From assembly GCF_041242975.1 (NCBI RefSeq), contig NZ_CP162488.1, positions 920,001-984,000 of the forward strand: a DNA stretch of 64,000 nucleotides, read 5' to 3'. The notes under the pieces are model-generated. The model searched no databases, had not been told where the DNA came from, and worked only from the letters and a program-made list of their open reading frames with translations. This document shows positions 1-64,000 of this stretch, piece after piece; the first letter of the stretch is position 1; each line of letters begins with the position of its first letter. This stretch comes from Xanthomonas sp. DAR 35659 (lineage in GTDB: Bacteria; Pseudomonadota; Gammaproteobacteria; Xanthomonadales; Xanthomonadaceae). The position numbers were made by a program, and so were the translations under genes.

Positions 1-582
1 GCCGCGGTCGTGCAGCACCGCCCAGGCCGTGGCCAGCGCGCCGTCGCCCTGCACGTGCACGCCGTCGAGCAGATTGTGCCCGGCCACCAACAGCGCGCCG
101 AGCAGGGCCAGCAGCGGCCGCGGCAGCCACAGCAGCGCCGCCAGCGCCAGCATGCTCAGGCCGATCGCCCAGATCACCTGCAGGTACAGCACCTGCGGCG
201 GGAAGGCGAAGGTCCAGGCGAGGTTGACCAGGGTCAGCTCCAGCACGATCAGGAACAGCCCGCGCTTGAGCAGGAACGCCGCCGCCGCGGCACGGCCGCG
301 CGGCTGCCGCGCAGCGTACAGCCAGGCCGACAGCCCGGTCAGGAACACGAAAACCGGCGCGCACAGGTGCGCCAGCAGGCGGGTCGCGAACAGCGCCGGC
401 GCGGTGCGCTCCACGTCCATCGGGTCGCCGATCTGGTGCTGCATGTAGAAGGTCTCGCGCACGTGATCCAGCAGCATCAGCAGCATCACCGTGCCGCGCA
501 GCAGGTCGATCGAGGTCAGGCGCGCGGCCGGCGCTGCGGGGACGACGGGGGAAGCGGGCGAAGCGAGGGCAACAGGCGGCAT
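1..582 (-). CDS. DUF1624/HGSNAT-like multi-pass membrane acyltransferase homologue (3' part outside window)
   Basis: Read on the minus strand, an ATG at 582 opens 194 codons that run off the left edge, so only the N-terminal part is visible. About 20 residues in is the start typical of the heparan-alpha-glucosaminide N-acetyltransferase-like (DUF1624) family, SIDLLRGTVMLLMLLDHVR, with an Arg-Gly followed by Asp-His-Val-Arg at the first membrane helix. Further hydrophobic helices follow (FVFLTGLSAWLYA, FLIVLELTLVNLAWTF). The family consists of inner-membrane proteins thought to move acyl groups across the membrane; the substrate here is unknown. It lies downstream of the cytosine deaminase on the same strand with about 250 bp between, so co-transcription is uncertain. 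Confidence 0.8.
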   Translation of the reverse strand, partial: MPPVALASPASPVVPAAPAARLTSIDLLRGTVMLLMLLDHVRETFYMQHQIGDPMDVERTAPALFATRLLAHLCAPVFVFLTGLSAWLYAARQPRGRAAAAAFLLKRGLFLIVLELTLVNLAWTFAFPPQVLYLQVIWAIGLSMLALAALLWLPRPLLALLGALLVAGHNLLDGVHVQGDGALATAWAVLHDRG

Positions 583-832
583 GCGGCGCGATCAGTGTTC
601 GTCTATTGAAATAATATAACATTAGACCTGCGGGCATCTGCGCGCCAGTGATGACGCCCCTGGTCTTGCTGGTGTTATGGCTGCGCTGTCTATCGAGGCC
701 GCGGCCGCAGCGAGCGGCGAGCGATGTCTTGCGGGTGCACGTTGCTGGCTGCGCCGGCCGCTAGCCCGGTTTGGGAGCGGCCGAGATCGCGGCCCGTTGC
801 CTGTGGCCGTTGCGCCCGGCCCCGCGCGGCGC

Positions 833-1288
833 TCAGTCCTCGCCGATGTCCTCGTTCCACACGTCCGGGTTGGCGGCGATGTAACCGCCGAGCAGGTCGA
901 TGCATTCCTGGCTGTGCAGGTCGATCACGTTGACGCCGCTCTCGCGCAGCCAGTCGATGCCGCCCTGGAAGGTGACCGACTCGCCGACCACCACGGTGCC
1001 GATGTTGAACTGGCGCACCAGGCCGCTGCAGTACCAGCACGGCGCCAGCGTGGTGACCATGATGGTGTCCTTGTAGCGGCGCTGGCGGCCGGCCTTGCGG
1101 AACGCGTCGGTCTCGCCGTGCACCGAGGGGTCGCCCTCCTGCACGCGGCGGTTGTGGCCGCAGCCGAGCAGGCGGCCGTCGTTGTGGTACAGCGCCGCGC
1201 CGATCGGGATGCCGCCTTCGGCCAGGCCCTGGCGGGCTTCGGCGATGGCGGTGTCGAGCAGGGCGCGGTAGTCGGGGGTGGTCAGCAT
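833..1288 (-). CDS. Cytosine deaminase, Fcy1-like nucleoside/base deaminase
   Basis: A 151-residue zinc-dependent deaminase. The catalytic motifs are in order: HGE at 57-59 (His zinc ligand and proton-shuttling Glu) and PCWYC at 83-87 (two Cys ligands). The N-terminal EGGIPIG stretch, the spacing and the C-terminal DIGED end closely match yeast-type cytosine deaminase (Fcy1) rather than CodA or guanine deaminase. The expected reaction is cytosine to uracil in pyrimidine salvage, in the cytoplasm. It is divergent from ubiE, with 113 bp between the two starts. No clear ribosome binding site precedes the chosen ATG. Other base substrates, such as isocytosine-like compounds, cannot be excluded. 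Confidence 0.85.
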   Translation of the reverse strand: MLTTPDYRALLDTAIAEARQGLAEGGIPIGAALYHNDGRLLGCGHNRRVQEGDPSVHGETDAFRKAGRQRRYKDTIMVTTLAPCWYCSGLVRQFNIGTVVVGESVTFQGGIDWLRESGVNVIDLHSQECIDLLGGYIAANPDVWNEDIGED

Positions 1289-1386
1289 CGTGCGGGCCGG
1301 CGGGGGTGTGGCTACGCAGTCTGGCCCAGGCGGCCAGGGCTGTCATCCGCCGCGCGGCCGGTTGACCGCCACGGAGCGGCCGGCAG

Positions 1387-1395
1387 TGCGATAAT
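1387..1395 (+). promoter_or_regulatory. Extended -10 promoter for ubiE, probably leaderless
   Basis: TGC-GATAAT is an extended -10 element ending six bases before the ubiE ATG. Transcription would then start at or next to the A of the start codon, giving a leaderless mRNA. No Shine-Dalgarno sequence precedes the ATG. A TTGACC at 1362-1367 is 22 bp away, too far for a normal -35. The same GATAAT-N6-ATG arrangement occurs in front of ybeD at 42561. Confidence 0.55.
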
Positions 1396-1401
1396 CCCGG
1401 C

Positions 1402-2163
1402 ATGAGCGAATCTCCCTACAAGTCAGGCACCACCCATTTCGGCTTCCGTGACGTCGCCGCCAAGGACAAGCAGAAGCTGGTCGGCGAGGTGTTCACCTCG
1501 GTCGCCGGCAACTACGACCTGATGAACGACCTGATGAGCCTGGGCATCCACCGGGCCTGGAAGCGCTATTTCGTCGCCACCGCGCAGGTCAAGCCGGGCG
1601 ATCGCGTGCTCGACCTGGCCGGCGGCACCGGCGACATCGCCGCGCTGCTGAAGGACCGGGTCGGCGCCGACGGCGAGATCGTGCTGGGCGACATCAACGC
1701 CGGCATGCTGTCGGTGGGCCGCGACCGGCTGACCAACCGCGGCCTGGTCGCGGGCCTGGACTACGTGCAATGCAATGCCGAGGCGCTGCCGTTCCCGGAC
1801 CAGAGCTTCGACCTGGTGACCATCGCCTTCGGTCTGCGCAACGTCACCGACAAGGATGCGGCGCTGCGCGAGATGTACCGCGTGCTGAAGGTCGGCGGGC
1901 AGGCGCGGGTGCTGGAGTTCTCCGAGGTCACCGCCGACTGGTTCAAGCCGCTCTACGACTTCCATTCGTTCAAGATCCTGCCGCGGCTGGGCCAGTTGTT
2001 CGCCAGGGATGCCGACAGCTACCAGTACCTGGCCGAGAGCATTCGCAAGCACCCGCCGCAGGACGCGCTGAAGGGCATGATGGCCGAGGCCGGCTTCGCC
2101 CGCAGCCACTACAAGAACCTGACCGGCGGCATCGTCGCGATCCATTCGGGCTATAAGATCTGA
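1402..2163 (+). CDS. ubiE: UbiE, demethylmenaquinone / 2-polyprenyl-6-methoxy-1,4-benzoquinol C-methyltransferase
   Basis: This 253-residue SAM-dependent methyltransferase has the family hallmarks: the N-terminal [10 protein letters not shown] stretch, [22 protein letters not shown]-binding motif [11 protein letters not shown] at about 71-80, and [13 protein letters not shown] downstream. It performs the C-methylation step of ubiquinone (and, where present, menaquinone) synthesis at the cytoplasmic face of the membrane. Length and motifs are normal. The ATG at 1402 follows an extended -10 element directly. It ends in front of a GGGATT-type inverted repeat that separates it from the next gene. 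Confidence 0.96.
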
Positions 2164-2164
2164 G

Positions 2165-2256
2165 AGGCCGGGATTCGGGAATGGGGATTGGGGATTCGTA
2201 AGGAGCGGGCTGCTGCGCTTTGCGAATCCCCACTCCCGAATCCCCAATCCCGGCCT
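2165..2256. repeat. GGGAATNGGGATT-type inverted repeat
   Basis: The left arm starts AGGCCGGGATTCGGG and the right arm ends CCCCAATCCCGGCCT, about 34 nt each with imperfect pairing and a loop of roughly 25 nt. It lies between ubiE and the aminopeptidase gene and could act as a transcript hairpin. Relatives of the same repeat are at 19362-19472 and 19580-19620, around 21864-22024, and inside mreC (22856-23116). Confidence 0.75.
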
Positions 2257-2298
2257 TCCGGTAAACTGCGGGTTTTCCCCGAACCGGTGCTGTCCGCC

Positions 2299-4242
2299 AT
2301 GCGTTCCCCGTTCCTGTTGTTGTCCCTGGCCGCGGTCATCGCGACCGGGTGTTCCCGCGAGGCGCCCACCGAGGCCGCCGCTCCCGCCGCCGCCAAGCCC
2401 GCGCCCGCCGCCGCCGTGAAACCCGCCGACCGCAGCCACGACGAAAGTTCCTACGCCGATCCGTCCAAGGTCGTGATCAAGGATCTGGCGCTGGACCTGA
2501 AGCTGGATTTCGACAGCAAGCAGATCGGCGGCACCGCCACCTACACGCTGGACTGGAAGGACAAGAGCGCCAAGCAACTGGTGCTGGACACGCGCGAGCT
2601 GACCATCGAGAAGGTCCAGGGCGACGACGGCAAGGGCAACCCGGCGCCGCTGCAGTACGCGCTGGCGCCGGTGGACAAGATCTACGGCAGCAAGCTGACC
2701 ATCGAGGCGCCGACCCAGCCGCAGAAGGTCACCATCGCCTACCACACCGCGCCGACCGCCTCGGGCCTGCAGTGGCTGGAGCCGTCGATGACCGAGGGCA
2801 AGAAGCTGCCCTTCATGTTCAGCCAGTCGCAGGCGATCCACGCGCGCTCGTGGGTGCCGCTGCAGGACACGCCGAGCGTGCGCTTCACCTATAGCGCGCA
2901 TGTGACGTCGCGTCCGGACGTGATGGTGCTGATGAGCGCCGACAACGATCCCAAGACCGCGCGCGACGGCGACTACAGCTTCAAGATGCCGCAGCCCATC
3001 CCGTCCTACCTGCTGGCCATCGCCGCCGGCGACCTGGTGTTCAAGCCGATCTCGGCGCGCTCGGGCGTGTGGGCCGAGCCGGCCATGGCCGACAAGGCGG
3101 CCAAGGAGTTCGAGGACACCGAGAAGATGATCGTGGCCGCGGAAAACCTGTACGGCCCGTATCGCTGGGGCCGCTACGACATGCTGGTGCTGCCGCCGTC
3201 GTTCCCGTTCGGCGGCATGGAGAACCCGCGCCTGACCTTCGCCACCCCGACCGTGATCGTCGGCGACAAGTCGCTGGTGTCGCTGATCGCGCACGAACTG
3301 GCGCATAGCTGGTCCGGCAACCTGGTGACCAACGCCAGCTGGAAGGACATCTGGCTCAACGAAGGCTTCACCACCTACGTGCAGGCGCGCATCACCGAGG
3401 CGCTGTACGGCGCCGAAGCGGCGGAGATGGAGCGCGAGATCGACCAGACCGATCTGCTCGCCGAACTGAAGGGCATGAGCCCGGCGGACCAGGCGCTGGC
3501 GCTGCCGGCGCTGACCGAGCGCGATCCGGACGATGCTTTGAGCCAGGTCGCCTACGTCAAGGGCGCGTGGTTCCTGCAGTTCCTGGAGCAGCGCTTCGGC
3601 CGCGCCACCTTCGATCCGTTCCTGCGCGGCTGGTTCGACGACCACGCGTTCCAGAGCGCCAACACCGACCAGTTCGTGGACTACCTCAAGAAGAACCTGC
3701 TGGCCAAGAAGCCCGGTGCGGTGAGCGAGGCGGAACTGCACGCGTGGCTGGACGAGCCGGGCATTCCGGCCTTCGCGCAGAAGGCGCGTTCGCGCAACTT
3801 CGCGATGGTCGATACTGCGCGCATCGCCTGGGTCGGCAGCGGCACCTTGCCGGGCAAGCAGGTCACCGACGCCTGGAGCACGCAGGAGTGGACGCGCTTC
3901 CTGAGCGGCCTGGGCGAGACGCTCAAGCCCGAGCAGCTCAAGCAACTGGATGCGGCCTACCACTTCACCGGTACCGCCAACGGCGAGATCGCGATGCGCT
4001 GGTATCCGCTGGCGATCCGCAGCGGCTATGCCGAGGCGCGTCCGGCCGCCGGCGAGTTCATCGCCCGCGTCGGTCGTCGCAAGCTGATCCTGCCGATCTA
4101 CGCCGAACTGGTGAAGACGCCGGACGGCCTGGCCTTCGCCAAGCAGGTGTTCGCCCAGGCCAAGCCCGGCTACCACCCGATCACCACGGTGTCGGTGGAG
4201 GACATGCTGGCCAAGGCCGACAAGGGCGCCGCCGCGCACTGA
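2299..4242 (+). CDS. M1-family metallo-aminopeptidase, predicted lipoprotein (leukotriene A4 hydrolase-like)
   Basis: The ATG at 2299 gives 647 residues with a lipoprotein signal: a hydrophobic stretch followed by the lipobox IATGC, with Cys at about 20, then an Ala/Pro-rich linker. M1 catalytic motifs are complete: exopeptidase motif GGMEN at 305-309, zinc motif HELAH at 332-336 and the third zinc ligand Glu at 355 in WLNEGF. The C-terminal helical region matches the LTA4H-type aminopeptidase arrangement. The enzyme would trim N-terminal residues from peptides in the periplasm while tethered to a membrane. An upstream in-frame ATG at 2188 lies within the repeat hairpin and would bury the signal peptide, so it was not used. 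Confidence 0.92.
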   Translation: MRSPFLLLSLAAVIATGCSREAPTEAAAPAAAKPAPAAAVKPADRSHDESSYADPSKVVIKDLALDLKLDFDSKQIGGTATYTLDWKDKSAKQLVLDTRELTIEKVQGDDGKGNPAPLQYALAPVDKIYGSKLTIEAPTQPQKVTIAYHTAPTASGLQWLEPSMTEGKKLPFMFSQSQAIHARSWVPLQDTPSVRFTYSAHVTSRPDVMVLMSADNDPKTARDGDYSFKMPQPIPSYLLAIAAGDLVFKPISARSGVWAEPAMADKAAKEFEDTEKMIVAAENLYGPYRWGRYDMLVLPPSFPFGGMENPRLTFATPTVIVGDKSLVSLIAHELAHSWSGNLVTNASWKDIWLNEGFTTYVQARITEALYGAEAAEMEREIDQTDLLAELKGMSPADQALALPALTERDPDDALSQVAYVKGAWFLQFLEQRFGRATFDPFLRGWFDDHAFQSANTDQFVDYLKKNLLAKKPGAVSEAELHAWLDEPGIPAFAQKARSRNFAMVDTARIAWVGSGTLPGKQVTDAWSTQEWTRFLSGLGETLKPEQLKQLDAAYHFTGTANGEIAMRWYPLAIRSGYAEARPAAGEFIARVGRRKLILPIYAELVKTPDGLAFAKQVFAQAKPGYHPITTVSVEDMLAKADKGAAAH

Positions 4243-4270
4243 GTCGGCACGCCAAGCGTGACACCCCCAG

Positions 4271-4298
4271 CGGGAGCGGCGTTGGCGAGCCGCTCCCG
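4271..4298 (+). terminator. Possible terminator hairpin after the M1 peptidase gene
   Basis: CGGGAGCGGC and GCCGCTCCCG form a perfect 10-bp stem around an 8-nt loop shortly after the aminopeptidase stop. The following sequence is only weakly T-rich, so this may be an mRNA-stabilising hairpin instead of a strong terminator. Confidence 0.5.
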
Positions 4299-4428
4299 CG
4301 TTCGTTCTGGCGTGCCCCTGAGGCGCATCGCACCTGATGCCGAATGCGCCGTCCGCGCGGGGCTTGGCGCCGGCTGCGGCCGCATGCGAAGGTAGCGGCA
4401 TGGCACGCCACAGGTTTCCTTCTCTTCC

Positions 4429-5415
4429 ATGATGCTGCTCGTCGCGTTGCTGCTGGCGGTGCTGGCCGCGAGCCTGTTGCTGGTCCTGCTGCTGTGCGCG
4501 CTGTTCGCGCTGCGCCGCGATCCGTTCCTGCTGGTGCGCCTGGAAGGCCGGCGCCTGCGCCTCGGTAGCGGCCTGCAGCGCCTCCAGGCGCAGGTCGCGG
4601 GACATCGTTGGACCTACCTGCATCGCGCCGCGGCCGACCCCGCCGCACCGGCGCTGTTGCTGGTGCACGGCTTCACCGGCAGCAAGGAGAACTGGCTGCC
4701 GCTGGCGCGCGCGCTCGGCGAGCGCTATCACCTGTTCATTCCCGACCTGCCCGGCTGGGCCGAGAGCCAGCGTATCGACGGCGCCGACTACGGCTTCGTC
4801 GCGCAGGCCGAGCGCGTGGCCGCGTTCGCCGCGCAATGTGTGCGCCATGCCGATCGCGCGTGCGTGCTGATCGGGCATTCGATGGGCGGCGGCATCGCCG
4901 CGCTCGCCGCTGCGCGTCATCCCGAGCTGTTCGACCGCGTCGGCCTGCTCAATGCCGCCGGCGTGCGCTTCGCCGACAACGCGTTCGGCCAGGCGGTGCT
5001 GGACGGCGCCAATCCGTTCGCGGTGGAGGACGCCGACGCGCTGCGTCGCTACATCGACACCGTGTTCCTGCTGGAGCCGAGCAAGCCGCGGATCCCGTCC
5101 TGGGCGGTGTCGACGATCGTCGCCTGGCGCCGCCGCGAGGCCGGCTTCGAGCAGCAGGTGCTGGCGCGGATCGGACGCAGCGAGGAGGCCTTCCTGCCGT
5201 TCGAGGAGGCCGCGCGCATCCGCCAGCCGGCGCTGCTGCTGAACAGCGCGCAGGACCAGGTGATCGACGCCAGCGCGCTCGGGCTGTACGCGCAGCAGGT
5301 GCCGCAGGCGCTGCAGGTGCTGCTCGACGGCAGCGGCCACATGTCCATCGTCGAGAAGCCGGCCGAGGTGGCGCAGGCGATCGAGACGCTGATCCAACGA
5401 GGAGTCCCCCGATGA
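4429..5415 (+). CDS. Membrane-anchored alpha/beta hydrolase
   Basis: A 328-residue protein with an N-terminal hydrophobic anchor (about residues 3-28) followed by an alpha/beta-hydrolase fold. Visible are the oxyanion motif LLVHGFTG near 77-84, the nucleophile elbow GHSMGG with Ser at 151, an acid region NSAQDQVID and the catalytic His in DGSGHM near the C-terminus. The fold resembles membrane-associated lipases/esterases and BphD-like hydrolases; the substrate is unknown. Its stop overlaps the start of the following lipoprotein gene (ATGA), and the next pair also overlaps, so the three genes probably form one transcript. Confidence 0.85.
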   Translation: MMLLVALLLAVLAASLLLVLLLCALFALRRDPFLLVRLEGRRLRLGSGLQRLQAQVAGHRWTYLHRAAADPAAPALLLVHGFTGSKENWLPLARALGERYHLFIPDLPGWAESQRIDGADYGFVAQAERVAAFAAQCVRHADRACVLIGHSMGGGIAALAAARHPELFDRVGLLNAAGVRFADNAFGQAVLDGANPFAVEDADALRRYIDTVFLLEPSKPRIPSWAVSTIVAWRRREAGFEQQVLARIGRSEEAFLPFEEAARIRQPALLLNSAQDQVIDASALGLYAQQVPQALQVLLDGSGHMSIVEKPAEVAQAIETLIQRGVPR

Positions 5416-6131
5416 AACGCATTCTGCTCGGCGCGCTGTGCGCCGTCGCCCTGGCCGGTTGCGGCGACCGCGAGGCCGAACGCAAGGCGCAGGCCGCGGC
5501 CGAGGCGCAGGCCAGGCAACAGGCCGCCGACGATCTGGCCAAGCAATACGACGCCGCGGTGAAATCCGGCAACTGGGACCTGGCGCGCATCCATGGCGCG
5601 GCGCTGCTGGAGCAGTACCCGGGCTCGGACGCGGCCACGCGCATCGAATCCAGCTATGCCGAAGTCAAGGCCAAGGGCGAGGCGGCGCGCGAGCTGCGGC
5701 GCATGCAGGCCGCCTGGGAGTATTCGCAGGTGCCCGCCGGCAAGGGCACGCAGCGCTCGGCGATGCTGTACAGCCGCGACAAGGTCGATGTGGATGGCAG
5801 CGGTCCCAAGCCGGTGCAACTGGTGTTCCGCGATCACCCGGAGTGGAAGCGCAGCGCCTATCTGGTGCTGCAGGCCGGCGATTTCCGCTGCGCCGGCGGC
5901 TGCAAGGTGCAGCTCAAGGCCGACGACGCGGCGCCGCGCGCGGCCGCGGCGTGGCGCCCGAACACCGACGAGGCGATCGCGATGTTCATCAGCGACGACA
6001 AGGCGCTGTGGAAGCTGGCGCGCAAGACCAAGGTGTTGCAGATCGAGTTTCCGGTGAAGGCGGGCGGCACCCGTACGGCGGTGTTCGAGACCGGTGGACT
6101 GGACGGGTCGCAGATGCCGGGATGGGACTGA
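5412..6131 (+). CDS. Uncharacterised lipoprotein with N-terminal coiled region
   Basis: 239 residues. The N-terminus is a classic lipoprotein signal (LLGALCAVALAGC, Cys at about 17). It is followed by an Ala/Gln/Glu-rich helical segment (about 20-55) and a region with TPR-like character (AKQYDAAVKSGNWDLARIHG). The C-terminal half contains an isolated Cys pair (FRCAGGCKV) and beta-rich sequence. I do not recognise a characterised family. It starts within the stop of the hydrolase gene and overlaps the next gene by 10 bp, so it is translationally coupled to both. Confidence 0.8.
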   Translation: MKRILLGALCAVALAGCGDREAERKAQAAAEAQARQQAADDLAKQYDAAVKSGNWDLARIHGAALLEQYPGSDAATRIESSYAEVKAKGEAARELRRMQAAWEYSQVPAGKGTQRSAMLYSRDKVDVDGSGPKPVQLVFRDHPEWKRSAYLVLQAGDFRCAGGCKVQLKADDAAPRAAAAWRPNTDEAIAMFISDDKALWKLARKTKVLQIEFPVKAGGTRTAVFETGGLDGSQMPGWD

Positions 6132-6763
6132 GCACGCTGGGCGAGGGCGGTGCCGCGCGCGCCGCGGCGTTGCGCGGGGTGCGCCACTGGGTGTTCGACA
6201 TGGACGGCACGCTGACCTGTGCGGTGCACGATTTCGCGTTGATCCGTCGCGCGCTGGGGATTCCGGAACAGGCCGACATCCTGGAGCATCTGGCGGCGTT
6301 GCCGGTGGAGCAGGCGGCGGCCAAGCATGCGTGGCTGTTCGAGCACGAGCGGGCGCTGGCGTTGCAGGCGGTCGCTGCGCCTGGCGCGGTGGCGTTGTTG
6401 CGTGCGCTGCGTGGGGCTGGCTGCACGTTGGGAGTGCTGACCCGCAATGCGCAGGAATTGGCGCGGGTGACCTTGCGCGAGATCGGGGTGGAGCATCTGT
6501 TCGAGGACGCCAGCATCCTTGGTCGCGACGAGGCGCCGCCGAAGCCGCATCCTGGTGGTCTGCAGCAGTTGGCTGCGCGTTGGGGTGTGGCGTCGCGTTC
6601 GCTGGTCATGCTCGGCGATCACGAATACGACCTGCAGTGCGGGCGCCATGCCGGTGCGACGACGGTGTTGCTGCACGCGGACAATCCCTGGCCGGCGTTG
6701 GCTGATTTGCATTTCGCCGATTGCGCGGCGCTGCTGGCGTGGTGGCAGGACGCGGCTGAGTAG
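6122..6763 (+). CDS. HAD-superfamily phosphatase (phosphoglycolate phosphatase-like)
   Basis: 213 residues starting at an ATG 10 bp inside the preceding gene. Haloacid dehalogenase motifs are in order: FDMDGTLT (motif I, nucleophile and acid Asp), VLTRN (motif II), KPHP (motif III Lys) and MLGDHEYDL (motif IV; here GDHEYD instead of the usual GDxxxD). A small helical cap lies between motifs I and II, as in Gph-type enzymes. It probably hydrolyses a small phosphorylated metabolite in the cytoplasm; the substrate cannot be read from sequence. It is the last gene before the repeat-rich gap. Confidence 0.85.
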   Translation: MGLSTLGEGGAARAAALRGVRHWVFDMDGTLTCAVHDFALIRRALGIPEQADILEHLAALPVEQAAAKHAWLFEHERALALQAVAAPGAVALLRALRGAGCTLGVLTRNAQELARVTLREIGVEHLFEDASILGRDEAPPKPHPGGLQQLAARWGVASRSLVMLGDHEYDLQCGRHAGATTVLLHADNPWPALADLHFADCAALLAWWQDAAE

Positions 6764-6774
6764 TGTGGCTTCTC

Positions 6775-6840
6775 TGTAGGAGCGGCTTCAGCCGCGACAG
6801 ATAGTTGATGCAGCCTGTCGCGGCTGAAGCCGCTCCTACA
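6775..6840. repeat. REP hairpin, GTAGGAGCGGCTTCAGCC family
   Basis: Two 26-bp arms, TGTAGGAGCGGCTTCAGC... and its reverse complement, face each other around a 14-nt spacer directly after the HAD gene. It may act as an mRNA 3' hairpin. Members of the same family recur at 16711-17287, 47190-47260 and 56709-56778. Confidence 0.85.
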
Positions 6841-6904
6841 GTTTCCTCTCGATCCGACACGCAAAACCTAAAGCAACAGCAAAGCTTTCGCCTTACGGCG
6901 AGTC

Positions 6905-6932
6905 ACTTTTCTTTGCTTGTGCAAAGAAAAGT
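6905..6932. repeat. Perfect 12-bp inverted repeat ACTTTTCTTTGC
   Basis: ACTTTTCTTTGC, loop TTGT, then GCAAAGAAAAGT is a perfect hairpin. From general knowledge this sequence and the bases after it (AACCAAAAGAAGC) recur in intergenic regions of many xanthomonads and pseudomonads, where they are often mis-annotated as short ORFs. Confidence 0.7.
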
Positions 6933-7051
6933 AACCAAAAGAAGCGCTTCACCACAGCCGAAGGCTGGTCAAGCACACCCTGCCTGTGCGCGCTCCGGGT
7001 CCGCGAATAGGGCGGGATTCGCGGAAGGGGCATCCTGCCCCTGCCGCGAAC

Positions 7052-7088
7052 GGCGCACATCCATGTGCGCCGCCCCTGCGGGGTTTTT
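7052..7088 (+). terminator. Candidate terminator hairpins with T-run
   Basis: GGCGCACAT facing ATGTGCGCC is followed at once by GCCCC-TGC-GGGGTTTTT. The second hairpin with its T-run has rho-independent form and would insulate the xox promoter from transcripts coming from the HAD operon. Confidence 0.5.
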
Positions 7089-7140
7089 CCCACTCTATTC
7101 GCCGCTACGGAAGGGAACCCGGAAAATCCAAAGCAATAGC

Positions 7141-7245
7141 AACAGCCACAGCAGCAGCCACAACCATGGCCACAGCCAGAGCCACGGCCAGAGCCACGGC
7201 CAGAGCCACGGCCAGAGCCAGAGCTACGGCCAGACCCACGGTCGG
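7141..7245. repeat. Imperfect tandem repeat, 12-nt unit GGCCAGAGCCAC
   Basis: After a diverged start (AACAGCCACAGCAGC), the 12-nt unit GGCCAGAGCCAC repeats about four times and then decays into AGAGCTACGGCCAG. There are no spacers or conserved longer units, so it is a simple tandem tract and not a CRISPR array. It lies about 220-320 bp upstream of the sigma-54 promoter. Confidence 0.8.
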
Positions 7246-7463
7246 GGGCGTACCGCGGTCGGATGAGACCGACGCTCCAAGAGAAGAGGCGCCGATGTGC
7301 CGATCTCGGCCAGCCGAGCGCACCGCTGCGCTGATCGCGATACAGGTCCGTGGCACAAAGTGTGGCGATATCGATACAGCGCCGCCGCTGGACGGGGCCG
7401 CGCTGGTGTCCCGTGGGCCGGCGATGCCTGTCCTGGCGGCGATGCCGCGCTGCAGCAGGGCGC

Positions 7464-7479
7464 TGGCACGTGGGTTGCT
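7464..7479 (+). promoter_or_regulatory. Sigma-54 (-24/-12) promoter of the xox operon
   Basis: TGGCACG-TGGG-TTGCT (preceded by C) matches the RpoN consensus YTGGCACG-N4-TTGCW at every specified base, with correct GG/GC spacing. The -12 element is 86 bp before the xoxF ATG, leaving a leader of about 75 nt. The only enhancer-binding protein gene in the window is the convergent AcoR-type regulator at 17301-19280. Confidence 0.8.
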
Positions 7480-7564
7480 CGTTCTTCTCGCGATGTTCCC
7501 GCATCCCGCCGCGCCGCATCGGCCGACGGCAAGCGCCACGGCACTCAACGAGGGGAGTAGAACG

Positions 7565-9583
7565 ATGCACAGTCATCCATGTCGTACCCGCACCTGGACG
7601 CTGCTCGCGCTGGCCACCGCGCTGGTGCTGGCCGGGTGCAAGAAGCAGGAAGAGGCCGCGGCGCCCGCCGCGCCCGCCGCGCAGCCATCGGCCGCGGCCG
7701 CTCCCGCGCCTGCCGCGGCGGCCGACACCGATAGCGAGTTCGCCAGCACCGCCAGCAACCCCGACAACTGGGGCGGCATCGGCCGCGACTTCGGCCTGAC
7801 CCGGCATAGCCCGTTGGCCGAGATCAATCGCGACAACGTCAAGAATCTGAAGATGTCGTGGGAAATGAAGACCGACGCCACCCGCGGCCACGAAGGCCAG
7901 CCGCTGGTGATCGGCAACATCATGTACATGGTCAGCGCGTATCCGAACAACGTGTTCGCGATCGACCTGGCCGCGCAGGACGACGGCGGCAAGGTGCTGT
8001 GGAAGTACACCCCGCAGCAGGACGAGCGCTCGGTGGCGGTGGCGTGCTGCGACACGGTCAACCGCGGCGCGTCCTATGCCGACGGCAAGGTGGTGTTCGG
8101 CAGCCTCAGCGGCGATGTGATCGCGCTCGATGCCAAGACCGGCAAGGAAGTGTGGAAGCAGAAGCTCGCCTATCCGGAAAAGGGCGAGACCATCACCATG
8201 GCGCCGATCATCGCCGACGGCAAGGTCGTGGCCGGCATCAGCGGCAACGAGTTCGGCGTGCGCGGCCGCGTCGCCGCGTACGCGCTGGCCGACGGCAAGC
8301 AGGCCTGGTCGTGCGAGGCCACCGGCAGCGACAAGGACATCTGCCTGGGTCCGGATTTCAACAAGGCCAATCCGCAGCATGGCCAGCTCGGCGACCTCGG
8401 CGTGAAGACCTTCCCCGAGGAGGGCTGGAAGCGCGGCGGCGGCGCGGCGTGGGGCTGGTACAGCTACGACCCGAAACTGAAGCTGGTCTACTACGGCACC
8501 GGCAATCCCGGCCTGTGGAGCCCGTCGTACCGCTGCGGCAAGACCACGCAGAAGGAGTGCGATACCGGCGAGTACGACAACAAGTGGTCGATGACCCTGT
8601 TCGCGCGCAAGATCGATACCGGCGAAGCGGTGTGGGGCTACCAGAAGACGCCGTTCGACCAGTGGGACTACGACGGCATCAACGAGCCGATCCTGGTCGA
8701 CCTGACCATCGACGGCAAGCAGGTGCCGTCCGTGGTGCAGTTCGACCGCAACGGTTTCGCCTATGTGCTCGATCGTCGCGACGGCACCCTGCTGCGCGCG
8801 CACAAGTTCGTGCCGGCCAACTGGGCCGAGCGCATCGACATGAAGACCGGGCGTCCGGTCAAGGTCGCCGCGCATTCGCCGTTGGAGCGCGGCAAGAAGG
8901 TCGAGGCGTTCCCGTCGGCGATGGGCGGCAAGGACCAGCAGCCGTGCTCGGTGGATCCGGCCAATTCGGCGGTGTTCTTCTGCGGCACCAACAACTGGCA
9001 CATGGAACTGGAACCGCAGGAACGCGGCAACACCATGATGGGCCTGCCGTACGTGTTCGCCAACGTGATGATGAAGCCCAACGAGCCCGGCGCGCTGGGC
9101 ATCGTCAAGGCGTTCGACGTGGTCGAAGGCAAGTCCAAGTGGGAGATCAAGGAGAAGTTCCCGGTGTGGAGCGGCACCCTGGTCACCGACGGCGGGCTGG
9201 TGTTCTACGGCACGCTCGACGGCTGGTTCCGCGCGGTCGACAAGGACACCGGCAAGAAGCTGTGGGAGACCAAGCTGCCGTCGGGCATCATCGGCAATCC
9301 GATCGCCTACAAGGCCAACGGCCACCAGTACGTGGCGGTGTTCTCCGGCATCGGCGGCTGGATCGGCCTGCCGGTCGCCGGCGGCCTGGATCCGGGCGAT
9401 CCGTACGGCGCGCTCGGTGCCGCGGGCCTGGCCTTCAGCAACGGCTTCGACAAGATCCCGTTGGGCGGCATGGTGCATACGTTCCGCATCGACGGCGCCG
9501 GCAAGACCATCACCGCCAGCGCGACCGCCACCGCGGCGACCGGCGGTGGTGCTGCGGCCGCCGCGGCCAAGACCGCGCGATGA
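7565..9583 (+). CDS. xoxF: Lanthanide-type PQQ methanol dehydrogenase (XoxF-like), predicted lipoprotein
   Basis: 672 residues from the ATG at 7565, which has an AGGGGAG ribosome site. Family features are clear: eight-bladed quinoprotein propeller, vicinal disulfide Cys161-Cys162 (ACCDTVNRG), metal/PQQ ligands Glu229 (GNEFGVRG) and Asn314 (GTGNPG), catalytic Asp368 and, two residues on, Asp370 in WDYDG. The second Asp marks lanthanide-dependent XoxF/ExaF enzymes; calcium MxaF has Ala there. It oxidises methanol (possibly other short alcohols) in the periplasm with PQQ. Unusual: instead of a plain Sec signal there is a lipobox LVLAGC with Cys25 and an Ala-rich linker, so the enzyme should be membrane-tethered. 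The stop overlaps the next start (ATGA). An ExaF/PedH-type ethanol dehydrogenase is the main alternative. Confidence 0.88.
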   Translation: MHSHPCRTRTWTLLALATALVLAGCKKQEEAAAPAAPAAQPSAAAAPAPAAAADTDSEFASTASNPDNWGGIGRDFGLTRHSPLAEINRDNVKNLKMSWEMKTDATRGHEGQPLVIGNIMYMVSAYPNNVFAIDLAAQDDGGKVLWKYTPQQDERSVAVACCDTVNRGASYADGKVVFGSLSGDVIALDAKTGKEVWKQKLAYPEKGETITMAPIIADGKVVAGISGNEFGVRGRVAAYALADGKQAWSCEATGSDKDICLGPDFNKANPQHGQLGDLGVKTFPEEGWKRGGGAAWGWYSYDPKLKLVYYGTGNPGLWSPSYRCGKTTQKECDTGEYDNKWSMTLFARKIDTGEAVWGYQKTPFDQWDYDGINEPILVDLTIDGKQVPSVVQFDRNGFAYVLDRRDGTLLRAHKFVPANWAERIDMKTGRPVKVAAHSPLERGKKVEAFPSAMGGKDQQPCSVDPANSAVFFCGTNNWHMELEPQERGNTMMGLPYVFANVMMKPNEPGALGIVKAFDVVEGKSKWEIKEKFPVWSGTLVTDGGLVFYGTLDGWFRAVDKDTGKKLWETKLPSGIIGNPIAYKANGHQYVAVFSGIGGWIGLPVAGGLDPGDPYGALGAAGLAFSNGFDKIPLGGMVHTFRIDGAGKTITASATATAATGGGAAAAAAKTAR

Positions 9584-11331
9584 GCCGGCGGCCACGCGTC
9601 CACGGTGCGGGCGAACGCCGGACGGCGTTCGCTGCGCGGCGACTGTCCGTGGGCGCGCGTGCCGTGCTGCTGTTTTGCAGCCTCGGACTCGTCGCCGCAG
9701 GTTGCACGCGCGAGCCGTCGTCCGCGACGGCTCGCGTTCCTGAAGCGGCTTCCAGTGCGGCCGCCAAGCCCGCCGCGGCCACGCCCGCGACCGCACTCGC
9801 CGCCGATGCGCCGGTGCTGCGGGTCTGCGCCGACCCGGGCAACATGCCGTTGTCCAACCGCGCCGGCGAAGGCTTCCAGAACAAGATCGCGCAGGTCCTC
9901 GCCGAGGCGATGGGCCGGCGCCTGCAATACGAATGGCGCACCTACTACCAACGCGGGTTGGCGCGCAGCACCATCAACGCCGGCAAGTGCGACGTGCTGA
10001 TGGACATGAACAGCGATTTCGAGATGGGCCTGCCCACGCAACCGCTGTACCGCTCCACCTATGTGCTGGTGACCCGCAAGGGCCTGGCGCTGCAGCCGGC
10101 CTCGCTGGACGATCCGGCGCTGAAGAAACTCAGGATCGGCGTGTTCCAGAGTTCGCCGGCGCGGCAGGCGCTGTTCGACCATGGCGTGTCCGGCGACGTG
10201 CAATACCTGTTCTACGATTCGGCGACTTCGCCGCAGGACCATCCGGGCAAGCTCGCCGAGCGCGTCGCCGGCGGCCAGCTCGACGCCGCCGAATCCTGGG
10301 GTCCGGTCGCCGGCTACTACGCCGCGCGTGGCGGACTGGGCGTGGTGCCGCTGAACGTCATCGACGACGAGGTGCTGGAGTATTCGATGGCGTGGGCGGT
10401 GTCGCGCAAGAACGCCGCGCTGCGCGATGCGTTGAACGCGGCGATGCAGCGCAGCGCCGGCAAGATCGGCGCGATCCTGCGCGATTACCACGTGCCGCTG
10501 GTGGCCTGCGCCGACTGCATCGTCAACGGCGAGCTGCGTTCGCACGGCAGCTACGACACGCCGACCGACGATGTCACCACGCCGAGCGCGCAGGCCTCCT
10601 CGGAGATGCTGGCGCAGTTGCAGTTGCGTATCGCCGGTGGCGCCGACCCCAACCAGGAACTGGCGCATGCGCTGGACGCCGGAGATGGCGTGCGCGTGGC
10701 CTGGTTGCTGCGCCACGGCGCCAGCGCCGACCGGCCCAACCTGCTGGGCGAGCCGCCGCTGCATCAGGCGATCCGCAACCAGGCGCCGGTGCTGGTCGGC
10801 GAGCTGCTGGCCGCGGGCGCCAACGTGGAAACCCGCGACGGCAACGGGTGGACGCCGCTGATGAAGGCCGCGTGGTCCAACGATGCGCAGAGCCTGGCAC
10901 AGCTGCTGGCGCGCCGCGCCAAGGTCGATGCGGTGTCCAGGGATGGCTGGACCGCGCTGGACCTGGCGATCTCCTACGCCGATGTCGATCTGGTGCAGGC
11001 GCTGCTCGGCGCCGGCGCCGACGTGCGCCGCGCCAATCCGGCCGGCTTCACCCCGGTGATGTTCGCGGTGGCGCGCAACGACCCGAAGATGCTCGACGCG
11101 CTGTTGGCGCACGGCGCCGCGGCCGACCGGCCCAACCGCGCCGGGATCACCCCGCTGATGCTGGCGGCTGCGGCCGGCCGCGACGAGGCCACCCGTCGCC
11201 TGCTCGCCGCCGGCGCCGACGCCCGCACCCGTGATCCGGAGGGCAAGACGCCGGCGGCGCTGGCGCAACAGCGTGGCGACGCGCCGCTGGCGCAACTGCT
11301 GACGGAGGCCGAACACCGCCGCACGCAATGA
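9580..11331 (+). CDS. xoxJ: XoxJ/MxaJ-type periplasmic binding protein fused to ankyrin repeats, lipoprotein
   Basis: 583 residues, overlapping xoxF by 4 bp. A lipobox (LVAAGC, Cys42) and Ala-rich linker lead into a solute-binding-protein fold (about 78-330) with the quinoprotein-associated MoxJ/XoxJ pattern LRVCADPGNMPLSN, KCDVLMDM and PLYRSTYVLV. From about residue 345 to 575 there are around six ankyrin repeats (for example GWTPLMKAAWSNDAQSLAQLL, shortened here by family knowledge to its TPLMKAA core). XoxJ binds and may help mature or activate XoxF in methylotrophs; ankyrin repeats usually mediate protein contacts. The fusion is unusual and suggests a scaffold holding dehydrogenase and cytochrome together. 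Confidence 0.85.
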   Translation: MSRRPRVHGAGERRTAFAARRLSVGARAVLLFCSLGLVAAGCTREPSSATARVPEAASSAAAKPAAATPATALAADAPVLRVCADPGNMPLSNRAGEGFQNKIAQVLAEAMGRRLQYEWRTYYQRGLARSTINAGKCDVLMDMNSDFEMGLPTQPLYRSTYVLVTRKGLALQPASLDDPALKKLRIGVFQSSPARQALFDHGVSGDVQYLFYDSATSPQDHPGKLAERVAGGQLDAAESWGPVAGYYAARGGLGVVPLNVIDDEVLEYSMAWAVSRKNAALRDALNAAMQRSAGKIGAILRDYHVPLVACADCIVNGELRSHGSYDTPTDDVTTPSAQASSEMLAQLQLRIAGGADPNQELAHALDAGDGVRVAWLLRHGASADRPNLLGEPPLHQAIRNQAPVLVGELLAAGANVETRDGNGWTPLMKAAWSNDAQSLAQLLARRAKVDAVSRDGWTALDLAISYADVDLVQALLGAGADVRRANPAGFTPVMFAVARNDPKMLDALLAHGAAADRPNRAGITPLMLAAAAGRDEATRRLLAAGADARTRDPEGKTPAALAQQRGDAPLAQLLTEAEHRRTQ

Positions 11332-11402
11332 CCGCCGTATCGCTCCACGCAGGCCGCACCCGCGGCCTTCCCCACAGACCGTCCCGCAAAGGTTGTTTTC
11401 CC

Positions 11403-11984
11403 ATGCGCAATGTCGTCGTCCGCTCCGGTGCCGTCCCGAATCTGCTGCAACTGTTCCTGCTCGCGTTGACCTTGACCCTGGCCGCCTGCGGCAAGGATGC
11501 GCCGCCGTCCACGCCCGCCGCCGCGCCGGCCCCCGCCGCGCCCGCGCCCACGGCACCTACCGCACCAGCGCCAAGCGCCGCCCCGGCGGCCGCGCCCGCC
11601 GCTGCTGCCGCGACGCCGCCGGCGGCCGCGGTCACCCCGATCCCGAAAGGCCCGCCGGTGAAGGTGACCCCGGAGCTGGCCGCCGAAGGCAAGAAGATCT
11701 TCCTGTCCGCCGGCTGCAGCGCCTGCCACGGCGGCACCGGTGGCGGTGGCATGTGCCCGCCGCTGACCAACGATATCTGGGTCTACGGTCACGACGACGA
11801 CACCCTGCGCGCGTTGATCAACGAAGGCACCGCCGGCATGGCCGCGCACGGCAAGACCCGTATCGGCCACGAAAAGGTGGTGGGGCAGATGCCACCGTTC
11901 GCGCCGGTGCTCAAGGAGGGCGACACCGAGAAGCTGCTGGCCTTCATCCACTCGATCAACAAGACCGCGGGCGCCGCTCCATGA
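11403..11984 (+). CDS. xoxG: Lipoprotein cytochrome c, XoxG-like electron acceptor
   Basis: 193 residues from the ATG at 11403, chosen because it gives a clean signal (FLLALTLTLAAC, Cys29). An alternative ATG at 11328 would overlap the previous stop but adds 25 unsupported residues. After a roughly 50-residue Pro/Ala tether comes one class I cytochrome c domain: heme motif C105-SA-C108-H109 and a distal Met in QMPPFAP, with GGGGMCPPL between as in cytochrome cL-type partners of methanol dehydrogenases. It should take electrons from XoxF and pass them to the terminal oxidase chain. Its stop overlaps the next start by 4 bp. Confidence 0.85.
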   Translation: MRNVVVRSGAVPNLLQLFLLALTLTLAACGKDAPPSTPAAAPAPAAPAPTAPTAPAPSAAPAAAPAAAAATPPAAAVTPIPKGPPVKVTPELAAEGKKIFLSAGCSACHGGTGGGGMCPPLTNDIWVYGHDDDTLRALINEGTAGMAAHGKTRIGHEKVVGQMPPFAPVLKEGDTEKLLAFIHSINKTAGAAP

Positions 11985-13024
11985 GGCCAGGCGCGCGCTC
12001 CAGGCTCGGTGGCGCGGCGCTGGCGCTGGCGCTGGCCGTGGTGGGCTGCCAGCGTGCGCCTGCACCGGCGCCGACCGACGCCGCGGACCCTGGCGCAGGC
12101 GCGCAACCCAAGCCGGCCGCGGCGGCGTCGCCGGCGTTGGCCTATGTGCCGAACCAGCGCAGCGGCACCATCTCGGTGATCGACACCGACAAGGACGTGG
12201 TGTTGCGCACGTTGTCCGCGCAGGGCCAGCTCGGCACGCGCCTGCAGCAGGTGCTGCCCGGGCCGAGCGGGCACCTGTACGTGATCGACGCGCAGGGCCA
12301 CCGGCTGCTGGAGCTGGACACGGTGCAGGATCGGATCCTGCGCAGCGTGGACATCGGCGAGAACGCCGAGGGCATCGCCGCGTCGCCGGGCGGCGACCAG
12401 TTCGCGGTGTGCGTGGAAGGGCAGAACCAGGTGATGCTGATCGATCCGGCCAGCTTCGCGATCGGCGCGCGCATCGCCACCCAGGGGCAGGCGCCGGAAC
12501 ACTGCGTGTACAGCCCGGACGGCGCGCTGCTGCTGACCAGCAACGAAGGCTCCGACGATCTCGACGTGATCGACCTGAAGGCGGGCAAGTCCGTCGGCGT
12601 CATCGCCACCAGCGGCCATCCGCGCGGCCTGGCGTTCGCGCCGGACGGCAACACCGCCTACGTGGCGCAGGAAGGGGTCGGCGTGGTGGACGTGGTGGAT
12701 CTGGTCGCGCGCCGGCGCGTGGCCAGCATCCCGGCCGGGCAACGCACCGCCGGCATCGCCATCGCGCGCGACGGCAGCCGCGTGTATGCCTCCAATGGCG
12801 GCGCCGGCACGGTCAGCGTGATCGATCCGGCCGCGCGCAGCACGCTGGCCGAGATCCCGGTCGGGCAGCGACCCTGGAACCCGGCGCTCACCGCCGATGG
12901 CAAGAAGCTGTACGTGGCCAATGGCCGCTCCAACAGCGTGAGCGTCATCGACACGACCACGATGAAGGAGATCAAGCAGATCGCGGTGGGCGAGTTGCCC
13001 TGGGGAGTGGTCATCGCGCAGTGA
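11981..13024 (+). CDS. YVTN-repeat beta-propeller lipoprotein associated with PQQ dehydrogenases
   Basis: 347 residues: signal with lipobox VVGC (Cys23), Pro/Ala linker, then about seven repeats of the YVTN/YncE type ([46 protein letters not shown]). Propellers of this kind are commonly encoded beside PQQ alcohol dehydrogenases (the quinoprotein-associated beta-propeller family), but their role is not settled; assembly or electron-transfer scaffolding are proposals. It starts within the stop of the cytochrome gene, so it is translationally coupled to it. Confidence 0.88.
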
Positions 13025-13067
13025 AGCCGGGCGCGCATGCAGCGCGGCCGCAGGAGGGGAGGGGCGA

Positions 13068-14177
13068 ATGAAGACGCGAGCCGCGGTCGCCTGGGCGGCG
13101 AACCAGCCGCTGGCCATCGAGGAAGTGGACCTGCAGCCGCCCAAGCCCGGCGAGGTGCTGGTGCGCATGGTCGCCAGCGGCGTCTGCCACAGCGACGCCG
13201 GAACCCTGTCCGGCGCCGATCCCGATGCCGTGTTCCCGGTGATCCTGGGCCAGGAGGGCGCCGGCGTGGTCGAGGAGGTCGGGATCGGCGTGAGCAGCGT
13301 GCGGCCCGGCGACCACGTCATCCCGCTGTACATGCCCGAATGCGGCGTGTGCAAGTTCTGCCGCTCCGGCCGCACCAACCTCTGCCAGGCGATCCGCGCC
13401 AGCCAGGACCGCGGGCTGATGCCCGACGGCAGCAGCCGCTTCTCGCTGCGCGGGCGGCCGATCCTGCACTACATGGGCACCAGCACCTTCGCCGAGTACA
13501 CCGTGCTGCCGGAGATCGCGGTGGCCAGGATCCATCCGGCCGCGCCGCTGGACAAGGTGTGCCTGCTCGGCTGCACCGTCACCACCGGCATCGGCGCGGT
13601 GCTCAACACTGCGCGGGTGCGCCCGGGCGACAGCGTAGCGGTGTTCGGGCTCGGCGGCATCGGGCTGTCGGTGGTGCAAGGCGCGGTGATGGCGCGCGCC
13701 GGACGCATCATCGTGGTCGACATCAACCGCGACAAGTTCGAGCTGGCGCGCGCGCTCGGCGCCACCGATTGCCTGGACCCCAAGGACTTCGGCGCGCCGG
13801 TGCAGCAGGTGATCGTCGACCTGACCGACGGCGGCGCCGATTACAGTTTCGAATGCGTCGGCGACGTGCGCGCGATGCGCGCGGCGCTGGAGTGCTGCCA
13901 CAAGGGCTGGGGCGAGAGCATCATCCTGGGCGTGGCGCCGAGCGCGCAGGAGATCAGCACGCGGCCGCTGCAACTGGTCACCGGCCGCGCCTGGCGCGGC
14001 AGCGCGTTCGGTGGGGTCAAGGGGCGCAGCGAGCTGCCGGCCTATGCCGAGCGCTACCTGGCCGGCGAAATCCACATCGATGCGCTGATCAGCGAGACGC
14101 TGCCGCTGCAGGACATCAATCTCGCCTTCGACGCGATCCGCGCGGGCCGGGGCATCAAGTCGGTCGTTCTCTACTGA
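13068..14177 (+). CDS. frmA: S-(hydroxymethyl)glutathione dehydrogenase / class III alcohol dehydrogenase
   Basis: 369 residues with a strong AGGAGGGGAGGGG ribosome site. It follows the class III ADH pattern from end to end: MKTRAAVAW start, zinc ligand region GVCHSD, structural-zinc Cys cluster ([16 protein letters not shown]), NAD fold [23 protein letters not shown] and [13 protein letters not shown]. It is cytoplasmic and oxidises the formaldehyde-glutathione adduct to S-formylglutathione with NAD. Its place directly behind the quinoprotein genes is what supports methanol as their substrate: formaldehyde made in the periplasm is disposed of here. An S-formylglutathione hydrolase gene is not in the window. 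Confidence 0.93.
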
Positions 14178-14192
14178 CAACAAGGAGCAGGC

Positions 14193-16589
14193 ATGGCAAG
14201 CAGAGAAGGAAGCATCGTTCCGCGGACCAGCCCACTGGTGTTGGCCATCGTCGGCGCCATGGCCCTGGCGCCGACCCAGGCCCGCGCGCAGGCCACCGTC
14301 AATGCCGACGATGCGCAGGTCACCGCATTGGACCGGGTCGAGGTCACCGCCACGCCGATCCCCGGCACCCTGATCGACGCCGACCACCTGCCGTACACGG
14401 TGCAGACCGCCAATGCCGACGACCTCGCGCGCAGCCAGGCCGGCAACCTCAGCGACTTCCTGCTGCGGCGGATGAACGGCGTGGACACCAACGAGGTGCA
14501 GGGCAGTCCGTTCCAGACCGACCTCACCTTCCGTGGCTTCCGCGCCTCGGCGTTGCCTGGCGCGTCGCAGGGCGTGTCGGTGTACCTGGACGGGGTGCGC
14601 ATGAACGAGCCGTTCGCCGACATCGTCAGTTGGGACATGATGCCGGAGGCGGCGATCCGCAGCGTCGCGCTGATGCCCGGCTCCAATCCGCTGTTCGGCC
14701 CCAACACGCTCGGCGGCGCGTTGGCGTTCACCACCCAGTCGGGCCTGACCGCGCCCGGCCTGCGCGCGGACCTGTCGTTCGGCAGCGGCGCGCGCAAGCG
14801 CCTGGACGCGTCCTACGGCTATGCCGGGCGCGATGGCATGCATGCCTTCGTCGCGGTCACCGGCTTCGACGAGAACGGCTGGCGCGACGCGTCGGCAGGC
14901 CGCCTCGGCACCGTGTTCGGCAAGGTCGGGCGGCAGGGCGAGGACACCGACTGGGACGTGTCGCTGCTGCACGGGCGCAGCCGCCTGATCGGCAACGGCC
15001 TGCTGCCCAGCGGCCGCTACACCGACGAGGGCGTCGCGCCGGGCCTTTACGAGGCCGATCGCAGGGCGGTCTATACCTCGCCGGACCTGACCCGCAACCG
15101 CAACACGCTGCTGACCGCGCAGTTCGACCATCGGTTCGATCCCGACACCGCGCTGCATCTGCTGGCCTACTACCGCGAGGGTCGCCGCAACACGGTCAAC
15201 GGCGACATCAACGAGGACTACGAGGAATTCGTCGAGAACTGCGCCGACGGCTATGCCGCCGACGGCACGCCGCTGGACGACGACTGCGCGGTCGCGCGCG
15301 GCGACGCCGATGCGCTGCACAGCGGCGTACTCAACACCACGCAGATGCGCCAGCACGCGGAGGGTGTCGCCTTGAACTTCAGCCGCCAGGCCGGCGCGCA
15401 CGCACTGAGCCTGGGCGCCACCTACGACCGCAACCGGGTGCGCTACCGGCAGTACGAGCAGGAGGCATTCGTGGAGGACGACCGCTCGGTGGTCGCCGAT
15501 CCCGACGAGGAGCGCGAATTCTTCTCCGGCGTCGGTGGCCGTAGCAGCACGCTCGGCGTGTTCGTCGCCGACACCTGGGAAGTGAGCGAGGCCACGCACG
15601 TGACCGGCGCGCTGCGCTGGAACCGGGTCGCGGTGAGCAACGTGCTATCCACCGCCGAGGACGGCGCCCTGCCACGTGAGCGTTTCGTGTTCGCCAAGGC
15701 CAATCCGTCGCTGGGCATCACCCAGCGCCTGGGGGGCGGCTTCACCGCCTTCGCCTCGGTCTCGCAGAACAGCCGCGCGCCGACCGCGATCGAACTGGGG
15801 TGCGCCGATCCGGAGCAACCGTGCCGGCTGCCGACCGGATTGCAGGCCGATCCGCGGCTGGAGCAGATCGTCTCGCGCACCTACGAAGTGGGCCTGCGCT
15901 GGAACCCGTCGCCGGAGCAGGCGTTCAACGCTTCGCTGTACCGTGCCGACAATCGCGACGACATCCTGTTCCTGCGCGCGCCCAACACCCAGTTGGGTTA
16001 CTTCGACAACGTCGACCGCACCCGCTACCAGGGCGCGGACCTGAGCTACCGCGGCAGCCGCGGCGCATGGCGCTGGTTCGCCGGCTACAGCTACCTGGAT
16101 GCCACCTATCGCAGCGACGGCGAACTGCAATCGGGCGAACGCAGCATCGATCTGCGCCCGGGCATGCGCATCGCCGGATTGCCGCGCAACACGCTGAAGC
16201 TGGGTGTGGAATGGCAGGCGCTGGCGCCGCTGACGATTGGCGCGGATCTGCGCGCGTTCTCGCGGCGCGTAGCCAGCGGCAATGAGGATGGCCTGGTCGA
16301 GAATGCCGAGGACGGCGAGGAGGCCGCGCGCCACGATCTGTCCACGGGCGGCTATGCGGTGGTCGACGTGCACGGCACCTGGCAGATCGCCGAGGGCCTG
16401 TCGGTGTACCTGCGGGTCAATAACCTGTTCGACCGCCGCTACGAGACCTATGCGGCGATCGCCGAGGATCTGTTCCCCGATGGCGCGCTGGCGCGCCCGC
16501 AGGACGCCGCCGTCGAGGACGGCCCCTCGCGCTTCGTCGCCCCCGGTGCGCCGCGGCAATATCAGGTCGGCTTGCGCTGGCGGTTCTAG
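14193..16589 (+). CDS. TonB-dependent outer-membrane receptor of the xox operon
   Basis: 798 residues, 15 bp after frmA with an AAGGAG ribosome site. It has a signal peptide ending ARAQA (about residue 34), a TonB-box-like ALDRVEVTA at 45-53, a plug domain (about 60-180) and a beta-barrel ending in the terminal aromatic LRWRF. Several predicted loops are very acidic, including a Cys-bounded one near 349-366 (CADGYAADGTPLDDDC) and others near 425-444 and 697-716. As last gene of the xox operon it is a candidate importer of lanthanides or a metallophore, by analogy with TonB receptors near xoxF in methylotrophs. That role is inference; sequence alone does not rule out other ligands. Confidence 0.88.
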   Translation: MASREGSIVPRTSPLVLAIVGAMALAPTQARAQATVNADDAQVTALDRVEVTATPIPGTLIDADHLPYTVQTANADDLARSQAGNLSDFLLRRMNGVDTNEVQGSPFQTDLTFRGFRASALPGASQGVSVYLDGVRMNEPFADIVSWDMMPEAAIRSVALMPGSNPLFGPNTLGGALAFTTQSGLTAPGLRADLSFGSGARKRLDASYGYAGRDGMHAFVAVTGFDENGWRDASAGRLGTVFGKVGRQGEDTDWDVSLLHGRSRLIGNGLLPSGRYTDEGVAPGLYEADRRAVYTSPDLTRNRNTLLTAQFDHRFDPDTALHLLAYYREGRRNTVNGDINEDYEEFVENCADGYAADGTPLDDDCAVARGDADALHSGVLNTTQMRQHAEGVALNFSRQAGAHALSLGATYDRNRVRYRQYEQEAFVEDDRSVVADPDEEREFFSGVGGRSSTLGVFVADTWEVSEATHVTGALRWNRVAVSNVLSTAEDGALPRERFVFAKANPSLGITQRLGGGFTAFASVSQNSRAPTAIELGCADPEQPCRLPTGLQADPRLEQIVSRTYEVGLRWNPSPEQAFNASLYRADNRDDILFLRAPNTQLGYFDNVDRTRYQGADLSYRGSRGAWRWFAGYSYLDATYRSDGELQSGERSIDLRPGMRIAGLPRNTLKLGVEWQALAPLTIGADLRAFSRRVASGNEDGLVENAEDGEEAARHDLSTGGYAVVDVHGTWQIAEGLSVYLRVNNLFDRRYETYAAIAEDLFPDGALARPQDAAVEDGPSRFVAPGAPRQYQVGLRWRF

Positions 16590-17300
16590 CTGGATGGCGG
16601 TGGGGGCTTGGAAACGCGGGAGCGCGCCCGGCTTTGGTGGCAGTCGGGACTGAAGTCCCTGCCACAACAGCGATGCGGCGCGGATGCATCGTGACACCAG
16701 ACACCGGCTCTTGTAGGAGCGGCTTCAGCCGCGACATCGAAGCCGGCAAGCATCCGGTGACGACGAAACGCGATCGGAAATGAAGATTTTCTTTCAGCCG
16801 ATAGTGCGAATGAGCGCCGCCGTGGCACATCGGTGCTTTCGCGAACAACGCTGTCTGCTTTTCGAATCAATCTTGCTTATGCACCATGGCGGTTGCAGGC
16901 GTTCTGTCGCGGCTAAAGCCGCTCCTACAAACGCCGCTACACCGTTGTAGGAGCGGCTTTAGCCGCGACAGGCAAGCCGGAAGAGGATCGAGTTTCGGCA
17001 GCGGGGACTAAAGTTCCTCCCAAAACTGCAAGCGCAAACAAGCATCGCCACGGCAGGCGTCGACTTCTTTGTGGGAGCGGCTTCAGCCGCGACATCGAAG
17101 CCGGCGAGCCTGCGGTTGCGATGAAATGCGATCGGTAAATGAAGATTTTCCAGCCGATAGCGCGAACGAGCGCCGCCGCCGTGTATCAGCGCTTTCGCGA
17201 ACGCCGCTTCCTGCTTTTCGAAGCGCTCATTGCCTGTGGATCATGGGTTTTGCCGACGTTCTGTCGCGGCTGAAGCCGCTCCTACAAATGCCATTGTGCG
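16590..17300. repeat. REP-bounded cassette in two direct copies (16711-16930 and 17069-17287)
   Basis: No gene is seen in this 711-bp gap. It contains two related copies of a unit of about 220 bp. Each begins with GGAGCGGCTTCAGCCGCGA and ends with the inverted version GCCGCTCCTACAA; between them lie shared blocks such as ATGAAGATTTT, CAGCCGATAG and TTTCGCGAAC. A further inverted REP (16945-16971) pairs with the end of copy 1. The gap separates the ends of two convergent transcription units (receptor and regulator), where the hairpins may terminate both. Confidence 0.75.
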
Positions 17301-19280
17301 CTACATCGTCGCCAGACCGTGCTTGCGCAGCTTGCGGTACAGGGTGTTGCGGCTGATGCCGAGCGCGTCGGCGGTGCGGCTGACGTTCCAGCGGTGCCGT
17401 TCCAGTTGCTGCTGCAGCACGCGGCGCTCGGCGCTGTCCAGGGCGGCGCGGCCGGGCATGTCGTCGGCGGCGACCGCGTCGCCGTTGACCAGGCACGGCC
17501 CGCTGTCGGCATCGACGATCTCCTGCGGCAGGTTGGAGATGCGGATGACGCCGTCGGCGCACAGCACCGCGGCGGTGCGCAGCACGTTGCGCAACTGCCG
17601 CAGGTTGCCCGGCCAGGCGTAGCTGAGCAGCTTGTGCAGGGCGTCCTCGCTGATCCGCACGGCGCGCTCGCCGCTCTCCTCGCGCAGCAGGGTGCGGATC
17701 AGTTCGGCCTTGTCGCTGCGCTCGCGCAGCGGCGGCAGATGCAGCACCACGCCGTTGAGGCGGTAGTACAGGTCCTCGCGGAATTCGCCGGCTGCCACCA
17801 TCTGCGCCAGGTCGCGATGGCTGGCGCTGATCACGTGCAGTTCCAGCGGCATCGCCCGATCGCTGCCTAGCGGGGTCACGCTCTGTTCCTCCAGCACGCG
17901 CAGCAGGCGCGTCTGCAACGGCAGCGGCATGTCGCCGATCTCGTCCAGGAACAGGGTGCCGCCACTGGCCTGCAGCAGCTTGCCGTGGCGCCCTTCGCGC
18001 GCGGCATCGGTGAAGGCGCCGCGCGCGTAGCCGAACAGTTCGCTTTCGATCAGCGCTTCCGGGATCGCCGCGCAGTTCACCGCCACGAACGGCCGCGCCG
18101 ACCACGGCGAGCCGCGGTGCACCGCCTTGGCGAATTCCTCCTTGCCGGTGCCGGTGGCGCCGCACAGCAGGATCGAGACGCGGTGCGCGGCCAGCTTCAG
18201 GGCGTTGTCCAGGTTGTGGCGCATGCGCGGGTCCGAGCCGACATGCTCGCGCGCGTAGGCGGCCTCGCTGTCGCCGGCGGCGTTGCGCGGACGCGCGTCG
18301 GCGGCATGCCGCGGCGGTTGCGCCAGGGCGAAGAAGCGGCGCCCGTGGCAGGCGCAGCGGATCGACCACAGCGTGCTGGCGTCGTTGCGCGCGCGCTGCT
18401 CCACGGTGTCGAAGTCCAGTTGCATGATCTGCGAGATGTCGCGGCCGACCAGCAGGCCGCGCTGGCCCTTGCCGAGCTGCTCCAGCGCCGCTTCGTTGAC
18501 CGCCAGCACGCAGCCGTCGTCGCCGATCGCCATCAGCGCCTCGTGCAGCAGGCCGGCGAATTCCGGGCGGCTGTGGAAGCGCAGGATCCACGCGTGCCGG
18601 TACTGTTCCAGGAAATACGACCGCGCGATCTGCGCCGCCGACATGCGCACCAGCGCGCTGGTATGGCGCTGCACCAGCTTGGTGTCGCGCGCATCCGGCG
18701 TGGAAGCGTCCAGCACCGCCAGCAACTCGCCGTGCGGGTCCAGGATCGGCGCGCCGCTGCACGACAGCGGCAGATGCCGGGCCAGGTAGTGTTCGCCGCG
18801 GTGCACGCCGAGCGCGCTGCGTTCCACCGCGCAGGTGCCGATGCCGTTGGTGCCCTGGTAGCGTTCGGCCCAGCTGGCGCCGCAGAACAGTCCGGTCTGG
18901 CGGAACTCGCGCAGCAGCGCCGGGTCCTGCACGCTGTGCAGCACGGTCGCCTCGGCGTCGGCCACCACCACCGCGTAGCCGCCGCCGGCGATCTGCTCGT
19001 AGAGGTTCTCCATCTCCACCTTGGCCAGGCGCAGCAGGTGCTCCAGCCGCTGCTGGCGTTCGCGCAGCCCGCTGCCGTCGTGCACCATCGGCGAGGGCGT
19101 GGCGTCCGGATTCAGCCCGTACTCGTCCAGGCAGCGCTGCCAGGAGCGCGCCAGCACCGGCGGCAGCGGTTCGATCTGGCGGAACCGGCGCATCCGCGCC
19201 AGCAAGGCGGACTCGGCCTCGGCGGCGGTTGGCGCCGCGGCCGCGGCCTGCGGGAGGTTGGCTACAGTCAACTCCGACAC
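17301..19280 (-). CDS. AcoR-type sigma-54-dependent transcriptional activator
   Basis: 659 residues from the GTG at 19280, preceded by GAGGGG. A longer GTG start at 19325 lacks such a site. N-terminal GAF-type sensor region (about 60-215, VADAEATVLHSV, GTNGIGTCAVE), a PAS-like middle (about 240-310), AAA+ domain with Walker A GATGTGKE near 373-380 and Walker B LFLDEIGDM near 442-450, and a C-terminal Fis-type helix-turn-helix (NVSRTADALGISRNTLYRKL). AcoR-family activators commonly control alcohol and acetoin catabolism. The sigma-54 promoter ahead of xoxF makes that operon the likely target. Oddity: the sigma-54-contact loop reads GAFTDA, not GAFTGA. Confidence 0.92.
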   Translation of the reverse strand: MSELTVANLPQAAAAAPTAAEAESALLARMRRFRQIEPLPPVLARSWQRCLDEYGLNPDATPSPMVHDGSGLRERQQRLEHLLRLAKVEMENLYEQIAGGGYAVVVADAEATVLHSVQDPALLREFRQTGLFCGASWAERYQGTNGIGTCAVERSALGVHRGEHYLARHLPLSCSGAPILDPHGELLAVLDASTPDARDTKLVQRHTSALVRMSAAQIARSYFLEQYRHAWILRFHSRPEFAGLLHEALMAIGDDGCVLAVNEAALEQLGKGQRGLLVGRDISQIMQLDFDTVEQRARNDASTLWSIRCACHGRRFFALAQPPRHAADARPRNAAGDSEAAYAREHVGSDPRMRHNLDNALKLAAHRVSILLCGATGTGKEEFAKAVHRGSPWSARPFVAVNCAAIPEALIESELFGYARGAFTDAAREGRHGKLLQASGGTLFLDEIGDMPLPLQTRLLRVLEEQSVTPLGSDRAMPLELHVISASHRDLAQMVAAGEFREDLYYRLNGVVLHLPPLRERSDKAELIRTLLREESGERAVRISEDALHKLLSYAWPGNLRQLRNVLRTAAVLCADGVIRISNLPQEIVDADSGPCLVNGDAVAADDMPGRAALDSAERRVLQQQLERHRWNVSRTADALGISRNTLYRKLRKHGLATM

Positions 19281-19361
19281 GTGCGCCCCTCGATCCGACC
19301 CCGGATCAGGGCGCCAGTGACGCACAATCGGGTGCTGGGCTCAAACCGCAGTGCAGCAAAG

Positions 19362-19535
19362 GCCGGGAGTGGGGAGTCGGGAGTGGGGAATGGTAAGAGC
19401 GGCTTGGCTGGCGCGGAGTCCGTTTCGCGCTGCGGTCAGAACAAAAAAGCCGGGATTGGGGGGCGGGAATGGGCAATGGTAAAAGCGGCTTGGCTGGTGC
19501 CGATTCCGTTCCGCGCTGTGGCCAAAACGAAAAAA
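19362..19535. repeat. 87-bp tandem duplication with GGGAGTGGGGA repeat
   Basis: A unit starting GCCGGGAGTGGGGAGTCGGG at 19362 recurs with changes at 19449. Both copies continue AATGGTAA.AGCGGCTTGGCTGG and end in an A-run. An opposite-orientation arm of the repeat (GATTCCCCAATCCCGGC) sits at 19600-19620 next to the PfkB stop. No gene is seen in 19281-19620. Confidence 0.7.
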
Positions 19536-19552
19536 CCGCGCGATGCGCGGTT
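19529..19552 (-). terminator. Rho-independent terminator of the pfkB-family kinase gene
   Basis: AACCGCGC-GAT-GCGCGGTT is a perfect 8-bp stem. Read on the minus strand it is followed by a T-run (the A-run 19529-19535 on the plus strand), about 70 bp after the kinase stop. Confidence 0.7.
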
Positions 19553-19620
19553 CTTCGTGGTCTCAGAATGCCGGGGTCCCGCTCTTACGATTCCCTACTC
19601 CCGATTCCCCAATCCCGGCT

Positions 19621-20553
19621 TCACAACGCATAACCGAACTGCTGCTTGAACTGGTCGTTGAATTCGTCGAAGTCGAAGCGCTGGTTCTGGGTGCCCGGGT
19701 GCTCGACCTTCAGGGCGCCCATCAGGTTGCCCATGCGGCCGATGGTTAGCCAGTCGCAGCCGCGCTCGATGCCGAAGATCAGGCCGGCGCGGAAGGCGTC
19801 GCCGCAGCCGGTCGGGTCGACCACGCGGCGCTCGTGCGCCGGCGGGATGTCGTAGGTCTTCTCGGGGGTATAGACCAACGCGCCTTTCGGACCCTGGGTG
19901 GTGATGTAGGCCTGCACCCGCGACACGATGTCCTGCTCGTTCCAGCCGGTGCGTTCCTGCAGCAGGTTGGACTCGTAGTCGTTGACCACCACGTAGTCGG
20001 CCTGCTCGATGAAGGTGCGCAGTTCCGGGCCGTTGAACAGCGGCATGGCCTGGCCGGGGTCGAAGATGAACGGGATGCCGCCCGCGGCGAACTCCTCGGC
20101 GTTCTGGATCATGCCCTCGCGCCCGTCCGGGCCGACCAGGCCCAGGGTCACGCCTGGCACGTCCCTGACGTGGTTCTCGTAGCTGCGCATCATCGCGCCC
20201 GGATGGAAGGCGGTGATCTGGTTGTTGTCGTGGTCGGTGGTGATGAACGCCTGCGGGGTGAACAGGTCCTCGATCACCTTGACCCGCGACAGGTCGATGC
20301 CGAGCGTCTCGAAATGCTCGCGGTACGGGCCGAAATCCTGGCCCACCGTGCCCATCGGGATCGGGTGGCCGCCGAGCAGGTGCAGGTTGTAGGCGATGTT
20401 GCCGGCGCAGCCGCCGAACTCGCGGCGCATCCGCGGCACCAGGAACGACACGTTCAGGATGTGCACCTTGTCCGGCAGGATGTGGTTCTTGAACTGGTCC
20501 GGGAACACCATGATGGTGTCGAAAGCGAGGGAACCACAGATCAGTGCGGACAT
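19621..20553 (-). CDS. PfkB-family carbohydrate/nucleoside kinase (adenosine kinase-like)
   Basis: 310 residues from the ATG at 20553; an upstream in-frame ATG adds 11 residues without a convincing site. PfkB signatures are present: an N-terminal CGSLAFD strand, FGGCAGNIAYNL, VNDYESNLL, and C-terminal signature DPTGCGDAFRAGL with the catalytic Asp and anion-hole Gly. The pattern is closest to adenosine-kinase-like members of the family, so phosphorylation of adenosine or a related sugar/nucleoside in the cytoplasm is the likely reaction. It is monocistronic, divergent from mreB. Confidence 0.85.
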   Translation of the reverse strand: MSALICGSLAFDTIMVFPDQFKNHILPDKVHILNVSFLVPRMRREFGGCAGNIAYNLHLLGGHPIPMGTVGQDFGPYREHFETLGIDLSRVKVIEDLFTPQAFITTDHDNNQITAFHPGAMMRSYENHVRDVPGVTLGLVGPDGREGMIQNAEEFAAGGIPFIFDPGQAMPLFNGPELRTFIEQADYVVVNDYESNLLQERTGWNEQDIVSRVQAYITTQGPKGALVYTPEKTYDIPPAHERRVVDPTGCGDAFRAGLIFGIERGCDWLTIGRMGNLMGALKVEHPGTQNQRFDFDEFNDQFKQQFGYAL

Positions 20554-20701
20554 CGGGCAGGCCTTGGCGGAGGGATGAGCCCGCATTCAGGCGGGCGAGG
20601 CGCGGGGTCGCCGCGGCGCAAAGGGTAACGGCTACGGCCGCGCAGGGCCACCGGTACGATGCGCGGCGGGGTCGCCCGAGGCGCGCAAGGCGTGGTTTTA
20701 G

Positions 20702-21859
<1,158 letters not shown>

Positions 21860-21863
21860 GTGT

Positions 21864-22024
21864 GAGGCCGGGAATCGGGAATGGGGAATGGGGAATCGAA
21901 TGGCCCCTCCGCACCCGCATTGCCGGCGCAGTCTCCACCGCCTTGCCCGCGCCCCGGCCTGATCGTGCCAGGGGCGCGCTTCTGCTTTCCGATTCCCCAC
22001 CCCCGATTCCCCATTCCCGGCTCT
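21864..22024. repeat. GGGAATGGGGAATC inverted repeat between mreB and mreC
   Basis: The left arm (about 21864-21899, GGGAATGGGGAATGGGGAATC) and right arm (about 21988-22024, GATTCCCCATTCCCGG) face each other around some 90 bp. The right arm ends six bases before the GTG start of mreC, where a ribosome binding site would normally be. Confidence 0.75.
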
Positions 22025-22029
22025 AGCCC

Positions 22030-23139
22030 GTGCCTCCTTACGCCGGTCCTCCCGTCACTGCCCGTCCCGGCGAAGCCGCCAGCACGCCGCGCCTGCTGGC
22101 GTACCTGGCGCTGGCGGTGGTGCTGATCGTGCTCGACGCGCAGGCCGGCTGGCTGGCCCAGCTGCGCGCCCAGACCAACCTGCTGGTGCAGCCGCTGTGG
22201 GCGCTGGCCGGGCTGCCGGGCCGGCTCGGTTCGCAGGTGCAGGAGAACGCCGCCAGCCATGCGCAGCTGGTCAAGGAAAACCGCGCGCTGCGCAACGAAC
22301 TGCTGATCGCCAAGGCGCGCCTGACCCGGCTGCAGACCGCGGCGCTGGACAACGCGCAACTGCGCGAACTGCTCGGCGTGGCCGAGCGCCGCGGGCTGGA
22401 CGTGCAGTTGGCGCCGATCCTGGACATCGACCTGGACCCGACCCGGCAGCGCCTGGTGCTCGACGCCGGCAGCCGCGACGGCGTGCACGTCGGCCAGGCG
22501 GTGATCGACGCCGGCGGCCTGATGGGCCAGGTGATCGAGGTCACCCCGCTGCACTCCACCGTGCTGCTGCTGACCGACCCCGACCACGCGGTGCCGGTGA
22601 CGGTGGCGCGCAACGGCGTGCGCCTGATCGTCTATGGCCGTGGCGACACCCTGCAACTGCGCGACGTCCCGCTCAGCGCCGGGGTCGAGGTGGGCGACGA
22701 AATCGTCACCTCCGGCCTGGGCGGCCGTTTCCCGGCCGGCTTCCCGGTCGGCACCATCTCGGCGCTGCGCCCGGACGACACCCATGCCTTCCTGGTCGGC
22801 GACCTGAAGCCGGCGGCGAAGCTGGATCGGGGGCGGGATGTGCTGTTGTTGAAGAGCCGGGAGTGGGGAATCGGGAATCGGGAATTGGTGAAGCCGGCGT
22901 CCACGGCATCTGCGGAGGCGCCGCCCGCCGCTGCCGCGACGGCAGGTGGTCACGCTCCGGCCGCGGCGCGAGGCACGGCGCTGGCGGCTCCCCCGGCGGC
23001 GGCCGCCACGGCATCGCCGACGACCCACCCATCCAGCGCCGCGCCCACCTCGGCGCCGCCCAAGCCCGCGCGCGCGACCACCGATTCCCCATTCCCCACT
23101 CCCGATTCCCGTCCGTCTCCACAGGAGACGGACCAATGA
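22030..23139 (+). CDS. mreC: Rod-shape-determining protein MreC with repeat-derived C-terminal tail
   Basis: 369 residues from a GTG start with no obvious Shine-Dalgarno sequence. One N-terminal membrane helix (about 20-36), a coiled coil (about 65-115, KENRALRNELLIAKARL) and the periplasmic beta-domain (about 120-275, DIDLDPTRQRLVLDAGSRDG) are normal MreC. From about residue 276 the sequence becomes an Ala/Pro-rich tail. Its ends, REWGIGNREL and DSPFPTPDSRPSP, are literal translations of the GGGAATNGGGAAT repeat found elsewhere between genes. The core should work as the elongasome scaffold; the tail looks like an acquired, probably dispensable addition. Confidence 0.93.
   Translation: MPPYAGPPVTARPGEAASTPRLLAYLALAVVLIVLDAQAGWLAQLRAQTNLLVQPLWALAGLPGRLGSQVQENAASHAQLVKENRALRNELLIAKARLTRLQTAALDNAQLRELLGVAERRGLDVQLAPILDIDLDPTRQRLVLDAGSRDGVHVGQAVIDAGGLMGQVIEVTPLHSTVLLLTDPDHAVPVTVARNGVRLIVYGRGDTLQLRDVPLSAGVEVGDEIVTSGLGGRFPAGFPVGTISALRPDDTHAFLVGDLKPAAKLDRGRDVLLLKSREWGIGNRELVKPASTASAEAPPAAAATAGGHAPAAARGTALAAPPAAAATASPTTHPSSAAPTSAPPKPARATTDSPFPTPDSRPSPQETDQ
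22856..23116. repeat. GGGAATNGGGAAT inverted repeat inside mreC
   Basis: The arm at 22856-22888 (GGGAGTGGGGAATCGGG...) and the complementary arm at 23089-23116 (GATTCCCCATTCCCCACTCC) bracket about 200 bp of Ala/Pro-coding sequence, all in frame with mreC. This is the same repeat seen at 2165 and 21864. Confidence 0.75.
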
Positions 23140-23621
23140 GCCGCCTGCGCAGCAAAGGCTGGGTGCTGCCGGTCAGCGTGATCGTGGCGCTGTTGCTGGG
23201 GTTGATCCCGTTGCCGCTGCTGCTGCAGCCGCTGCGCCCGTACTTCCTGGCGTTGGTGGTGGCGTACTGGGTGATCGAGACGCCGGACAAGGTCGGGCTG
23301 GGCTTCGCCTTCGCCATCGGCGTGGTCGCCGACCTGCTGTACGGCGGCGTGCTTGGCGAGCAGGCGCTGCGGCTGGTGATCTTCAGCTTCATCCTGCAGC
23401 GCTTCCGCGCGCGCATCCGCTTCTTCCCGATGTCGCAGCAGGCGCTGGCGATCGGTGGGCTGCTGCTCAACGACCGCATCGTCGCCGCGGCCGTGCACCT
23501 GGCGGTGGGCGAGCCGCCGCTGCCGTGGAACTACTGGTGGGCGCCGCTGCTGGGCATGGCGCTGTGGCCGCCGCTGTTCGTGCTGCTGGACGCGCTGCGG
23601 CTGGGCCGGCGGAGCAAGTAG
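23136..23621 (+). CDS. mreD: Rod-shape-determining protein MreD
   Basis: 161 residues, ATG overlapping the mreC stop (AATGAG), with AGGAGA just upstream. It is nearly all membrane: around five hydrophobic helices (VLPVSVIVALLLGLIPLPLLL, YFLALVVAYWVI, FAFAIGVVADLLYGGVLG and two more). The GLGFAFAIGVVADLLYG segment matches the conserved MreD core. It is a partner of MreC and RodA in lateral wall synthesis. Confidence 0.93.
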   Translation: MSRLRSKGWVLPVSVIVALLLGLIPLPLLLQPLRPYFLALVVAYWVIETPDKVGLGFAFAIGVVADLLYGGVLGEQALRLVIFSFILQRFRARIRFFPMSQQALAIGGLLLNDRIVAAAVHLAVGEPPLPWNYWWAPLLGMALWPPLFVLLDALRLGRRSK

Positions 23622-23622
23622 C

Positions 23623-25683
23623 ATGGCCCTGCATCCGCGCCGCGCGCAGAAGAACCCGCATGCCGAGGCCGAGCAGTTCCGGCGCCGCGCCGCGCTGGGC
23701 TTCCTCGGCGTGCTGCTCGCGCTGGTCGGCCTGGGCGGCTGGTACTTCAAGCTGCAGGTGCTGGACCACGACATCTACGCCACGCGCTCGGACGCCAACC
23801 GCATCAAGCCGCGGCCGGTGGTGCCCGGGCGCGGCATGATCTACGACCGCAACGGGCGCCTGCTGGCCGAGAACGTGCCCGCGTTCCGGCTCGACGTGAC
23901 CCCGGACAAGGTCGACGACATGGACGCGCTGCTGGCCGAACTGGGCAAGGTCATCGCGCTGTCGCCGGAGGACATCGAACGCTTCCAGGCCGCGCGCAAG
24001 GCCAGCCGCAGCTTCCGCCCGATCACGCTGAAGCTGCGCGTCAGCGAGGAGGAGCGGGCGCGCTTCGCGGTGGACCGCTGGCGTTTCCCGGGCGTGGAGC
24101 TGGAGCCGTACCTGACCCGCCACTACCCCTACGGCGACCTGTTCGCGCACATCATCGGCTACGTCGGCCGCATCGACGAGAAGGACCTGGAGACGCTGGG
24201 CGAGGGCAATGCCGCGCTGACCCACATCGGCAAGTCCGGGCTGGAGCGCTATTACGAGGAGGAGCTGCGCGGCAAGGTCGGCTACGAGCAGGTCGAGACC
24301 AACGTGCAGGGCCGCGCGATCCGCACCGTCGGCCGGGTGCCGGCGCAGTCCGGCGCCGACCTGCGCCTGTCCATCGACGCCGACCTGCAGCGCGCCATGG
24401 TCGCCGCGTTCGGCGACTACCAGGGCTCGGCCATCGCCATCGATCCGCGCACCGGCGAAATCCTGGCCATGGTCAGCCTGCCGTCCTACGACCCCAACCT
24501 GTTCGTCAACGGCATCTCCCACGCCGATTTCCAGGTGCTCAACAGCGACCCGTCGCGGCCGCAGTTCAACCGCCTGGTGCTGGGCGGCGTGGCGCCCGGC
24601 TCCACCATCAAGCCGTTCATGGGCCTGGCCGGCCTGGACAGCGGCACCCGCCGCCCGGAGGACAAGATCCTCTCCACCGGCATGTTCTACCTGCCCGGGG
24701 TCAGCCGCGGCTGGGGCGACTCGCACCGCGGCGGCCACGGCTGGACCGACCTGCGCAAGTCGATCTCGCAATCGGTCAATACGTACTACTACAAGCTCGC
24801 CATCGACATGGGCATCGGCAAGGTCGACCAGTACATGACTCGCTACGGCTTCGGCATGCCCACCGGTATCGACCTGGTCGGCGAGAGCGGCGGCATCGTG
24901 CCGTCGCCGGCCTACAAGGCCAAGAGCCGCAAGGAAGCGTGGTACCCCGGCGATACGGTCAACATCGCCATCGGCCAGGGCGACTGGAAGGTGACGCCGC
25001 TGCAACTGGTGCGCGCGGTGGCGGGCATCGCCGACGGCCAACTGCGCACGCCGCATCTGGTGATGGCGCAGCGCGGTGCGTTCGACCAGCCGTGGACGCC
25101 GGTGCCGCTGGCGCCGAGCAAGCCGATCAGCGACAACCCCGGCAATCTGCAGGCGGTGCGCGAAGGCATGATGGACACCATGCGCCCGGGCGGCAGCGGG
25201 CATGCGATCGCGGTCAGCGCGCCGTACCAGATGGCCGGCAAGACCGGCACCGCGCAGGTGGTCAGCCGCAAGGGCATCGCCGCGGTGGATCCGCGCAGCC
25301 TGCCGATGCACCTGCGCCACCGCTCGTTGTTCGAGGGCTTCGCCCCGGCCGAGCAGCCGACCATCGCCCTGGCGATCGCGGTGGAAGGCGGCGGCTACGG
25401 CGCCAGCACCGCCGCGCCGATCGCGCGCAAGATCTTCGATGCCTGGCTGCTCGGCCGGTTGCCGCCGGGCGTGGAGCCGCTGGACAGCCTGCGCGGCGCC
25501 ACCGCGTTCGGCAGCCGGCTGTACTACGCCGAGGATCCGGGCTCGCGCGCCGCGGCCGACGCGGTCGCGCTGGCCGCCGGCGAGCGCCCGGTGCTGGTCG
25601 GGCCGGTCGCGGTGGATGCGGCCAGCGCGCCGCCAGCGGATGCGCCGCCGCCGATCCCCGACGAGATCCCGGACGAACGATGA
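23623..25683 (+). CDS. mrdA: Penicillin-binding protein 2, elongasome transpeptidase
   Basis: 686 residues. One N-terminal membrane helix (about 25-45), a class B PBP dimerisation region (GRGMIYDRNGRLLAENVP) and a C-terminal transpeptidase domain with all three active-site motifs: STIK with Ser327/Lys330, SVN at 384-386, and KTG at 540-542. Its job is cross-linking new peptidoglycan along the side wall, paired with the RodA glycosyltransferase encoded next, whose start overlaps this stop. The last 60 or so residues are Ala/Pro-rich and variable. Confidence 0.96.
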   Translation: MALHPRRAQKNPHAEAEQFRRRAALGFLGVLLALVGLGGWYFKLQVLDHDIYATRSDANRIKPRPVVPGRGMIYDRNGRLLAENVPAFRLDVTPDKVDDMDALLAELGKVIALSPEDIERFQAARKASRSFRPITLKLRVSEEERARFAVDRWRFPGVELEPYLTRHYPYGDLFAHIIGYVGRIDEKDLETLGEGNAALTHIGKSGLERYYEEELRGKVGYEQVETNVQGRAIRTVGRVPAQSGADLRLSIDADLQRAMVAAFGDYQGSAIAIDPRTGEILAMVSLPSYDPNLFVNGISHADFQVLNSDPSRPQFNRLVLGGVAPGSTIKPFMGLAGLDSGTRRPEDKILSTGMFYLPGVSRGWGDSHRGGHGWTDLRKSISQSVNTYYYKLAIDMGIGKVDQYMTRYGFGMPTGIDLVGESGGIVPSPAYKAKSRKEAWYPGDTVNIAIGQGDWKVTPLQLVRAVAGIADGQLRTPHLVMAQRGAFDQPWTPVPLAPSKPISDNPGNLQAVREGMMDTMRPGGSGHAIAVSAPYQMAGKTGTAQVVSRKGIAAVDPRSLPMHLRHRSLFEGFAPAEQPTIALAIAVEGGGYGASTAAPIARKIFDAWLLGRLPPGVEPLDSLRGATAFGSRLYYAEDPGSRAAADAVALAAGERPVLVGPVAVDAASAPPADAPPPIPDEIPDER

Positions 25684-26798
25684 AGGACTTCCTGCGCTGG
25701 CTGGCCGATCTCGGTGGCCGCTTCACCCGCACCCTGGACTGGCCGATGTGCCTGGCCCTGGCCGCGTTGATGGCGATCGGCCTGGCGGTGCTCAAGAGCG
25801 CAGGCGGCCAGGCCGGCGGCAACCACCTGATGCTGGCGCAGGGCATGCGCTTCGCCATCGGCGCGGCGGCGATGTGGGGCCTGTCGCGGGTCTCGGCGCT
25901 GCGCCTGCGCGCGTGGACGCCGCTGATCTACGCGCTGTCGATGCTGCCGCTGCTGGCGGTGTTCGTCTTGGGCACCGGCAAGTACGGGCGGCAGTGGCTG
26001 GACCTGAAGGTGTTCTACCTGCAGCCGGCCGAACTGCTGAAGATCAGCATGCCGATGATGGTGGCCTGGTACCTGCACCGCATGCCGCTGCCGCCGCGCA
26101 TCCCCACCGTGCTGGTCAGCGCGGTGATCATCGGCATCCCGACCGCGCTGATCATGCTGCAGCCGGACTTCGGCACCGGCGTGCTGATCGCCGCCAGCGG
26201 CGCGTTCGTGCTGCTGCTGGCCGGGCTGCCGTGGTGGTGGGTGGGCATCGCGGTCGGCGGCGTCGCCGCGGCCGCGCCGGTGGCCTGGCTGTGGCTGCTG
26301 CGGCCCTACCAGAAGGACCGCATCATGATGTTCCTCAACCCGGAGAACGACGCGCTCGGCGCGGGCTGGAACATCATCCAGTCCAAGATCGCGATCGGCT
26401 CCGGCGGCCTGCACGGCAAGGGCTGGGGCCTGGGCTCGCAGTCGCACCTGAACTTCATCCCCGAGCAGACCACCGACTTCGCCTTTTCCGTGCTCAGCGA
26501 GGAATTCGGCTGGATCGGCGTGGCCACGGTGCTGACCCTGTACCTGGTGGTGATCGGGCGTTGCCTGTGGATCGCCGTGCAGGCGCGCGACACCTTCTCG
26601 CGGCTGCTGGCCGGCGCCACCGGCCTGGCGTTCTTCGTCTACGTGCTGGTCAACGGCGGCATGATCTCCGGACTGTTGCCGGTGGTCGGGGTGCCGATGC
26701 CGCTGATGAGCTACGGCGGCACCTCGGCGGTGTCGCTGCTGGCCGGGCTGGGCCTGGTGATGGCGGTCAAGTCGCATCGTCCGGTGCACGGCTACTAG
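25680..26798 (+). CDS. mrdB: RodA, SEDS-family peptidoglycan glycosyltransferase
   Basis: 372 residues, overlapping mrdA by 4 bp. About ten membrane helices; SEDS-family motifs include GKYGRQWLDL near 100, AELLKISMPMMVAWYL, LQPDFGTG, the segment HLNFIPEQTTDFAFSVLSEE and MPLMSYGGTS near the C-terminus. It polymerises lipid II glycan chains as partner of PBP2. In E. coli-type order rlpA and dacA would follow; here a block of about 6.7 kb lies before mltB-rlpA-dacC. Confidence 0.96.
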   Translation: MKDFLRWLADLGGRFTRTLDWPMCLALAALMAIGLAVLKSAGGQAGGNHLMLAQGMRFAIGAAAMWGLSRVSALRLRAWTPLIYALSMLPLLAVFVLGTGKYGRQWLDLKVFYLQPAELLKISMPMMVAWYLHRMPLPPRIPTVLVSAVIIGIPTALIMLQPDFGTGVLIAASGAFVLLLAGLPWWWVGIAVGGVAAAAPVAWLWLLRPYQKDRIMMFLNPENDALGAGWNIIQSKIAIGSGGLHGKGWGLGSQSHLNFIPEQTTDFAFSVLSEEFGWIGVATVLTLYLVVIGRCLWIAVQARDTFSRLLAGATGLAFFVYVLVNGGMISGLLPVVGVPMPLMSYGGTSAVSLLAGLGLVMAVKSHRPVHGY

Positions 26799-27238
26799 CG
26801 ACGCTGCGCAATTCCTGGAGCGGCTGGGGCGTGTCGACGCATCGGGGCCAGCCGGTCCCCGCGCCGCCCGCTGCGCGCGATCGATGGGTGACGGCCCAGG
26901 TACATCGCCAGCGCTGCCCGTCACGCTGGCTTAACGGCGAGCAAGCGCGAACGTGGCGACCGATTGCGGCGCATGTCGGCGCTGCGCACAATCCGCAACG
27001 ATGCCACGCCGCGGTGCCGTTCGCGCCCCCGCGGCGAGCGCAGGATCTGTTCAGAGCGAGCCGTGCGGCGTCGACACCGCCCAGGCCGCCCGCGTCCACC
27101 AAGGGAGCCCAGCGCAGCGCAACGTGATCCGGGCCTGGCCCGTCCCGTGCCTCTGCGTCCGCCCGTTCTTCGGCAGTCCCTTGATTCCCTCGTCCGTGAT
27201 TCCTGTCCGCCCGGCGCTGCCGGCATGGATGCGTTTTG
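26799..27238. other. 440-bp gap after rodA, no recognisable feature
   Basis: GC-rich sequence with no gene, repeat family member or convincing terminator. It marks the left junction of the virJ-pnt block inserted in the elongasome cluster. Open frames here lack homology or signals I can support. Confidence 0.5.
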
Positions 27239-28570
27239 ATGAAATTCCCGCGTATGTGGTTGCTGGCGTGTCTGTTGCTGGGTCTGGCTGGCTATGGCAT
27301 CGCGCATGTCTATTTCGCGCCCGGCATCGTGCATTGCTGCGGCTATGGCCGCGTGGTGCTGACCCAGCCGGCCGGGCCGGTGCGCGGCATGGTGATCCTG
27401 CTCGCCAACGGCAGCCCGGAGCAGCGGCGCGCGGCGGCCGCGCGCATCGCCGCCACCGGCGCGCTGGTGGCCACGGTCAATGGCGATCGCTACCAGGCGC
27501 GGCTGCAACGCGCCGGTCGCGGCTGCAGCCATGCCTGGCACGATGCCGAGCAACTGAGCCGGCGCCTGCAGCGCGACCTGCACGGCGACAGCTACTTCCT
27601 GCCGCTGCTCGCCGGTAGCGGCAGCGCGGCGACGCTGGCCGAGCGCATCGTCGGCGCGGCGCCGGCGGCGACCCTGGGCGGCGCGATCGGCGTGGCGCCG
27701 CTGCCGACCGAGGTCTGCGCCGGCACCGCGCAAGCCACCGCCGCGCAGGGCTTCGTCGACATCGCGCCCGCCGCTGCGGTGGCGACCGATACCGCGCTGG
27801 CCACGCGCGTGGCCGTGCATCTGAACGCGCCGGCCAAGGGCGGTGCGCTCGACGACCTGCCATTGACGGAACTGCCGGTGCGCACGCCCGGCGCGCCGCT
27901 GGCGATCGTGCTGTCCGGCGACGGCGGCTGGCGCGATATCGACAAGGGCATGGCCGAGGCGCTGCAGCAACGCGGGATCGCGGTGGTGGGCTGGGACAGC
28001 CTGCGCTACTTCTGGCATGCCAAGCCGCCGGCGCAGTCCAGCGCCGACCTGGGCCGGGTCATCGCTTACTACCAGCAGCGCTGGCATCCGCAGAAGATCC
28101 TGTTGGTCGGCTATTCCTTCGGCGCCACCGCGATGCCGTTCATGTACAACCGGCTGCCGCCGGCGCAGCGCGCGCAGGTCGGTCTGCTGGCACTGTTCGG
28201 CATCGAGCACAAGGCCGACTTCCAGATCCGCGTGCGCAACTGGCTGAACCTGGGCGACGCCGGCGACGCCAAGCCGGTGCTGCCGGAGATCGCGCGGATC
28301 GCGCCGGCGCAATTGCTGTGCGTGTACGGCGACAAGGAAGACGACACGGTGTGCCCGGAGCTGCGCGGCACCGGCGCGCAGATCGTCACGCTGCATGGCG
28401 GCCACCACTTCGACAAGCACCCGGCCGGTCTGGCGACGATCGTGGACACGCGCTGGCAACAGATCGCCGAACACGCGCACCGCCCCGTCGCCGTCCTCGA
28501 CGACGGCCATCCCGGCGCGGCCGCGGCGCCCGCCGTGCCGCCGCAGGAAGCGGCGCACGGTATCCAGTGA
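27239..28570 (+). CDS. VirJ/AcvB-like periplasmic alpha/beta hydrolase
   Basis: 443 residues from the ATG at 27239 (a TTG just before is in frame but not needed). An N-terminal signal/anchor (WLLACLLLGLAGYGIAHV) precedes an N-terminal domain and a C-terminal VirJ-type hydrolase domain: VLSGDGGWRDIDKGMAEALQQ, nucleophile motif LVGYSFGA, an acid near VYGDKEDD and His in TLHGGHHFDKH. AcvB in Agrobacterium hydrolyses lysyl-phosphatidylglycerol and VirJ supports type IV secretion there. Aminoacyl-phospholipid hydrolysis is therefore the best guess. The usual partner gene (an MprF/LpiA-type synthase) is not adjacent in this window. Confidence 0.88.
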   Translation: MKFPRMWLLACLLLGLAGYGIAHVYFAPGIVHCCGYGRVVLTQPAGPVRGMVILLANGSPEQRRAAAARIAATGALVATVNGDRYQARLQRAGRGCSHAWHDAEQLSRRLQRDLHGDSYFLPLLAGSGSAATLAERIVGAAPAATLGGAIGVAPLPTEVCAGTAQATAAQGFVDIAPAAAVATDTALATRVAVHLNAPAKGGALDDLPLTELPVRTPGAPLAIVLSGDGGWRDIDKGMAEALQQRGIAVVGWDSLRYFWHAKPPAQSSADLGRVIAYYQQRWHPQKILLVGYSFGATAMPFMYNRLPPAQRAQVGLLALFGIEHKADFQIRVRNWLNLGDAGDAKPVLPEIARIAPAQLLCVYGDKEDDTVCPELRGTGAQIVTLHGGHHFDKHPAGLATIVDTRWQQIAEHAHRPVAVLDDGHPGAAAAPAVPPQEAAHGIQ

Positions 28571-28977
28571 CGCCGACCGGCCGCACAGCGCGGCCGGAGG
28601 CGCGTGCCATCCAGGAGCGGGGCGCTGGCGCCGAATGTGCCGGCGCCGGTCGCCTGTGGGTGGCGCTGCGACGCGTGCGTTCGCGGCCCGCACGCGCACA
28701 TCTGCCGCACGTTCGCTGAGCCGCTTTCGCCGCTGAGCGCGCCACGGCCGCGGCGTCGCTGGCGCGATGGGGGCGTGTGGCATGACGCCGTCGCCCGCGT
28801 CGTTGCGTCCTCGCCCGACGCGACACGGGCGCCATTCCCGATCGCATTGGACGCGGACGACCACGGCGTTCACGACCACCTGTCTCGCGCCCCAACGCGG
28901 CGGCCGCGATTGATCGCAATCAATGTGCGCGCCAGGCCGCGGGCGCATCGTGCCCGCAGTCCCCCACAGGCACGACC
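28571..28977. other. Gap upstream of pntAA
   Basis: 407 bp without a recognisable gene. The one clear signal is the FNR-type palindrome at 28909-28924. The pntAA start has only a weak ribosome site (CACAGGCACG). Confidence 0.5.
28909..28924. promoter_or_regulatory. Perfect FNR/ANR-type operator upstream of pntAA
   Basis: ATTGATCGCAATCAAT contains a perfect TTGAT-N4-ATCAA box. It is centred about 61 bp before the pntAA ATG. FNR/ANR-family regulators bind this palindrome and activate when centred near -41 of a start site, so transhydrogenase expression may respond to oxygen or redox state. Which CRP/FNR protein would bind is not visible in the window. Confidence 0.6.
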
Positions 28978-30123
28978 ATGGCGTTCACCGTCGCGGTAAT
29001 GAAGGAAGAACAGGCCGGCGAGCGGCGCGTGGCGATGGTGCCCGCGCTGTTGCCGAAGCTGGCCAAGCTCGGCGCGCAGTTGCGCCTGCAGGCCGGCGCC
29101 GGCAGCGCCTCGCGCCTGGACGATGCGGCCTACGCCGGCGCCACCGTCCTCGCCGATGCGCAAGAGGTCGTCGCCGGCGCCGACCTGGTGCTGGCGGTGC
29201 AGGCGCCGTCGCTGCAGACGCTGGCGGCGATGCGGCCGGGCAGCATGCTGGTCGCGATGCTGTATCCGGCCAAGGCGCCGGGCCTGCTGGACCTGTTGTG
29301 CGAACGCCGCATCACCGCGTTCGCGATGGAGACGGTGCCGCGGATCAGCCGTGCGCAGGCGCTGGACGTGCTGTCCAGCCAGGCCGCGCTGGCCGGCTAT
29401 TACGCGCCGCTGCTCGGTGCGGTGCACCTGCCGCGGATCCTGCCGATGATGACCACCGCGGTCGGCTCGCTGCGCGCCGCGCGGGTACTGGTGATGGGCC
29501 TGGGCGTGGCCGGCCTGCAGGCGCTGGCGACCGCGCGTCGCCTCGGCGCGATCACCGAAGGCTACGACGTGCGTCCGGAGACGCGCGAACAGGCGCAATC
29601 GGTCGGCGCCCGCTTCGTCGACACCGGCATCGATGCGCGCGGCGAGGGCGGCTATGCGCGCGATCTCACCGACGCCGAGCGCGCCAAGGCCGCCGCGGTG
29701 CTGACCCAGCACATCCAGCAGGCCGACATGATCGTCACCACCGCCAACGTGCCCGGCCGCACCGCGCCGATCCTGATCGACCGCGCGCAGATCGCCGGCA
29801 TGAAGCCCGGCGCGGTGATCGTGGACCTGGCCGCCGACAGCGGCGGCAACTGCGAGGGCAGTGTGCCCGGGCAGACCGTGGAGGTCGGGCCGGCGACCAT
29901 CGTCGCCCCGTGCAACGTGCCCTCGGCGCTGGCCCAGCACGCCAGCGAGCTGTACGCGAAGAACCTGCTGAACCTGCTCGAGCTGCTGGTGCGCGATGGC
30001 GCATTGGCGCCGGACTTCGACGACGACGTCGTGGCCGGGACCGCGCTCACCCGCGATGGCCGGCGCTGCCATCCCGCGCCGCCGGCCGTCGCGCCGGCGC
30101 CCGCACCTGCCAAGGAGTCCTGA
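28978..30123 (+). CDS. pntAA: NAD(P) transhydrogenase, alpha-1 subunit (NAD-binding domain I)
   Basis: 381 residues, matching a split alpha subunit: the soluble NAD(H)-binding domain alone. MKEEQAGERRVAMVP at the N-terminus, the Rossmann motif VLVMGLGVAGLQALATARRLGA and the mobile loop region (YARDLTDAERAKAAAVL) are visible. Together with PntAB and PntB it forms the proton-pumping enzyme that drives NADH + NADP+ to NAD+ + NADPH. It is followed after 3 bp by pntAB, so the three genes form an operon. Confidence 0.95.
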   Translation: MAFTVAVMKEEQAGERRVAMVPALLPKLAKLGAQLRLQAGAGSASRLDDAAYAGATVLADAQEVVAGADLVLAVQAPSLQTLAAMRPGSMLVAMLYPAKAPGLLDLLCERRITAFAMETVPRISRAQALDVLSSQAALAGYYAPLLGAVHLPRILPMMTTAVGSLRAARVLVMGLGVAGLQALATARRLGAITEGYDVRPETREQAQSVGARFVDTGIDARGEGGYARDLTDAERAKAAAVLTQHIQQADMIVTTANVPGRTAPILIDRAQIAGMKPGAVIVDLAADSGGNCEGSVPGQTVEVGPATIVAPCNVPSALAQHASELYAKNLLNLLELLVRDGALAPDFDDDVVAGTALTRDGRRCHPAPPAVAPAPAPAKES

Positions 30124-30126
30124 GCG

Positions 30127-30441
30127 ATGAATCTCGATCTGTCGATGAGCTGGGTGATCGCGTTGTACGTGTTCATGCTCGCCGCATTCACCGGCTACGA
30201 AGTGATCGGCAAGGTGCCGTCGATCCTGCACACGCCGTTGATGTCCGGCTCCAATTTCATCCACGGCATCGTCGTGGTCGGCGCGATGCACGCGCTGTTC
30301 AACGCCGACAGCGTCGCCGGCCAGGCGCTCGGCTTCGTCGGCGTGCTGCTCGGCGCCGGCAACGCCGCCGGCGGCTACGTGGTCACCGACCGCATGCTGG
30401 CGATGTTCAAGCCCAGCGCCAAGCCCGTCGCGAAGGAATAG
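30127..30441 (+). CDS. pntAB: NAD(P) transhydrogenase, alpha-2 subunit (membrane)
   Basis: 104 residues, mostly membrane: three to four hydrophobic helices with the family core TGYEVIGKVPSILHTPLMSGSN (TPLMSGSNFIHGI) near 35-50. It is the small membrane half of a split alpha subunit, as in Rhodospirillum-type transhydrogenases. It sits 3 bp after pntAA and 4 bp before pntB. Confidence 0.94.
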   Translation: MNLDLSMSWVIALYVFMLAAFTGYEVIGKVPSILHTPLMSGSNFIHGIVVVGAMHALFNADSVAGQALGFVGVLLGAGNAAGGYVVTDRMLAMFKPSAKPVAKE

Positions 30442-30445
30442 CGCC

Positions 30446-31852
30446 ATGTTGCAACTTCTGGTGGAAATCAGCGGGTTCGCCGCCGCCCTGTTGTTCATCC
30501 TCGGCCTCAAGCGCATGTCCTCGCCGGTGACCGCGCTGCATGGCATCGTGCTGGCCGGCGTCGGCATGCTGGTCGCGGTCGCCGCCGCGTTCGGCTATCT
30601 GGCCGACCTGCAGCCGAGCGCGCGGCCGCATGCGCTGACCAATCTCGCCCTGGCGCTGGTGGCGCTGGCGCTCGGCGGCGCCTGGGCCTGGCGCAGCGGG
30701 CGCCGCGTCGCGGTGACCGCGATGCCGCAGATGGTGGCGCTGTACAACGGCATGGGCGGCGGTGCCGCGGCCGCGGTGGCGGCGGTGGCCTTGACCTCGC
30801 GCACGCCGCAACACGGCGGCCTGCATCTGGCGGTGACCGTGCTCGGCGCGCTGATCGGCGCGATCTCGTTGTCCGGCTCGGTGATCGCCTGGGCCAAGCT
30901 CGATGGGCGTATCAACAGTGCGTGGCGCTTCAAGGGCCAGAGCGCTTTCAATGCCTGCGTGTTCGTCGCGGCGCTGGTGCTCGGCGCGCTGGTGGTGGCG
31001 CAACTCGGCGGCGGCTGGGCGGCGCTGGCGTTCTTCGCCGCCGCGCTCGGCTTCGGCGTGCTGATGACCCTGCCGATCGGCGGCGCCGACATGCCGGTGG
31101 TGATCTCGCTGTACAACGCCTTCACCGGCCTGGCGGTCGGCCTGGAAGGCTTCGCGTTGCAGAACCCGGCGCTGATGATCGCCGGCATGGTGGTCGGCTC
31201 GGCCGGCACGCTGTTGACCGTGCTGATGGCCAAGGCGATGAACCGCTCGCTGGCCAACGTGCTGTTCAGCAATTTCGGCGACGGCGCGGCCGCCGCGCAG
31301 GGCGATGTGCAGGGGCGCATGACGTCCGTCGACGCCGGCGATGCGGCGGTGGCGATGCGCTACGCCTCCAGCATCATCATCGTGCCCGGCTACGGCCTGG
31401 CGGTGGCGCAGGCGCAGACGCGGCTGTACGAACTGGTCAAGTTGCTGCAGGCCGCCGACGTGGACGTGAAGTTCGCGATCCACCCGGTCGCCGGGCGCAT
31501 GCCCGGGCACATGAACGTGCTGCTCGCCGAGGCCGGCGTGCCCTACGACCTGATCTTCGACATGGACGACATCAACGACAGCTTCGCCAGCACCGACGTG
31601 GCGCTGGTGATCGGCGCCAACGACGTGGTCAACCCGGCCGCGCGCAGCGACAAGGCCTCGCCGATCTACGGCATGCCGATCCTCAACGCCGACCAGGCGC
31701 GCCAGGTCTACGTGATCAAGCGTGGCCAGGGCAAGGGCTACGCCGGCGTGGAGAACCTGCTGTTCTACGGCGACAACTGCGACATGGTCTACGGCGACGC
31801 CGCCGCGGTGCTCAACCGCATGGTGCAGGCGGTCAAGGAACTGGCCGTGTGA
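30446..31852 (+). CDS. pntB: NAD(P) transhydrogenase, beta subunit
   Basis: 468 residues. The N-terminal half has about eight or nine membrane helices (ISGFAAALLFILGLKRMSSP start, MGGGAAAAVAAVAL, LPIGGADMPVVISLYNAFTG). The C-terminal half is the NADP(H)-binding domain III with IIIVPGYGLAVAQAQ, HPVAGRMPGHMNVLLAEA, GANDVVNPAA and KRGQGKGYAGVENLLF. It completes the proton-translocating transhydrogenase. A 64-bp gap leads to an aldehyde dehydrogenase gene that may share the transcript. Confidence 0.96.
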   Translation: MLQLLVEISGFAAALLFILGLKRMSSPVTALHGIVLAGVGMLVAVAAAFGYLADLQPSARPHALTNLALALVALALGGAWAWRSGRRVAVTAMPQMVALYNGMGGGAAAAVAAVALTSRTPQHGGLHLAVTVLGALIGAISLSGSVIAWAKLDGRINSAWRFKGQSAFNACVFVAALVLGALVVAQLGGGWAALAFFAAALGFGVLMTLPIGGADMPVVISLYNAFTGLAVGLEGFALQNPALMIAGMVVGSAGTLLTVLMAKAMNRSLANVLFSNFGDGAAAAQGDVQGRMTSVDAGDAAVAMRYASSIIIVPGYGLAVAQAQTRLYELVKLLQAADVDVKFAIHPVAGRMPGHMNVLLAEAGVPYDLIFDMDDINDSFASTDVALVIGANDVVNPAARSDKASPIYGMPILNADQARQVYVIKRGQGKGYAGVENLLFYGDNCDMVYGDAAAVLNRMVQAVKELAV

Positions 31853-31916
31853 CCGAACGCTTCCCACGCCGTCGCGACGCGCCGGCGCTTCCGCACTTTC
31901 CCACGAGGGCACGACC

Positions 31917-33308
31917 ATGGCTTATGCAACCCGCAATCCCTACACCGGCGAACTGCTCGCCAGCTTCCCCGAGGCCACCGATGCGCAGGTGCTGGCCGCG
32001 ATCGGCGCGGCCGACGCCGCCTTCCAGAAGTGGAAGAAGGCGTCCTTCGCCGAGCGCGCCAAGGTCATGCACGCGGCGGCGCAGCTGCTGCGTGCCGACG
32101 TGCGCGGCTACGCGCGATTGCTGACCCTGGAAATGGGCAAGCTGATCGGCGAAGCGGAAGCCGAGGTGATCCTGTCGGCCGACATCTTCGAGTACTACGC
32201 GGTCAACGCCGAGCGCCTGCTGGCGCCGGAGACGCTGCCGGTGGCCGATCCGGCCGAGGGCCAGGCGATGGTCGTGCACGATCCGCTGGGCGTGCTGCTG
32301 GCGATCGAGCCGTGGAACTTCCCGTATTACCAGATCGCGCGGATCATCGCCCCGCAGTTGTCGGCCGGCAACACGGTGCTGCTCAAGCATGCCTCCAACG
32401 TGCCGCAGTGCGCGGCGAAGTTCGAGGCGCTGATGGCCGAAGCCGGTCTGCCCGCCGGCGCGTTCGCCAATCTCTACGCGACCCGCAGCCAGGTCGAGAC
32501 CATCCTCAACGATCCGCGCGTGCATGGCGTGGCGCTGACCGGCTCGGAAGGCGCCGGCGCCATCGTCGCCGCGCAGGCGGCCAAGGCGCTGAAGAAATCG
32601 ACCATGGAGCTGGGCGGCGCCGACGCGTTCGTGGTGCTGGCCGACGCGGAACTGGACAAGACGGTGAAGTGGGCGGTGTTCGGCCGCCACTGGAACGGCG
32701 GCCAGGTGTGCGTGTCGTCCAAGCGCATGATCATCGTGCGGGAGGTGTACGCCGAATTCCTGCGCCGTTACACCGACGGCGTGGCTGCGCTGAAGGCCGG
32801 CGATCCGATGGATGCGGCGACCACGCTGGCGCCGCTGTCCTCGCAGGGCGCGGCCGACGAGCTCAAGCTGCAGATCGCCGCGGCGGTCGAACATGGCGCC
32901 ACCGCCACCGAGGTCGGGCCGTCGGTGCCGACGCAGGGCGCGTTCGTGCAGCCGACCATCCTGACCAACGTGACCAAGGACAACCCGGCCTACTACCAGG
33001 AGTTCTTCGGCCCGGTCTCGATGCTGTTCCAGGCGCAGGACGAGGACGACGCGGTGCGCATCGCCAACGATTCGCCGTTCGGCCTGGGCGGTTCGGTGTT
33101 CACCGCCGATACCGCGCGTGGCGTGGCGGTGGCCAAGCGCATCTCCACCGGCATGGTGTTCGTCAACCATCCGACCATGGTCAAGGCCGACCTGCCGTTC
33201 GGCGGGGTGCGCCGCTCCGGCTACGGCCGCGAACTGATCGGGCTGGGCATCAAGGAGTTCGTCAACCACAAGCTGATCGACGTGGTGGACATCGACGCGC
33301 CGTTCTGA
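31917..33308 (+). CDS. NAD(P)-dependent succinate-semialdehyde dehydrogenase-like aldehyde dehydrogenase
   Basis: 463 residues from the ATG at 31917. ALDH-family motifs: IEPWNFPYYQIARIIAPQL (cofactor fold), catalytic Glu in MELGGADAF near 235, catalytic Cys in NGGQVCVSSKR near 270, and EEFFGP-like QEFFGPVSM. The short length and start (YATRNPYTGELLASFP) fit the Sad/GabD subgroup that oxidises succinate semialdehyde to succinate. Downstream of pntB, a link to NADP(H) balance is plausible, but cofactor preference cannot be read with certainty. Confidence 0.88.
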   Translation: MAYATRNPYTGELLASFPEATDAQVLAAIGAADAAFQKWKKASFAERAKVMHAAAQLLRADVRGYARLLTLEMGKLIGEAEAEVILSADIFEYYAVNAERLLAPETLPVADPAEGQAMVVHDPLGVLLAIEPWNFPYYQIARIIAPQLSAGNTVLLKHASNVPQCAAKFEALMAEAGLPAGAFANLYATRSQVETILNDPRVHGVALTGSEGAGAIVAAQAAKALKKSTMELGGADAFVVLADAELDKTVKWAVFGRHWNGGQVCVSSKRMIIVREVYAEFLRRYTDGVAALKAGDPMDAATTLAPLSSQGAADELKLQIAAAVEHGATATEVGPSVPTQGAFVQPTILTNVTKDNPAYYQEFFGPVSMLFQAQDEDDAVRIANDSPFGLGGSVFTADTARGVAVAKRISTGMVFVNHPTMVKADLPFGGVRRSGYGRELIGLGIKEFVNHKLIDVVDIDAPF

Positions 33309-33329
33309 CCTCCGCCGCCATGCAGACCC

Positions 33330-33357
33330 GGCCGCCGGTGGGCAACCACCGGCGGCC
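33330..33357 (+). terminator. Terminator-like hairpin after the aldehyde dehydrogenase
   Basis: GGCCGCCGGTGG and CCACCGGCGGCC form a perfect 12-bp stem around four bases, 22 bp after the stop, followed by TTGCGTTTGC. It would end the pnt-aldehyde dehydrogenase transcript before mltB. Confidence 0.6.
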
Positions 33358-33517
33358 TTGCGTTTGCGGGTGGGGAGGGGCGTGCCGCCGGCGGTCTGTC
33401 CCGCGGTCCGGCGTCCGGCGGCGGATGAATACGTCGGTACGCTTGAATCGCGGCAAAGTTCTTTTGTTTCATGGCGTTATTGGTGGAAATTCATCTGGAC
33501 TCTGTTAACCTGCCGGC

Positions 33518-34657
33518 ATGATTCGACGCTCGCTGATTTGCCTGATCACGCTTGGCCTGGTCGCATGCGCGACCCAGCCCAAGGCGCCGCCGTCGCCGCC
33601 GCAGGCCACGACGCTGCCGCAACCGCCACCGTCCGCGCCGCCGCCCGCCGGTACCGCGCCCGAAGCGGCGCCCGCGCCGCCGGTGGACCTGACCCCGGTC
33701 CCGTTCGAGATCGCGCGCGCCAACTTCGTGCGCGACACCGCGGCCAAGTACGGGTTGGACCCGGCGCAGATCGAAGCCACGCTGGCGCAGGCGCAGTTCA
33801 AGGATCCGATCGTGGCGGCGATGTCGCGCCCGGCCGAGCGGGTCAAGCCCTGGAACGAGTACCGGCCCATGTTCATCAGCCAGGCGCGCATCGACGGCGG
33901 TCGCGCGTTCCTGGCCGCGCATCGCGAGGAATTGCTGCGGGTGCAGGCGCGCACCGGCGTGCCGGCCGAGATCATCGTCGCGATCATCGGCGTGGAGACC
34001 AGCTACGGCAAGAACGCCGGCAGCTATCGCGTGCTCGACGCGCTGTACACCCTGGCATTCCGCTATCCGCGCAGCGGCGATCCGGCCAAGCTCGAGCGCG
34101 AGGTGCGTCGCGAACTGTTCTTCCGCGACGAACTGGGCCAGCTGTTCGCGCTCGGCCGCGAGGAGAACCTGGACATCACCACGCTGATCGGCAGCTACGC
34201 CGGCGCGATGGGCATGGGCCAGTTCATGCCGTCCAGCTACCGCCAGTTCGCGGTCGACGGCGATGGCGACGGCAAGCGCAATCTGTTCACCGACTACGAC
34301 GACGTGTTTTCCTCGATCGCCAACTACTTCGTGAAGAAGGGCGGCTGGGTGCGCGACGGGCTGGTCGCGGTGCCGGCCACGCTGCGCCCCGGCGCCGAGG
34401 AGTTCAATCCGACCGACTGGACGCCGACCTACACCCTGGCCGACCTCGCCGCGCGCGGCTACCAACCCAGCGCACCGGTCCCGGCGGGCGCCACCGCCAC
34501 GCCGATCGCGCTCGACGACGGCAGTGCCGGCAAGCAGTACTGGCTGGGCTTCCAGAATTACTACGCGATCACCCGCTACAACATTTCCAAGATGTACGCG
34601 ATGGCCGTGTACCAACTGTCCCAGGCCATCGCCGGCAAGGAGCTCCCCCCGGCATGA
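33518..34657 (+). CDS. mltB: Membrane-bound lytic murein transglycosylase B
   Basis: 379 residues. Lipoprotein signal (CLITLGLVAC, Cys at about 14) and a Pro-rich linker, then the MltB catalytic domain: catalytic Glu in IIGVETSYGKNAGSYRVLDAL, GAMGMGQFMPSSYRQFAVD and DYDDVFSSIANYF. It cleaves the glycan backbone of murein to 1,6-anhydro ends in the periplasm. rlpA starts 4 bp inside its stop, and dacC follows, an arrangement conserved in many Proteobacteria next to rodA. Confidence 0.95.
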   Translation: MIRRSLICLITLGLVACATQPKAPPSPPQATTLPQPPPSAPPPAGTAPEAAPAPPVDLTPVPFEIARANFVRDTAAKYGLDPAQIEATLAQAQFKDPIVAAMSRPAERVKPWNEYRPMFISQARIDGGRAFLAAHREELLRVQARTGVPAEIIVAIIGVETSYGKNAGSYRVLDALYTLAFRYPRSGDPAKLEREVRRELFFRDELGQLFALGREENLDITTLIGSYAGAMGMGQFMPSSYRQFAVDGDGDGKRNLFTDYDDVFSSIANYFVKKGGWVRDGLVAVPATLRPGAEEFNPTDWTPTYTLADLAARGYQPSAPVPAGATATPIALDDGSAGKQYWLGFQNYYAITRYNISKMYAMAVYQLSQAIAGKELPPA

Positions 34658-36108
34658 ATCCGAACGCGCTGCTCCGCATCGTCCCCGTCGTCGCCCTGCT
34701 GGCGCTGGCCGCCTGCAGCAGCGCCCCGAAGAAGACCGCCGGTGCCGGCGCCGCGCCCGGCGTCAAGGTGCAGGGCCGCGGGCCGGCGCATGTCGCCACC
34801 GGCTGCCCCTCCACCTCGCCGTATGCGCCGGCCAAGGAAGATCCGTCCAAGCGCGGCAACTACACCGCCGGCGGCCTGTACGCGCCGGGCGTGTCCGACA
34901 GCACCCCGGATTACGTGCCCAACGTCGCCTGCATCCCCGAGCCGCTGGTCACCGACGAACCGCGTTCGGCGATCGGCAACCGTTCGCCGTACACCGTGCT
35001 GGGGCGCGAATACACCGTCATCGACGACCCGCACAGCTATGTCGAGCGCGGGACCGCCTCGTACTACGGCAGCAAGTTCCATGGCCGGCTGACCTCCAAC
35101 CGCGAGGTCTACGACATGTACGCGTTCACCGCCGCGCACAAGACGTTGCCGCTGCCGAGCTTCGCCCTGGTCACCAACCTGGACAACGGCGAATCGGTGG
35201 TAGTCCGGGTCAACGACCGCGGCCCGTTCCACGACGACCGGGTCATCGACCTGAGCTATGCGGCGGCGGTCAAGCTCGGCATCACCGGCAAGGGCACCGG
35301 CCGCGTCGAAGTGCGCGGGCTGACCCCGGCCGACAACGGCAACCTGCTCGCCTCCCGCCGGACCGGCAAGCAGGTCGCGGGCGGCGCCGTACTGGCGAGC
35401 GCGGGCGCGGCCAGCGCCGCGCAGACCGCGGCCGCGCGCCGCGCCACCGACATGGACAACCTGGTCAAGGCGCTGCCGGCCCGCTCGGCCACCGTCGCCA
35501 CGGCCAAGACGCCCGTGACCGCATCCGCGGCCAGTGTCACGGCGGCCGCACCGACCGCCGCCGGCGCTGCCGCGACCGCGGCCACGCTGCCGGAAGGCGA
35601 GCGCTGGCGCTACCGCGTGCAGGCCGACGCCGACACCGCGGCCAATGCCGACCATTTCGACGACTGGATGAAATCGCGTGGCGTGCGCGTGGCGACCGGC
35701 AAGCCGACCAAGGTCGAGCCGCCGGCCAAGGCCAAGGCGGACACGCGCGTGGCCGCCGCGCCGGAGCCGTCGCGGCGCGCGCCTGCGCCGACCGCCACGG
35801 TCGTGGCGGCCACGGCAGCCGAGCCGACGCCCCCGGCGCCGCGCGCCGCGGCGGACAGCGCGGCCTCGCGCGGCCCGCTCGGCATCCTGCTGCAGGTGGC
35901 CAGCTTCGCCAGCCGCGAGAACGCCAACCGCGCGCTGTCGCAACTGGCCTCTGCCGGGATCGTCGGCGCCAGCGTCAGCGACATCGTTTCCGGCGGGCGC
36001 ACGCTGTGGCGGCTGCGGGTGGCGGCCGAGGACCACGGCCGTGCCGCCGAACTGGCCAGCCGCATCGCCAGCCTCGGCTTCGGCCGCCCGCAGATCGTCA
36101 AGGACTGA
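34654..36108 (+). CDS. rlpA: RlpA, SPOR-domain lytic transglycosylase lipoprotein
   Basis: 484 residues, overlapping mltB by 4 bp. Lipobox LALAAC (Cys at about 21), double-psi beta-barrel RlpA domain at about 130-230 (GTASYYGSKFHGRLTSNREVYD, VRVNDRGPFHDDRVIDLS), a long Ala/Thr-rich linker and a C-terminal SPOR domain at about 409-482 (LLQVASFASRENANRALSQL) that binds denuded glycans at the septum. In Pseudomonas RlpA cuts stem-peptide-free glycan strands during daughter-cell separation. The linker is longer and lower in complexity than usual. Confidence 0.94.
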   Translation: MNPNALLRIVPVVALLALAACSSAPKKTAGAGAAPGVKVQGRGPAHVATGCPSTSPYAPAKEDPSKRGNYTAGGLYAPGVSDSTPDYVPNVACIPEPLVTDEPRSAIGNRSPYTVLGREYTVIDDPHSYVERGTASYYGSKFHGRLTSNREVYDMYAFTAAHKTLPLPSFALVTNLDNGESVVVRVNDRGPFHDDRVIDLSYAAAVKLGITGKGTGRVEVRGLTPADNGNLLASRRTGKQVAGGAVLASAGAASAAQTAAARRATDMDNLVKALPARSATVATAKTPVTASAASVTAAAPTAAGAAATAATLPEGERWRYRVQADADTAANADHFDDWMKSRGVRVATGKPTKVEPPAKAKADTRVAAAPEPSRRAPAPTATVVAATAAEPTPPAPRAAADSAASRGPLGILLQVASFASRENANRALSQLASAGIVGASVSDIVSGGRTLWRLRVAAEDHGRAAELASRIASLGFGRPQIVKD

Positions 36109-36272
36109 GCGCGAGGCGCGCGCCGCGTGCCTCTGGGCGCGGCGTCCGCCGCGTCCGCACGTCGCTTAACGCCGGCTCCTGTCCGCGCGCCGCACGCGCC
36201 TGGCGCGGTGCCGGCTGGCCCTACAATGCCTCGTTTACCATCGGCCCTCGGGCCCGCCAGGAGTCGTTTTAG

Positions 36273-37484
36273 ATGAAATTCCGCTTCGCCGTCGCTGCCG
36301 CGGCCACGTTCGCCGTCGGCCTGGTTTCCGCGCAGACCCCCGGCCCGGTGCCGGCGCCGCCTGCCGCCGCTGCCACCGCGCCTGCCGCCGTCGCGATCCC
36401 GCCGGCGCCCAAGCCGGCCGTGTCCAAGTCCTGGGTGGTGATGGACTACGCCACGGGCCAGGTGCTGGCCGGCGAGAACGAACACCAGCGCGTGGCCCCG
36501 GCCAGCATCACCAAGGTGATGACCTCCTACGTGGTCGCCGCCGAACTGAAGCTGGGCAAGATCAAGCGCGACGACCAGGTGATGCTCAGCGAGCGCGCCT
36601 GGCGCGAGGGCGGCGCCGGCACCGACGGCAGCTACAGCGGCTTCCCGGTCAACCAGACCGCGCGCCTGGAGGACATGGAAAAGGGCATGGCGGTGCAGTC
36701 GGGCAACGACGCGGCGATCGCGCTGGCCGAACACACCGCCGGCAGCGAGGAAGCCTTCGCCGCGCTGATGAACGAGTACGCGAAGAAGATCGGCATGACC
36801 GGCTCGCACTTCGTCAATGCGCATGGTCTGTCCGCCGAAGGTCATTACACCACCGCCTACGACCTGGCGCTGCTGGGCCGGGCGATGGTGCGCGACTATC
36901 CGGAAACCTACGCCTACAACAAGATCAAGGAATTCAAGGTCGGCGACATCACCCAGCCGAACCGCAACCTGCTGTTGTGGCGCGACCCGAGCGTGGACGG
37001 CATCAAGACCGGCCATACCTCCGAGGCCGGCTACTGCCTGCTCAGCTCGGCGCAGCGCGGCGACCAGCGCCTGATCGCGGTGGTGATGGGCGACAGTTCC
37101 GAGAAGCAGCGCGCCGACGATAGCCTGGCGCTGTTGAACTGGGGCTTCCGTTTCTTCGAGACCCACCGCCTGTACGAACCGGGCAAGCAGGTCGCGCAGC
37201 AGCGCGTGTGGAAGGGCACCGAGAAGGAAGTGCTGCTGGGCGTGGCGCAGCCGCTGCTGGTCGGCGTGCCGCGTGGCCGCTACAACGACCTCAAGCCGTC
37301 GATCGACGTGCCCAAGACCCTGGAAGCCCCGATCAAGCAGGGCCAGGCGATCGGCACGGTGAAGGTCTCGCTGGACGGCAAGGTGGTCGCGCAGGCGCCG
37401 CTGGTCGCGCTGAAGGCGGTCGAGGAAGCCGGCTTCTTCAAGCGCCTGTGGGATAGCTTCTGGATGTGGTGGGAAGCGGAGTGA
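36273..37484 (+). CDS. dacC: D-alanyl-D-alanine carboxypeptidase, PBP5/6 family
   Basis: 403 residues with an AGGAG site 10 bp upstream. Sec signal ending at about VSAQ, Ala/Pro linker, then the S11 peptidase domain: SITK (Ser and Lys of the acyl-enzyme site) near 78, SGN near 145, and KTG in DGIKTGHT near 250. The C-terminal PBP5-type domain ends in an amphipathic anchor (FFKRLWDSFWMWWE). It trims the terminal D-Ala from pentapeptides in the periplasm. In the conserved order ybeD-lipB-lipA would follow; here the toxin/lpxR block intervenes. Confidence 0.95.
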   Translation: MKFRFAVAAAATFAVGLVSAQTPGPVPAPPAAAATAPAAVAIPPAPKPAVSKSWVVMDYATGQVLAGENEHQRVAPASITKVMTSYVVAAELKLGKIKRDDQVMLSERAWREGGAGTDGSYSGFPVNQTARLEDMEKGMAVQSGNDAAIALAEHTAGSEEAFAALMNEYAKKIGMTGSHFVNAHGLSAEGHYTTAYDLALLGRAMVRDYPETYAYNKIKEFKVGDITQPNRNLLLWRDPSVDGIKTGHTSEAGYCLLSSAQRGDQRLIAVVMGDSSEKQRADDSLALLNWGFRFFETHRLYEPGKQVAQQRVWKGTEKEVLLGVAQPLLVGVPRGRYNDLKPSIDVPKTLEAPIKQGQAIGTVKVSLDGKVVAQAPLVALKAVEEAGFFKRLWDSFWMWWEAE

Positions 37485-37536
37485 TGGGGGTTTGCCGATG
37501 ACGCGCCTGCGTTGCGACGCAGGATGATTCGCTACT

Positions 37537-37561
37537 AAACGCCCCGCCAGGGGCGTTTTCT
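37537..37561 (+). terminator. Rho-independent terminator of dacC
   Basis: AAACGCCCC-GCCA-GGGGCGTTTTC: a perfect 9-bp stem running into a T-tract 53 bp after the dacC stop. Confidence 0.85.
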
Positions 37562-37677
37562 TTGGTATCGCGGGTTTCATGCAGTTGTTCGACGTGATCT
37601 TCCGAGACACCTACCTGAAGGGCGTATTTCCTGTTCTCGCTTGATTGGAAAGGGTCGCAATAGCTGCGATAACGCGC

Positions 37678-37706
37678 TTGCACTATTCATTGGCTACTCG
37701 TAGGCT
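37678..37706 (+). promoter_or_regulatory. Sigma-70-type promoter for the immunity/zeta-toxin pair
   Basis: TTGCAC, 17-bp spacer, TAGGCT, in the AT-rich gap upstream of the small gene at 37841. The hexamers are close to consensus for a genome of this base composition. Confidence 0.5.
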
Positions 37707-37840
37707 TTTAAGGTGTAGTGGGCGCTAGCTGCTTTCAATCCTGACCTGCCTGGAGTCAGGGGCTGCAAGATGGACCTGCGCCGCATGCTCTATGAGCTAT
37801 TTGCGTGGATTTAGAATCTCATCTAGCAAGGATATGTCCT

Positions 37841-38191
37841 ATGAATACACTGCCTCTCCCTCCGGTGCCGCAGAAGGTGCGTAATATTCTTAAGGAATAT
37901 CCTGAAAAAATTCAAAAGTTGCAAGATATACTAAGTGGTTACTTCAAAAATCCCAATCCTGTCATGCCATTCGATGGTGCGGTGTGGATTCTTGAAGATG
38001 CGCTTGCTTCCTTCATCTCAGAAGCTCGTTATGAGCTCAAGGTGGCTGAGTCTTCTGGCGATCCTGAAGTTATCAGGAGGGCGGAGGAAAAGGAAAAGGT
38101 AATGCATTATGCACGGTCTGGCAATCGTGGCATGTCTGACTTGAATGAGCTTTTGGAATACATCGAGGCGCATAAGGAGATGCTGTCGTGA
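37841..38191 (+). CDS. Small helical protein, probable antitoxin/immunity partner of the zeta toxin
   Basis: 116 residues, low G+C, starting at an ATG preceded by AAGGAT. It is predicted mostly helical and acidic (LKEYPEKIQKLQDILSGYF, IRRAEEKEKVMHYAR), compatible with the small helical epsilon-type antitoxins that block zeta toxins, although I see no diagnostic motif. The case rests on context: it lies immediately upstream of, and overlaps by 4 bp with, a zeta-toxin gene. That is the usual place of an antitoxin in toxin-antitoxin operons and of an immunity gene next to Xanthomonas type IV effector genes. Confidence 0.75.
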   Translation: MNTLPLPPVPQKVRNILKEYPEKIQKLQDILSGYFKNPNPVMPFDGAVWILEDALASFISEARYELKVAESSGDPEVIRRAEEKEKVMHYARSGNRGMSDLNELLEYIEAHKEMLS

Positions 38192-40959
38192 GTGGTGAAG
38201 ATTCCCGCTTGAGTGAGGCTGACCATCGCGGCGTCTTTGAAAAAAAGATTCTCGCCAACGCGGCGCTTGATGAAAAATCATCATTGGAGCATCCTAGTGC
38301 GATCATATTGGCGGGCCAGCCAGGATCGGGAAAAGGAGGGCTTGCCCGATTTGCACGAGATGAAATGCAAAGCAATGCGGTTTTGATCGATCCCGACGAA
38401 TTGCGTGAGTTCCATCCGCAAGTGGATGATTTTCGCAGAACTCACCCTTACACTTGGTCTGGTATGACCCATGCAGATGCAAGTCAATGGGCAGGCGAGC
38501 TGCTAAAAACTACGATCGATGGCAAGAAAAATCTAATCTTTGATACCACGCTCAGCGATGGCGAGTGGAGCGCAGGGTTAATCAAGGATCTGCAGGCGCG
38601 CGGGTATGAGGTAGAAGTACGGGCGATGGTTGCGCACAAGCTGGAGAGCGAGTTTGGCGTCGACAATCGCTTCTCGAAATCCTTGGATGCGCTTGGCTAC
38701 GGTCGCTACGTCCCCGGCGACAGGCGTGACGCAAGTTATGAAAAATTACCGGAAAGTCTGGATACGGTGCAAGAGCGGACCACGGCGCCCATCCGTCTTT
38801 TCAATCGAGAGGGCATTGAACTTTACGACAGTCGCCAGGATTCCCGCGCCGCTGGGCAAGCTCTACAAGAGTTGCGTGAAGCACGGCTAAAGGATCCCGC
38901 CATCACGCGCGGTCTCAACGCGGGTTGGCAAACGCAACGCAGTTGGCATGCCGAGCTTCCCGAGCGGTTGCCGCACAACGAAAGCGTAGCGCCTCAGACG
39001 GCCTCGCAATTGCTTCATGAACGCACGACACTGCAGGTGGTGGAGGGCGTGGAGCGACAGGCCACGGTCGCGCATACCGCTGACTTCAACGTGCGGGTCA
39101 AGCCGGTGGTGATGCGCGGGATGGGCGTGCTTGGTGCCGCCGCCACGGCCTACGATGCCGCCGAGACCGCACATAACGTCGGTCACTTGTATGCGCAAGG
39201 CAATGACGTCGGTGCACAGGCGCAGATGCTGCGGTTCGGTGCGCGCAATGTCGGCGCTTGGGCGGGCGGCGCGGTAGGCGCACAGATCGGCGCGGCGGCG
39301 GGGGTGGAGACGGGCCCGGGATTGCTGGTGACCGGGCTGGTGGGTGGCGTGCTCGGTTCCATGGGGGCCAACGAGGCGGTGCAATGGCTCGAGCAGCGCC
39401 GCATCAACAATCAGACCGATCACACCGGCGTTGCCTGGAGCTTCGATCCGAAGGCGCCGGAAAAGGGCTGGACCCGCACGGTGGTGGATGCCTTCGGCGA
39501 TCACGGCCTCTCGGCAACCCACATAGAGACTGCCCCACCGCAAATCGCCGACGAACTGAACTTCAAGGCGACCAGTCGCGCGGTACAACTGCGTTTGGCA
39601 ACGCCGGATGTGCCGGTCGATCCCTACAAAATTCCAGCTGACTCGACCGACAGGCCAAGTCTGCGCGACGCTCCATGGGAGCGCGGGGCGCACAAGGGGC
39701 AATGGACCAGGCAGATCGCTGACGGACTGCTCGAACGCAACGTCATGCATACTTATCGTGATCCCTCAGGTCCGGAGAAGGGCGCCGAATTGGACGCCTT
39801 CGCGCAAGTGGTGATGGCCAACAACGCGTCGCGCTCGCCGGCGGTGATCGCCGCGCGCTACGCTGAGTTGCATGCACAAGCGGGATGGGATCGCTATGGC
39901 CCTGTTCCGGAGGCAGTGACCCAGGCACGGGACAACCCGCAGAGGCAGCCGGGGTCTGATGGAAATACCTACACACGCGACGCGGCTGGCCATTGGACGC
40001 GCGAGAGCTGGCGGGGCACGCTCACCGCTGATGGCACGCTGCAAGACGAACTCGAGGGTACTTATGCCTTGGTGAAGGGGATGGTGGCCGAGCAGCGGGA
40101 TCAGGCGAGGGAGCAAAAGCAAGCTTCCGCGCACGAAGTGCCCGATGCGCCGGCGCCACACACCGATACCGCTCGATCCACGCAGGCCGTCGAACCATCC
40201 ACGAAATCCGCGCTGCCCATCGATCACGCGAAAGCGCACGACCTGCGCGATCCCTGCCATCCAGGCCATGCCGAATTCTCGCGGACCTTGCGCGAAGTGC
40301 ATTACATGGAGGCCGGGCAGGGCATCGCGTCCGGTCCGCACAGCGAGAAGGTGGCCGCGGCGCTGCTGGTCAAGGGCGAGCGCGAGGGGCTGCGCCTCAC
40401 CAACGTGACGATGGGCGCCGATGGTCAGGTGCAGGGACTGCAGCGGCTCGGGGCGTTCGATGCGCCGAAGGCGGTCACGGTAGATCCGCGCCAGGCACAG
40501 GCGGTCGAGATGTCCGATTACGCCGCGCAGTGGGCGCAATTGCGCTCGCCGCACCTGCTGAGCCAGGCGGCGCCGGCCGAGCGCAGCGCCGCGCAGGCGC
40601 AGGGCCTCGCGGCCTTGTCGGCGGCCGACCAGGCGATGTTCGCGCGGATCCGCCAGGACGTGCCCGCGCATATCGGCGACGACCACGTGGCGCAGGCGAT
40701 GCTCGGCGCCAAGCAGGTCGGGATCGCCGATGCCGGCAGGATCGACCGCGTGCTGATGACCGGCGACAGCGTCTGGGTGGCCGGGACGACGCCCGGCTTC
40801 CGCGCGTCCATCGATGTGGCGCAGCCGGCCGCGCCTCTGCAGGCGACGGCGCAGCAGGCACAGGCGTTCAATCAGCAGCGCGACCAGCAACTGGCGATGG
40901 AGGCGCAGCAGCGCCAGCAGGAAGGTCCGGGCGGCAGGGCCGCGCCTGCGATGGGCTAA
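38188..40959 (+). CDS. Zeta-toxin-domain protein with Xanthomonadales type IV secretion C-terminal signal (candidate antibacterial effector)
   Basis: 923 residues from a GTG overlapping the previous stop. Residues about 1-235 are a zeta-toxin kinase: Walker A GQPGSGKG at 43-50, IDPDELR at 67-73, FDTTLSDG at 118-125, and conserved Arg residues near 160-175. Zeta toxins phosphorylate UDP-N-acetylglucosamine and block wall synthesis. A middle region (about 285-400) has a glycine-zipper stretch; repeated SLRDAPWERGAHKGQWTRQ-type modules follow. The C-terminus (about 685-915) has the DPCHPGHAEF...ALLV...EGL pattern and a Gln-rich tail (QQRDQQLAMEAQQRQQ) typical of XVIPCD secretion domains. It is probably exported by an X-type T4SS into rival bacteria; no T4SS genes are in the window. 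Confidence 0.82.
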   Translation: MSGEDSRLSEADHRGVFEKKILANAALDEKSSLEHPSAIILAGQPGSGKGGLARFARDEMQSNAVLIDPDELREFHPQVDDFRRTHPYTWSGMTHADASQWAGELLKTTIDGKKNLIFDTTLSDGEWSAGLIKDLQARGYEVEVRAMVAHKLESEFGVDNRFSKSLDALGYGRYVPGDRRDASYEKLPESLDTVQERTTAPIRLFNREGIELYDSRQDSRAAGQALQELREARLKDPAITRGLNAGWQTQRSWHAELPERLPHNESVAPQTASQLLHERTTLQVVEGVERQATVAHTADFNVRVKPVVMRGMGVLGAAATAYDAAETAHNVGHLYAQGNDVGAQAQMLRFGARNVGAWAGGAVGAQIGAAAGVETGPGLLVTGLVGGVLGSMGANEAVQWLEQRRINNQTDHTGVAWSFDPKAPEKGWTRTVVDAFGDHGLSATHIETAPPQIADELNFKATSRAVQLRLATPDVPVDPYKIPADSTDRPSLRDAPWERGAHKGQWTRQIADGLLERNVMHTYRDPSGPEKGAELDAFAQVVMANNASRSPAVIAARYAELHAQAGWDRYGPVPEAVTQARDNPQRQPGSDGNTYTRDAAGHWTRESWRGTLTADGTLQDELEGTYALVKGMVAEQRDQAREQKQASAHEVPDAPAPHTDTARSTQAVEPSTKSALPIDHAKAHDLRDPCHPGHAEFSRTLREVHYMEAGQGIASGPHSEKVAAALLVKGEREGLRLTNVTMGADGQVQGLQRLGAFDAPKAVTVDPRQAQAVEMSDYAAQWAQLRSPHLLSQAAPAERSAAQAQGLAALSAADQAMFARIRQDVPAHIGDDHVAQAMLGAKQVGIADAGRIDRVLMTGDSVWVAGTTPGFRASIDVAQPAAPLQATAQQAQAFNQQRDQQLAMEAQQRQQEGPGGRAAPAMG

Positions 40960-41245
40960 CAAGGCAGGCCGACCGGTTCGCCGCGGGGCTAGCTAACGCG
41001 CAAGCCTGCACGCAGGAGCCTGTTTCCGCAGCTCGGCTCGCATCCGCCCTCGGCGATCGCGAAACAGCCTGCGCGCAACTCACCAGCATCCGCGATTGCG
41101 TGGCGCAGCTCGCTGTCGCCATGCAGCGGCGCCAGCGGCCAGAAATGGCCGGGACCAGCCAGGCGGATCAGTTGGCTGCGGCGGCGACTCGCGGAGAGAG
41201 TGAAACAACCACCCGGCGTGCCTCTTCCCAACGTGCGCTGGCCGG

Positions 41246-42304
41246 TCACAGCCTCCGGCTGATCGTGAAGCTGCCGAACACCGGCGTCTGTTTCTGCAGG
41301 TCGAATTCGCGCGTGCTCCAGTAGCGCGCCAGGGCGAACTTCCAGTGGCCGCGCATCACCGCCAGGCCGAAGCCGGCTTCGCCGACGAAGGGACGCTTCT
41401 TCACGCTGTGGCTGTCGCGGAAGGTGTTGCCGTCCAGGGTGATGTCGCGCAGCACCCAGCGCGCGTCGCTGGTCAGGAACAGGTGCGCCGACCAGCCGCG
41501 ACCCAGGCCGTAGCGGGGCGGTGCGGTGTTCTCGCCGGCCGGGCGCAGCGGCGAACTGCCGAAGTCGTCCGGCAGTTTCCAGCCGAAGCGCACCTCGCCG
41601 CCGGCATTGGCGTGGGTTCGCAAGGTGCCCAGCGAGCCACCCCAGTGGCTGATCGCGTCCCAGCCCCAGCCGTCGGCATTGACCGCAGCATCCCCGGGCC
41701 AGCGCCGCATCCGCTCGTGCAGCACGCGGAACACCGGTTCGTCGTGCAACTGGTTGTCCCAGCCGAGGAATTTTTCGTCGCCGAGCACGTCGTGCACCGC
41801 GTCCTGCACCTGCTTGCCCTGCGCCGACGGGCCGACCATGCCCAGCGCCAACTGGGTGGTGCGCAACCGGTCCTGGGTACGCGCGTTGTAGCCGAAGTTC
41901 ACCAGCAGCACGCCGGCGTAAGGACGGTCGTCCTTGATCAGGTCGCGGCGCGTCTTGTCGGTCGGAGTGAAGATCCCCTGGCCGAAGCTGAAGACCATGT
42001 TCTGCTGTTCGAATTCGCCTGGATGCAAGCGTTCCAGGTAGCGGTTGACCGCTCGCGCCAGCCGCGGCAGGCAGGGGTCGTTAGTGAAGTCGACCAGGTT
42101 CGGCGAAACCAGGGTGACGCCGAAACCGTTGGTGTAGCCCTGGTCCTGGCCGGCACCGCCGAACAGGTCGTTGTCGACCCGGAGGTTGACGGTGGGCGGG
42201 GTGTCCTGCAGCGCGCTGCCCGCGCAGCGCTCCGCGGCGGCGGCGGGCAGGCAGGCGAGGACGAGCAGCACGGATACGGCGAGAGGCAGACGCGATGACG
42301 GCAT
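41246..42304 (-). CDS. lpxR: LpxR-family outer-membrane lipid A 3'-O-deacylase
   Basis: 352 residues. Signal peptide (VSVLLVLACLPAAAAE), then the LpxR (DUF2219) beta-barrel: NLRVDNDLFGGAGQDQGYTNG near the start, DDRPYAGVLLVNFGYN, GPSAQGKQVQDAVHDVLG and a terminal barrel strand ending TISRRL. In Salmonella and Vibrio LpxR removes the 3'-acyloxyacyl group of lipid A at the outer surface, lowering TLR4 recognition. Here it may tune lipid A in a plant or environmental setting. It is a single gene, divergent from ybeD, at the right end of the accessory block. Confidence 0.92.
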   Translation of the reverse strand: MPSSRLPLAVSVLLVLACLPAAAAERCAGSALQDTPPTVNLRVDNDLFGGAGQDQGYTNGFGVTLVSPNLVDFTNDPCLPRLARAVNRYLERLHPGEFEQQNMVFSFGQGIFTPTDKTRRDLIKDDRPYAGVLLVNFGYNARTQDRLRTTQLALGMVGPSAQGKQVQDAVHDVLGDEKFLGWDNQLHDEPVFRVLHERMRRWPGDAAVNADGWGWDAISHWGGSLGTLRTHANAGGEVRFGWKLPDDFGSSPLRPAGENTAPPRYGLGRGWSAHLFLTSDARWVLRDITLDGNTFRDSHSVKKRPFVGEAGFGLAVMRGHWKFALARYWSTREFDLQKQTPVFGSFTISRRL

Positions 42305-42537
42305 GGCGACGTCCCTGAACGGGGGGAGGGTGTGGCGACGCTAGCTGGCTGACTGCGCGGATGCCGTGAAAGCCTGTCCGCGGGAGAGGCTGAACGCAGC
42401 ATAGAGGCCGGTACGGGCCGGAGGAAGGCGCGCGGCCGTATCGCTTCGTCCCATCGGCGTCGCTTGCCAAGTGGCTGCCGGTTGATGGCACGCCGTCGCA
42501 TTGCGGCCTGCACGACAGGCGCCCCTGCGCGGCGGCC

Positions 42538-42566
42538 TTGGGTTTGGCCATGGCCGGCCCGATAAT
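42538..42566 (+). promoter_or_regulatory. Promoter for ybeD-lipB-lipA, probably leaderless
   Basis: TTGGGT (42538-42543), 17-bp spacer, GATAAT (42561-42566), then six bases to the ybeD ATG. Transcription would begin at or beside the start codon; no Shine-Dalgarno sequence is present. Same arrangement as ubiE. Confidence 0.6.
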
Positions 42567-42572
42567 GCAGCG

Positions 42573-42851
42573 ATGGACATCACTTCCGACAACCCCGAAC
42601 ACGGTTTCCAATTCCCCGGCGTCTTCGAGCTCAGTGCCATGGGCACCGCCAACATCGGGCTGGAGAGCGAACTGCCGCGCCTGCTCGCCCAATCCGGCGT
42701 GGACGTGCTGGAAGAGCGCATCAGCTGGAAGCACTCGTCCAACGGCAAGTACGTGTCGGTGCGCATTGCCTTCCGCGCCGCCGATCGCGCCCAGTACGAT
42801 GCCGCGCATCTGGCGCTGCGCGATCACCCGGAAGTGAAGTGGACGCTGTAA
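42573..42851 (+). CDS. ybeD: YbeD/DUF493 family protein
   Basis: 92 residues, the usual family size, with the ACT-like alpha/beta pattern and the core [17 protein letters not shown] and [13 protein letters not shown]. Function is unclear; it is found next to dacA and lipB across gammaproteobacteria. Its stop overlaps the GTG start of lipB. Confidence 0.93.
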
Positions 42852-43555
42852 CCGGCGACCCGGCGCCGCTGCCGGCATCCGTTGCGGCGCCGCCCCCGCC
42901 GTGCCTGGTGCGCGACCTCGGTCGCCAGCCCTACGCGCCGGTGTGGCGCGCGATGCAGCGCTTCACCGACGCGCGTACGGAGGCTGATGCCGACGAACTG
43001 TGGGTGGTCGAACACGAACCGGTGTTCACCCTCGGCCAGGCCGGCAAGCCCGAGCACGTGCTGGCGCCCGGCGAGATTCCGGTGCTGCATGTGGACCGCG
43101 GTGGCCAAGTCACCTATCACGGTCCCGGCCAGTTGGTGGTGTATCCGCTGCTGGACCTGCGCCGACTGAAGATCGGGGTACGCGACTACGTGTGCCGGAT
43201 CGAGCAGGCCATCATCGACACCCTCGACGAATGGAACATCCTCGGCCAGCGCCGCGACGGCGCACCCGGGGTCTACGTGGGCGCGGCCAAGATCGCCGCG
43301 CTCGGCATCCGCGTGCGCCGCGGGTGCACCTTCCACGGCCTGTCCTTCAACGTGGACATGGACCTGGAGCCGTTCCACCGGATCAATCCCTGCGGCTACC
43401 AGGGCCTGCAGGTGACCTCGGTGCTAGACTTGGGCGGTCCCTCCGGCATGCAGGCCGTCAAACCGGTGCTGCTGGCCCAACTGGCGCGCCAGTTCGGGCT
43501 GACCCTGCAGCCGCTCGACGCCTTGCCAGACCTCACGCTCACGCACGCGGCCTGA
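42839..43555 (+). CDS. lipB: Octanoyl-[acyl-carrier-protein]:protein octanoyltransferase LipB
   Basis: 238 residues from a GTG that lies inside ybeD. LipB signatures: [35 protein letters not shown], the catalytic Lys in [15 protein letters not shown] near 150 and the catalytic Cys in [10 protein letters not shown] near 184. It moves octanoyl groups from ACP to lipoyl domains, the first step of lipoate synthesis. lipA follows after 22 bp and inserts the two sulfurs. The N-terminal 20 residues are Ala/Pro-rich and may be shorter in reality. Confidence 0.96.
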
Positions 43556-43577
43556 CCGCCTGCCCGCCGACGACGCC

Positions 43578-44588
43578 ATGACCCAGCCCAGCGCACGCAC
43601 CATCCCCTTGCAGGTCCTTTCCGGCGACAGCGCGCCCGCGCCGCTGCAGGCCGGCGTCAAGCAACTGGGCGGGGACAAGATCAACCGCTCGCCGGTGCAG
43701 TTCGCCGACGCGCCGGTGCTGCGCAAGCCGTCCTGGATCCGGGTGCGGATTCCGTCCGGCAACGCGGTGCAGAATCTCAAGGCCAAGCTGCGCGAGAACC
43801 GCCTGGTCACGGTCTGCGAGGAAGCCAGCTGCCCGAACATCCACGAGTGCTTCGGCCACGGCACCGCCACCTTCATGATCCTCGGCGAGGTCTGCACCCG
43901 CCGCTGCTCGTTCTGCGATGTCGCGCATGGCCGGCCCAAGCCGCCGGATGCCGGCGAGCCGGCCAGCCTGGCGCAGACCGTGGCCGACATGGGCCTGAAG
44001 TACGTGGTGGTGACCAGCGTCGACCGCGACGACCTGCGCGACGGCGGCGCCCAGCATTTCGCCGACTGCATCGGCGCGATCCGCGCCGCGGCGCCGGCCA
44101 CCCGCATCGAGATCCTGACCCCGGACTTCCGCGGCAAGGGCCGCATGGACCGCGCGCTGGAGATCCTGGCGACCAATCCGCCGGACGTGTTCAACCACAA
44201 TATCGAGACGGTGCCGGACCTGTACCCGAACGTGCGCCCGGGCGCCGACTACCAGTGGTCGCTGACCCTACTGCAGAAGTTCAAGGCGCAGCACCCGTCC
44301 ATCGCCACCAAGTCCGGGATCATGCTCGGCCTGGGCGAGACCCTGGAGCAGGTGCAGGCGACCCTGCGCGACCTGCGCGCGCACGACGTGGACATGGTCA
44401 CCATCGGCCAGTACCTGCAGCCGACCGCCCATCACCACCCGGTGATGCGCTACTGGACGCCGGACGAGTACAAGGCGCTGGAGGAGTACGGCAATGCGCT
44501 GGGCTTCAGCCACGTCGCCTCCGGGCCGATGGTGCGCTCGTCCTACCACGCCGACCGCCAGGCCGCCGGCGCCGGCGTCGCCGCCTGA
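43578..44588 (+). CDS. lipA: Lipoyl synthase LipA
   Basis: 336 residues. Radical SAM enzyme with both iron-sulfur clusters: auxiliary cluster CPNIHEC preceded by EEAS and radical SAM motif CTRRCSFC near 107-114. It also has the C-terminal [14 protein letters not shown] containing the conserved RSSYHA. It converts octanoyl-lipoyl domains to lipoyl domains of the 2-oxoacid dehydrogenases and glycine cleavage system, acting directly after LipB. Confidence 0.97.
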
Positions 44589-44822
44589 GAGCGTCGCGCT
44601 CGGTCGCCGCGCCCATGGGGCTGCGGCGGCATCCCCCTGCTGTTCACCGCGCCGCCCGTCGCGCGGGCGAGATGCACCCGCATCGGCGCCATTCACACTT
44701 CGGTACAGGGCCGCGGCTAGTCTGGTTCAGGAACAGGTGACAGGGTCTGCAACTTGCGGCACTGTCATCTGGTCTTACGCGATCTGCAGCCCCCCTGACG
44801 GCCTGGTGCCGAGAGTACGTAG

Positions 44823-47000
44823 ATGAAATTCAAAGCTTCCGCCTTCCTGCTGGCGTTCGCCCTCACCGCGCCGCTGGCGCTGTTCGCCCGCACCGATGCG
44901 CCCGCGCTGCCGGCCGCGTCCACCGCCGACCAGGCGACCACCGCCAAGCTGGTGTACGGGCTGCTCTCCGACAGCCGCTACGCCTATCGGCCGCGCGCGC
45001 TCGACGAGGCGACCTCGAAGGAAGTCTTCAAGAAGTACCTGGAGACGCTGGACGGCAGCAAGCAGTTCTTTACACAGGCCGACATCGACAAGTTCGCGCC
45101 TTTCCAGGCTAGCCTCGGCGCCAACATCGCCTCCGGCCAGCTGGATCCGGCGTTCCAGGTGTTCGCCGTGTACCGGCAGCGCGTGGACGAGCGCATCGGC
45201 TATGCGCGCAAGCTGCTGAAGCAGGATTTCGATTTCAACGGCGACGAGAAGTTCGAGTACGACCGCAAGGACGTGCCGTGGCCGAAGGACAACCAGGAGC
45301 TGGACGAACTGTGGCGCAAGTCGGTGATGAACGACTGGCTGCGGCTCAAGCTCGCCGGCAAGAAGCCGGAGGACATCCGCAAGACGCTGGACAAGCGCTA
45401 CGCGAACCTGGCCGATTCGGTGAAGGAACTGAAGAGCGAGGACGTGTTCCAGTTCTTCATGAACGCCTACACCAACACCGTCGACCCGCACACCGACTAC
45501 TTCACCCCGCGTACCGCCGAGAACTTCAACCAGCAGATGTCGCTGTCGCTGGAGGGCATTGGCGCGCAGCTGCAGAAGCAGGACGACATGGTGGTGATCC
45601 GCGAGGTCATCCCGGGCGGTCCGGCCGCGGTGGACGGCACGTTGAAGCCGGGCGACCGCATCGTCGGCGTCGGCCAGGGCAAGTCGGGTCCGGTCGAGGA
45701 CGTAATCGGCTGGCGCATCGACGACGTGGTCGCCAAGATCCGCGGCGACAAGGACACCCAAGTGCGCCTGGAGTACATCCCGGCCGAGGCCGGCGTGGAC
45801 GGCAAGCACCGCCAGTTGCTGCTGACCCGGCAGAAGGTGCGCCTGGCCGAGCAGGCCGCCAAGGGCGAGACCATTTCCCTGCCGGCGAAGGACGGCGAAC
45901 CGGCGCGGCGCATCGGCGTGATCAAGCTGCCGGCGTTCTACCAGGACTTCGAGGGCCGCCGCCGCAACGCCAGCGACTACGCCTCGGCGACCCGCGACGT
46001 GGCCAAGCTGCTCGCCGGCTTCAAGACCGACAAGGTCGACGGTGTGGTGCTGGACCTGCGCAACAACGGCGGCGGCTCGCTGGACGAGGCGATCGAACTG
46101 ACCGGCCTGTTCATCGAGCAGGGCCCGGTGGTGCAGGTGCGCGAATCCGGCGGCCGCGTCACCGTCAACAGCGACGACAAGCCGGGCGTGGCCTGGGACG
46201 GCCCGCTGGCGGTGCTGATCAACCGCGGCTCGGCCTCGGCCTCGGAGATCTTCGCCGGCGCCATCCAGGACTACGGCCGCGGCCTGATCATCGGCGAAAC
46301 CAGCTTCGGCAAGGGCACGGTGCAGAACATCGTCGACCTGGACCGCTGGCCGGCCAACGAGACCGACCGCTTCGGCCAGGTCAAGCTGACCATCGCCCAG
46401 TTCTTCCGCGTCAGCGGCAGCAGCACCCAGCACAAGGGCGTGGTGCCGGACATCGCGTTCCCGGCCAGCGTCGACGCCACCGAATTCGGCGAGAGCACCT
46501 ACGACAACGCCTTGCCGTGGACCCGCATCGCCGCCGTGCCGCACACCCAGTACGGCAACTTCGCCACGCTGCTGCCGCGGCTGGAGACGCTGCACGCCAG
46601 CCGCATCGCCACCGACAAGGAATTCCAGTGGTGGGAAGAGGACGTGCAGCAGTTCCGCACCGAGGCGGCGAAGAAGTACGTGGTGCTCAACGAGGCCGAG
46701 CGCCGCGCCGAGCGCGAGAAGCAGGACGTGCAGCGCAAGCAGCGCCAGGAAATGCGCAAGCAGCTCGGCCTGCCGCTGGACCCGCTGGCCGACGACAGCA
46801 GCGACGACGGCCTGACCGGCAACGAGCGCGACATCGTCAAGGATGCCGCGCGCGAGAAGCTGGTGGACAAGCGCCCGGATCCGCTGCTGCGCGAGTCGGC
46901 GGCGATCCTGGCCGACGCGCTGAACCTGCTGGAGAAGGACCGCCCGCTGGCGGTACAGGTGCTGCCGCAGTCCACCGGCCCGGGGCGCTGGGCGGACTGA
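44823..47000 (+). CDS. prc: Tail-specific carboxy-terminal protease Prc/Tsp
   Basis: 725 residues with a Sec signal (FLLAFALTAPLALFA). N-terminal helical vault (about 40-240), PDZ domain (about 240-340, VVIREVIPGGPAAVDGTLKPGDR), S41 protease core with catalytic Ser in NRGSASASEIFAG near 472 and Lys in ETSFGKGTVQN near 500, and a C-terminal charged helical domain. Prc degrades periplasmic proteins with non-polar C-termini and processes PBP3 and the murein hydrolase MepS, so it fits the wall-synthesis neighbourhood. It is monocistronic, ended by a clear terminator. Confidence 0.95.
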   Translation: MKFKASAFLLAFALTAPLALFARTDAPALPAASTADQATTAKLVYGLLSDSRYAYRPRALDEATSKEVFKKYLETLDGSKQFFTQADIDKFAPFQASLGANIASGQLDPAFQVFAVYRQRVDERIGYARKLLKQDFDFNGDEKFEYDRKDVPWPKDNQELDELWRKSVMNDWLRLKLAGKKPEDIRKTLDKRYANLADSVKELKSEDVFQFFMNAYTNTVDPHTDYFTPRTAENFNQQMSLSLEGIGAQLQKQDDMVVIREVIPGGPAAVDGTLKPGDRIVGVGQGKSGPVEDVIGWRIDDVVAKIRGDKDTQVRLEYIPAEAGVDGKHRQLLLTRQKVRLAEQAAKGETISLPAKDGEPARRIGVIKLPAFYQDFEGRRRNASDYASATRDVAKLLAGFKTDKVDGVVLDLRNNGGGSLDEAIELTGLFIEQGPVVQVRESGGRVTVNSDDKPGVAWDGPLAVLINRGSASASEIFAGAIQDYGRGLIIGETSFGKGTVQNIVDLDRWPANETDRFGQVKLTIAQFFRVSGSSTQHKGVVPDIAFPASVDATEFGESTYDNALPWTRIAAVPHTQYGNFATLLPRLETLHASRIATDKEFQWWEEDVQQFRTEAAKKYVVLNEAERRAEREKQDVQRKQRQEMRKQLGLPLDPLADDSSDDGLTGNERDIVKDAAREKLVDKRPDPLLRESAAILADALNLLEKDRPLAVQVLPQSTGPGRWAD

Positions 47001-47030
47001 GTCCAGCCCTCACCGTCGCGCGAAGACCAG

Positions 47031-47061
47031 ACGCGCCATCGCCTAGCGGTGGCGCGTTTTT
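47031..47061 (+). terminator. Rho-independent terminator of prc
   Basis: ACGCGCCA and TGGCGCGT form an 8-bp stem around 11 bases, followed by a five-T run, 30 bp after the prc stop. Confidence 0.8.
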
Positions 47062-47189
47062 CGTTGGGCGTTCGCGCGATGCCGCGTCATCGCCTGCGTG
47101 CCGCGTTGGGCGAGCTAACGCAAAGTAGGGTGACCAGCACGGTCACATTGTTGGTAAGCAGTGCCGCCGCAAACGCCTTGATGGCTTTT

Positions 47190-47260
47190 TGTAGGAGCGG
47201 CTTCAGCCGCGACCGGGGCGTTACCGGTAACGCCCGGTCGCGGCTGAAGCCGCTCCTACA
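47190..47260. repeat. REP hairpin, GTAGGAGCGGCTTCAGCC family
   Basis: Perfectly paired REP arms plus a self-complementary middle (GGGCGTTACCGGTAACGCCC) make one long hairpin of about 70 nt between the convergent prc and transporter genes. Confidence 0.85.
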
Positions 47261-47289
47261 GGGAGGCGCTCCTCGGACCGAAAGCCACG

Positions 47290-48033
47290 CTACCCCAGCG
47301 CCTGCCACACCTGATGCAGGCCCAGCGCCAGCAGGGTCAGGAAGAACACCCGGCGGAACGCCTCGGCGGAGATGCGCTGGCGCACCCGCGCACCCAGCCA
47401 CAGGCCCGCCACGGTGGGCAGCAACGCCAGCAACGACGGTCCCAGTGCCGCGCGCGCGAACGCGCCATGCCAGGCCAGCGCCGCGGCCAGCGCCAGGGTC
47501 GCGGTGCCGAAGCAATAGCCCAGCGCGCGCATCAGCGTCTCGCGCGGCAGGCCCAGCGCGACAAGATACGGCAGCGAAGGCAGCACGAACACGCCGGTGG
47601 CGCCGCTCAGCAGGCCGGTCGCCAGCCCGGCCAGCGGGCCGGCCCAGGGTTCGTGCCGCGGCGCCAGCCGGCCCTGCCAGCGGCTCAGGCCGAGCAGCGC
47701 GTACATTGCCAGCAGTAAGCCGAGTCCACCCCGGACCAGTGCCGGATCGGCGCCGACCAGGATGCCGGCGCTGAGCCAGGTGCCGGCCACGATCGCCGCC
47801 AGCAGCGGCCACAGCCGCCGCAACAGCAGTGCCGCGCCTTCGCCCCAGGCCTGCTGCAGATTGGTCAGCAGCGACGGCAGGACCAGCAGCGCGGCGGCTT
47901 CAGGTGGCGCCAGCCACAGCCCGAGCAGACCCATCGCCACCGTCGGCAGGCCGGTCCCGGCAACGCCTTTGACGAAACCGGCCAGGCAGAACACCGCGGC
48001 GATCGGGAGCAGATGCAGGGCGAGGGAGTCCAT
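47290..48033 (-). CDS. TauE/SafE (TSUP) family membrane transporter
   Basis: 247 residues from the ATG at 48033. About eight hydrophobic helices with the family start FCLAGFVKGVAGTGLPTVAMGLLG (GFVKGVAGTGLP core) and its internal duplicate GLLSGATGVFVLPSLPYL. TSUP proteins export or import sulfite, sulfonates or small organic anions through the inner membrane; the substrate here is unknown. It is divergent from a LysR gene with 86 bp between them, the common layout of a LysR regulator and its target. Confidence 0.88.
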   Translation of the reverse strand: MDSLALHLLPIAAVFCLAGFVKGVAGTGLPTVAMGLLGLWLAPPEAAALLVLPSLLTNLQQAWGEGAALLLRRLWPLLAAIVAGTWLSAGILVGADPALVRGGLGLLLAMYALLGLSRWQGRLAPRHEPWAGPLAGLATGLLSGATGVFVLPSLPYLVALGLPRETLMRALGYCFGTATLALAAALAWHGAFARAALGPSLLALLPTVAGLWLGARVRQRISAEAFRRVFFLTLLALGLHQVWQALG

Positions 48034-48119
48034 GGCGCGCAGCATCGGCCGCCCGGCGGCGCCGGACAATGCGCGATCGCTTCAGGCAGACTTCGGCCAC
48101 GACGAAGGCTGGAGGGGCG

Positions 48120-49028
48120 ATGCATCTGGATTTCACCGACCTGCGGCTGTTCGCGGCGGTCGCCGATGCCGGCAGCATCACTGCCGGGGCGGAGCGCGCC
48201 GCGCTGTCGCTGGCCGCGGCCAGTGCGCGCATCCGCGCGCTGGAACAGCAGGCAGGCGCGACGCTGCTGCAGCGCGGCCGCCGCGGCGTGACCCTCACCG
48301 TGGCCGGCGCGGCGGCCGCGCTGCGGCACGCGCGGCAACTGCTGCGCCAGGCCGAGGCGATGCGCGCGGAACTGGGCGATCACGCCGGCACCAATCAGGC
48401 CACGGTGCGGCTGCTGGCCAACACCGCGGCGCTGTACGAATGGCTGCCGGAACTGCTCGCCGAGTTCCTGGTCGCGCATCCGCGCATCGACCTGGCCTTG
48501 CGCGAACGGGGCAGCACCGCCGCCGCCGACGCGGTGCGCGAGGACCGCGCCGACCTGGCGGTGATCGCCGACCATGCCGATCTGACTGGCCTGCAGGCGC
48601 GGGCGTTCCGCCGGGACCGACTGGTACTGGTGGCCGCCGCCACGCACCCGTTGGCGCAGGCGCCGCAGGTGCGCCTGGCGCAGCTGTGGCAGGCGGAATT
48701 CCTCGGCCTGGCCGACGACAGCGCGCTGCAGCGGCACCTGCGTGCGCAGGCCACGCGCGCCGGCGGGCAGTTGCGCATCCGTGCCCATGTGCACGGCATC
48801 GAACCGCTGTGCCGGATGCTGGCACGCGGCGCGGGCGTGGCGATCCTGCCGCAGGCGGCGCTGGCGCGGGTCAGCGTGCGCGATCGGCTGGTCGCGGTGC
48901 CGCTGGATGAGCCGTGGGCGCCGCGGCAATTGTCGATCGTATGGCGCGCGACGCCGACGCCGGCGGCGCGCCAGTTGCTGGACTGGCTGTGCGCGCATGC
49001 CGATGCGGCAGTGGAGGACGCCGGCTGA
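48120..49028 (+). CDS. LysR-family transcriptional regulator
   Basis: 302 residues from the ATG at 48120, placed 2 bp after a strong GGAGGGG site; an earlier in-frame ATG at 48069 is not supported. N-terminal winged helix (about 1-60, LRLFAAVADAGSITAGAERAAL, pattern of helices 1-2) and a C-terminal effector-binding domain (about 88-300). The ligand is unknown. The divergent TauE-type transporter is the probable regulated gene. Confidence 0.92.
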   Translation: MHLDFTDLRLFAAVADAGSITAGAERAALSLAAASARIRALEQQAGATLLQRGRRGVTLTVAGAAAALRHARQLLRQAEAMRAELGDHAGTNQATVRLLANTAALYEWLPELLAEFLVAHPRIDLALRERGSTAAADAVREDRADLAVIADHADLTGLQARAFRRDRLVLVAAATHPLAQAPQVRLAQLWQAEFLGLADDSALQRHLRAQATRAGGQLRIRAHVHGIEPLCRMLARGAGVAILPQAALARVSVRDRLVAVPLDEPWAPRQLSIVWRATPTPAARQLLDWLCAHADAAVEDAG

Positions 49029-49055
49029 GTCGGCGTCGTTGCGTGCTGGCGCGGC

Positions 49056-49931
49056 TCAGGGCGACCAGGCGAACTCGGCCATGACCGGGAAGTGATCCGA
49101 CGGCCAATGGCACTGTGGCCGCGCATCGAGCGTGGCGAAGTGCGTGGCGCGCAGGCCGCGCGACAGGATCCAGTCGATGCGCCGGTCCGGATGGCCGGTG
49201 AAATCGTGGAACGTCGCCTGCGGCCCGAGCGGCTTGGCCACCTGCGCGCGCGCATCGGCCAGGCCGGCGGTGAGGGTGCGGTAGGTCGGCGACTCCGGCA
49301 CGGTGTTGAAGTCGCCGGTGACCACCACCGGCACGTCGGCCGGCAGCGCCTGCACGCGCGCCAGGATCAGCGCGGCGCCCTTGGCGCGGGCGGCTTCGTC
49401 CTCGTCGCGGTAGGGCAGGTGGGTGTCGAACAGGTAGAAGCGGCGCCCGTCGGCGACGCGCTCGAACAGGCCCCAGTTGACCATGCGCGGCAGCGGGTGG
49501 CCCCAACTGATGCTGCCCACCACCGACGGCGTGTCCGACAGCCAGAAATCGCCGGACTCCACCAGCTTCAGGCGCCGGCTGTCGTAGAAGATGCCCATGC
49601 GCTCGCCGTCCTCGCTGCCGTCGCGGCTGCGCCCGAACCAGCGGTACTCGGGCAACTGTTCGGCCAGATAGTCGGCCTGCCGCTTGACCAGTTCCTGGGT
49701 GCCGACCACGTCCGGTTGCTGTGCGCGGATCAGCGCCGCCATCGCGCTGCGGCGGACGTCCCAACGCTTGTCGCCATCGGTGTCGACCGGCACGCGCACG
49801 TTGAAACTCATCACCTTGAGCGGCGCCGGTGCCGGCGCGGCGCCCGCCGGCGCGGCGAGCAGGGCGAGCAAGGGGAGGGCGAAGGCGAGCGCCATGGCGC
49901 GTGCGCGCAGCGGAAGCGAAAAGGTCGGCAT
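49056..49931 (-). CDS. Secreted endonuclease/exonuclease/phosphatase-family phosphodiesterase
   Basis: 291 residues from the ATG at 49931. Signal peptide (MALAFALPLLALLAAPAGAAPA) followed by an EEP-fold domain: MSFNVRV (metal site), TQELV with catalytic Glu, GDFNTVPES and the C-terminal SDHFPVMAEF. The RIDWILSRGL segment is typical of the family. It is predicted to be a periplasmic or secreted metal-dependent phosphodiesterase acting on nucleic acid, phospholipid or inositol phosphate; sequence does not decide which. Confidence 0.88.
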   Translation of the reverse strand: MPTFSLPLRARAMALAFALPLLALLAAPAGAAPAPAPLKVMSFNVRVPVDTDGDKRWDVRRSAMAALIRAQQPDVVGTQELVKRQADYLAEQLPEYRWFGRSRDGSEDGERMGIFYDSRRLKLVESGDFWLSDTPSVVGSISWGHPLPRMVNWGLFERVADGRRFYLFDTHLPYRDEDEAARAKGAALILARVQALPADVPVVVTGDFNTVPESPTYRTLTAGLADARAQVAKPLGPQATFHDFTGHPDRRIDWILSRGLRATHFATLDARPQCHWPSDHFPVMAEFAWSP

Positions 49932-50368
49932 CGGAACGTCTCTTGGAGGACAGCGGGAACGCGAACGCAAACGCGAACGCAATGGTGGCATGCGTGCCAG
50001 CAATGGCGCGCGGAAATCGGCGGCCAGGTTACGCCAGGCGGGTTGCGGTGGTGTAACGAAGCCGGGGTGGCGTGGCATGACAACGGGCATTGCAGGGCGT
50101 TGCCGCGGCGCGCGATGTCCGCGGCGATCCGCCGAACACCTCAGGCGACGCGATGCGTTGACGCGACGTCGCACAGGCGCCAGGCGTGCCTCGCACGCGG
50201 GACGCAGCGGCATCGCGGCATTGCGTGAAGCATCCAGGTCCTCGCGCGCCCCTTCGCCGGCGCGCGACCGGCGATGCATGCGACTTGACGTTCATGTGCA
50301 TCGGCGTAGCATTCGCACCACGCCAAGGGATAGACCCGCGGCGACCCCAATCACCGTGAGGGATGCTC
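49932..50368. other. 437-bp divergent region, promoter of the NAD-salvage operon
   Basis: No gene is seen. The only clear signal is the promoter at 50285-50312, about 56 bp before the nadM start. The long GC-rich open frames here read as shadows. Confidence 0.5.
50285..50312 (+). promoter_or_regulatory. Sigma-70-type promoter for the nadM-nadV operon
   Basis: TTGACG (50285-50290), 16-bp spacer, TAGCAT (50307-50312). The start codon at 50369 is preceded by GTGAGGG at 50356-50362. Confidence 0.6.
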
Positions 50369-51418
50369 ATGGAATACGACTATCTGGTGTTCATCGGGCG
50401 CTTCGAGCCCTTCCACAACGGCCACGCCGCCGTTGCCCGCCACGCCCTGGCGCGTGCGCAGAAACTCATCTTCCTGATCGGCTCGGCCGACACTCCGCGC
50501 ACCATCCGCAATCCGTGGACCGTCGCCGAACGCAGCGTGATGATCCAGGCCGCGCTCGAAGGCGCCGGCGAACGTCTGATCCTGCGCCCGTTGCGCGACC
50601 ACCTGTACAACGAGAGCCAATGGATCGCCGCGGTGCAGTCGGCGGTGGCCGACGCGGTGCGCGCCGATGGCGGCGGCAGCGAGGCGCGCATCGGCCTGGT
50701 CGGCATGGACAAGGACGCCAGCAGCTACTACCTGCGCGAGTTCCCGCAGTGGCCGCTGGTCGATGTGCAGCACACGGAAACGCTGTCGGCGACCGAACTG
50801 CGCCGTTACCTATTCGAGGCCGGCAGCATCGACTTTCACGGCGCACTGCTGATGCTGCGCGGCAACGTGCCGGCGCCGGTGTTCGACATGCTCGAGGCGT
50901 TCCGCAAGAACTCGCCGTCGTACGCCGAACTGCTCGCCGAATATCAGTTCATCGAGCAGTACCGCGCGGCCTGGAAGGAGGCGCCGTATCCGCCGACCTT
51001 CGTCACCGCCGACGCGGTGGTGGTGCATTCGGGCCACGTGCTGCTGGTGCGCCGCCGTGCCGCGCCGGGCAAGGGCCTGTGGGCGCTGCCGGGCGGTTTC
51101 GTCGGCCAGCACGAGAGCATCCTCGATGCCTGCCTGCGCGAACTGCGCGAGGAGACCCGGCTGAAGCTGCCGGTGCCGGTGCTCAAGGGCTCGCTGAAGA
51201 ACCGCCACGTGTTCGACCACCCCGAGCGCAGCCTGCGCGGGCGCACCATCACCCATGCGTTCCACTTCGAGTTCACCTTCGGCGAGCTGCCCGACGTGCG
51301 CGGCGGCGACGATGCCGACAAGGCGCGCTGGATTCCGGTCAGCGAAGTGCTGGGCATGGGGCCGAAGCTGTTCGAAGACCACCTGCACCTGCTCGAATTC
51401 TTCCTGGGCCGCGGTTGA
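50369..51418 (+). CDS. nadM: Bifunctional NMN adenylyltransferase / Nudix hydrolase
   Basis: 349 residues; the ATG at 50369 sits at the right distance from GTGAGGG, unlike the ATG at 50363. N-terminal nucleotidyltransferase with GRFEPFHNGH (HxGH-type motif, about 11-20) and the C-terminal SATELRRY signature. The C-terminal half holds a Nudix box: Gly-x5-Glu-x7-REx2EE in GGFVGQHESILDACLREL followed by REET, about 238-260. It joins NMN and ATP to NAD, while the Nudix half clears ADP-ribose or similar. Paired with NadV it makes NAD from nicotinamide in two steps. Confidence 0.94.
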   Translation: MEYDYLVFIGRFEPFHNGHAAVARHALARAQKLIFLIGSADTPRTIRNPWTVAERSVMIQAALEGAGERLILRPLRDHLYNESQWIAAVQSAVADAVRADGGGSEARIGLVGMDKDASSYYLREFPQWPLVDVQHTETLSATELRRYLFEAGSIDFHGALLMLRGNVPAPVFDMLEAFRKNSPSYAELLAEYQFIEQYRAAWKEAPYPPTFVTADAVVVHSGHVLLVRRRAAPGKGLWALPGGFVGQHESILDACLRELREETRLKLPVPVLKGSLKNRHVFDHPERSLRGRTITHAFHFEFTFGELPDVRGGDDADKARWIPVSEVLGMGPKLFEDHLHLLEFFLGRG

Positions 51419-51481
51419 CCGCGGCCTTCCCGGCCGGCGGACAGACCGCCGGCCTTCCCCGACGCGAAGGAGCTTCCCGTC

Positions 51482-52906
51482 ATGCAATGCCTGAACAACC
51501 TGCTGCTCAACACCGATAGCTACAAGGCCAGCCACTGGCTGCAATACCCGGCCGGCACCGATGCCACGTTCTTCTACGTGGAATCGCGCGGCGGCGTCTA
51601 CGACCGCACCGTGTTCTTCGGCCTGCAGTCGATCCTCAAGGAGGCGCTGGGCCGCGCCATCACCCATGCCGACATCGACGAGGCGCGCGACCTGTTCGCC
51701 GCGCACGGCGAGCCGTTCAACGAAGCCGGCTGGCGCGACATCGTCGACCGCCTCGGCGGGCAGTTGCCGATCCGCATCCGCGCCGTGCCCGAGGGCAGCG
51801 TGGTGCCGACCCACAACGCGCTGATGACCATCGAGTCCACCGACGCGCAGGCCTACTGGGTGCCGTCGTATCTGGAAACGCTGCTGCTGCGCATCTGGTA
51901 TCCGGTCACCGTGGCCACGGTCAGCTGGCACGCCAAGCAGACCATCCGCCAGTTCCTGGAGCGCACCAGCGACGATCCGGACGGGCAGTTGCCGTTCAAG
52001 CTGCACGACTTCGGCGCGCGCGGCGTGTCCAGCCTGGAGTCGGCGGCGATCGGCGGCGCCGCGCACCTGGTCAACTTCCTCGGCACCGACACCGTGTCCG
52101 GACTGTTGCTGGCGCGCGCGCACTACCACGAGCCGATGGCCGGCTATTCGATCCCCGCCGCCGAGCACAGCACCATCACCAGTTGGGGCCGCGAGCGCGA
52201 AGTGGACGCGTACCGCAACATGCTCAAGCAGTTCGGCAAGCCGGGCGGCATCGTCGCGGTGGTCTCCGACAGCTACGACATCTTCCACGCGATCCGCGAG
52301 CACTGGGGCACCACGTTACGCGAAGAGGTGATCGCTTCGGGCGCGACCGTGGTGATCCGCCCCGATTCCGGCGACCCGGTCGCGGTGGTGCACCAGTGCC
52401 TGGAACTGCTCGACGAGGCCTTCGGCCACAGCGTCAACGGCAAGGGCTACAAGGTGCTCAACCACGTGCGCGTGATCCAGGGCGACGGGGTCAACCCGAC
52501 CAGCATCCGCGCGATCCTGGAACGCGTCACCAGCGCCGGCTACGCCACCGACAACGTCGCCTTCGGCATGGGCGGGGCGCTGTTGCAGCGGCTGGACCGC
52601 GACACCCAGAAGTTCGCGCTGAAGTGCTCGGCCGCGCGCGTGGACGGCAAGTGGATCGACGTCTACAAGGATCCGATCACCGACAAGGGCAAGCTCAGCA
52701 AGCGCGGCCGCATGAGCCTGCTGCGCCATCGCGAGTACGGCGGCTACCGCACCGAACCGGTGCCGGCCAGCGCCGCCTCGCTGGATGCGCTGGCGCGGCC
52801 GGCCGGCTACGACGACGCCATGGTCACTGTGTGGGAGAACGGCCGCCTGCTGCACGACTGGACGTTCGCGCAGGTGCGAGAACGCGCGGACGCGGCGCGC
52901 CTGTAG
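51482..52906 (+). CDS. nadV: Nicotinamide phosphoribosyltransferase NadV
   Basis: 474 residues, typical Nampt length. Motifs: LLNTDSYKASHWLQYP at the start, KLHDFGARGVSS near 173-184, SIPAAEHSTITSWG near 220, VSDSYDIF near 265, VIRPDSGDP near 297 and FGMGGALLQRLDRDTQKFA near 362. It makes NMN from nicotinamide and PRPP in the cytoplasm, feeding NadM encoded just upstream. The spacing to the next gene is 8 bp, so the radical SAM protein is on the same transcript. Confidence 0.95.
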   Translation: MQCLNNLLLNTDSYKASHWLQYPAGTDATFFYVESRGGVYDRTVFFGLQSILKEALGRAITHADIDEARDLFAAHGEPFNEAGWRDIVDRLGGQLPIRIRAVPEGSVVPTHNALMTIESTDAQAYWVPSYLETLLLRIWYPVTVATVSWHAKQTIRQFLERTSDDPDGQLPFKLHDFGARGVSSLESAAIGGAAHLVNFLGTDTVSGLLLARAHYHEPMAGYSIPAAEHSTITSWGREREVDAYRNMLKQFGKPGGIVAVVSDSYDIFHAIREHWGTTLREEVIASGATVVIRPDSGDPVAVVHQCLELLDEAFGHSVNGKGYKVLNHVRVIQGDGVNPTSIRAILERVTSAGYATDNVAFGMGGALLQRLDRDTQKFALKCSAARVDGKWIDVYKDPITDKGKLSKRGRMSLLRHREYGGYRTEPVPASAASLDALARPAGYDDAMVTVWENGRLLHDWTFAQVRERADAARL

Positions 52907-52914
52907 GTGCGGCG

Positions 52915-54021
52915 ATGGACGCCGACATGGAGTTCGCGCCGCCGCTGAGCGGCGCGTCGCCGCTGTTCGCCGCGCTGCGCGCCGGCACCCCGCGCCTGGA
53001 ATGGCGGGTGCCGGCCACCACCGATGCCGCGCGCTGGCACACGCAGCGCATCGGCGATCGCGACCATCGCGTCGCGCAGCCGGTCACCTTCACCCCGTAT
53101 GCGTCGGTGCGGCCGTGTTCGGCGCGCTGCCGCTTCTGCTCGGAAACCCTGCGTCCGCACGCCGGTGGCACCGCCGCGGCCAGCCTGCGCCCGCCCGCGG
53201 ACTACTTCGCGCTGCTGCGTCGCGCGCTGGAACAATTGCGCGGCCTGCCGCTGTCGCATTCGCTGTCGGGGCTGGAAATGACCGACGACGAAGCCTGGTT
53301 CGTGCAGTTGCTGCAGACCCTGGGCGAGGCCGAGCGCGAGGGGTTGCTGGTCGAGCAGCGCGTGCTGTACAGCAACGGCGCCGGTTTCGCCCGCAGCCGA
53401 GGCGAACTGCTGCTGCAGGCGCTGCAGCGCTTCGGCCTGTCGTGGATCGAACTGTCGCGGCACCATCCGCGGCAGGCCGGCAACGACGCGATCATGCGCT
53501 TCCGCGAGGGCGAGGCGATCGCCGATGCCGACGTCTTCGCCGCCACCGCGCGCCGCATCGCCGAGGCGGTACCGCTGCGCATGGTGTGCATCCTGCAGCA
53601 TGGCGGGGTCGGCGACGCCGACGGCGTCGCCGACTACCTGCGCTGGGCGCGCGCCTGCGGCGCCGGCACGGTGATCTTCCGCGAGTTCTCGCGCCTGGGC
53701 GACGGCTACCGCGCCACCGGCACCCAGCGCTATCTGGCGCAGGCCCGGGTCGGCGTGGAGCGGGTGCTGGCCGCGTGCATGGCCAGGCCATGGTGGCGCA
53801 CCTTGCGGCCGCTGCAGATCACCGAGGGCTACTACTTCTGGAATCTGCGCATGGCCACCGCCGACGGCATGGAGGTGGTGTTCGAGACCTCGGACTACGC
53901 CGCGATGCATGCCCGCCACGACAGCGGCGACGTCTACAAACTGGTGTTCTTCGCCGACGGCCGGCTGTGCGCGGGCTGGCAGCCGGACCGCGATCTGCTG
54001 TGGCAGGCCACGCATGGATAG
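52915..54021 (+). CDS. Uncharacterised radical SAM protein in the NAD-salvage operon
   Basis: 368 residues, starting 8 bp after nadV. The radical SAM cluster motif C68-x3-C72-x2-C75 (CSARCRFC) is intact, followed by the usual partial barrel (SLSGLEMTDDEAWF, LYSNGAGFA, LSRHH, VCILQHGG). The C-terminal region (ITEGYYFWNLRMATADG, VVFETSDYAAM) matches no family I can name. It lacks extra Cys clusters of SPASM type. Its gene overlaps the next (methyltransferase-nucleotidyltransferase) by 8 bp. I cannot assign a substrate; the operon suggests a nucleotide-, nicotinamide- or RNA/DNA-related modification. Confidence 0.8.
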   Translation: MDADMEFAPPLSGASPLFAALRAGTPRLEWRVPATTDAARWHTQRIGDRDHRVAQPVTFTPYASVRPCSARCRFCSETLRPHAGGTAAASLRPPADYFALLRRALEQLRGLPLSHSLSGLEMTDDEAWFVQLLQTLGEAEREGLLVEQRVLYSNGAGFARSRGELLLQALQRFGLSWIELSRHHPRQAGNDAIMRFREGEAIADADVFAATARRIAEAVPLRMVCILQHGGVGDADGVADYLRWARACGAGTVIFREFSRLGDGYRATGTQRYLAQARVGVERVLAACMARPWWRTLRPLQITEGYYFWNLRMATADGMEVVFETSDYAAMHARHDSGDVYKLVFFADGRLCAGWQPDRDLLWQATHG

Positions 54022-55078
54022 CCGCAGCTGGTGGACGCCGCCGCCGGACCCGCCCGAACACCGGCTGCCCGAGGACCTGCGCCAGCGCGACCCGCTGGGT
54101 GCGCGCGACGTGGGCTGGGTCAGCCAGATGCGGCCGTTCGTGCGCCAGTTCAGCGCGCCGGACGCCTGCGTGCTCGATCCGTTCTGCGGCTTCGGCAGCA
54201 CCTTGCTCGCCGCCGCGCTGGAGGGCCGGCGCGGGCTGGGACTGGAAATCGACGCAGCGCGCGCGGCGCTGGCGCGCGAGCGTCTGCAGCGGCTCGGCGT
54301 GCAGGCGCAGGTGCGGGTCGGCGCGTTGCCGCAGCGCGCGCTTGAAGCGCCGGTCGACCTGTGCCTGACCAACGTGCCGTATTTCGGTTGCGACTGGCCG
54401 GGCGCGGCCACGCCCGGCCAGCTCTACGCCAGCGCCGACTATGCGGCCTATCTGCGCGGGCTGCGCGCGGTGTTCCATGCGGTGCGCCGCAACCTGCGCG
54501 AGGACGGCTTCTGCATCGCGATGGTGGAGAACATCGACCTCGGTGGCGTCGTGGTGCCGCAGGCCTGGGACCTGGCGCGCGTGCTCGGCAGCCTGTTCGT
54601 GCCCTGCGCCGAGCGCGTTCTGTGCTATCCCCGCGATGGCGCGCAGGCGCTGGCGCCCGGCGACGCGCGCAGCGACCGCAGCCACGAATACGCCTTGATC
54701 TTCCAGAAGCGACGCGAGCCGCTCGACCTGGCTGGCAGCGCGCAGTTGCTGCAGGCTCTGCGCGCCGACGGATTCGACTACACCGTCCATGGCAGTTATG
54801 CGGCCTGGTGCGCCGATCCGGCCGCGGCCGCGCGCCTGCCCGGCGACGTGGACCTGTTGCTGCCGCGCGATCCCGGGCTGCTGCTGCGGCTGCTGGACTG
54901 GCTGCGGACGCGCGGCTTCGCGCTCAGTCTGTGGGGCGAGCCGTTGGCGTCGCCGCCGACTCTGGCGGTGCTCGATGCCCATCACTACCTGCGTGCCGAG
55001 CGCCGCGAGCGCGGCGGCGGCCTGCTGCGACTGGACCTGTCGCTGCGGCCGGGGCCCGATTCGCTAACCGCAGGGTGA
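54014..55078 (+). CDS. Methyltransferase-nucleotidyltransferase fusion of unknown role
   Basis: 354 residues. Residues about 30-235 look like a DNA-type amino-methyltransferase of the beta class: SAM motif DPFCGFGST at 55-63 and GLGLEID at 75-80, catalytic-motif position TNVPYFG at 119-125 and the late HEYALIFQK at 224-232. The catalytic motif is unusual (N-V-P-Y instead of N/D-P-P-Y). Residues about 240-350 resemble a minimal nucleotidyltransferase: GSYAAW at 260-265 and GDVDLL at 277-282. It is coupled to the radical SAM gene by overlap. Neither substrate nor activity is known; no restriction partner is present. Confidence 0.75.
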   Translation: MDSRSWWTPPPDPPEHRLPEDLRQRDPLGARDVGWVSQMRPFVRQFSAPDACVLDPFCGFGSTLLAAALEGRRGLGLEIDAARAALARERLQRLGVQAQVRVGALPQRALEAPVDLCLTNVPYFGCDWPGAATPGQLYASADYAAYLRGLRAVFHAVRRNLREDGFCIAMVENIDLGGVVVPQAWDLARVLGSLFVPCAERVLCYPRDGAQALAPGDARSDRSHEYALIFQKRREPLDLAGSAQLLQALRADGFDYTVHGSYAAWCADPAAAARLPGDVDLLLPRDPGLLLRLLDWLRTRGFALSLWGEPLASPPTLAVLDAHHYLRAERRERGGGLLRLDLSLRPGPDSLTAG

Positions 55079-55156
55079 GCGCCGGAGCGGCATCACGGCC
55101 GTCTCGACATGCTTGCGGCTATCCTTGGCCGGTTCCTTTTCTTCGGGTTCACGGCC

Positions 55157-56053
55157 ATGTCCGCTTCCTCCAACGTCCTCGCCCTTCCCGCGCTCGTGCT
55201 GGTCGCGATCGGCCTGAGCGGCTGCTTCAACCGCAAGCAGGACAACCTGGTGAAGGAGACCTTCAACTCCGAGAACACATATTCGCGCAGCTACCCGGTG
55301 CAGGCCGCGCAGGCCTGCGAATCGGCGCGGCGCACCTTGCTGAGCCAGGGCTACGTGGTCTCCAAGGCCACCGCCGACACGGTCGAGGGCACCAAGAATT
55401 TCCAGCCCAACGACGAATCGCACGAGCAACTGGAGTTGCGCGTGTCGTGCGTGGCGCATGGCCAGAACGAATCCTGGGTATTCGTCAGTGCGCTGCAGGA
55501 CCGCTATGCGTTGAAGAAGAGCGCCAACTCGGCCAGCGTCGGCGTCGGCGTGCTCGGCTCGGTGTCGCTGCCGGTCGGCAGCAGCGACGACTCGCTGGTG
55601 CGCGTGGCCAGCAGCACGGTACAGGACAGCGATTTCTACAAGCGTTTCTTCGAGCGCATGGCGGAGTACCTGCCGAAGGCCAAGCCGGCCACCGCCGAAC
55701 CGCCATCGGCCACGCCGGCCAAGCCGGAACCTGCTGCTGCGGCACCGGCATCGGCATCGGCATCACCATCACCATCACCATCACCAGCAGCAGCAGCACC
55801 AGCAGCACCAGCACCAGCAGCACCAGCAGCACCGGCAGTGCCAGCAGTGCCAGCCGCGGCACCCGCGGCACCCGCCGCGGCGACAGCGCCACCGGAACCT
55901 GCCGCGCCGGCATCGACACCGCCCGCATCGGCGGCTGCGCCTGCACCGGCGGCAGAGGTGACGCCGGCGCCTGCGGTGGCGGCACAGGCGCAAGCCGACA
56001 CCACACCCGCGCCGGCCGCACCGACTTCGAGCACCACCGCCACGTCCGAGTAA
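55157..56053 (+). CDS. DUF2242-type lipoprotein with Ala/Pro-rich tail
   Basis: 298 residues from the ATG at 55157; an in-frame start at 55109 would add 16 residues before the signal. Lipobox IGLSGC (Cys at about 22), then a conserved domain of about 150 residues (QAAQACESARRTLLSQGY, ESWVFVSALQDRYALKKS). The last 110 residues are an Ala/Pro/Ser tail coded by simple repeats. DUF2242 lipoproteins are of unknown function; envelope location is predicted. Confidence 0.85.
   Translation: MSASSNVLALPALVLVAIGLSGCFNRKQDNLVKETFNSENTYSRSYPVQAAQACESARRTLLSQGYVVSKATADTVEGTKNFQPNDESHEQLELRVSCVAHGQNESWVFVSALQDRYALKKSANSASVGVGVLGSVSLPVGSSDDSLVRVASSTVQDSDFYKRFFERMAEYLPKAKPATAEPPSATPAKPEPAAAAPASASASPSPSPSPAAAAPAAPAPAAPAAPAVPAVPAAAPAAPAAATAPPEPAAPASTPPASAAAPAPAAEVTPAPAVAAQAQADTTPAPAAPTSSTTATSE
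55745..55842. repeat. CATCAC/CAGCAGCAC microsatellite in the lipoprotein gene
   Basis: GCATCG and CATCAC triplet-pair repeats followed by CAGCAGCAC-type repeats, all in frame and coding Ser-Pro and Ala-Pro runs. Unit lengths are multiples of three, so copy-number change would alter tail length and not frame. Confidence 0.8.
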
Positions 56054-56194
56054 TTGGTTCGTTCATGTGCTGCTTCGCAAGCTGAATACAGCGATTTCGC
56101 TTCACGATTCGTTCGCAATCGCGATGCAAAGGTGGCAGCCGTCGGGAGCGCGTTGCGTGCCAAGCAGCGTCTCCGCCACCCAGGAGCAACCAGC

Positions 56195-56563
56195 ATGAAT
56201 ACCGTCAAATCCGCGTTGTGTCTCACCGTGCTCGCCGTCGCCACTGCTGCCGCGCCGTTGGCGCAGGCGCAGCGTCACTACGGTCCGGAAGACGCCGGGC
56301 GCCGCTTCAACGACGGCACCCGCGTGCACTGCAAGAAGGTCGCGGTGCAGAAGAACAGCACCGACCCCGATCGTATCGGCGGTACCTTGGCCGGCGCGGC
56401 CATCGGTGGCCTGCTCGGCAACCAGGTCGGCAAGGGCGACGGCAAAAAGCTGGCCACGGTCGGCGGCGCGGTCGCCGGTGGCGCCACCGGTCGCTACATC
56501 CAGGGCCAGCGCCAGCAGGCCAATGGTAACCGTCGCGTCGAGACCGTCTGCAAGCGCTATTGA
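56195..56563 (+). CDS. Glycine-zipper 2TM-domain (17-kDa surface antigen-like) envelope protein
   Basis: 122 residues. Sec signal ending at about ALAQAQ and a glycine zipper at about 62-100 (GGTLAGAAIGGLLGNQVGKG, GGAVAGGATGRYIQ) characteristic of the Rickettsia 17-kDa antigen/glycine-zipper 2TM family, then a basic C-terminus with Cys in ETVCKRY. Such proteins sit in the outer membrane or periplasm; role unknown. A strong terminator follows. Confidence 0.88.
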   Translation: MNTVKSALCLTVLAVATAAAPLAQAQRHYGPEDAGRRFNDGTRVHCKKVAVQKNSTDPDRIGGTLAGAAIGGLLGNQVGKGDGKKLATVGGAVAGGATGRYIQGQRQQANGNRRVETVCKRY

Positions 56564-56606
56564 TGTTCCCGCCGCGATCGGCCGTCGCGGCATGCGCTGA
56601 TCACCT

Positions 56607-56643
56607 ACAACGCCCCGGCGGAGTGCATCCGCCGGGGCGTTGT
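56607..56643 (+). terminator. Strong hairpin after the glycine-zipper gene
   Basis: ACAACGCCCCGGCGGA and TCCGCCGGGGCGTTGT pair perfectly over 16 bp around a 5-nt loop, 43 bp after the stop. There is no long T-run. Confidence 0.7.
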
Positions 56644-56708
56644 GCGTTGCGTGGCGCGGCGCGTTCTGCGCCTCGAAACACTCCCGTTCGCCATCGCCAA
56701 CGCGTTTT

Positions 56709-56778
56709 TGTAGGAGCGGCTTTAGCCGCGACCGGGCGTCCCCGGGAACGCCCGGTCGCGGCTGAAGCCGCTCCTACA
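56709..56778. repeat. REP hairpin, GTAGGAGCGGCTTTAGCC family
   Basis: A near-perfect pair of REP arms with self-complementary centre (CGGGCGTCCCCGGGAACGCCCG) between the convergent glycine-zipper and epimerase genes. Same architecture as 47190-47260. Confidence 0.85.
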
Positions 56779-56799
56779 GGGGGGCGTGTCGCGACGGCT

Positions 56800-57687
56800 C
56801 TAGGCGATCGCGGCGCGTAGCGCCGGCTCCAACTCCCGATAGCGGAACACATAGCCTTCCTGCTGCGCGCGCGCTGGCACTACCCGTTGGCTGCCCAGCA
56901 ACAGGTCGGCCATTTCGCCGAAGGCCAGACGCAACGCCGCGGCCGGTGCCGGCAGCAATGCCGGCCGATGCAGGACATGGCCGAGCTGCGCGGCGAAGTC
57001 CGCATTGGTCGCCGGCGCCGGCGCGGTGGCGTTGTAGGCGCCTTCGCCGCCGTGCTGCAGCAGCCACAGCAACAGGCCGACGTGGTCGTCGCGATGGATC
57101 CAGCTCATCCACTGCCGGCCATCGCCCATGCGCCCGCCCAGGCCGAGCCGGAACGGCAGCAGCATCCGCGCCAGCGCGCCGCCGTCGCCGTCGAGCACGA
57201 CACCCGTGCGGACCAGGCTGGTGCGCACGCCCAGGGCCTGCGCCTGCAGCGCCTCGGCTTCCCAGTCGCGGCATAGCTGTGCCGCGAAATCCGCGCCGGC
57301 CGCGCTGCGTTCGTCGAGCAGGTCGCTGCCGCGGTCGCCGTAATAGCCGATCGCCGAGCCGGACAACAGGCAGCGCGGGCGTTGCGCGGCGTCGAACTGC
57401 GCGATCCAGTCCAGCAGTGCGCGCGTGGTGCCCAGCCGCGAGGTGCGGAAGCGGCGCTTGCGGGTCTCGTCCCAGCGTCGGTCGCTCAGCGGTTCGCCGG
57501 CCAGGTTGATCACCGCGTCCGCTGGCGCCGCCTCGCTCAGATCCTGTAGCGGCTGCGCGCCTGGCACGCTGCGCGCCGCGCGCGCCGTATCGCGGGTCAG
57601 CACGCTGACGCGGTGGCCTGCCTGCAGCAGGGCGGGGCACAGCGCACGGCCGATGAATCCGGTGCCGCCGGTGACGAGCACATGCAT
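56800..57687 (-). CDS. NAD(P)-dependent epimerase of the TIGR01777/YfcH family
   Basis: 295 residues from the ATG at 57687, which places the Rossmann motif MHVLVTGGTGFIGRAL at the very N-terminus as in the family. Further motifs: NLAGEPLSDRRWDETRKRR, SGSAIGYYGDRG (catalytic Tyr region) and the C-terminal DUF1731-like segment LLLGSQRVVPARAQQEGYVF. The family is a short-chain dehydrogenase relative of unknown substrate. It ends just before the REP hairpin. Confidence 0.92.
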   Translation of the reverse strand: MHVLVTGGTGFIGRALCPALLQAGHRVSVLTRDTARAARSVPGAQPLQDLSEAAPADAVINLAGEPLSDRRWDETRKRRFRTSRLGTTRALLDWIAQFDAAQRPRCLLSGSAIGYYGDRGSDLLDERSAAGADFAAQLCRDWEAEALQAQALGVRTSLVRTGVVLDGDGGALARMLLPFRLGLGGRMGDGRQWMSWIHRDDHVGLLLWLLQHGGEGAYNATAPAPATNADFAAQLGHVLHRPALLPAPAAALRLAFGEMADLLLGSQRVVPARAQQEGYVFRYRELEPALRAAIA

Positions 57688-57853
57688 GAGGTTGCTTCCG
57701 CGAGCGGGAGCGGCAGTGTGGGTCGCCCGGCATCGCGGCCGGGTGAACGCGCTGGCGCGCATACCGGTCTGGCGACTTCGCGGTACGTGCACGGCACGCT
57801 CGGCATCGTAGGCATTCGCGCCCTGGGGGCGCCACTGGCCGATCGTCCTGCTC

Positions 57854-59188
57854 TTGCGCATCCGCTTCGCCCGCGTCACCGTTCCGCCCGCGCTTCGGCC
57901 GCGGCCGTGCCGCGCTGGCCGAGGCGCGCGCCTGCTGCTGGCGCTGGTCTTGGTCGCCGGCGGCGCACTGGCAGCACCACCGGATCCGGCGGATCAGGCC
58001 AGCGCGGATTGCCTCGCGGCACTGCTGCGCCAACTGGGCTGGCGCATCGACGCCACCACGGCCGCGCAGCCGCAGATGCTGCCGGGCGCGCCGTGCACGC
58101 GCGCTTCGCTGGCCGAAGCGCAGGCGCAGGGCGACCTGCAGGTGACATTGCCGGCGCAATGGAGTGCTGCGCAACGGCGCGAAGCGCTGCGCGCGCTGCT
58201 GGACACCCCCGCCACCCAGTGCGGCTATTTCCTGCGGCTCGGCGCCGCCACCCAGAGCGCGGTCGCGCGGTTGCAGGGCAACCCGGGCTACCGTTTCTCC
58301 TCGCTGCAGCTGGGTTGGATCGGATTCGGGCCGGGTGGGGCGCAGCGGCAGGGATGGCAGCGCTTCCGCAGCTTCGGCCGCGGTTATCGTCCGGCGCACG
58401 GCAATGCGCGCGCGATCGAGGCGTTCTACAGTGGCCGGGTGCGCTCGGAGTGCGGCGTCGGCCGGCAGATCGCGCAACTGGCCACCCAGCGCGAACTGTA
58501 TGGCGACGCTGGCTTCGACCGCGCCTTCAGCGCCGACGAATTGTCGATCGGCACCTTCCTCACCCTGCATCGGACCGACAGCATCCTGCTCGGCGCGCAC
58601 GCCGGCGACTTCTTCGCCGACGGCAAGGCGGCCAAGACCTCGCAGTTGGGCCGTGCGGCCTTCCTCGGCGCGCCCGGCTTCATCGCCCATGTGTTCGAGC
58701 GCCGCTACCTGGACGACATCAACAACCAGGCCGAGAACTTCGTGGTCGTCGCGGTCAGCGCCGAGGCCGCGGCGGCGTTGCGCGCGCATGGCGGCTTCGC
58801 CTACTACGACCGCAGCAACCGGCTGATCTGGGAGCTGGCGCAGGCGCTGCGTGGCGGCGGCCGCGAGCGCTTCGAGACGCTGCTGTTCGAGCGCGATCCC
58901 ACGCTGCGCGCGACGTTGTCGCCGGCGCAACGCAGTGTCCTGGCGCAGATCGATGCGCTGCTCGACGATCCCTTCTACCGCGGTTTCGAGGTGTACGTGC
59001 ACCCCAAGGGCACCAAGCCGATCGGTTACCACGTGGCGCGCCTGCTGGACCGCAATCCGCGCACTCCGTTCGCGATCGATCTGACCCTGCACAACCTCCA
59101 CACCACCTTGTATCGGCGCTGGCGCGACCAGCAGTTGCAGGATTGTGCGCAAGCGGCGCGCGGTGCCGGGTCCATGCCGCCGCCTTAG
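57854..59188 (+). CDS. Secreted/envelope protein of unknown function, TTG start
   Basis: 444 residues if started at TTG 57854, which is the only start giving a full signal sequence (ARLLLALVLVAGGALAAPP); no ATG fits. The mature protein has several Cys (ADCLAALL, TQCGYFLRL, RSECGVG, LQDCAQ). Conserved-looking segments include ELSIGTFLTLHRTDSILLG, NNQAENFVVVAV, GFEVYVHPKGTKPIGYHVA and LHNLHTTLYRRWRD. I do not recognise the family. Coding character (high GC at third positions, no alternative frame with homology) and length make it a real gene. Confidence 0.75.
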   Translation: MRIRFARVTVPPALRPRPCRAGRGARLLLALVLVAGGALAAPPDPADQASADCLAALLRQLGWRIDATTAAQPQMLPGAPCTRASLAEAQAQGDLQVTLPAQWSAAQRREALRALLDTPATQCGYFLRLGAATQSAVARLQGNPGYRFSSLQLGWIGFGPGGAQRQGWQRFRSFGRGYRPAHGNARAIEAFYSGRVRSECGVGRQIAQLATQRELYGDAGFDRAFSADELSIGTFLTLHRTDSILLGAHAGDFFADGKAAKTSQLGRAAFLGAPGFIAHVFERRYLDDINNQAENFVVVAVSAEAAAALRAHGGFAYYDRSNRLIWELAQALRGGGRERFETLLFERDPTLRATLSPAQRSVLAQIDALLDDPFYRGFEVYVHPKGTKPIGYHVARLLDRNPRTPFAIDLTLHNLHTTLYRRWRDQQLQDCAQAARGAGSMPPP

Positions 59189-59258
59189 CTGCGCGTCATG
59201 CCGGCGGCGCCGCTTCGTGCGACCCTAAGGCCCCGCATTTTTCGAGACAGGAACGACA

Positions 59259-60203
59259 ATGGATCTGGGACTTGTAGGGTTGGGCCGCATGGGCGCCAAC
59301 ATGGCCGAGCGGCTGGTGCGCGGCGGCCATCGCGTGGTCGGGTTCGACCTGGGCGAGGCGGCGCGCAGCGCGGCGCAGCAGCGTGGCGTGGAAACGGTGG
59401 AGACGATGGCGGCACTGGTGGCGGCGTTGCCCGCGCCGCGCGCGCTGTGGCTGATGGTGCCGGCCGGCAAGATCGTCGACGACACCCTGGCCGCGCTGTT
59501 GCCGCTGCTGAGCCGCGGCGACGTGGTCGTGGACGGCGGCAATTCGTACTACAAGGATTCGATGCGCCGCGCCGCCGAGCTGGCCGCGCACGGCATCGAC
59601 TATGTCGACTGCGGCACCAGCGGCGGCGTGTGGGGCCTGCAGGAGGGCTACAGCCTGATGATCGGCGGCGACGCGGCGGCGGTGCACCGGCTCGATCCGC
59701 TGTTCGCCACACTGGCGCCGGCCGCCGACGCCGGCTGGGGCCGGGTCGGTCCCAGCGGCGCCGGCCACTTCACCAAGATGGTCCACAACGGCATCGAGTA
59801 CGGAATGATGCAGGCCTATGCCGAGGGCTTCGCGCTGATGGGGCGCAAGCAGGAGTTCGATCTGGACCTGCACCAGATCGCCGAGGTCTGGCGCCAGGGC
59901 AGCGTGGTGCGCTCGTGGCTGCTGGATCTGTGCGCCGACGCGCTGGGCAGCAATCCGAACCTGGCCGGCATCGCGCCCTACGTGGAGGATTCCGGCGAAG
60001 GCCGCTGGACCGTGGCCGAGGCGATCGACCTCAACGTGCCGGCGCCGGTGATCACCCTGTCGCTGCTGGAACGGCTGCGCTCGCGCGATACCGATTCGTT
60101 CACGGACAAGCTGCTGGCGGCGATGCGCAACCAGTTCGGCGGGCACGCGATCAAGCACGAGACACCGAGCGTGCCGCCATCCGGTCCGGTGGCCGGGAGC
60201 TGA
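59259..60203 (+). CDS. gnd: 6-phosphogluconate dehydrogenase, decarboxylating (short GndA/YqeC type)
   Basis: 314 residues, the short form of the enzyme. NAD(P) fold GLVGLGRMGANMAERL at 4-19, substrate motif DGGNSYYKDSMRR, DCGTSGGVWGLQEGY and catalytic Lys/Asn in GAGHFTKMVHNGIEYGMMQAYAEG. It oxidises 6-phosphogluconate to ribulose-5-phosphate and CO2. Short-form enzymes often prefer NAD; the cofactor is not certain here. It faces the Gfo/Idh gene convergently, 10 bp apart. Confidence 0.93.
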   Translation: MDLGLVGLGRMGANMAERLVRGGHRVVGFDLGEAARSAAQQRGVETVETMAALVAALPAPRALWLMVPAGKIVDDTLAALLPLLSRGDVVVDGGNSYYKDSMRRAAELAAHGIDYVDCGTSGGVWGLQEGYSLMIGGDAAAVHRLDPLFATLAPAADAGWGRVGPSGAGHFTKMVHNGIEYGMMQAYAEGFALMGRKQEFDLDLHQIAEVWRQGSVVRSWLLDLCADALGSNPNLAGIAPYVEDSGEGRWTVAEAIDLNVPAPVITLSLLERLRSRDTDSFTDKLLAAMRNQFGGHAIKHETPSVPPSGPVAGS

Positions 60204-60213
60204 GCGCCGCCGC

Positions 60214-61260
60214 TCAGTCCAGCGCCAGCGTGCGGCCTTCGGCGGCGCTGCGCTGGCCCAGTTCCAGCAGCCGCATCACCGCCAGCGCCTGCGCCGCATC
60301 CACCGGCGCGGGCGCGCGTCCGGCCAGCGCGTCGCGGAAGCCGGCATAGCAGCGGCGGTAGTCGCCGCGCTCGGTTGGCAGCGCCTGCGTGGTGGCGCTG
60401 CCGTCCTCGTCGACCAGGGTCAACTGGCCGTCGAGCGGATCCTCGCCCCAGTGCGGCACGGCCGGCGTGAGGCCGGCGCGCAACTGCGCCTCCTGCGTGT
60501 CCAGGCCGTGCTTGACGTAGCTGCCGCGCTCGCCATGCACGGCGAAGCGCAGCCCATTCGCGGCGACCAGCGCGCCGGCATGCAGCACCGCGCGCAGCCG
60601 CCCGTAACGCAGCACGGCATGGAAGTAGTCGGTCGCCTGCGCGCCATCGCGCTGTTGCGCCAGGTCCACCTGGATCGTCTCGGGCGCGCCGAACAATTGC
60701 AGGGCCTGGTCGAGCAGGTGCGGCCCCAGGTCGAACCACAGGCCCGAGCCGGGCAGCGCATGCTCGCGCCAGCGGTCGCCGACCCGCGGACGGTGGCGGT
60801 CGAAATGCGAGTGGAACTCGGCGATCGCGCCCAGGCGCTGGTCGGCGAGCAGGCGCTGCACGGTGAGGAAGTCGCCGTCCCAGCGTCGGTTCTGGAACAC
60901 GCTGGCGACGCGCCCGACCCGCTGCGCCTGCGCCAGCACCTGCTGCGCCTCGTCCAGGTCCAGGGTGAACGGCTTGTCCACCAGCACGTGCTTGCCCTGG
61001 GCCAGGGCCGCCAGCGCCAGCGGCGCATGGGTCTGGTTGGGCGTGGCCACCACCACCGCGTCGATCTGAGGGTCGGCGAACGCCTGCTGCGGGTCGGCGA
61101 CGATGCGCGCCTGCGGATAGGCCGCGGCGGCTTCGTCATGCCGGCTGGAGACGATGGTATGCAGCCGCAGGCCCGGCGTGTGCGCGATCAGCGGCGCGTG
61201 GAACACGCGGCCGACGAAGCCGTAGCCGAGCAGGGCGAGGTTGAAGGGACGATCATCCAT
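60214..61260 (-). CDS. Gfo/Idh/MocA-family oxidoreductase
   Basis: 348 residues. N-terminal dinucleotide fold LLGYGFVGRVFHAPLI at about 9-24, the family motif DKPFTLDLDEAQQVL (EKP-like catalytic Lys) near 97 and a C-terminal alpha/beta domain (GSGLWFDLGPHLLDQAL). This subgroup (YdgJ/YhhX-like) acts on sugars or inositol derivatives; the substrate is unknown. Confidence 0.9.
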   Translation of the reverse strand: MDDRPFNLALLGYGFVGRVFHAPLIAHTPGLRLHTIVSSRHDEAAAAYPQARIVADPQQAFADPQIDAVVVATPNQTHAPLALAALAQGKHVLVDKPFTLDLDEAQQVLAQAQRVGRVASVFQNRRWDGDFLTVQRLLADQRLGAIAEFHSHFDRHRPRVGDRWREHALPGSGLWFDLGPHLLDQALQLFGAPETIQVDLAQQRDGAQATDYFHAVLRYGRLRAVLHAGALVAANGLRFAVHGERGSYVKHGLDTQEAQLRAGLTPAVPHWGEDPLDGQLTLVDEDGSATTQALPTERGDYRRCYAGFRDALAGRAPAPVDAAQALAVMRLLELGQRSAAEGRTLALD

Positions 61261-61412
61261 GGCAAGTGCGGGGGCGGGAACGGGAGGTCCAGTATCGCGG
61301 CAGCGACGGCGAAGCGGCGTTCATGCTCTTCACGCTGTCCGCATTCTGCGGTCACGTCGCCTGGACGCCACCCCACGGACACTGCGACCACACTTCAACG
61401 GAGGAAGCGGTC

Positions 61413-61802
61413 ATGAAGAAGTTCACATCGCCCACGCTGCTCAGCACTGCTCTCGCCTTCGGCCTGACCGTGGCCGCCGGCCAGGCGCTCGCCGTCGATC
61501 CGCCGACCACCGCCAGCAAGGACCATGACAGCATGGCCCACGCCGACGGCACCAAGCACGACTCCAAGGAGCCGGTCACCGATACCTGGATCACCACCAA
61601 GGTGAAGGCCGACCTGCTCGCCACCAAGGACGTCTCCGGCACCGACATCAAGGTGGAGACGGTCAACGGCACGGTCAAGCTGTCCGGCACCGTCGAGAGC
61701 AAGGCCCAGCACGACAAGGCTGTGTCGGTCACCAAGATGATCGACGGGGTCAAGAAGGTTGACGCCTCCGGCCTGAAGGTCAGCAGCGCCGCCAAGCGCT
61801 GA
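61413..61802 (+). CDS. Periplasmic BON-domain protein (OsmY-like)
   Basis: 129 residues with a GGAGGAAG ribosome site. Sec signal (LSTALAFGLTVAAGQALA), a His/Asp/Lys-rich linker and one BON domain (DTWITTKVKADLLATKDVSG, VNGTVKLSGTVESKAQHDKA). BON proteins such as OsmY bind membranes or chaperone outer-membrane proteins during osmotic and envelope stress. A short gene with its own terminator. Confidence 0.92.
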   Translation: MKKFTSPTLLSTALAFGLTVAAGQALAVDPPTTASKDHDSMAHADGTKHDSKEPVTDTWITTKVKADLLATKDVSGTDIKVETVNGTVKLSGTVESKAQHDKAVSVTKMIDGVKKVDASGLKVSSAAKR

Positions 61803-61859
61803 GCCACGGCGGGCGCGGGGCGCGAGACGAGGCGCGCCCCGCGCCCGGCCTGTTCCAAC

Positions 61860-61890
61860 GAAGCGCACCCACTGGGTGCGCTTCTTTTTT
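61860..61890 (+). terminator. Rho-independent terminator of the BON gene
   Basis: GAAGCGCACCC-ACT-GGGTGCGCTTC followed by six T residues: a perfect 11-bp stem. Confidence 0.9.
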
Positions 61891-61985
61891 GCGTCGCGCG
61901 GCGGCGCGGGGCGTTGAACCGCTTCGCGCTGCATTGACATGCATTCAGCGATCATCCAGGCGTATTGGTTATCTGGTGAATCGCC

Positions 61986-62336
61986 ATGTTGGATGCTTGC
62001 TCCCCCGCCGCGTCTGGCGACGCGCGCGCGGTGCCGCAGACCGCAGCCGTCGGCACCGCAGTCCCCCTCCCGGTCGAGCCGTCGCTGGCGCCGGCCATGC
62101 GCCAGCTCGAAGCGCAGCTCGGCATGCTGCTGACCACCTTCCACGACGACACAGGATTCTGGCCGGCCTTCGCCGGCCTGATGCAGGAACTGGAAACGGG
62201 TCTGGTCCGCGCCGAGCGCGCGCGCCTGCGCAGCCATGCCGATTTCCTGCTGGTGCGGGCCGGCATGCCGTCGTGGACGCTGGTCGGCGCGGCGTTCGGC
62301 GTACCCGATCGCACCCCTGCGGCGCCGCCGCGCTGA
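61986..62336 (+). CDS. Small protein of unknown function
   Basis: 116 residues from the ATG at 61986, no signal peptide. The middle (MRQLEAQLGMLLTTFHDDTG, LMQELETGLVRAERARLRSH) is amphipathic helical. It has high-GC third positions, lies between two terminators and is in no conflict with another gene, so it is probably real. No family recognised. Confidence 0.6.
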   Translation: MLDACSPAASGDARAVPQTAAVGTAVPLPVEPSLAPAMRQLEAQLGMLLTTFHDDTGFWPAFAGLMQELETGLVRAERARLRSHADFLLVRAGMPSWTLVGAAFGVPDRTPAAPPR

Positions 62337-62363
62337 TTTGCTTGCCGCACAGCGGCTTGATCG

Positions 62364-62395
62364 GAACGGGCGGCCTGCAGCCGCCCGTTTCTTTG
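62364..62395 (+). terminator. Rho-independent terminator after the small orphan gene
   Basis: ACGGGCGGC-CTGCA-GCCGCCCGT followed by TTCTTTGTTT, 30 bp after the stop. Confidence 0.85.
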
Positions 62396-62418
62396 TTTCC
62401 GGGCATTAGGATAAAGTC

Positions 62419-62460
62419 CTATTCAGGTGCCGCGAGGGGACAGACGCGGCACCTGAATAG
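62419..62460. repeat. Perfect 16-bp inverted repeat upstream of the sensor kinase
   Basis: CTATTCAGGTGCCGCG, 10-nt loop, CGCGGCACCTGAATAG. It follows a separate terminator, has no T-run and ends 80 bp before the kinase start, so an operator or leader structure is as likely as a second terminator. Confidence 0.75.
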
Positions 62461-62540
62461 TTCACTTGAGGCGGTCGGGGATCGGCGACAATCCCGCACC
62501 CTTTCGTGCCGCCGTCGCTTCTCATTTTCTCCGAACAGGT

Positions 62541-64000
62541 ATGCAGATCACCGCCAAACATGACGCTTGGGACCGTTGGCGCCTGCCGTTGCTGGCATTG
62601 GCGGTGGTCCTGATCGTGATCCTGCCGTCGTTGCTGTCGCGGCAGATGAACGCCAGTACCCTGCGCGCGGCCGATTGGGTCGGCCACAGCCAGCAGGTGA
62701 CCGCGACGCTGCGCGGCCTGGAAGCGCATATGCGCGACATGGAATCGGCGGCGATGGCGATGTCGCACGAGCTGCAGTCGCCGATCCTGAGCGCGCGCTT
62801 CAGCGAGTCGCGCGCGGCGATCGCCCCGACCCTGGCGCGCCTGGTCGAGCTGACCCGCGACAATCCCGACCAGCAGGTCCGCATCGGCCGCCTGCAGAGC
62901 ACCCTGGAGCGCCGCAGCGCGCTGGCCGCGCGGATCGCGGACAACCACGATCCGGCACAGACGCGCGCGCTGATCCAGGAGATGACCGCCGACAACCCGG
63001 TGCGCGGCCTGATCGCCGAACTGCAGCGGCGCGAGGACGCGCTGCTGGCCGAACGCACCGCCGACGCCGGCGAGCGGCGCATGCTGGCGTCGGCGATCAG
63101 CTGGATTTCGCTGGCGGTGCAGTTACTGCTGCTGGGCCTGGTGATCTGGCTGCTGCAGCGGCAGATCGGCCGGCGCCTGGATGCGGAGCGGCACCTGTTG
63201 CGCGCCAATGCCCGCGCCGCCGCGGTGCTGCAGACGGTGCGCGAACCGATCGTGCTGCTGGACAATACCCAGCGCATGATGATGTACAACGCCGCCTTCG
63301 GCGAACTGTACGGGCTGGATCCGGCGCAGCCGCCGAAGATGCTCGATGAGGTCGGCGACGGCGCGTGGCGGGATCCCATCGTGCGCCAACGCCTGGCCGA
63401 CGTGCTGTTGCGCGGGCGCGAGCTGTGGGATTTCGAACACGAGCAGGCCGCCGCCGATGGCGTCGCCCGCACCATGCTGCTGAACGCACGGCGCATGCCG
63501 CTGCCGGACAGCGAGGACGAAGTGGTGCTGATGACGGTCAGCGACATCAGCCTGCAGAAAGCCACGCAGCAGCGCATCCAGATGCTGAACCGGCAGTTGG
63601 AAGGCAAGGTGGAGCAGATCTCCGAGGTCAACCGCGAACTGGAGGCCTTCAGCTACTCGGTCTCGCACGACCTGCGCGCGCCGTTGCGGCACGTCGCCGG
63701 CTTCGCCGACAAGCTGGCGCGCCACCTGGGCGCCGATGCCGACGAGAAGAGCCGCCACTACCTGGAAGTGATCGGCACCTCGGCGCGGCGCATGGCCTCG
63801 CTGATCGACGACCTGCTGGTGTACTCGCGCCTGGGCCGCAGCGCGCTGCGCCTGCAGGCGGTGGACATGCAGTCGCTGGTGGCGGAAACGCGCTCGGTGC
63901 TGGACGCCAATTTCCAGTCCGACCATGCCGACAGCGGCCACCGCATCGAGTGGACCATCGCGCCGCTGCCGATCCTGGTCGCCGACGAGAACATGATGCG
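62541..64000 (+). CDS. CHASE3-PAS sensor histidine kinase (3' end outside window)
   Basis: 486 visible codons from the ATG at 62541, open at the right edge. Membrane helix at about 17-33, CHASE3-type helical periplasmic domain (about 35-178), second helix (about 181-204), a PAS domain (about 222-340, VREPIVLLDNTQRMMMYNAAF) and a HisKA domain with H-box FSYSVSHDLRAPLRH, phospho-acceptor His376. The SYSVSHDLRAPLR type is seen in phytochrome-like and CHASE3 kinases. The ATPase domain begins just before the edge. The ligand and response-regulator partner are not visible. Confidence 0.93.
   Translation, partial: MQITAKHDAWDRWRLPLLALAVVLIVILPSLLSRQMNASTLRAADWVGHSQQVTATLRGLEAHMRDMESAAMAMSHELQSPILSARFSESRAAIAPTLARLVELTRDNPDQQVRIGRLQSTLERRSALAARIADNHDPAQTRALIQEMTADNPVRGLIAELQRREDALLAERTADAGERRMLASAISWISLAVQLLLLGLVIWLLQRQIGRRLDAERHLLRANARAAAVLQTVREPIVLLDNTQRMMMYNAAFGELYGLDPAQPPKMLDEVGDGAWRDPIVRQRLADVLLRGRELWDFEHEQAAADGVARTMLLNARRMPLPDSEDEVVLMTVSDISLQKATQQRIQMLNRQLEGKVEQISEVNRELEAFSYSVSHDLRAPLRHVAGFADKLARHLGADADEKSRHYLEVIGTSARRMASLIDDLLVYSRLGRSALRLQAVDMQSLVAETRSVLDANFQSDHADSGHRIEWTIAPLPILVADENMM

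Follow-up and report, generated by a model that had tools for sequence, protein, structure and literature searches.

Does Xanthomonas carry a dedicated machinery for oxidizing methanol, and, if so, where in the cell would that machinery sit and what would switch it on? The question is raised by positions 7464 to 19280 of a 64,000-nucleotide stretch of the Xanthomonas sp. DAR 35659 chromosome (hereafter the window), for which the original prediction proposed a complete lanthanide-type methanol oxidation operon under its own sigma-54 control. Judged by its sequence, this locus is an XoxF1 methanol-oxidation operon of Xanthomonas, and the presence of xoxF1 in the Xanthomonadaceae has already been published (PMC9258066). 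We consider it rather probable that this clade-1 XoxF operon, with its periplasmic machinery turned lipoprotein, a LutH-type receptor, and sigma-54 control, serves energy output. Absent from the original prediction were the lipoprotein signals, XoxJ's ankyrin half, a second (canonical) frmA-fghA locus, and the unusual loop of the activator.

All of the named operon genes lie on the forward strand as originally described (Table 1), with the anticipated overlaps and short gaps: xoxF and xoxJ share an ATGA overlap, 71 bp separate xoxJ from xoxG, and xoxG overlaps the YVTN gene. A scan for terminators downstream of the operon found none. Comparison of the operon across genomes, proposed along with the original prediction, recovers the six-gene order in 23 of 27 Xanthomonas-group loci; three of the exceptions (L027, L030, and L049) stop at contig ends, and the fourth (L042) is without xoxJ. 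The operon is dispensable, because the enzyme is absent from one of the nine genus members listed (G170) and a gene is broken in 4 of the 27 loci.

Table 1. Features of the locus, in window coordinates
Feature	Position	Strand	Remarks
Candidate activator-binding dyad, GGCACAAAGTGTGGC	7352..7366	+	112 bp upstream of the -24 element
Sigma-54 (-24/-12) promoter, TGGCACGTGGGTTGC	7464..7478	+	0 mismatches
xoxF, clade XoxF1 quinoprotein	7565..9583	+	Predicted lipoprotein (Cys25)
xoxJ with fused C-terminal ankyrin repeats	9580..11331	+	Predicted lipoprotein (Cys42)
xoxG-like monohaem cytochrome c	11403..11984	+	CSACH; predicted lipoprotein (Cys29)
YVTN beta-propeller	11981..13024	+	Predicted lipoprotein (Cys23)
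frmA-type S-(hydroxymethyl)glutathione dehydrogenase (class III ADH)	13068..14177	+	TIGR02818
TonB-dependent receptor, LutH type	14193..16589	+	TonB barrel and plug domains
AcoR-like sigma-54 activator, GAFTDA loop	17301..19280	-	Convergent with the operon

The quinoprotein scores 600 bits against TIGR03075 (cut-off, 480), and its closest solved structure is XoxF1 of Methylacidimicrobium AP8 (7o6z, 897 bits), followed by the XoxF2 structure 4mae (626) and the XoxF5 structure 6oc5 (511). Our tree, built with a quick method, supported by SH-aLRT values only, and inferred after 20 of 96 rows had been dropped (17 Xanthomonas rows for thinning, together with L009, L023, and L025), places the protein in a 65-row XoxF1 clade with 7o6z and also within a 15-row Xanthomonadaceae clade, each at an SH-aLRT of 100. 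A position outside XoxF is thereby ruled out, and the predicted XoxF type stands, as do the predicted lanthanide-type ligands: the metal Glu229, Asn314, and Asp368, the extra lanthanide Asp370, the adjacent Cys161-Cys162, and the catalytic Arg395 are all there. An Asp just before the metal Glu is called diagnostic for XoxF1 in PMC8546591. The window enzyme has Asn there, as does every row of its Xanthomonadaceae clade together with L056 to L058, L087, L089, and L090; L081 has Ser, and almost every other XoxF1 row has Asp, as does L072, which is labelled Lysobacteraceae but groups with Dokdonella L076. Because the tree still puts the window enzyme inside the XoxF1 clade, we read the Asp sign as not universal, and the Asn in its place is apparently new.

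XoxJ exceeds the cut-off of its family model (TIGR03871; 254.4 bits against 212.15). Ankyrin repeats are present on XoxJ in all 28 XoxF1-linked copies scanned, a trait that is apparently new; a literature search for XoxJ together with ankyrin found no paper. The cytochrome falls below the cut-off of the cytochrome cL/MoxG model (TIGR03872; 29.6 bits against 147.8), and the name XoxG rests on its position and on matches of 38 to 90% in relatives, mostly directly after xoxJ. The YVTN protein is likewise below its cut-off (TIGR03866; 165 bits against 287). In Methylocella a YVTN gene also follows xoxFJG and is there named a LutB homologue.

The expectation that metal uptake is built into the operon is supported by its last gene, which by sequence kinship is a TonB receptor of the LutH type, apparently a new finding. 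Scored with a single tool, its best match in Methylorubrum rhodinum reaches 137.1 bits and that in Methylocella 126.8, against 26.8 for the runner-up in its own genome; by blastp the M. rhodinum match scores 281 bits, with 29% identity over 858 aligned columns. As in the Methylorubrum lut cluster (LutH, lanmodulin), this M. rhodinum receptor adjoins a lanmodulin-like gene, whose four LanM-like EF hands lie about 0.4 kb downstream of it; the nine upstream frames scanned showed no ABC transporter. The Xanthomonas receptor differs from the lut cluster in being the last gene of a xoxF operon that has neither ABC transporter nor lanmodulin. Outside the Xanthomonas group, a receptor match occurs at 9 of 51 loci (61 bits in L051). 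Assignment to the PqqU or siderophore type was rejected, the NCBIfam matches lying far below their cut-offs.

The predicted RpoN promoter is present as a perfect sigma-54 site, the only forward-strand site in the window with at most one mismatch (the reverse strand has five); the background in Xanthomonas-group loci is 0.07 sites per kb and strand. Here and for the lipobox below, we counted over 78 loci (L027 to L104), excluding the window itself and the short pieces of relatives L002 to L026. A site with at most one mismatch lies upstream of xoxF in 26 of 27 Xanthomonas-group loci, in 16 of 18 other loci grouped as gammaproteobacterial, and in none of the remaining 33, of which one offered 8 bp and another 247 bp of searchable DNA. 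Farther upstream, the motif GGCGCAAASTGTGCC is matched with at most two mismatches in the window and in all 26 Xanthomonas-group loci that have the sigma-54 site, its best place in the group being -98 to -112, except for -173 in L028. None of 200 mononucleotide shuffles was as good in the window or in any Xanthomonas-group locus, the motif having been derived from these same sequences; at the 16 further loci that bear a sigma-54 site, outside the Xanthomonas group, 28 to 200 of 200 shuffles perform equally well.

The AcoR-type activator faces the operon, as foreseen, and a family search finds in it a sigma-54 activator domain and a Fis helix-turn-helix. Its start is most likely the GTG at 19280, because a stop lies just upstream in two orthologues, and an opposite-strand match to it occurs in 19 of 27 Xanthomonas-group loci. 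Its sigma-54 loop reads GAFTDA rather than GAFTGA in 18 of 18 Xanthomonas orthologues whose sequence spans it, apparently a new natural variant. According to PMC2941729, the same Gly-to-Asp change in NorR (G266D) renders that protein constitutive and still sigma-54 competent; G266D, however, is a laboratory mutant of an NO sensor, whereas the Xanthomonas change is natural. The Xanthomonas loop reproduces in nature a mutation that is constitutive in the laboratory; were it to act likewise here, the operon would be on whenever sigma-54 is available. A literature search for xoxF with sigma-54, AcoR, or RpoN returned no xoxF paper among the matches listed, which does not establish that none exists.

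The same chromosome carries pqqABCDE, so an absence of PQQ genes is ruled out. XoxF as the sole PQQ user was rejected, as two glucose-dehydrogenase-type quinoproteins score over the cut-off in the genome. The class III alcohol dehydrogenase of the operon (636 bits; cut-off, 543.95) is one of two frmA copies over the cut-off, the other belonging to a canonical frmA-fghA locus. Calling the operon complete, as in the original claim, goes somewhat too far: S-formylglutathione hydrolase (fghA) lies elsewhere in the genome, and neither of two models found a formate dehydrogenase over the cut-off. In keeping with methanol as an energy source, Fae has no match in the genome and HPS stays below its cut-off, so that methanol is most likely fuel rather than carbon; for the formate step, the sole candidate seen is an FdhF/YdeP-family protein with FdhD.

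Known XoxF systems are soluble and periplasmic. In the window, by contrast, XoxF, XoxJ, XoxG, and the YVTN protein all carry a lipobox cysteine at the end of the signal peptide, and lipoprotein signals on all four periplasmic proteins of Xanthomonas are apparently new. Called with a PROSITE-type pattern and a looser start rule rather than a trained predictor, they occur in the Xanthomonas-group loci on XoxF in 26/27, XoxJ in 26/26, XoxG in 23/24, and YVTN in 24/24. In total, 99 of 101 scored proteins there satisfy the rule, whereas 11 of 168 do so at 49 more distantly related loci. The residues flanking the cysteine vary, but the cysteine itself is conserved. Since the window tethers are Ala/Pro-rich (57 residues in XoxG) and have no Asp at +2, all four Xanthomonas proteins are probably anchored in the outer membrane.

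Among relatives, the anchors and the linked receptor can occur one without the other. Lysobacter L051 and Pseudoxanthomonas L053 have anchor signals on XoxJ, XoxG, and YVTN, but their loci contain neither frmA nor a strong match to the receptor, whereas G018 has the receptor (64% identical) yet ordinary signals on XoxF, XoxJ, and XoxG, its YVTN protein showing a lipobox by eye. We rejected a strict stepwise gain of lipid anchors on account of these G018 signals; the place of G018 is itself unstable, open in one tree and with Xanthomonas at 85 in the other. On a 79-row XoxF tree (13 loci and four XoxF2, XoxF5, and MxaF references omitted, and for XoxJ also five loci without the gene and 7o6z), the XoxJ anchor requires at least 2 changes (200 label shuffles: mean, 22.7; least, 18), when L051 and L053 are labelled anchored and L096, which passes the rule with an ordinary-looking signal, is not; XoxJ anchoring may therefore have arisen more than once.

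Under the mechanism that we propose, membrane-tethered XoxF, with PQQ and a lanthanide or Ca, would oxidize methanol to formaldehyde; to judge by the +2 residues, the membrane would most likely be the outer one, on its inner leaflet. XoxF would pass electrons to the tethered XoxG, then to a soluble cytochrome and the terminal oxidases, with XoxJ-ankyrin and the YVTN propeller as putative tethered partners in assembly or metal handling. Chelated metal would cross the outer membrane through the operon's receptor; in the cytoplasm, FrmA of the operon and the FrmA-FghA pair encoded elsewhere on the chromosome would convert formaldehyde to formate; transcription would depend on sigma-54 and the convergent activator; and the yield would be energy, not carbon.

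Were the lipobox cysteines left unmodified, the operon would encode an ordinary lanthanide methanol dehydrogenase, soluble in the periplasm like those of other methylotrophs. The AP8 XoxF1 did come from the soluble fraction (PMC8546591), and beyond the Xanthomonas group most orthologues start with an ordinary signal peptide; the contrast in lipobox counts, the cysteine conserved amid varying flanks, and its occurrence on all four proteins nevertheless make this reading improbable. We take more seriously, while leaning against it, the idea that Xanthomonadaceae commonly equip their periplasmic enzymes with lipid anchors, which would then have no particular bearing on methanol oxidation. By eye, other proteins of the window (a peptidase-like ORF, 2188-4242, and the C-terminal portion of an ORF ending at 6131) also resemble lipoproteins with Ala/Pro-rich linkers, but such a habit would alter the reason for the location and not the location itself.

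The metal and the substrate invite other doubts. XoxF1 might hold calcium and act as a low-lanthanide back-up or regulator: PMC9291206 describes the XoxF1 of Methylocella silvestris as lanthanide-repressed and as an enzyme that "might also contain Ca", and NC10 XoxF1 seemed to contain Ca; the Asn before the metal Glu points the same way. Against this, AP8 XoxF1 crystallized with neodymium (PMC8546591), the second Asp is present, a LutH-type receptor sits within the operon, and no second such quinoprotein matched in the genome at E<=1e-30, so that XoxF1 is not an evident back-up. We regard the calcium alternative as unlikely. We give still less credence to an operon that detoxifies or oxidizes other plant-derived alcohols or aldehydes, with methanol not the main substrate: it would suit the pairing of a second formaldehyde dehydrogenase with the enzyme and the failure to find assimilation genes of two pathways, but the XoxF clade and the XoxJ partner are typical of methanol dehydrogenases.

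We retain the methanol-oxidizing lipoprotein operon as our preferred reading, even though lanthanides down-regulate the XoxF1 of M. silvestris and its deletion there has no prominent effect on growth with methanol (PMC9291206). Its boldest form, an outer-membrane-tethered methanol oxidase with four lipidated partners, its own LutH-type receptor, and an activator freed from its sensory domain by GAFTDA, is one that we offer tentatively and somewhat doubtfully, because L051, L053, and G018 have anchors and receptor linkage apart. If true, metal and substrate would be captured at the cell edge, and the genus-wide lipoprotein switch of four partners would place lanthanide enzymes in a new cellular architecture, raising the question of how electrons released at the outer membrane reach the inner one. 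The locus also hints that methanol from plants may provide part of the living of a large group of plant-associated bacteria. A title in the literature on xoxF and lipoproteins names an abundant lipoprotein of Methylacidiphilum SolV.

Among known systems, the M. silvestris xoxF1 locus (xoxF1-xoxJ-xoxG, binding protein, YVTN, and TonB, with LutBAH homologues) resembles ours in uniting XoxF1, XoxJ-ankyrin, XoxG, YVTN, and a homologous TonB receptor (strain TVC, L099). It differs in its divergent receptor, additional binding protein, and lack of a sigma-54 site or frmA match, and its XoxF, XoxJ, and YVTN have no lipobox, while its XoxG passes the rule. The XoxF1 of Methylacidimicrobium thermophilum AP8 agrees with the Xanthomonas enzyme in its clade and in its metal-binding, disulphide, and catalytic residues; it differs as a soluble-fraction enzyme and in having Asp172 and Cys240 where Xanthomonas has Asn and Ala, and the AP8-related verrucomicrobial loci L059 to L061 show no lipobox on XoxF, XoxJ, or XoxG. 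Ala at the Cys240 position is common among XoxF1 rows; Asn at the Asp172 position is not.

The 5.4-Mb single-contig genome, of which the window covers bases 920001 to 984000, carries the full run of genes that the original prediction described: genes for XoxF, XoxJ, a cytochrome (XoxG), a YVTN beta-propeller, a class III alcohol dehydrogenase, and a TonB-dependent receptor. The predicted RpoN promoter and facing AcoR-type activator gene were also recovered.

Features of the operon and its surroundings in the window
Feature	Position	Strand	Remark
REP-like TAGGAGCGGCTTYAGCCGCGACA repeats	6777-6838, 16714-17284, 47192-47258, 56711-56776		
Tandem repeat	7138-7241		12-, 18-, and 24-base units; upstream of operon promoter
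Sigma-54 site	7464	+	no mismatch
xoxF, xoxJ, xoxG, YVTN propeller, class III alcohol dehydrogenase, TonB receptor	7565-16589	+	overlaps or short gaps
Sigma-54 activator gene	17301-19280	-	convergent; reads toward the six-gene operon from 19280
86-bp tandem repeat	19358-19538		2.1 copies; a short way upstream of activator start

The nearest named matches of the window XoxF are almost all from Xanthomonas (96% identity in Xanthomonas bonasiae), and the enzyme is present in eight of the nine listed genomes of the window's genus in the sampled family. Comparison across the Xanthomonadaceae, which the prediction had called for, recovered the six-gene order in 23 of the 27 Xanthomonas-group loci (L027 to L050, L052, L054, and L055; L030 is a Lysobacterales metagenome-assembled genome). 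Four of the 27 carry a broken gene: L042 (X. arboricola pv. juglandis) has lost the XoxG signal together with the greater part of xoxJ and keeps xoxF, the YVTN gene, frmA, and the receptor; the XoxF frame is seemingly broken close to the 5' end in L049 and is broken in L052; and L046 has a frame break in the receptor. Where such loci are drafts, sequencing error is a possible cause. PMC9258066 places xoxF1 in Xanthomonadaceae and counts this family among the taxa labelled by 13C-methanol on plants. The main text of the genome paper cited there mentions neither methanol nor xoxF. In the literature searched, mostly titles and abstracts, neither XoxF systems built of lipoproteins nor this operon were described, and as far as those searches reach it would be an undescribed form of an otherwise known type of operon.

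Phylogeny bears out the assignment of the quinoprotein to the XoxF type. In a 76-row tree built by a quick method, the window XoxF falls inside a 65-row XoxF1 clade and a 15-row Xanthomonadaceae clade, both with support of 100. Its closest match among solved structures is 7o6z, the neodymium XoxF1 of Methylacidimicrobium AP8 (897 bits), ahead of the XoxF2 (626 bits) and XoxF5 (511 bits) structures, and it retains every metal ligand, the vicinal cysteine pair, and the catalytic arginine. The Asp preceding the metal Glu, diagnostic of XoxF1 according to PMC8546591, is Asn throughout the Xanthomonadaceae clade, which thus lacks this sign. Asn also stands there in three Dokdonella/Rhodanobacteraceae rows (L056 to L058) as well as L087, L089, and L090. 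Asp is found in L072, whose title says Lysobacteraceae but which groups with a Dokdonella row. The residue facing this position is Cys in the AP8 enzyme, whereas it is Ala in the window XoxF and most XoxF1 rows.

Predicted lipid anchors set the Xanthomonas group apart. Under a rule demanding a PROSITE-like lipobox, a start codon 14 to 45 codons upstream, and a basic residue, the group passes for XoxF in 26 of 27 loci, XoxJ in 26 of 26 present, XoxG in 23 of 24 present, and YVTN in 24 of 24 present; the exceptions are the L049 XoxF (5' frame) and the L042 XoxG (missing signal). In the 49 more distant loci (L056 to L104), the corresponding counts are 4/49, 1/44, 4/43, and 2/32, or 11 of 168 pooled. 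The XoxJ anchor requires at least two changes on an XoxF tree, against a mean of 22.7 for shuffled labels. Lysobacter (L051) and Pseudoxanthomonas (L053) pass for XoxJ, XoxG, and YVTN; their XoxF has the cysteine but fails on a proline at -3. In the Xanthomonas group, the +2 residue is Lys in XoxF, Thr or Ile in XoxJ, Gly or Ser in XoxG, and Gln, Arg, or Glu in YVTN. In Escherichia coli, the Lol rule associates a non-Asp +2 residue with the outer membrane; because +2 is never Asp here, the predicted anchors point, by that analogy, to the outer membrane. Directly after the anchors, the window proteins carry 28 to 57 residues with 54 to 74% Ala plus Pro.

Metal uptake built into the operon, as originally proposed, agrees with a predicted receptor of the LutH type. 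With one tool its best matches lie in Methylorubrum rhodinum (137.1 bits) and Methylocella (126.8 bits), and the runner-up in its own genome reaches 26.8 bits. About 0.4 kb downstream of the M. rhodinum match (29% identity, 858 columns, 281 bits) lie four EF hands of the DPDxDGTxD form, a hallmark of lanmodulin, so that the homologous receptor there adjoins a lanmodulin-like gene. Outside the Xanthomonas group, tblastn matched the receptor in nine of 51 loci: L084 (Rhodocyclaceae, 467 bits), L056 (Dokdonella, 373), L097 (371), L102 (Rudaea, 345), L086 (292), L060 (Verrucomicrobia, 278), L099 (Methylocella, 233), L085 (132, cut), and L051 (61); the DNA examined at the other 42 gave no match. 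PMC7391723 reports that when lutH is lost together with mxaF, growth in methanol medium containing La stops until a late acclimation. The receptor gene, last in the operon, would thus belong to lanthanide handling, as probably would the YVTN gene. The linkage of anchors to the receptor is not strict: L051 and L053 have anchors and no strong receptor match at the locus, and G018, from another genus of the family, has the receptor (64% identity) with ordinary signals on XoxF, XoxJ, and XoxG (by eye, a lipobox on YVTN).

The cofactor and pathway genes frame what methanol could supply. The pqq cluster sought as a check on the prediction is present (pqqA-E). Across the family, pqqC occurs in 24 of 198 genomes, including 14 of the 16 whose XoxF shares 77% or more identity with that of the window and 10 without such an XoxF. 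It was unmatched in the other two of the 16, G012 (99% complete) and G030 (fragmented, 87%), and G012 may depend on PQQ from outside. The G012 XoxF row is identical to that of L051. A second frmA lies elsewhere in the genome, adjoining fghA. Because Fae is unmatched in this genome and hexulose-phosphate synthase matches only far below the cut-off, methanol most likely serves energy rather than carbon, with no more than a candidate gene for the formate step. Two formate dehydrogenase models found nothing over cut-off; the only candidate seen is an FdhF/YdeP-family protein beside FdhD. Bases 3530000 to 3545000 of the genome, which hold this oxidoreductase and FdhD, are a candidate formate oxidation locus; a neighboring frame there looks, by eye, like a membrane transporter.

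Apart from the sigma-54 site ahead of the operon, the forward strand of the window holds no such site with one mismatch or fewer (the reverse strand holds five). A site of this quality stands upstream of xoxF in 26 of 27 Xanthomonas-group loci (exception L029), in 16 of 18 other gammaproteobacterial loci as grouped by title and tree (exceptions L051 and L053), and in none of 33 others, one of which offered 8 bases of searchable DNA and another 247. A GGCGCAAASTGTGCC-like dyad, its motif derived from the same sequences in which it was counted, lies upstream of the site in the window and all 26 Xanthomonas-group loci having one, at -98 to -112 everywhere but L028. Activators 57 to 58% identical lie a short way behind xoxG in L091, L096, L102, and L104. 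The sigma-54 contact loop reads GAFTDA, not GAFTGA, in the window and all 18 Xanthomonas activators covering it, and GAFTGA in L060, L085, L087, L091, L096, L097, L102, and L104. The NorR variant G266D carries the same Gly-to-Asp change and is constitutive, escaping its GAF domain fully with promoters still opened (PMC2941729); by analogy, the AcoR-like activator may be constitutive through GAFTDA. The activators of L035 (X. prunicola), L045 (X. phaseoli), and L052 (X. euvesicatoria, partial) are 90 to 93% identical to the window's and nearer to it than those of L028 and L031, though the latter have the closer XoxF; recombination of the regulator gene is a possible source of this mismatch.

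The C-terminal half of XoxJ consists of ankyrin repeats. TIGR03871 and ankyrin models both match all 28 XoxF1-linked XoxJ proteins scanned (the window's plus 27 picked from 72 loci), and the literature search found no pairing of XoxJ with ankyrin. The solved XoxJ 6onp, at 284 residues, differs in aligning only to residues 45 to 312 of the window protein.

The TAGGAGCGGCTTYAGCCGCGACA palindromic repeats number eleven, several in facing pairs, and five of them sit between operon and activator.
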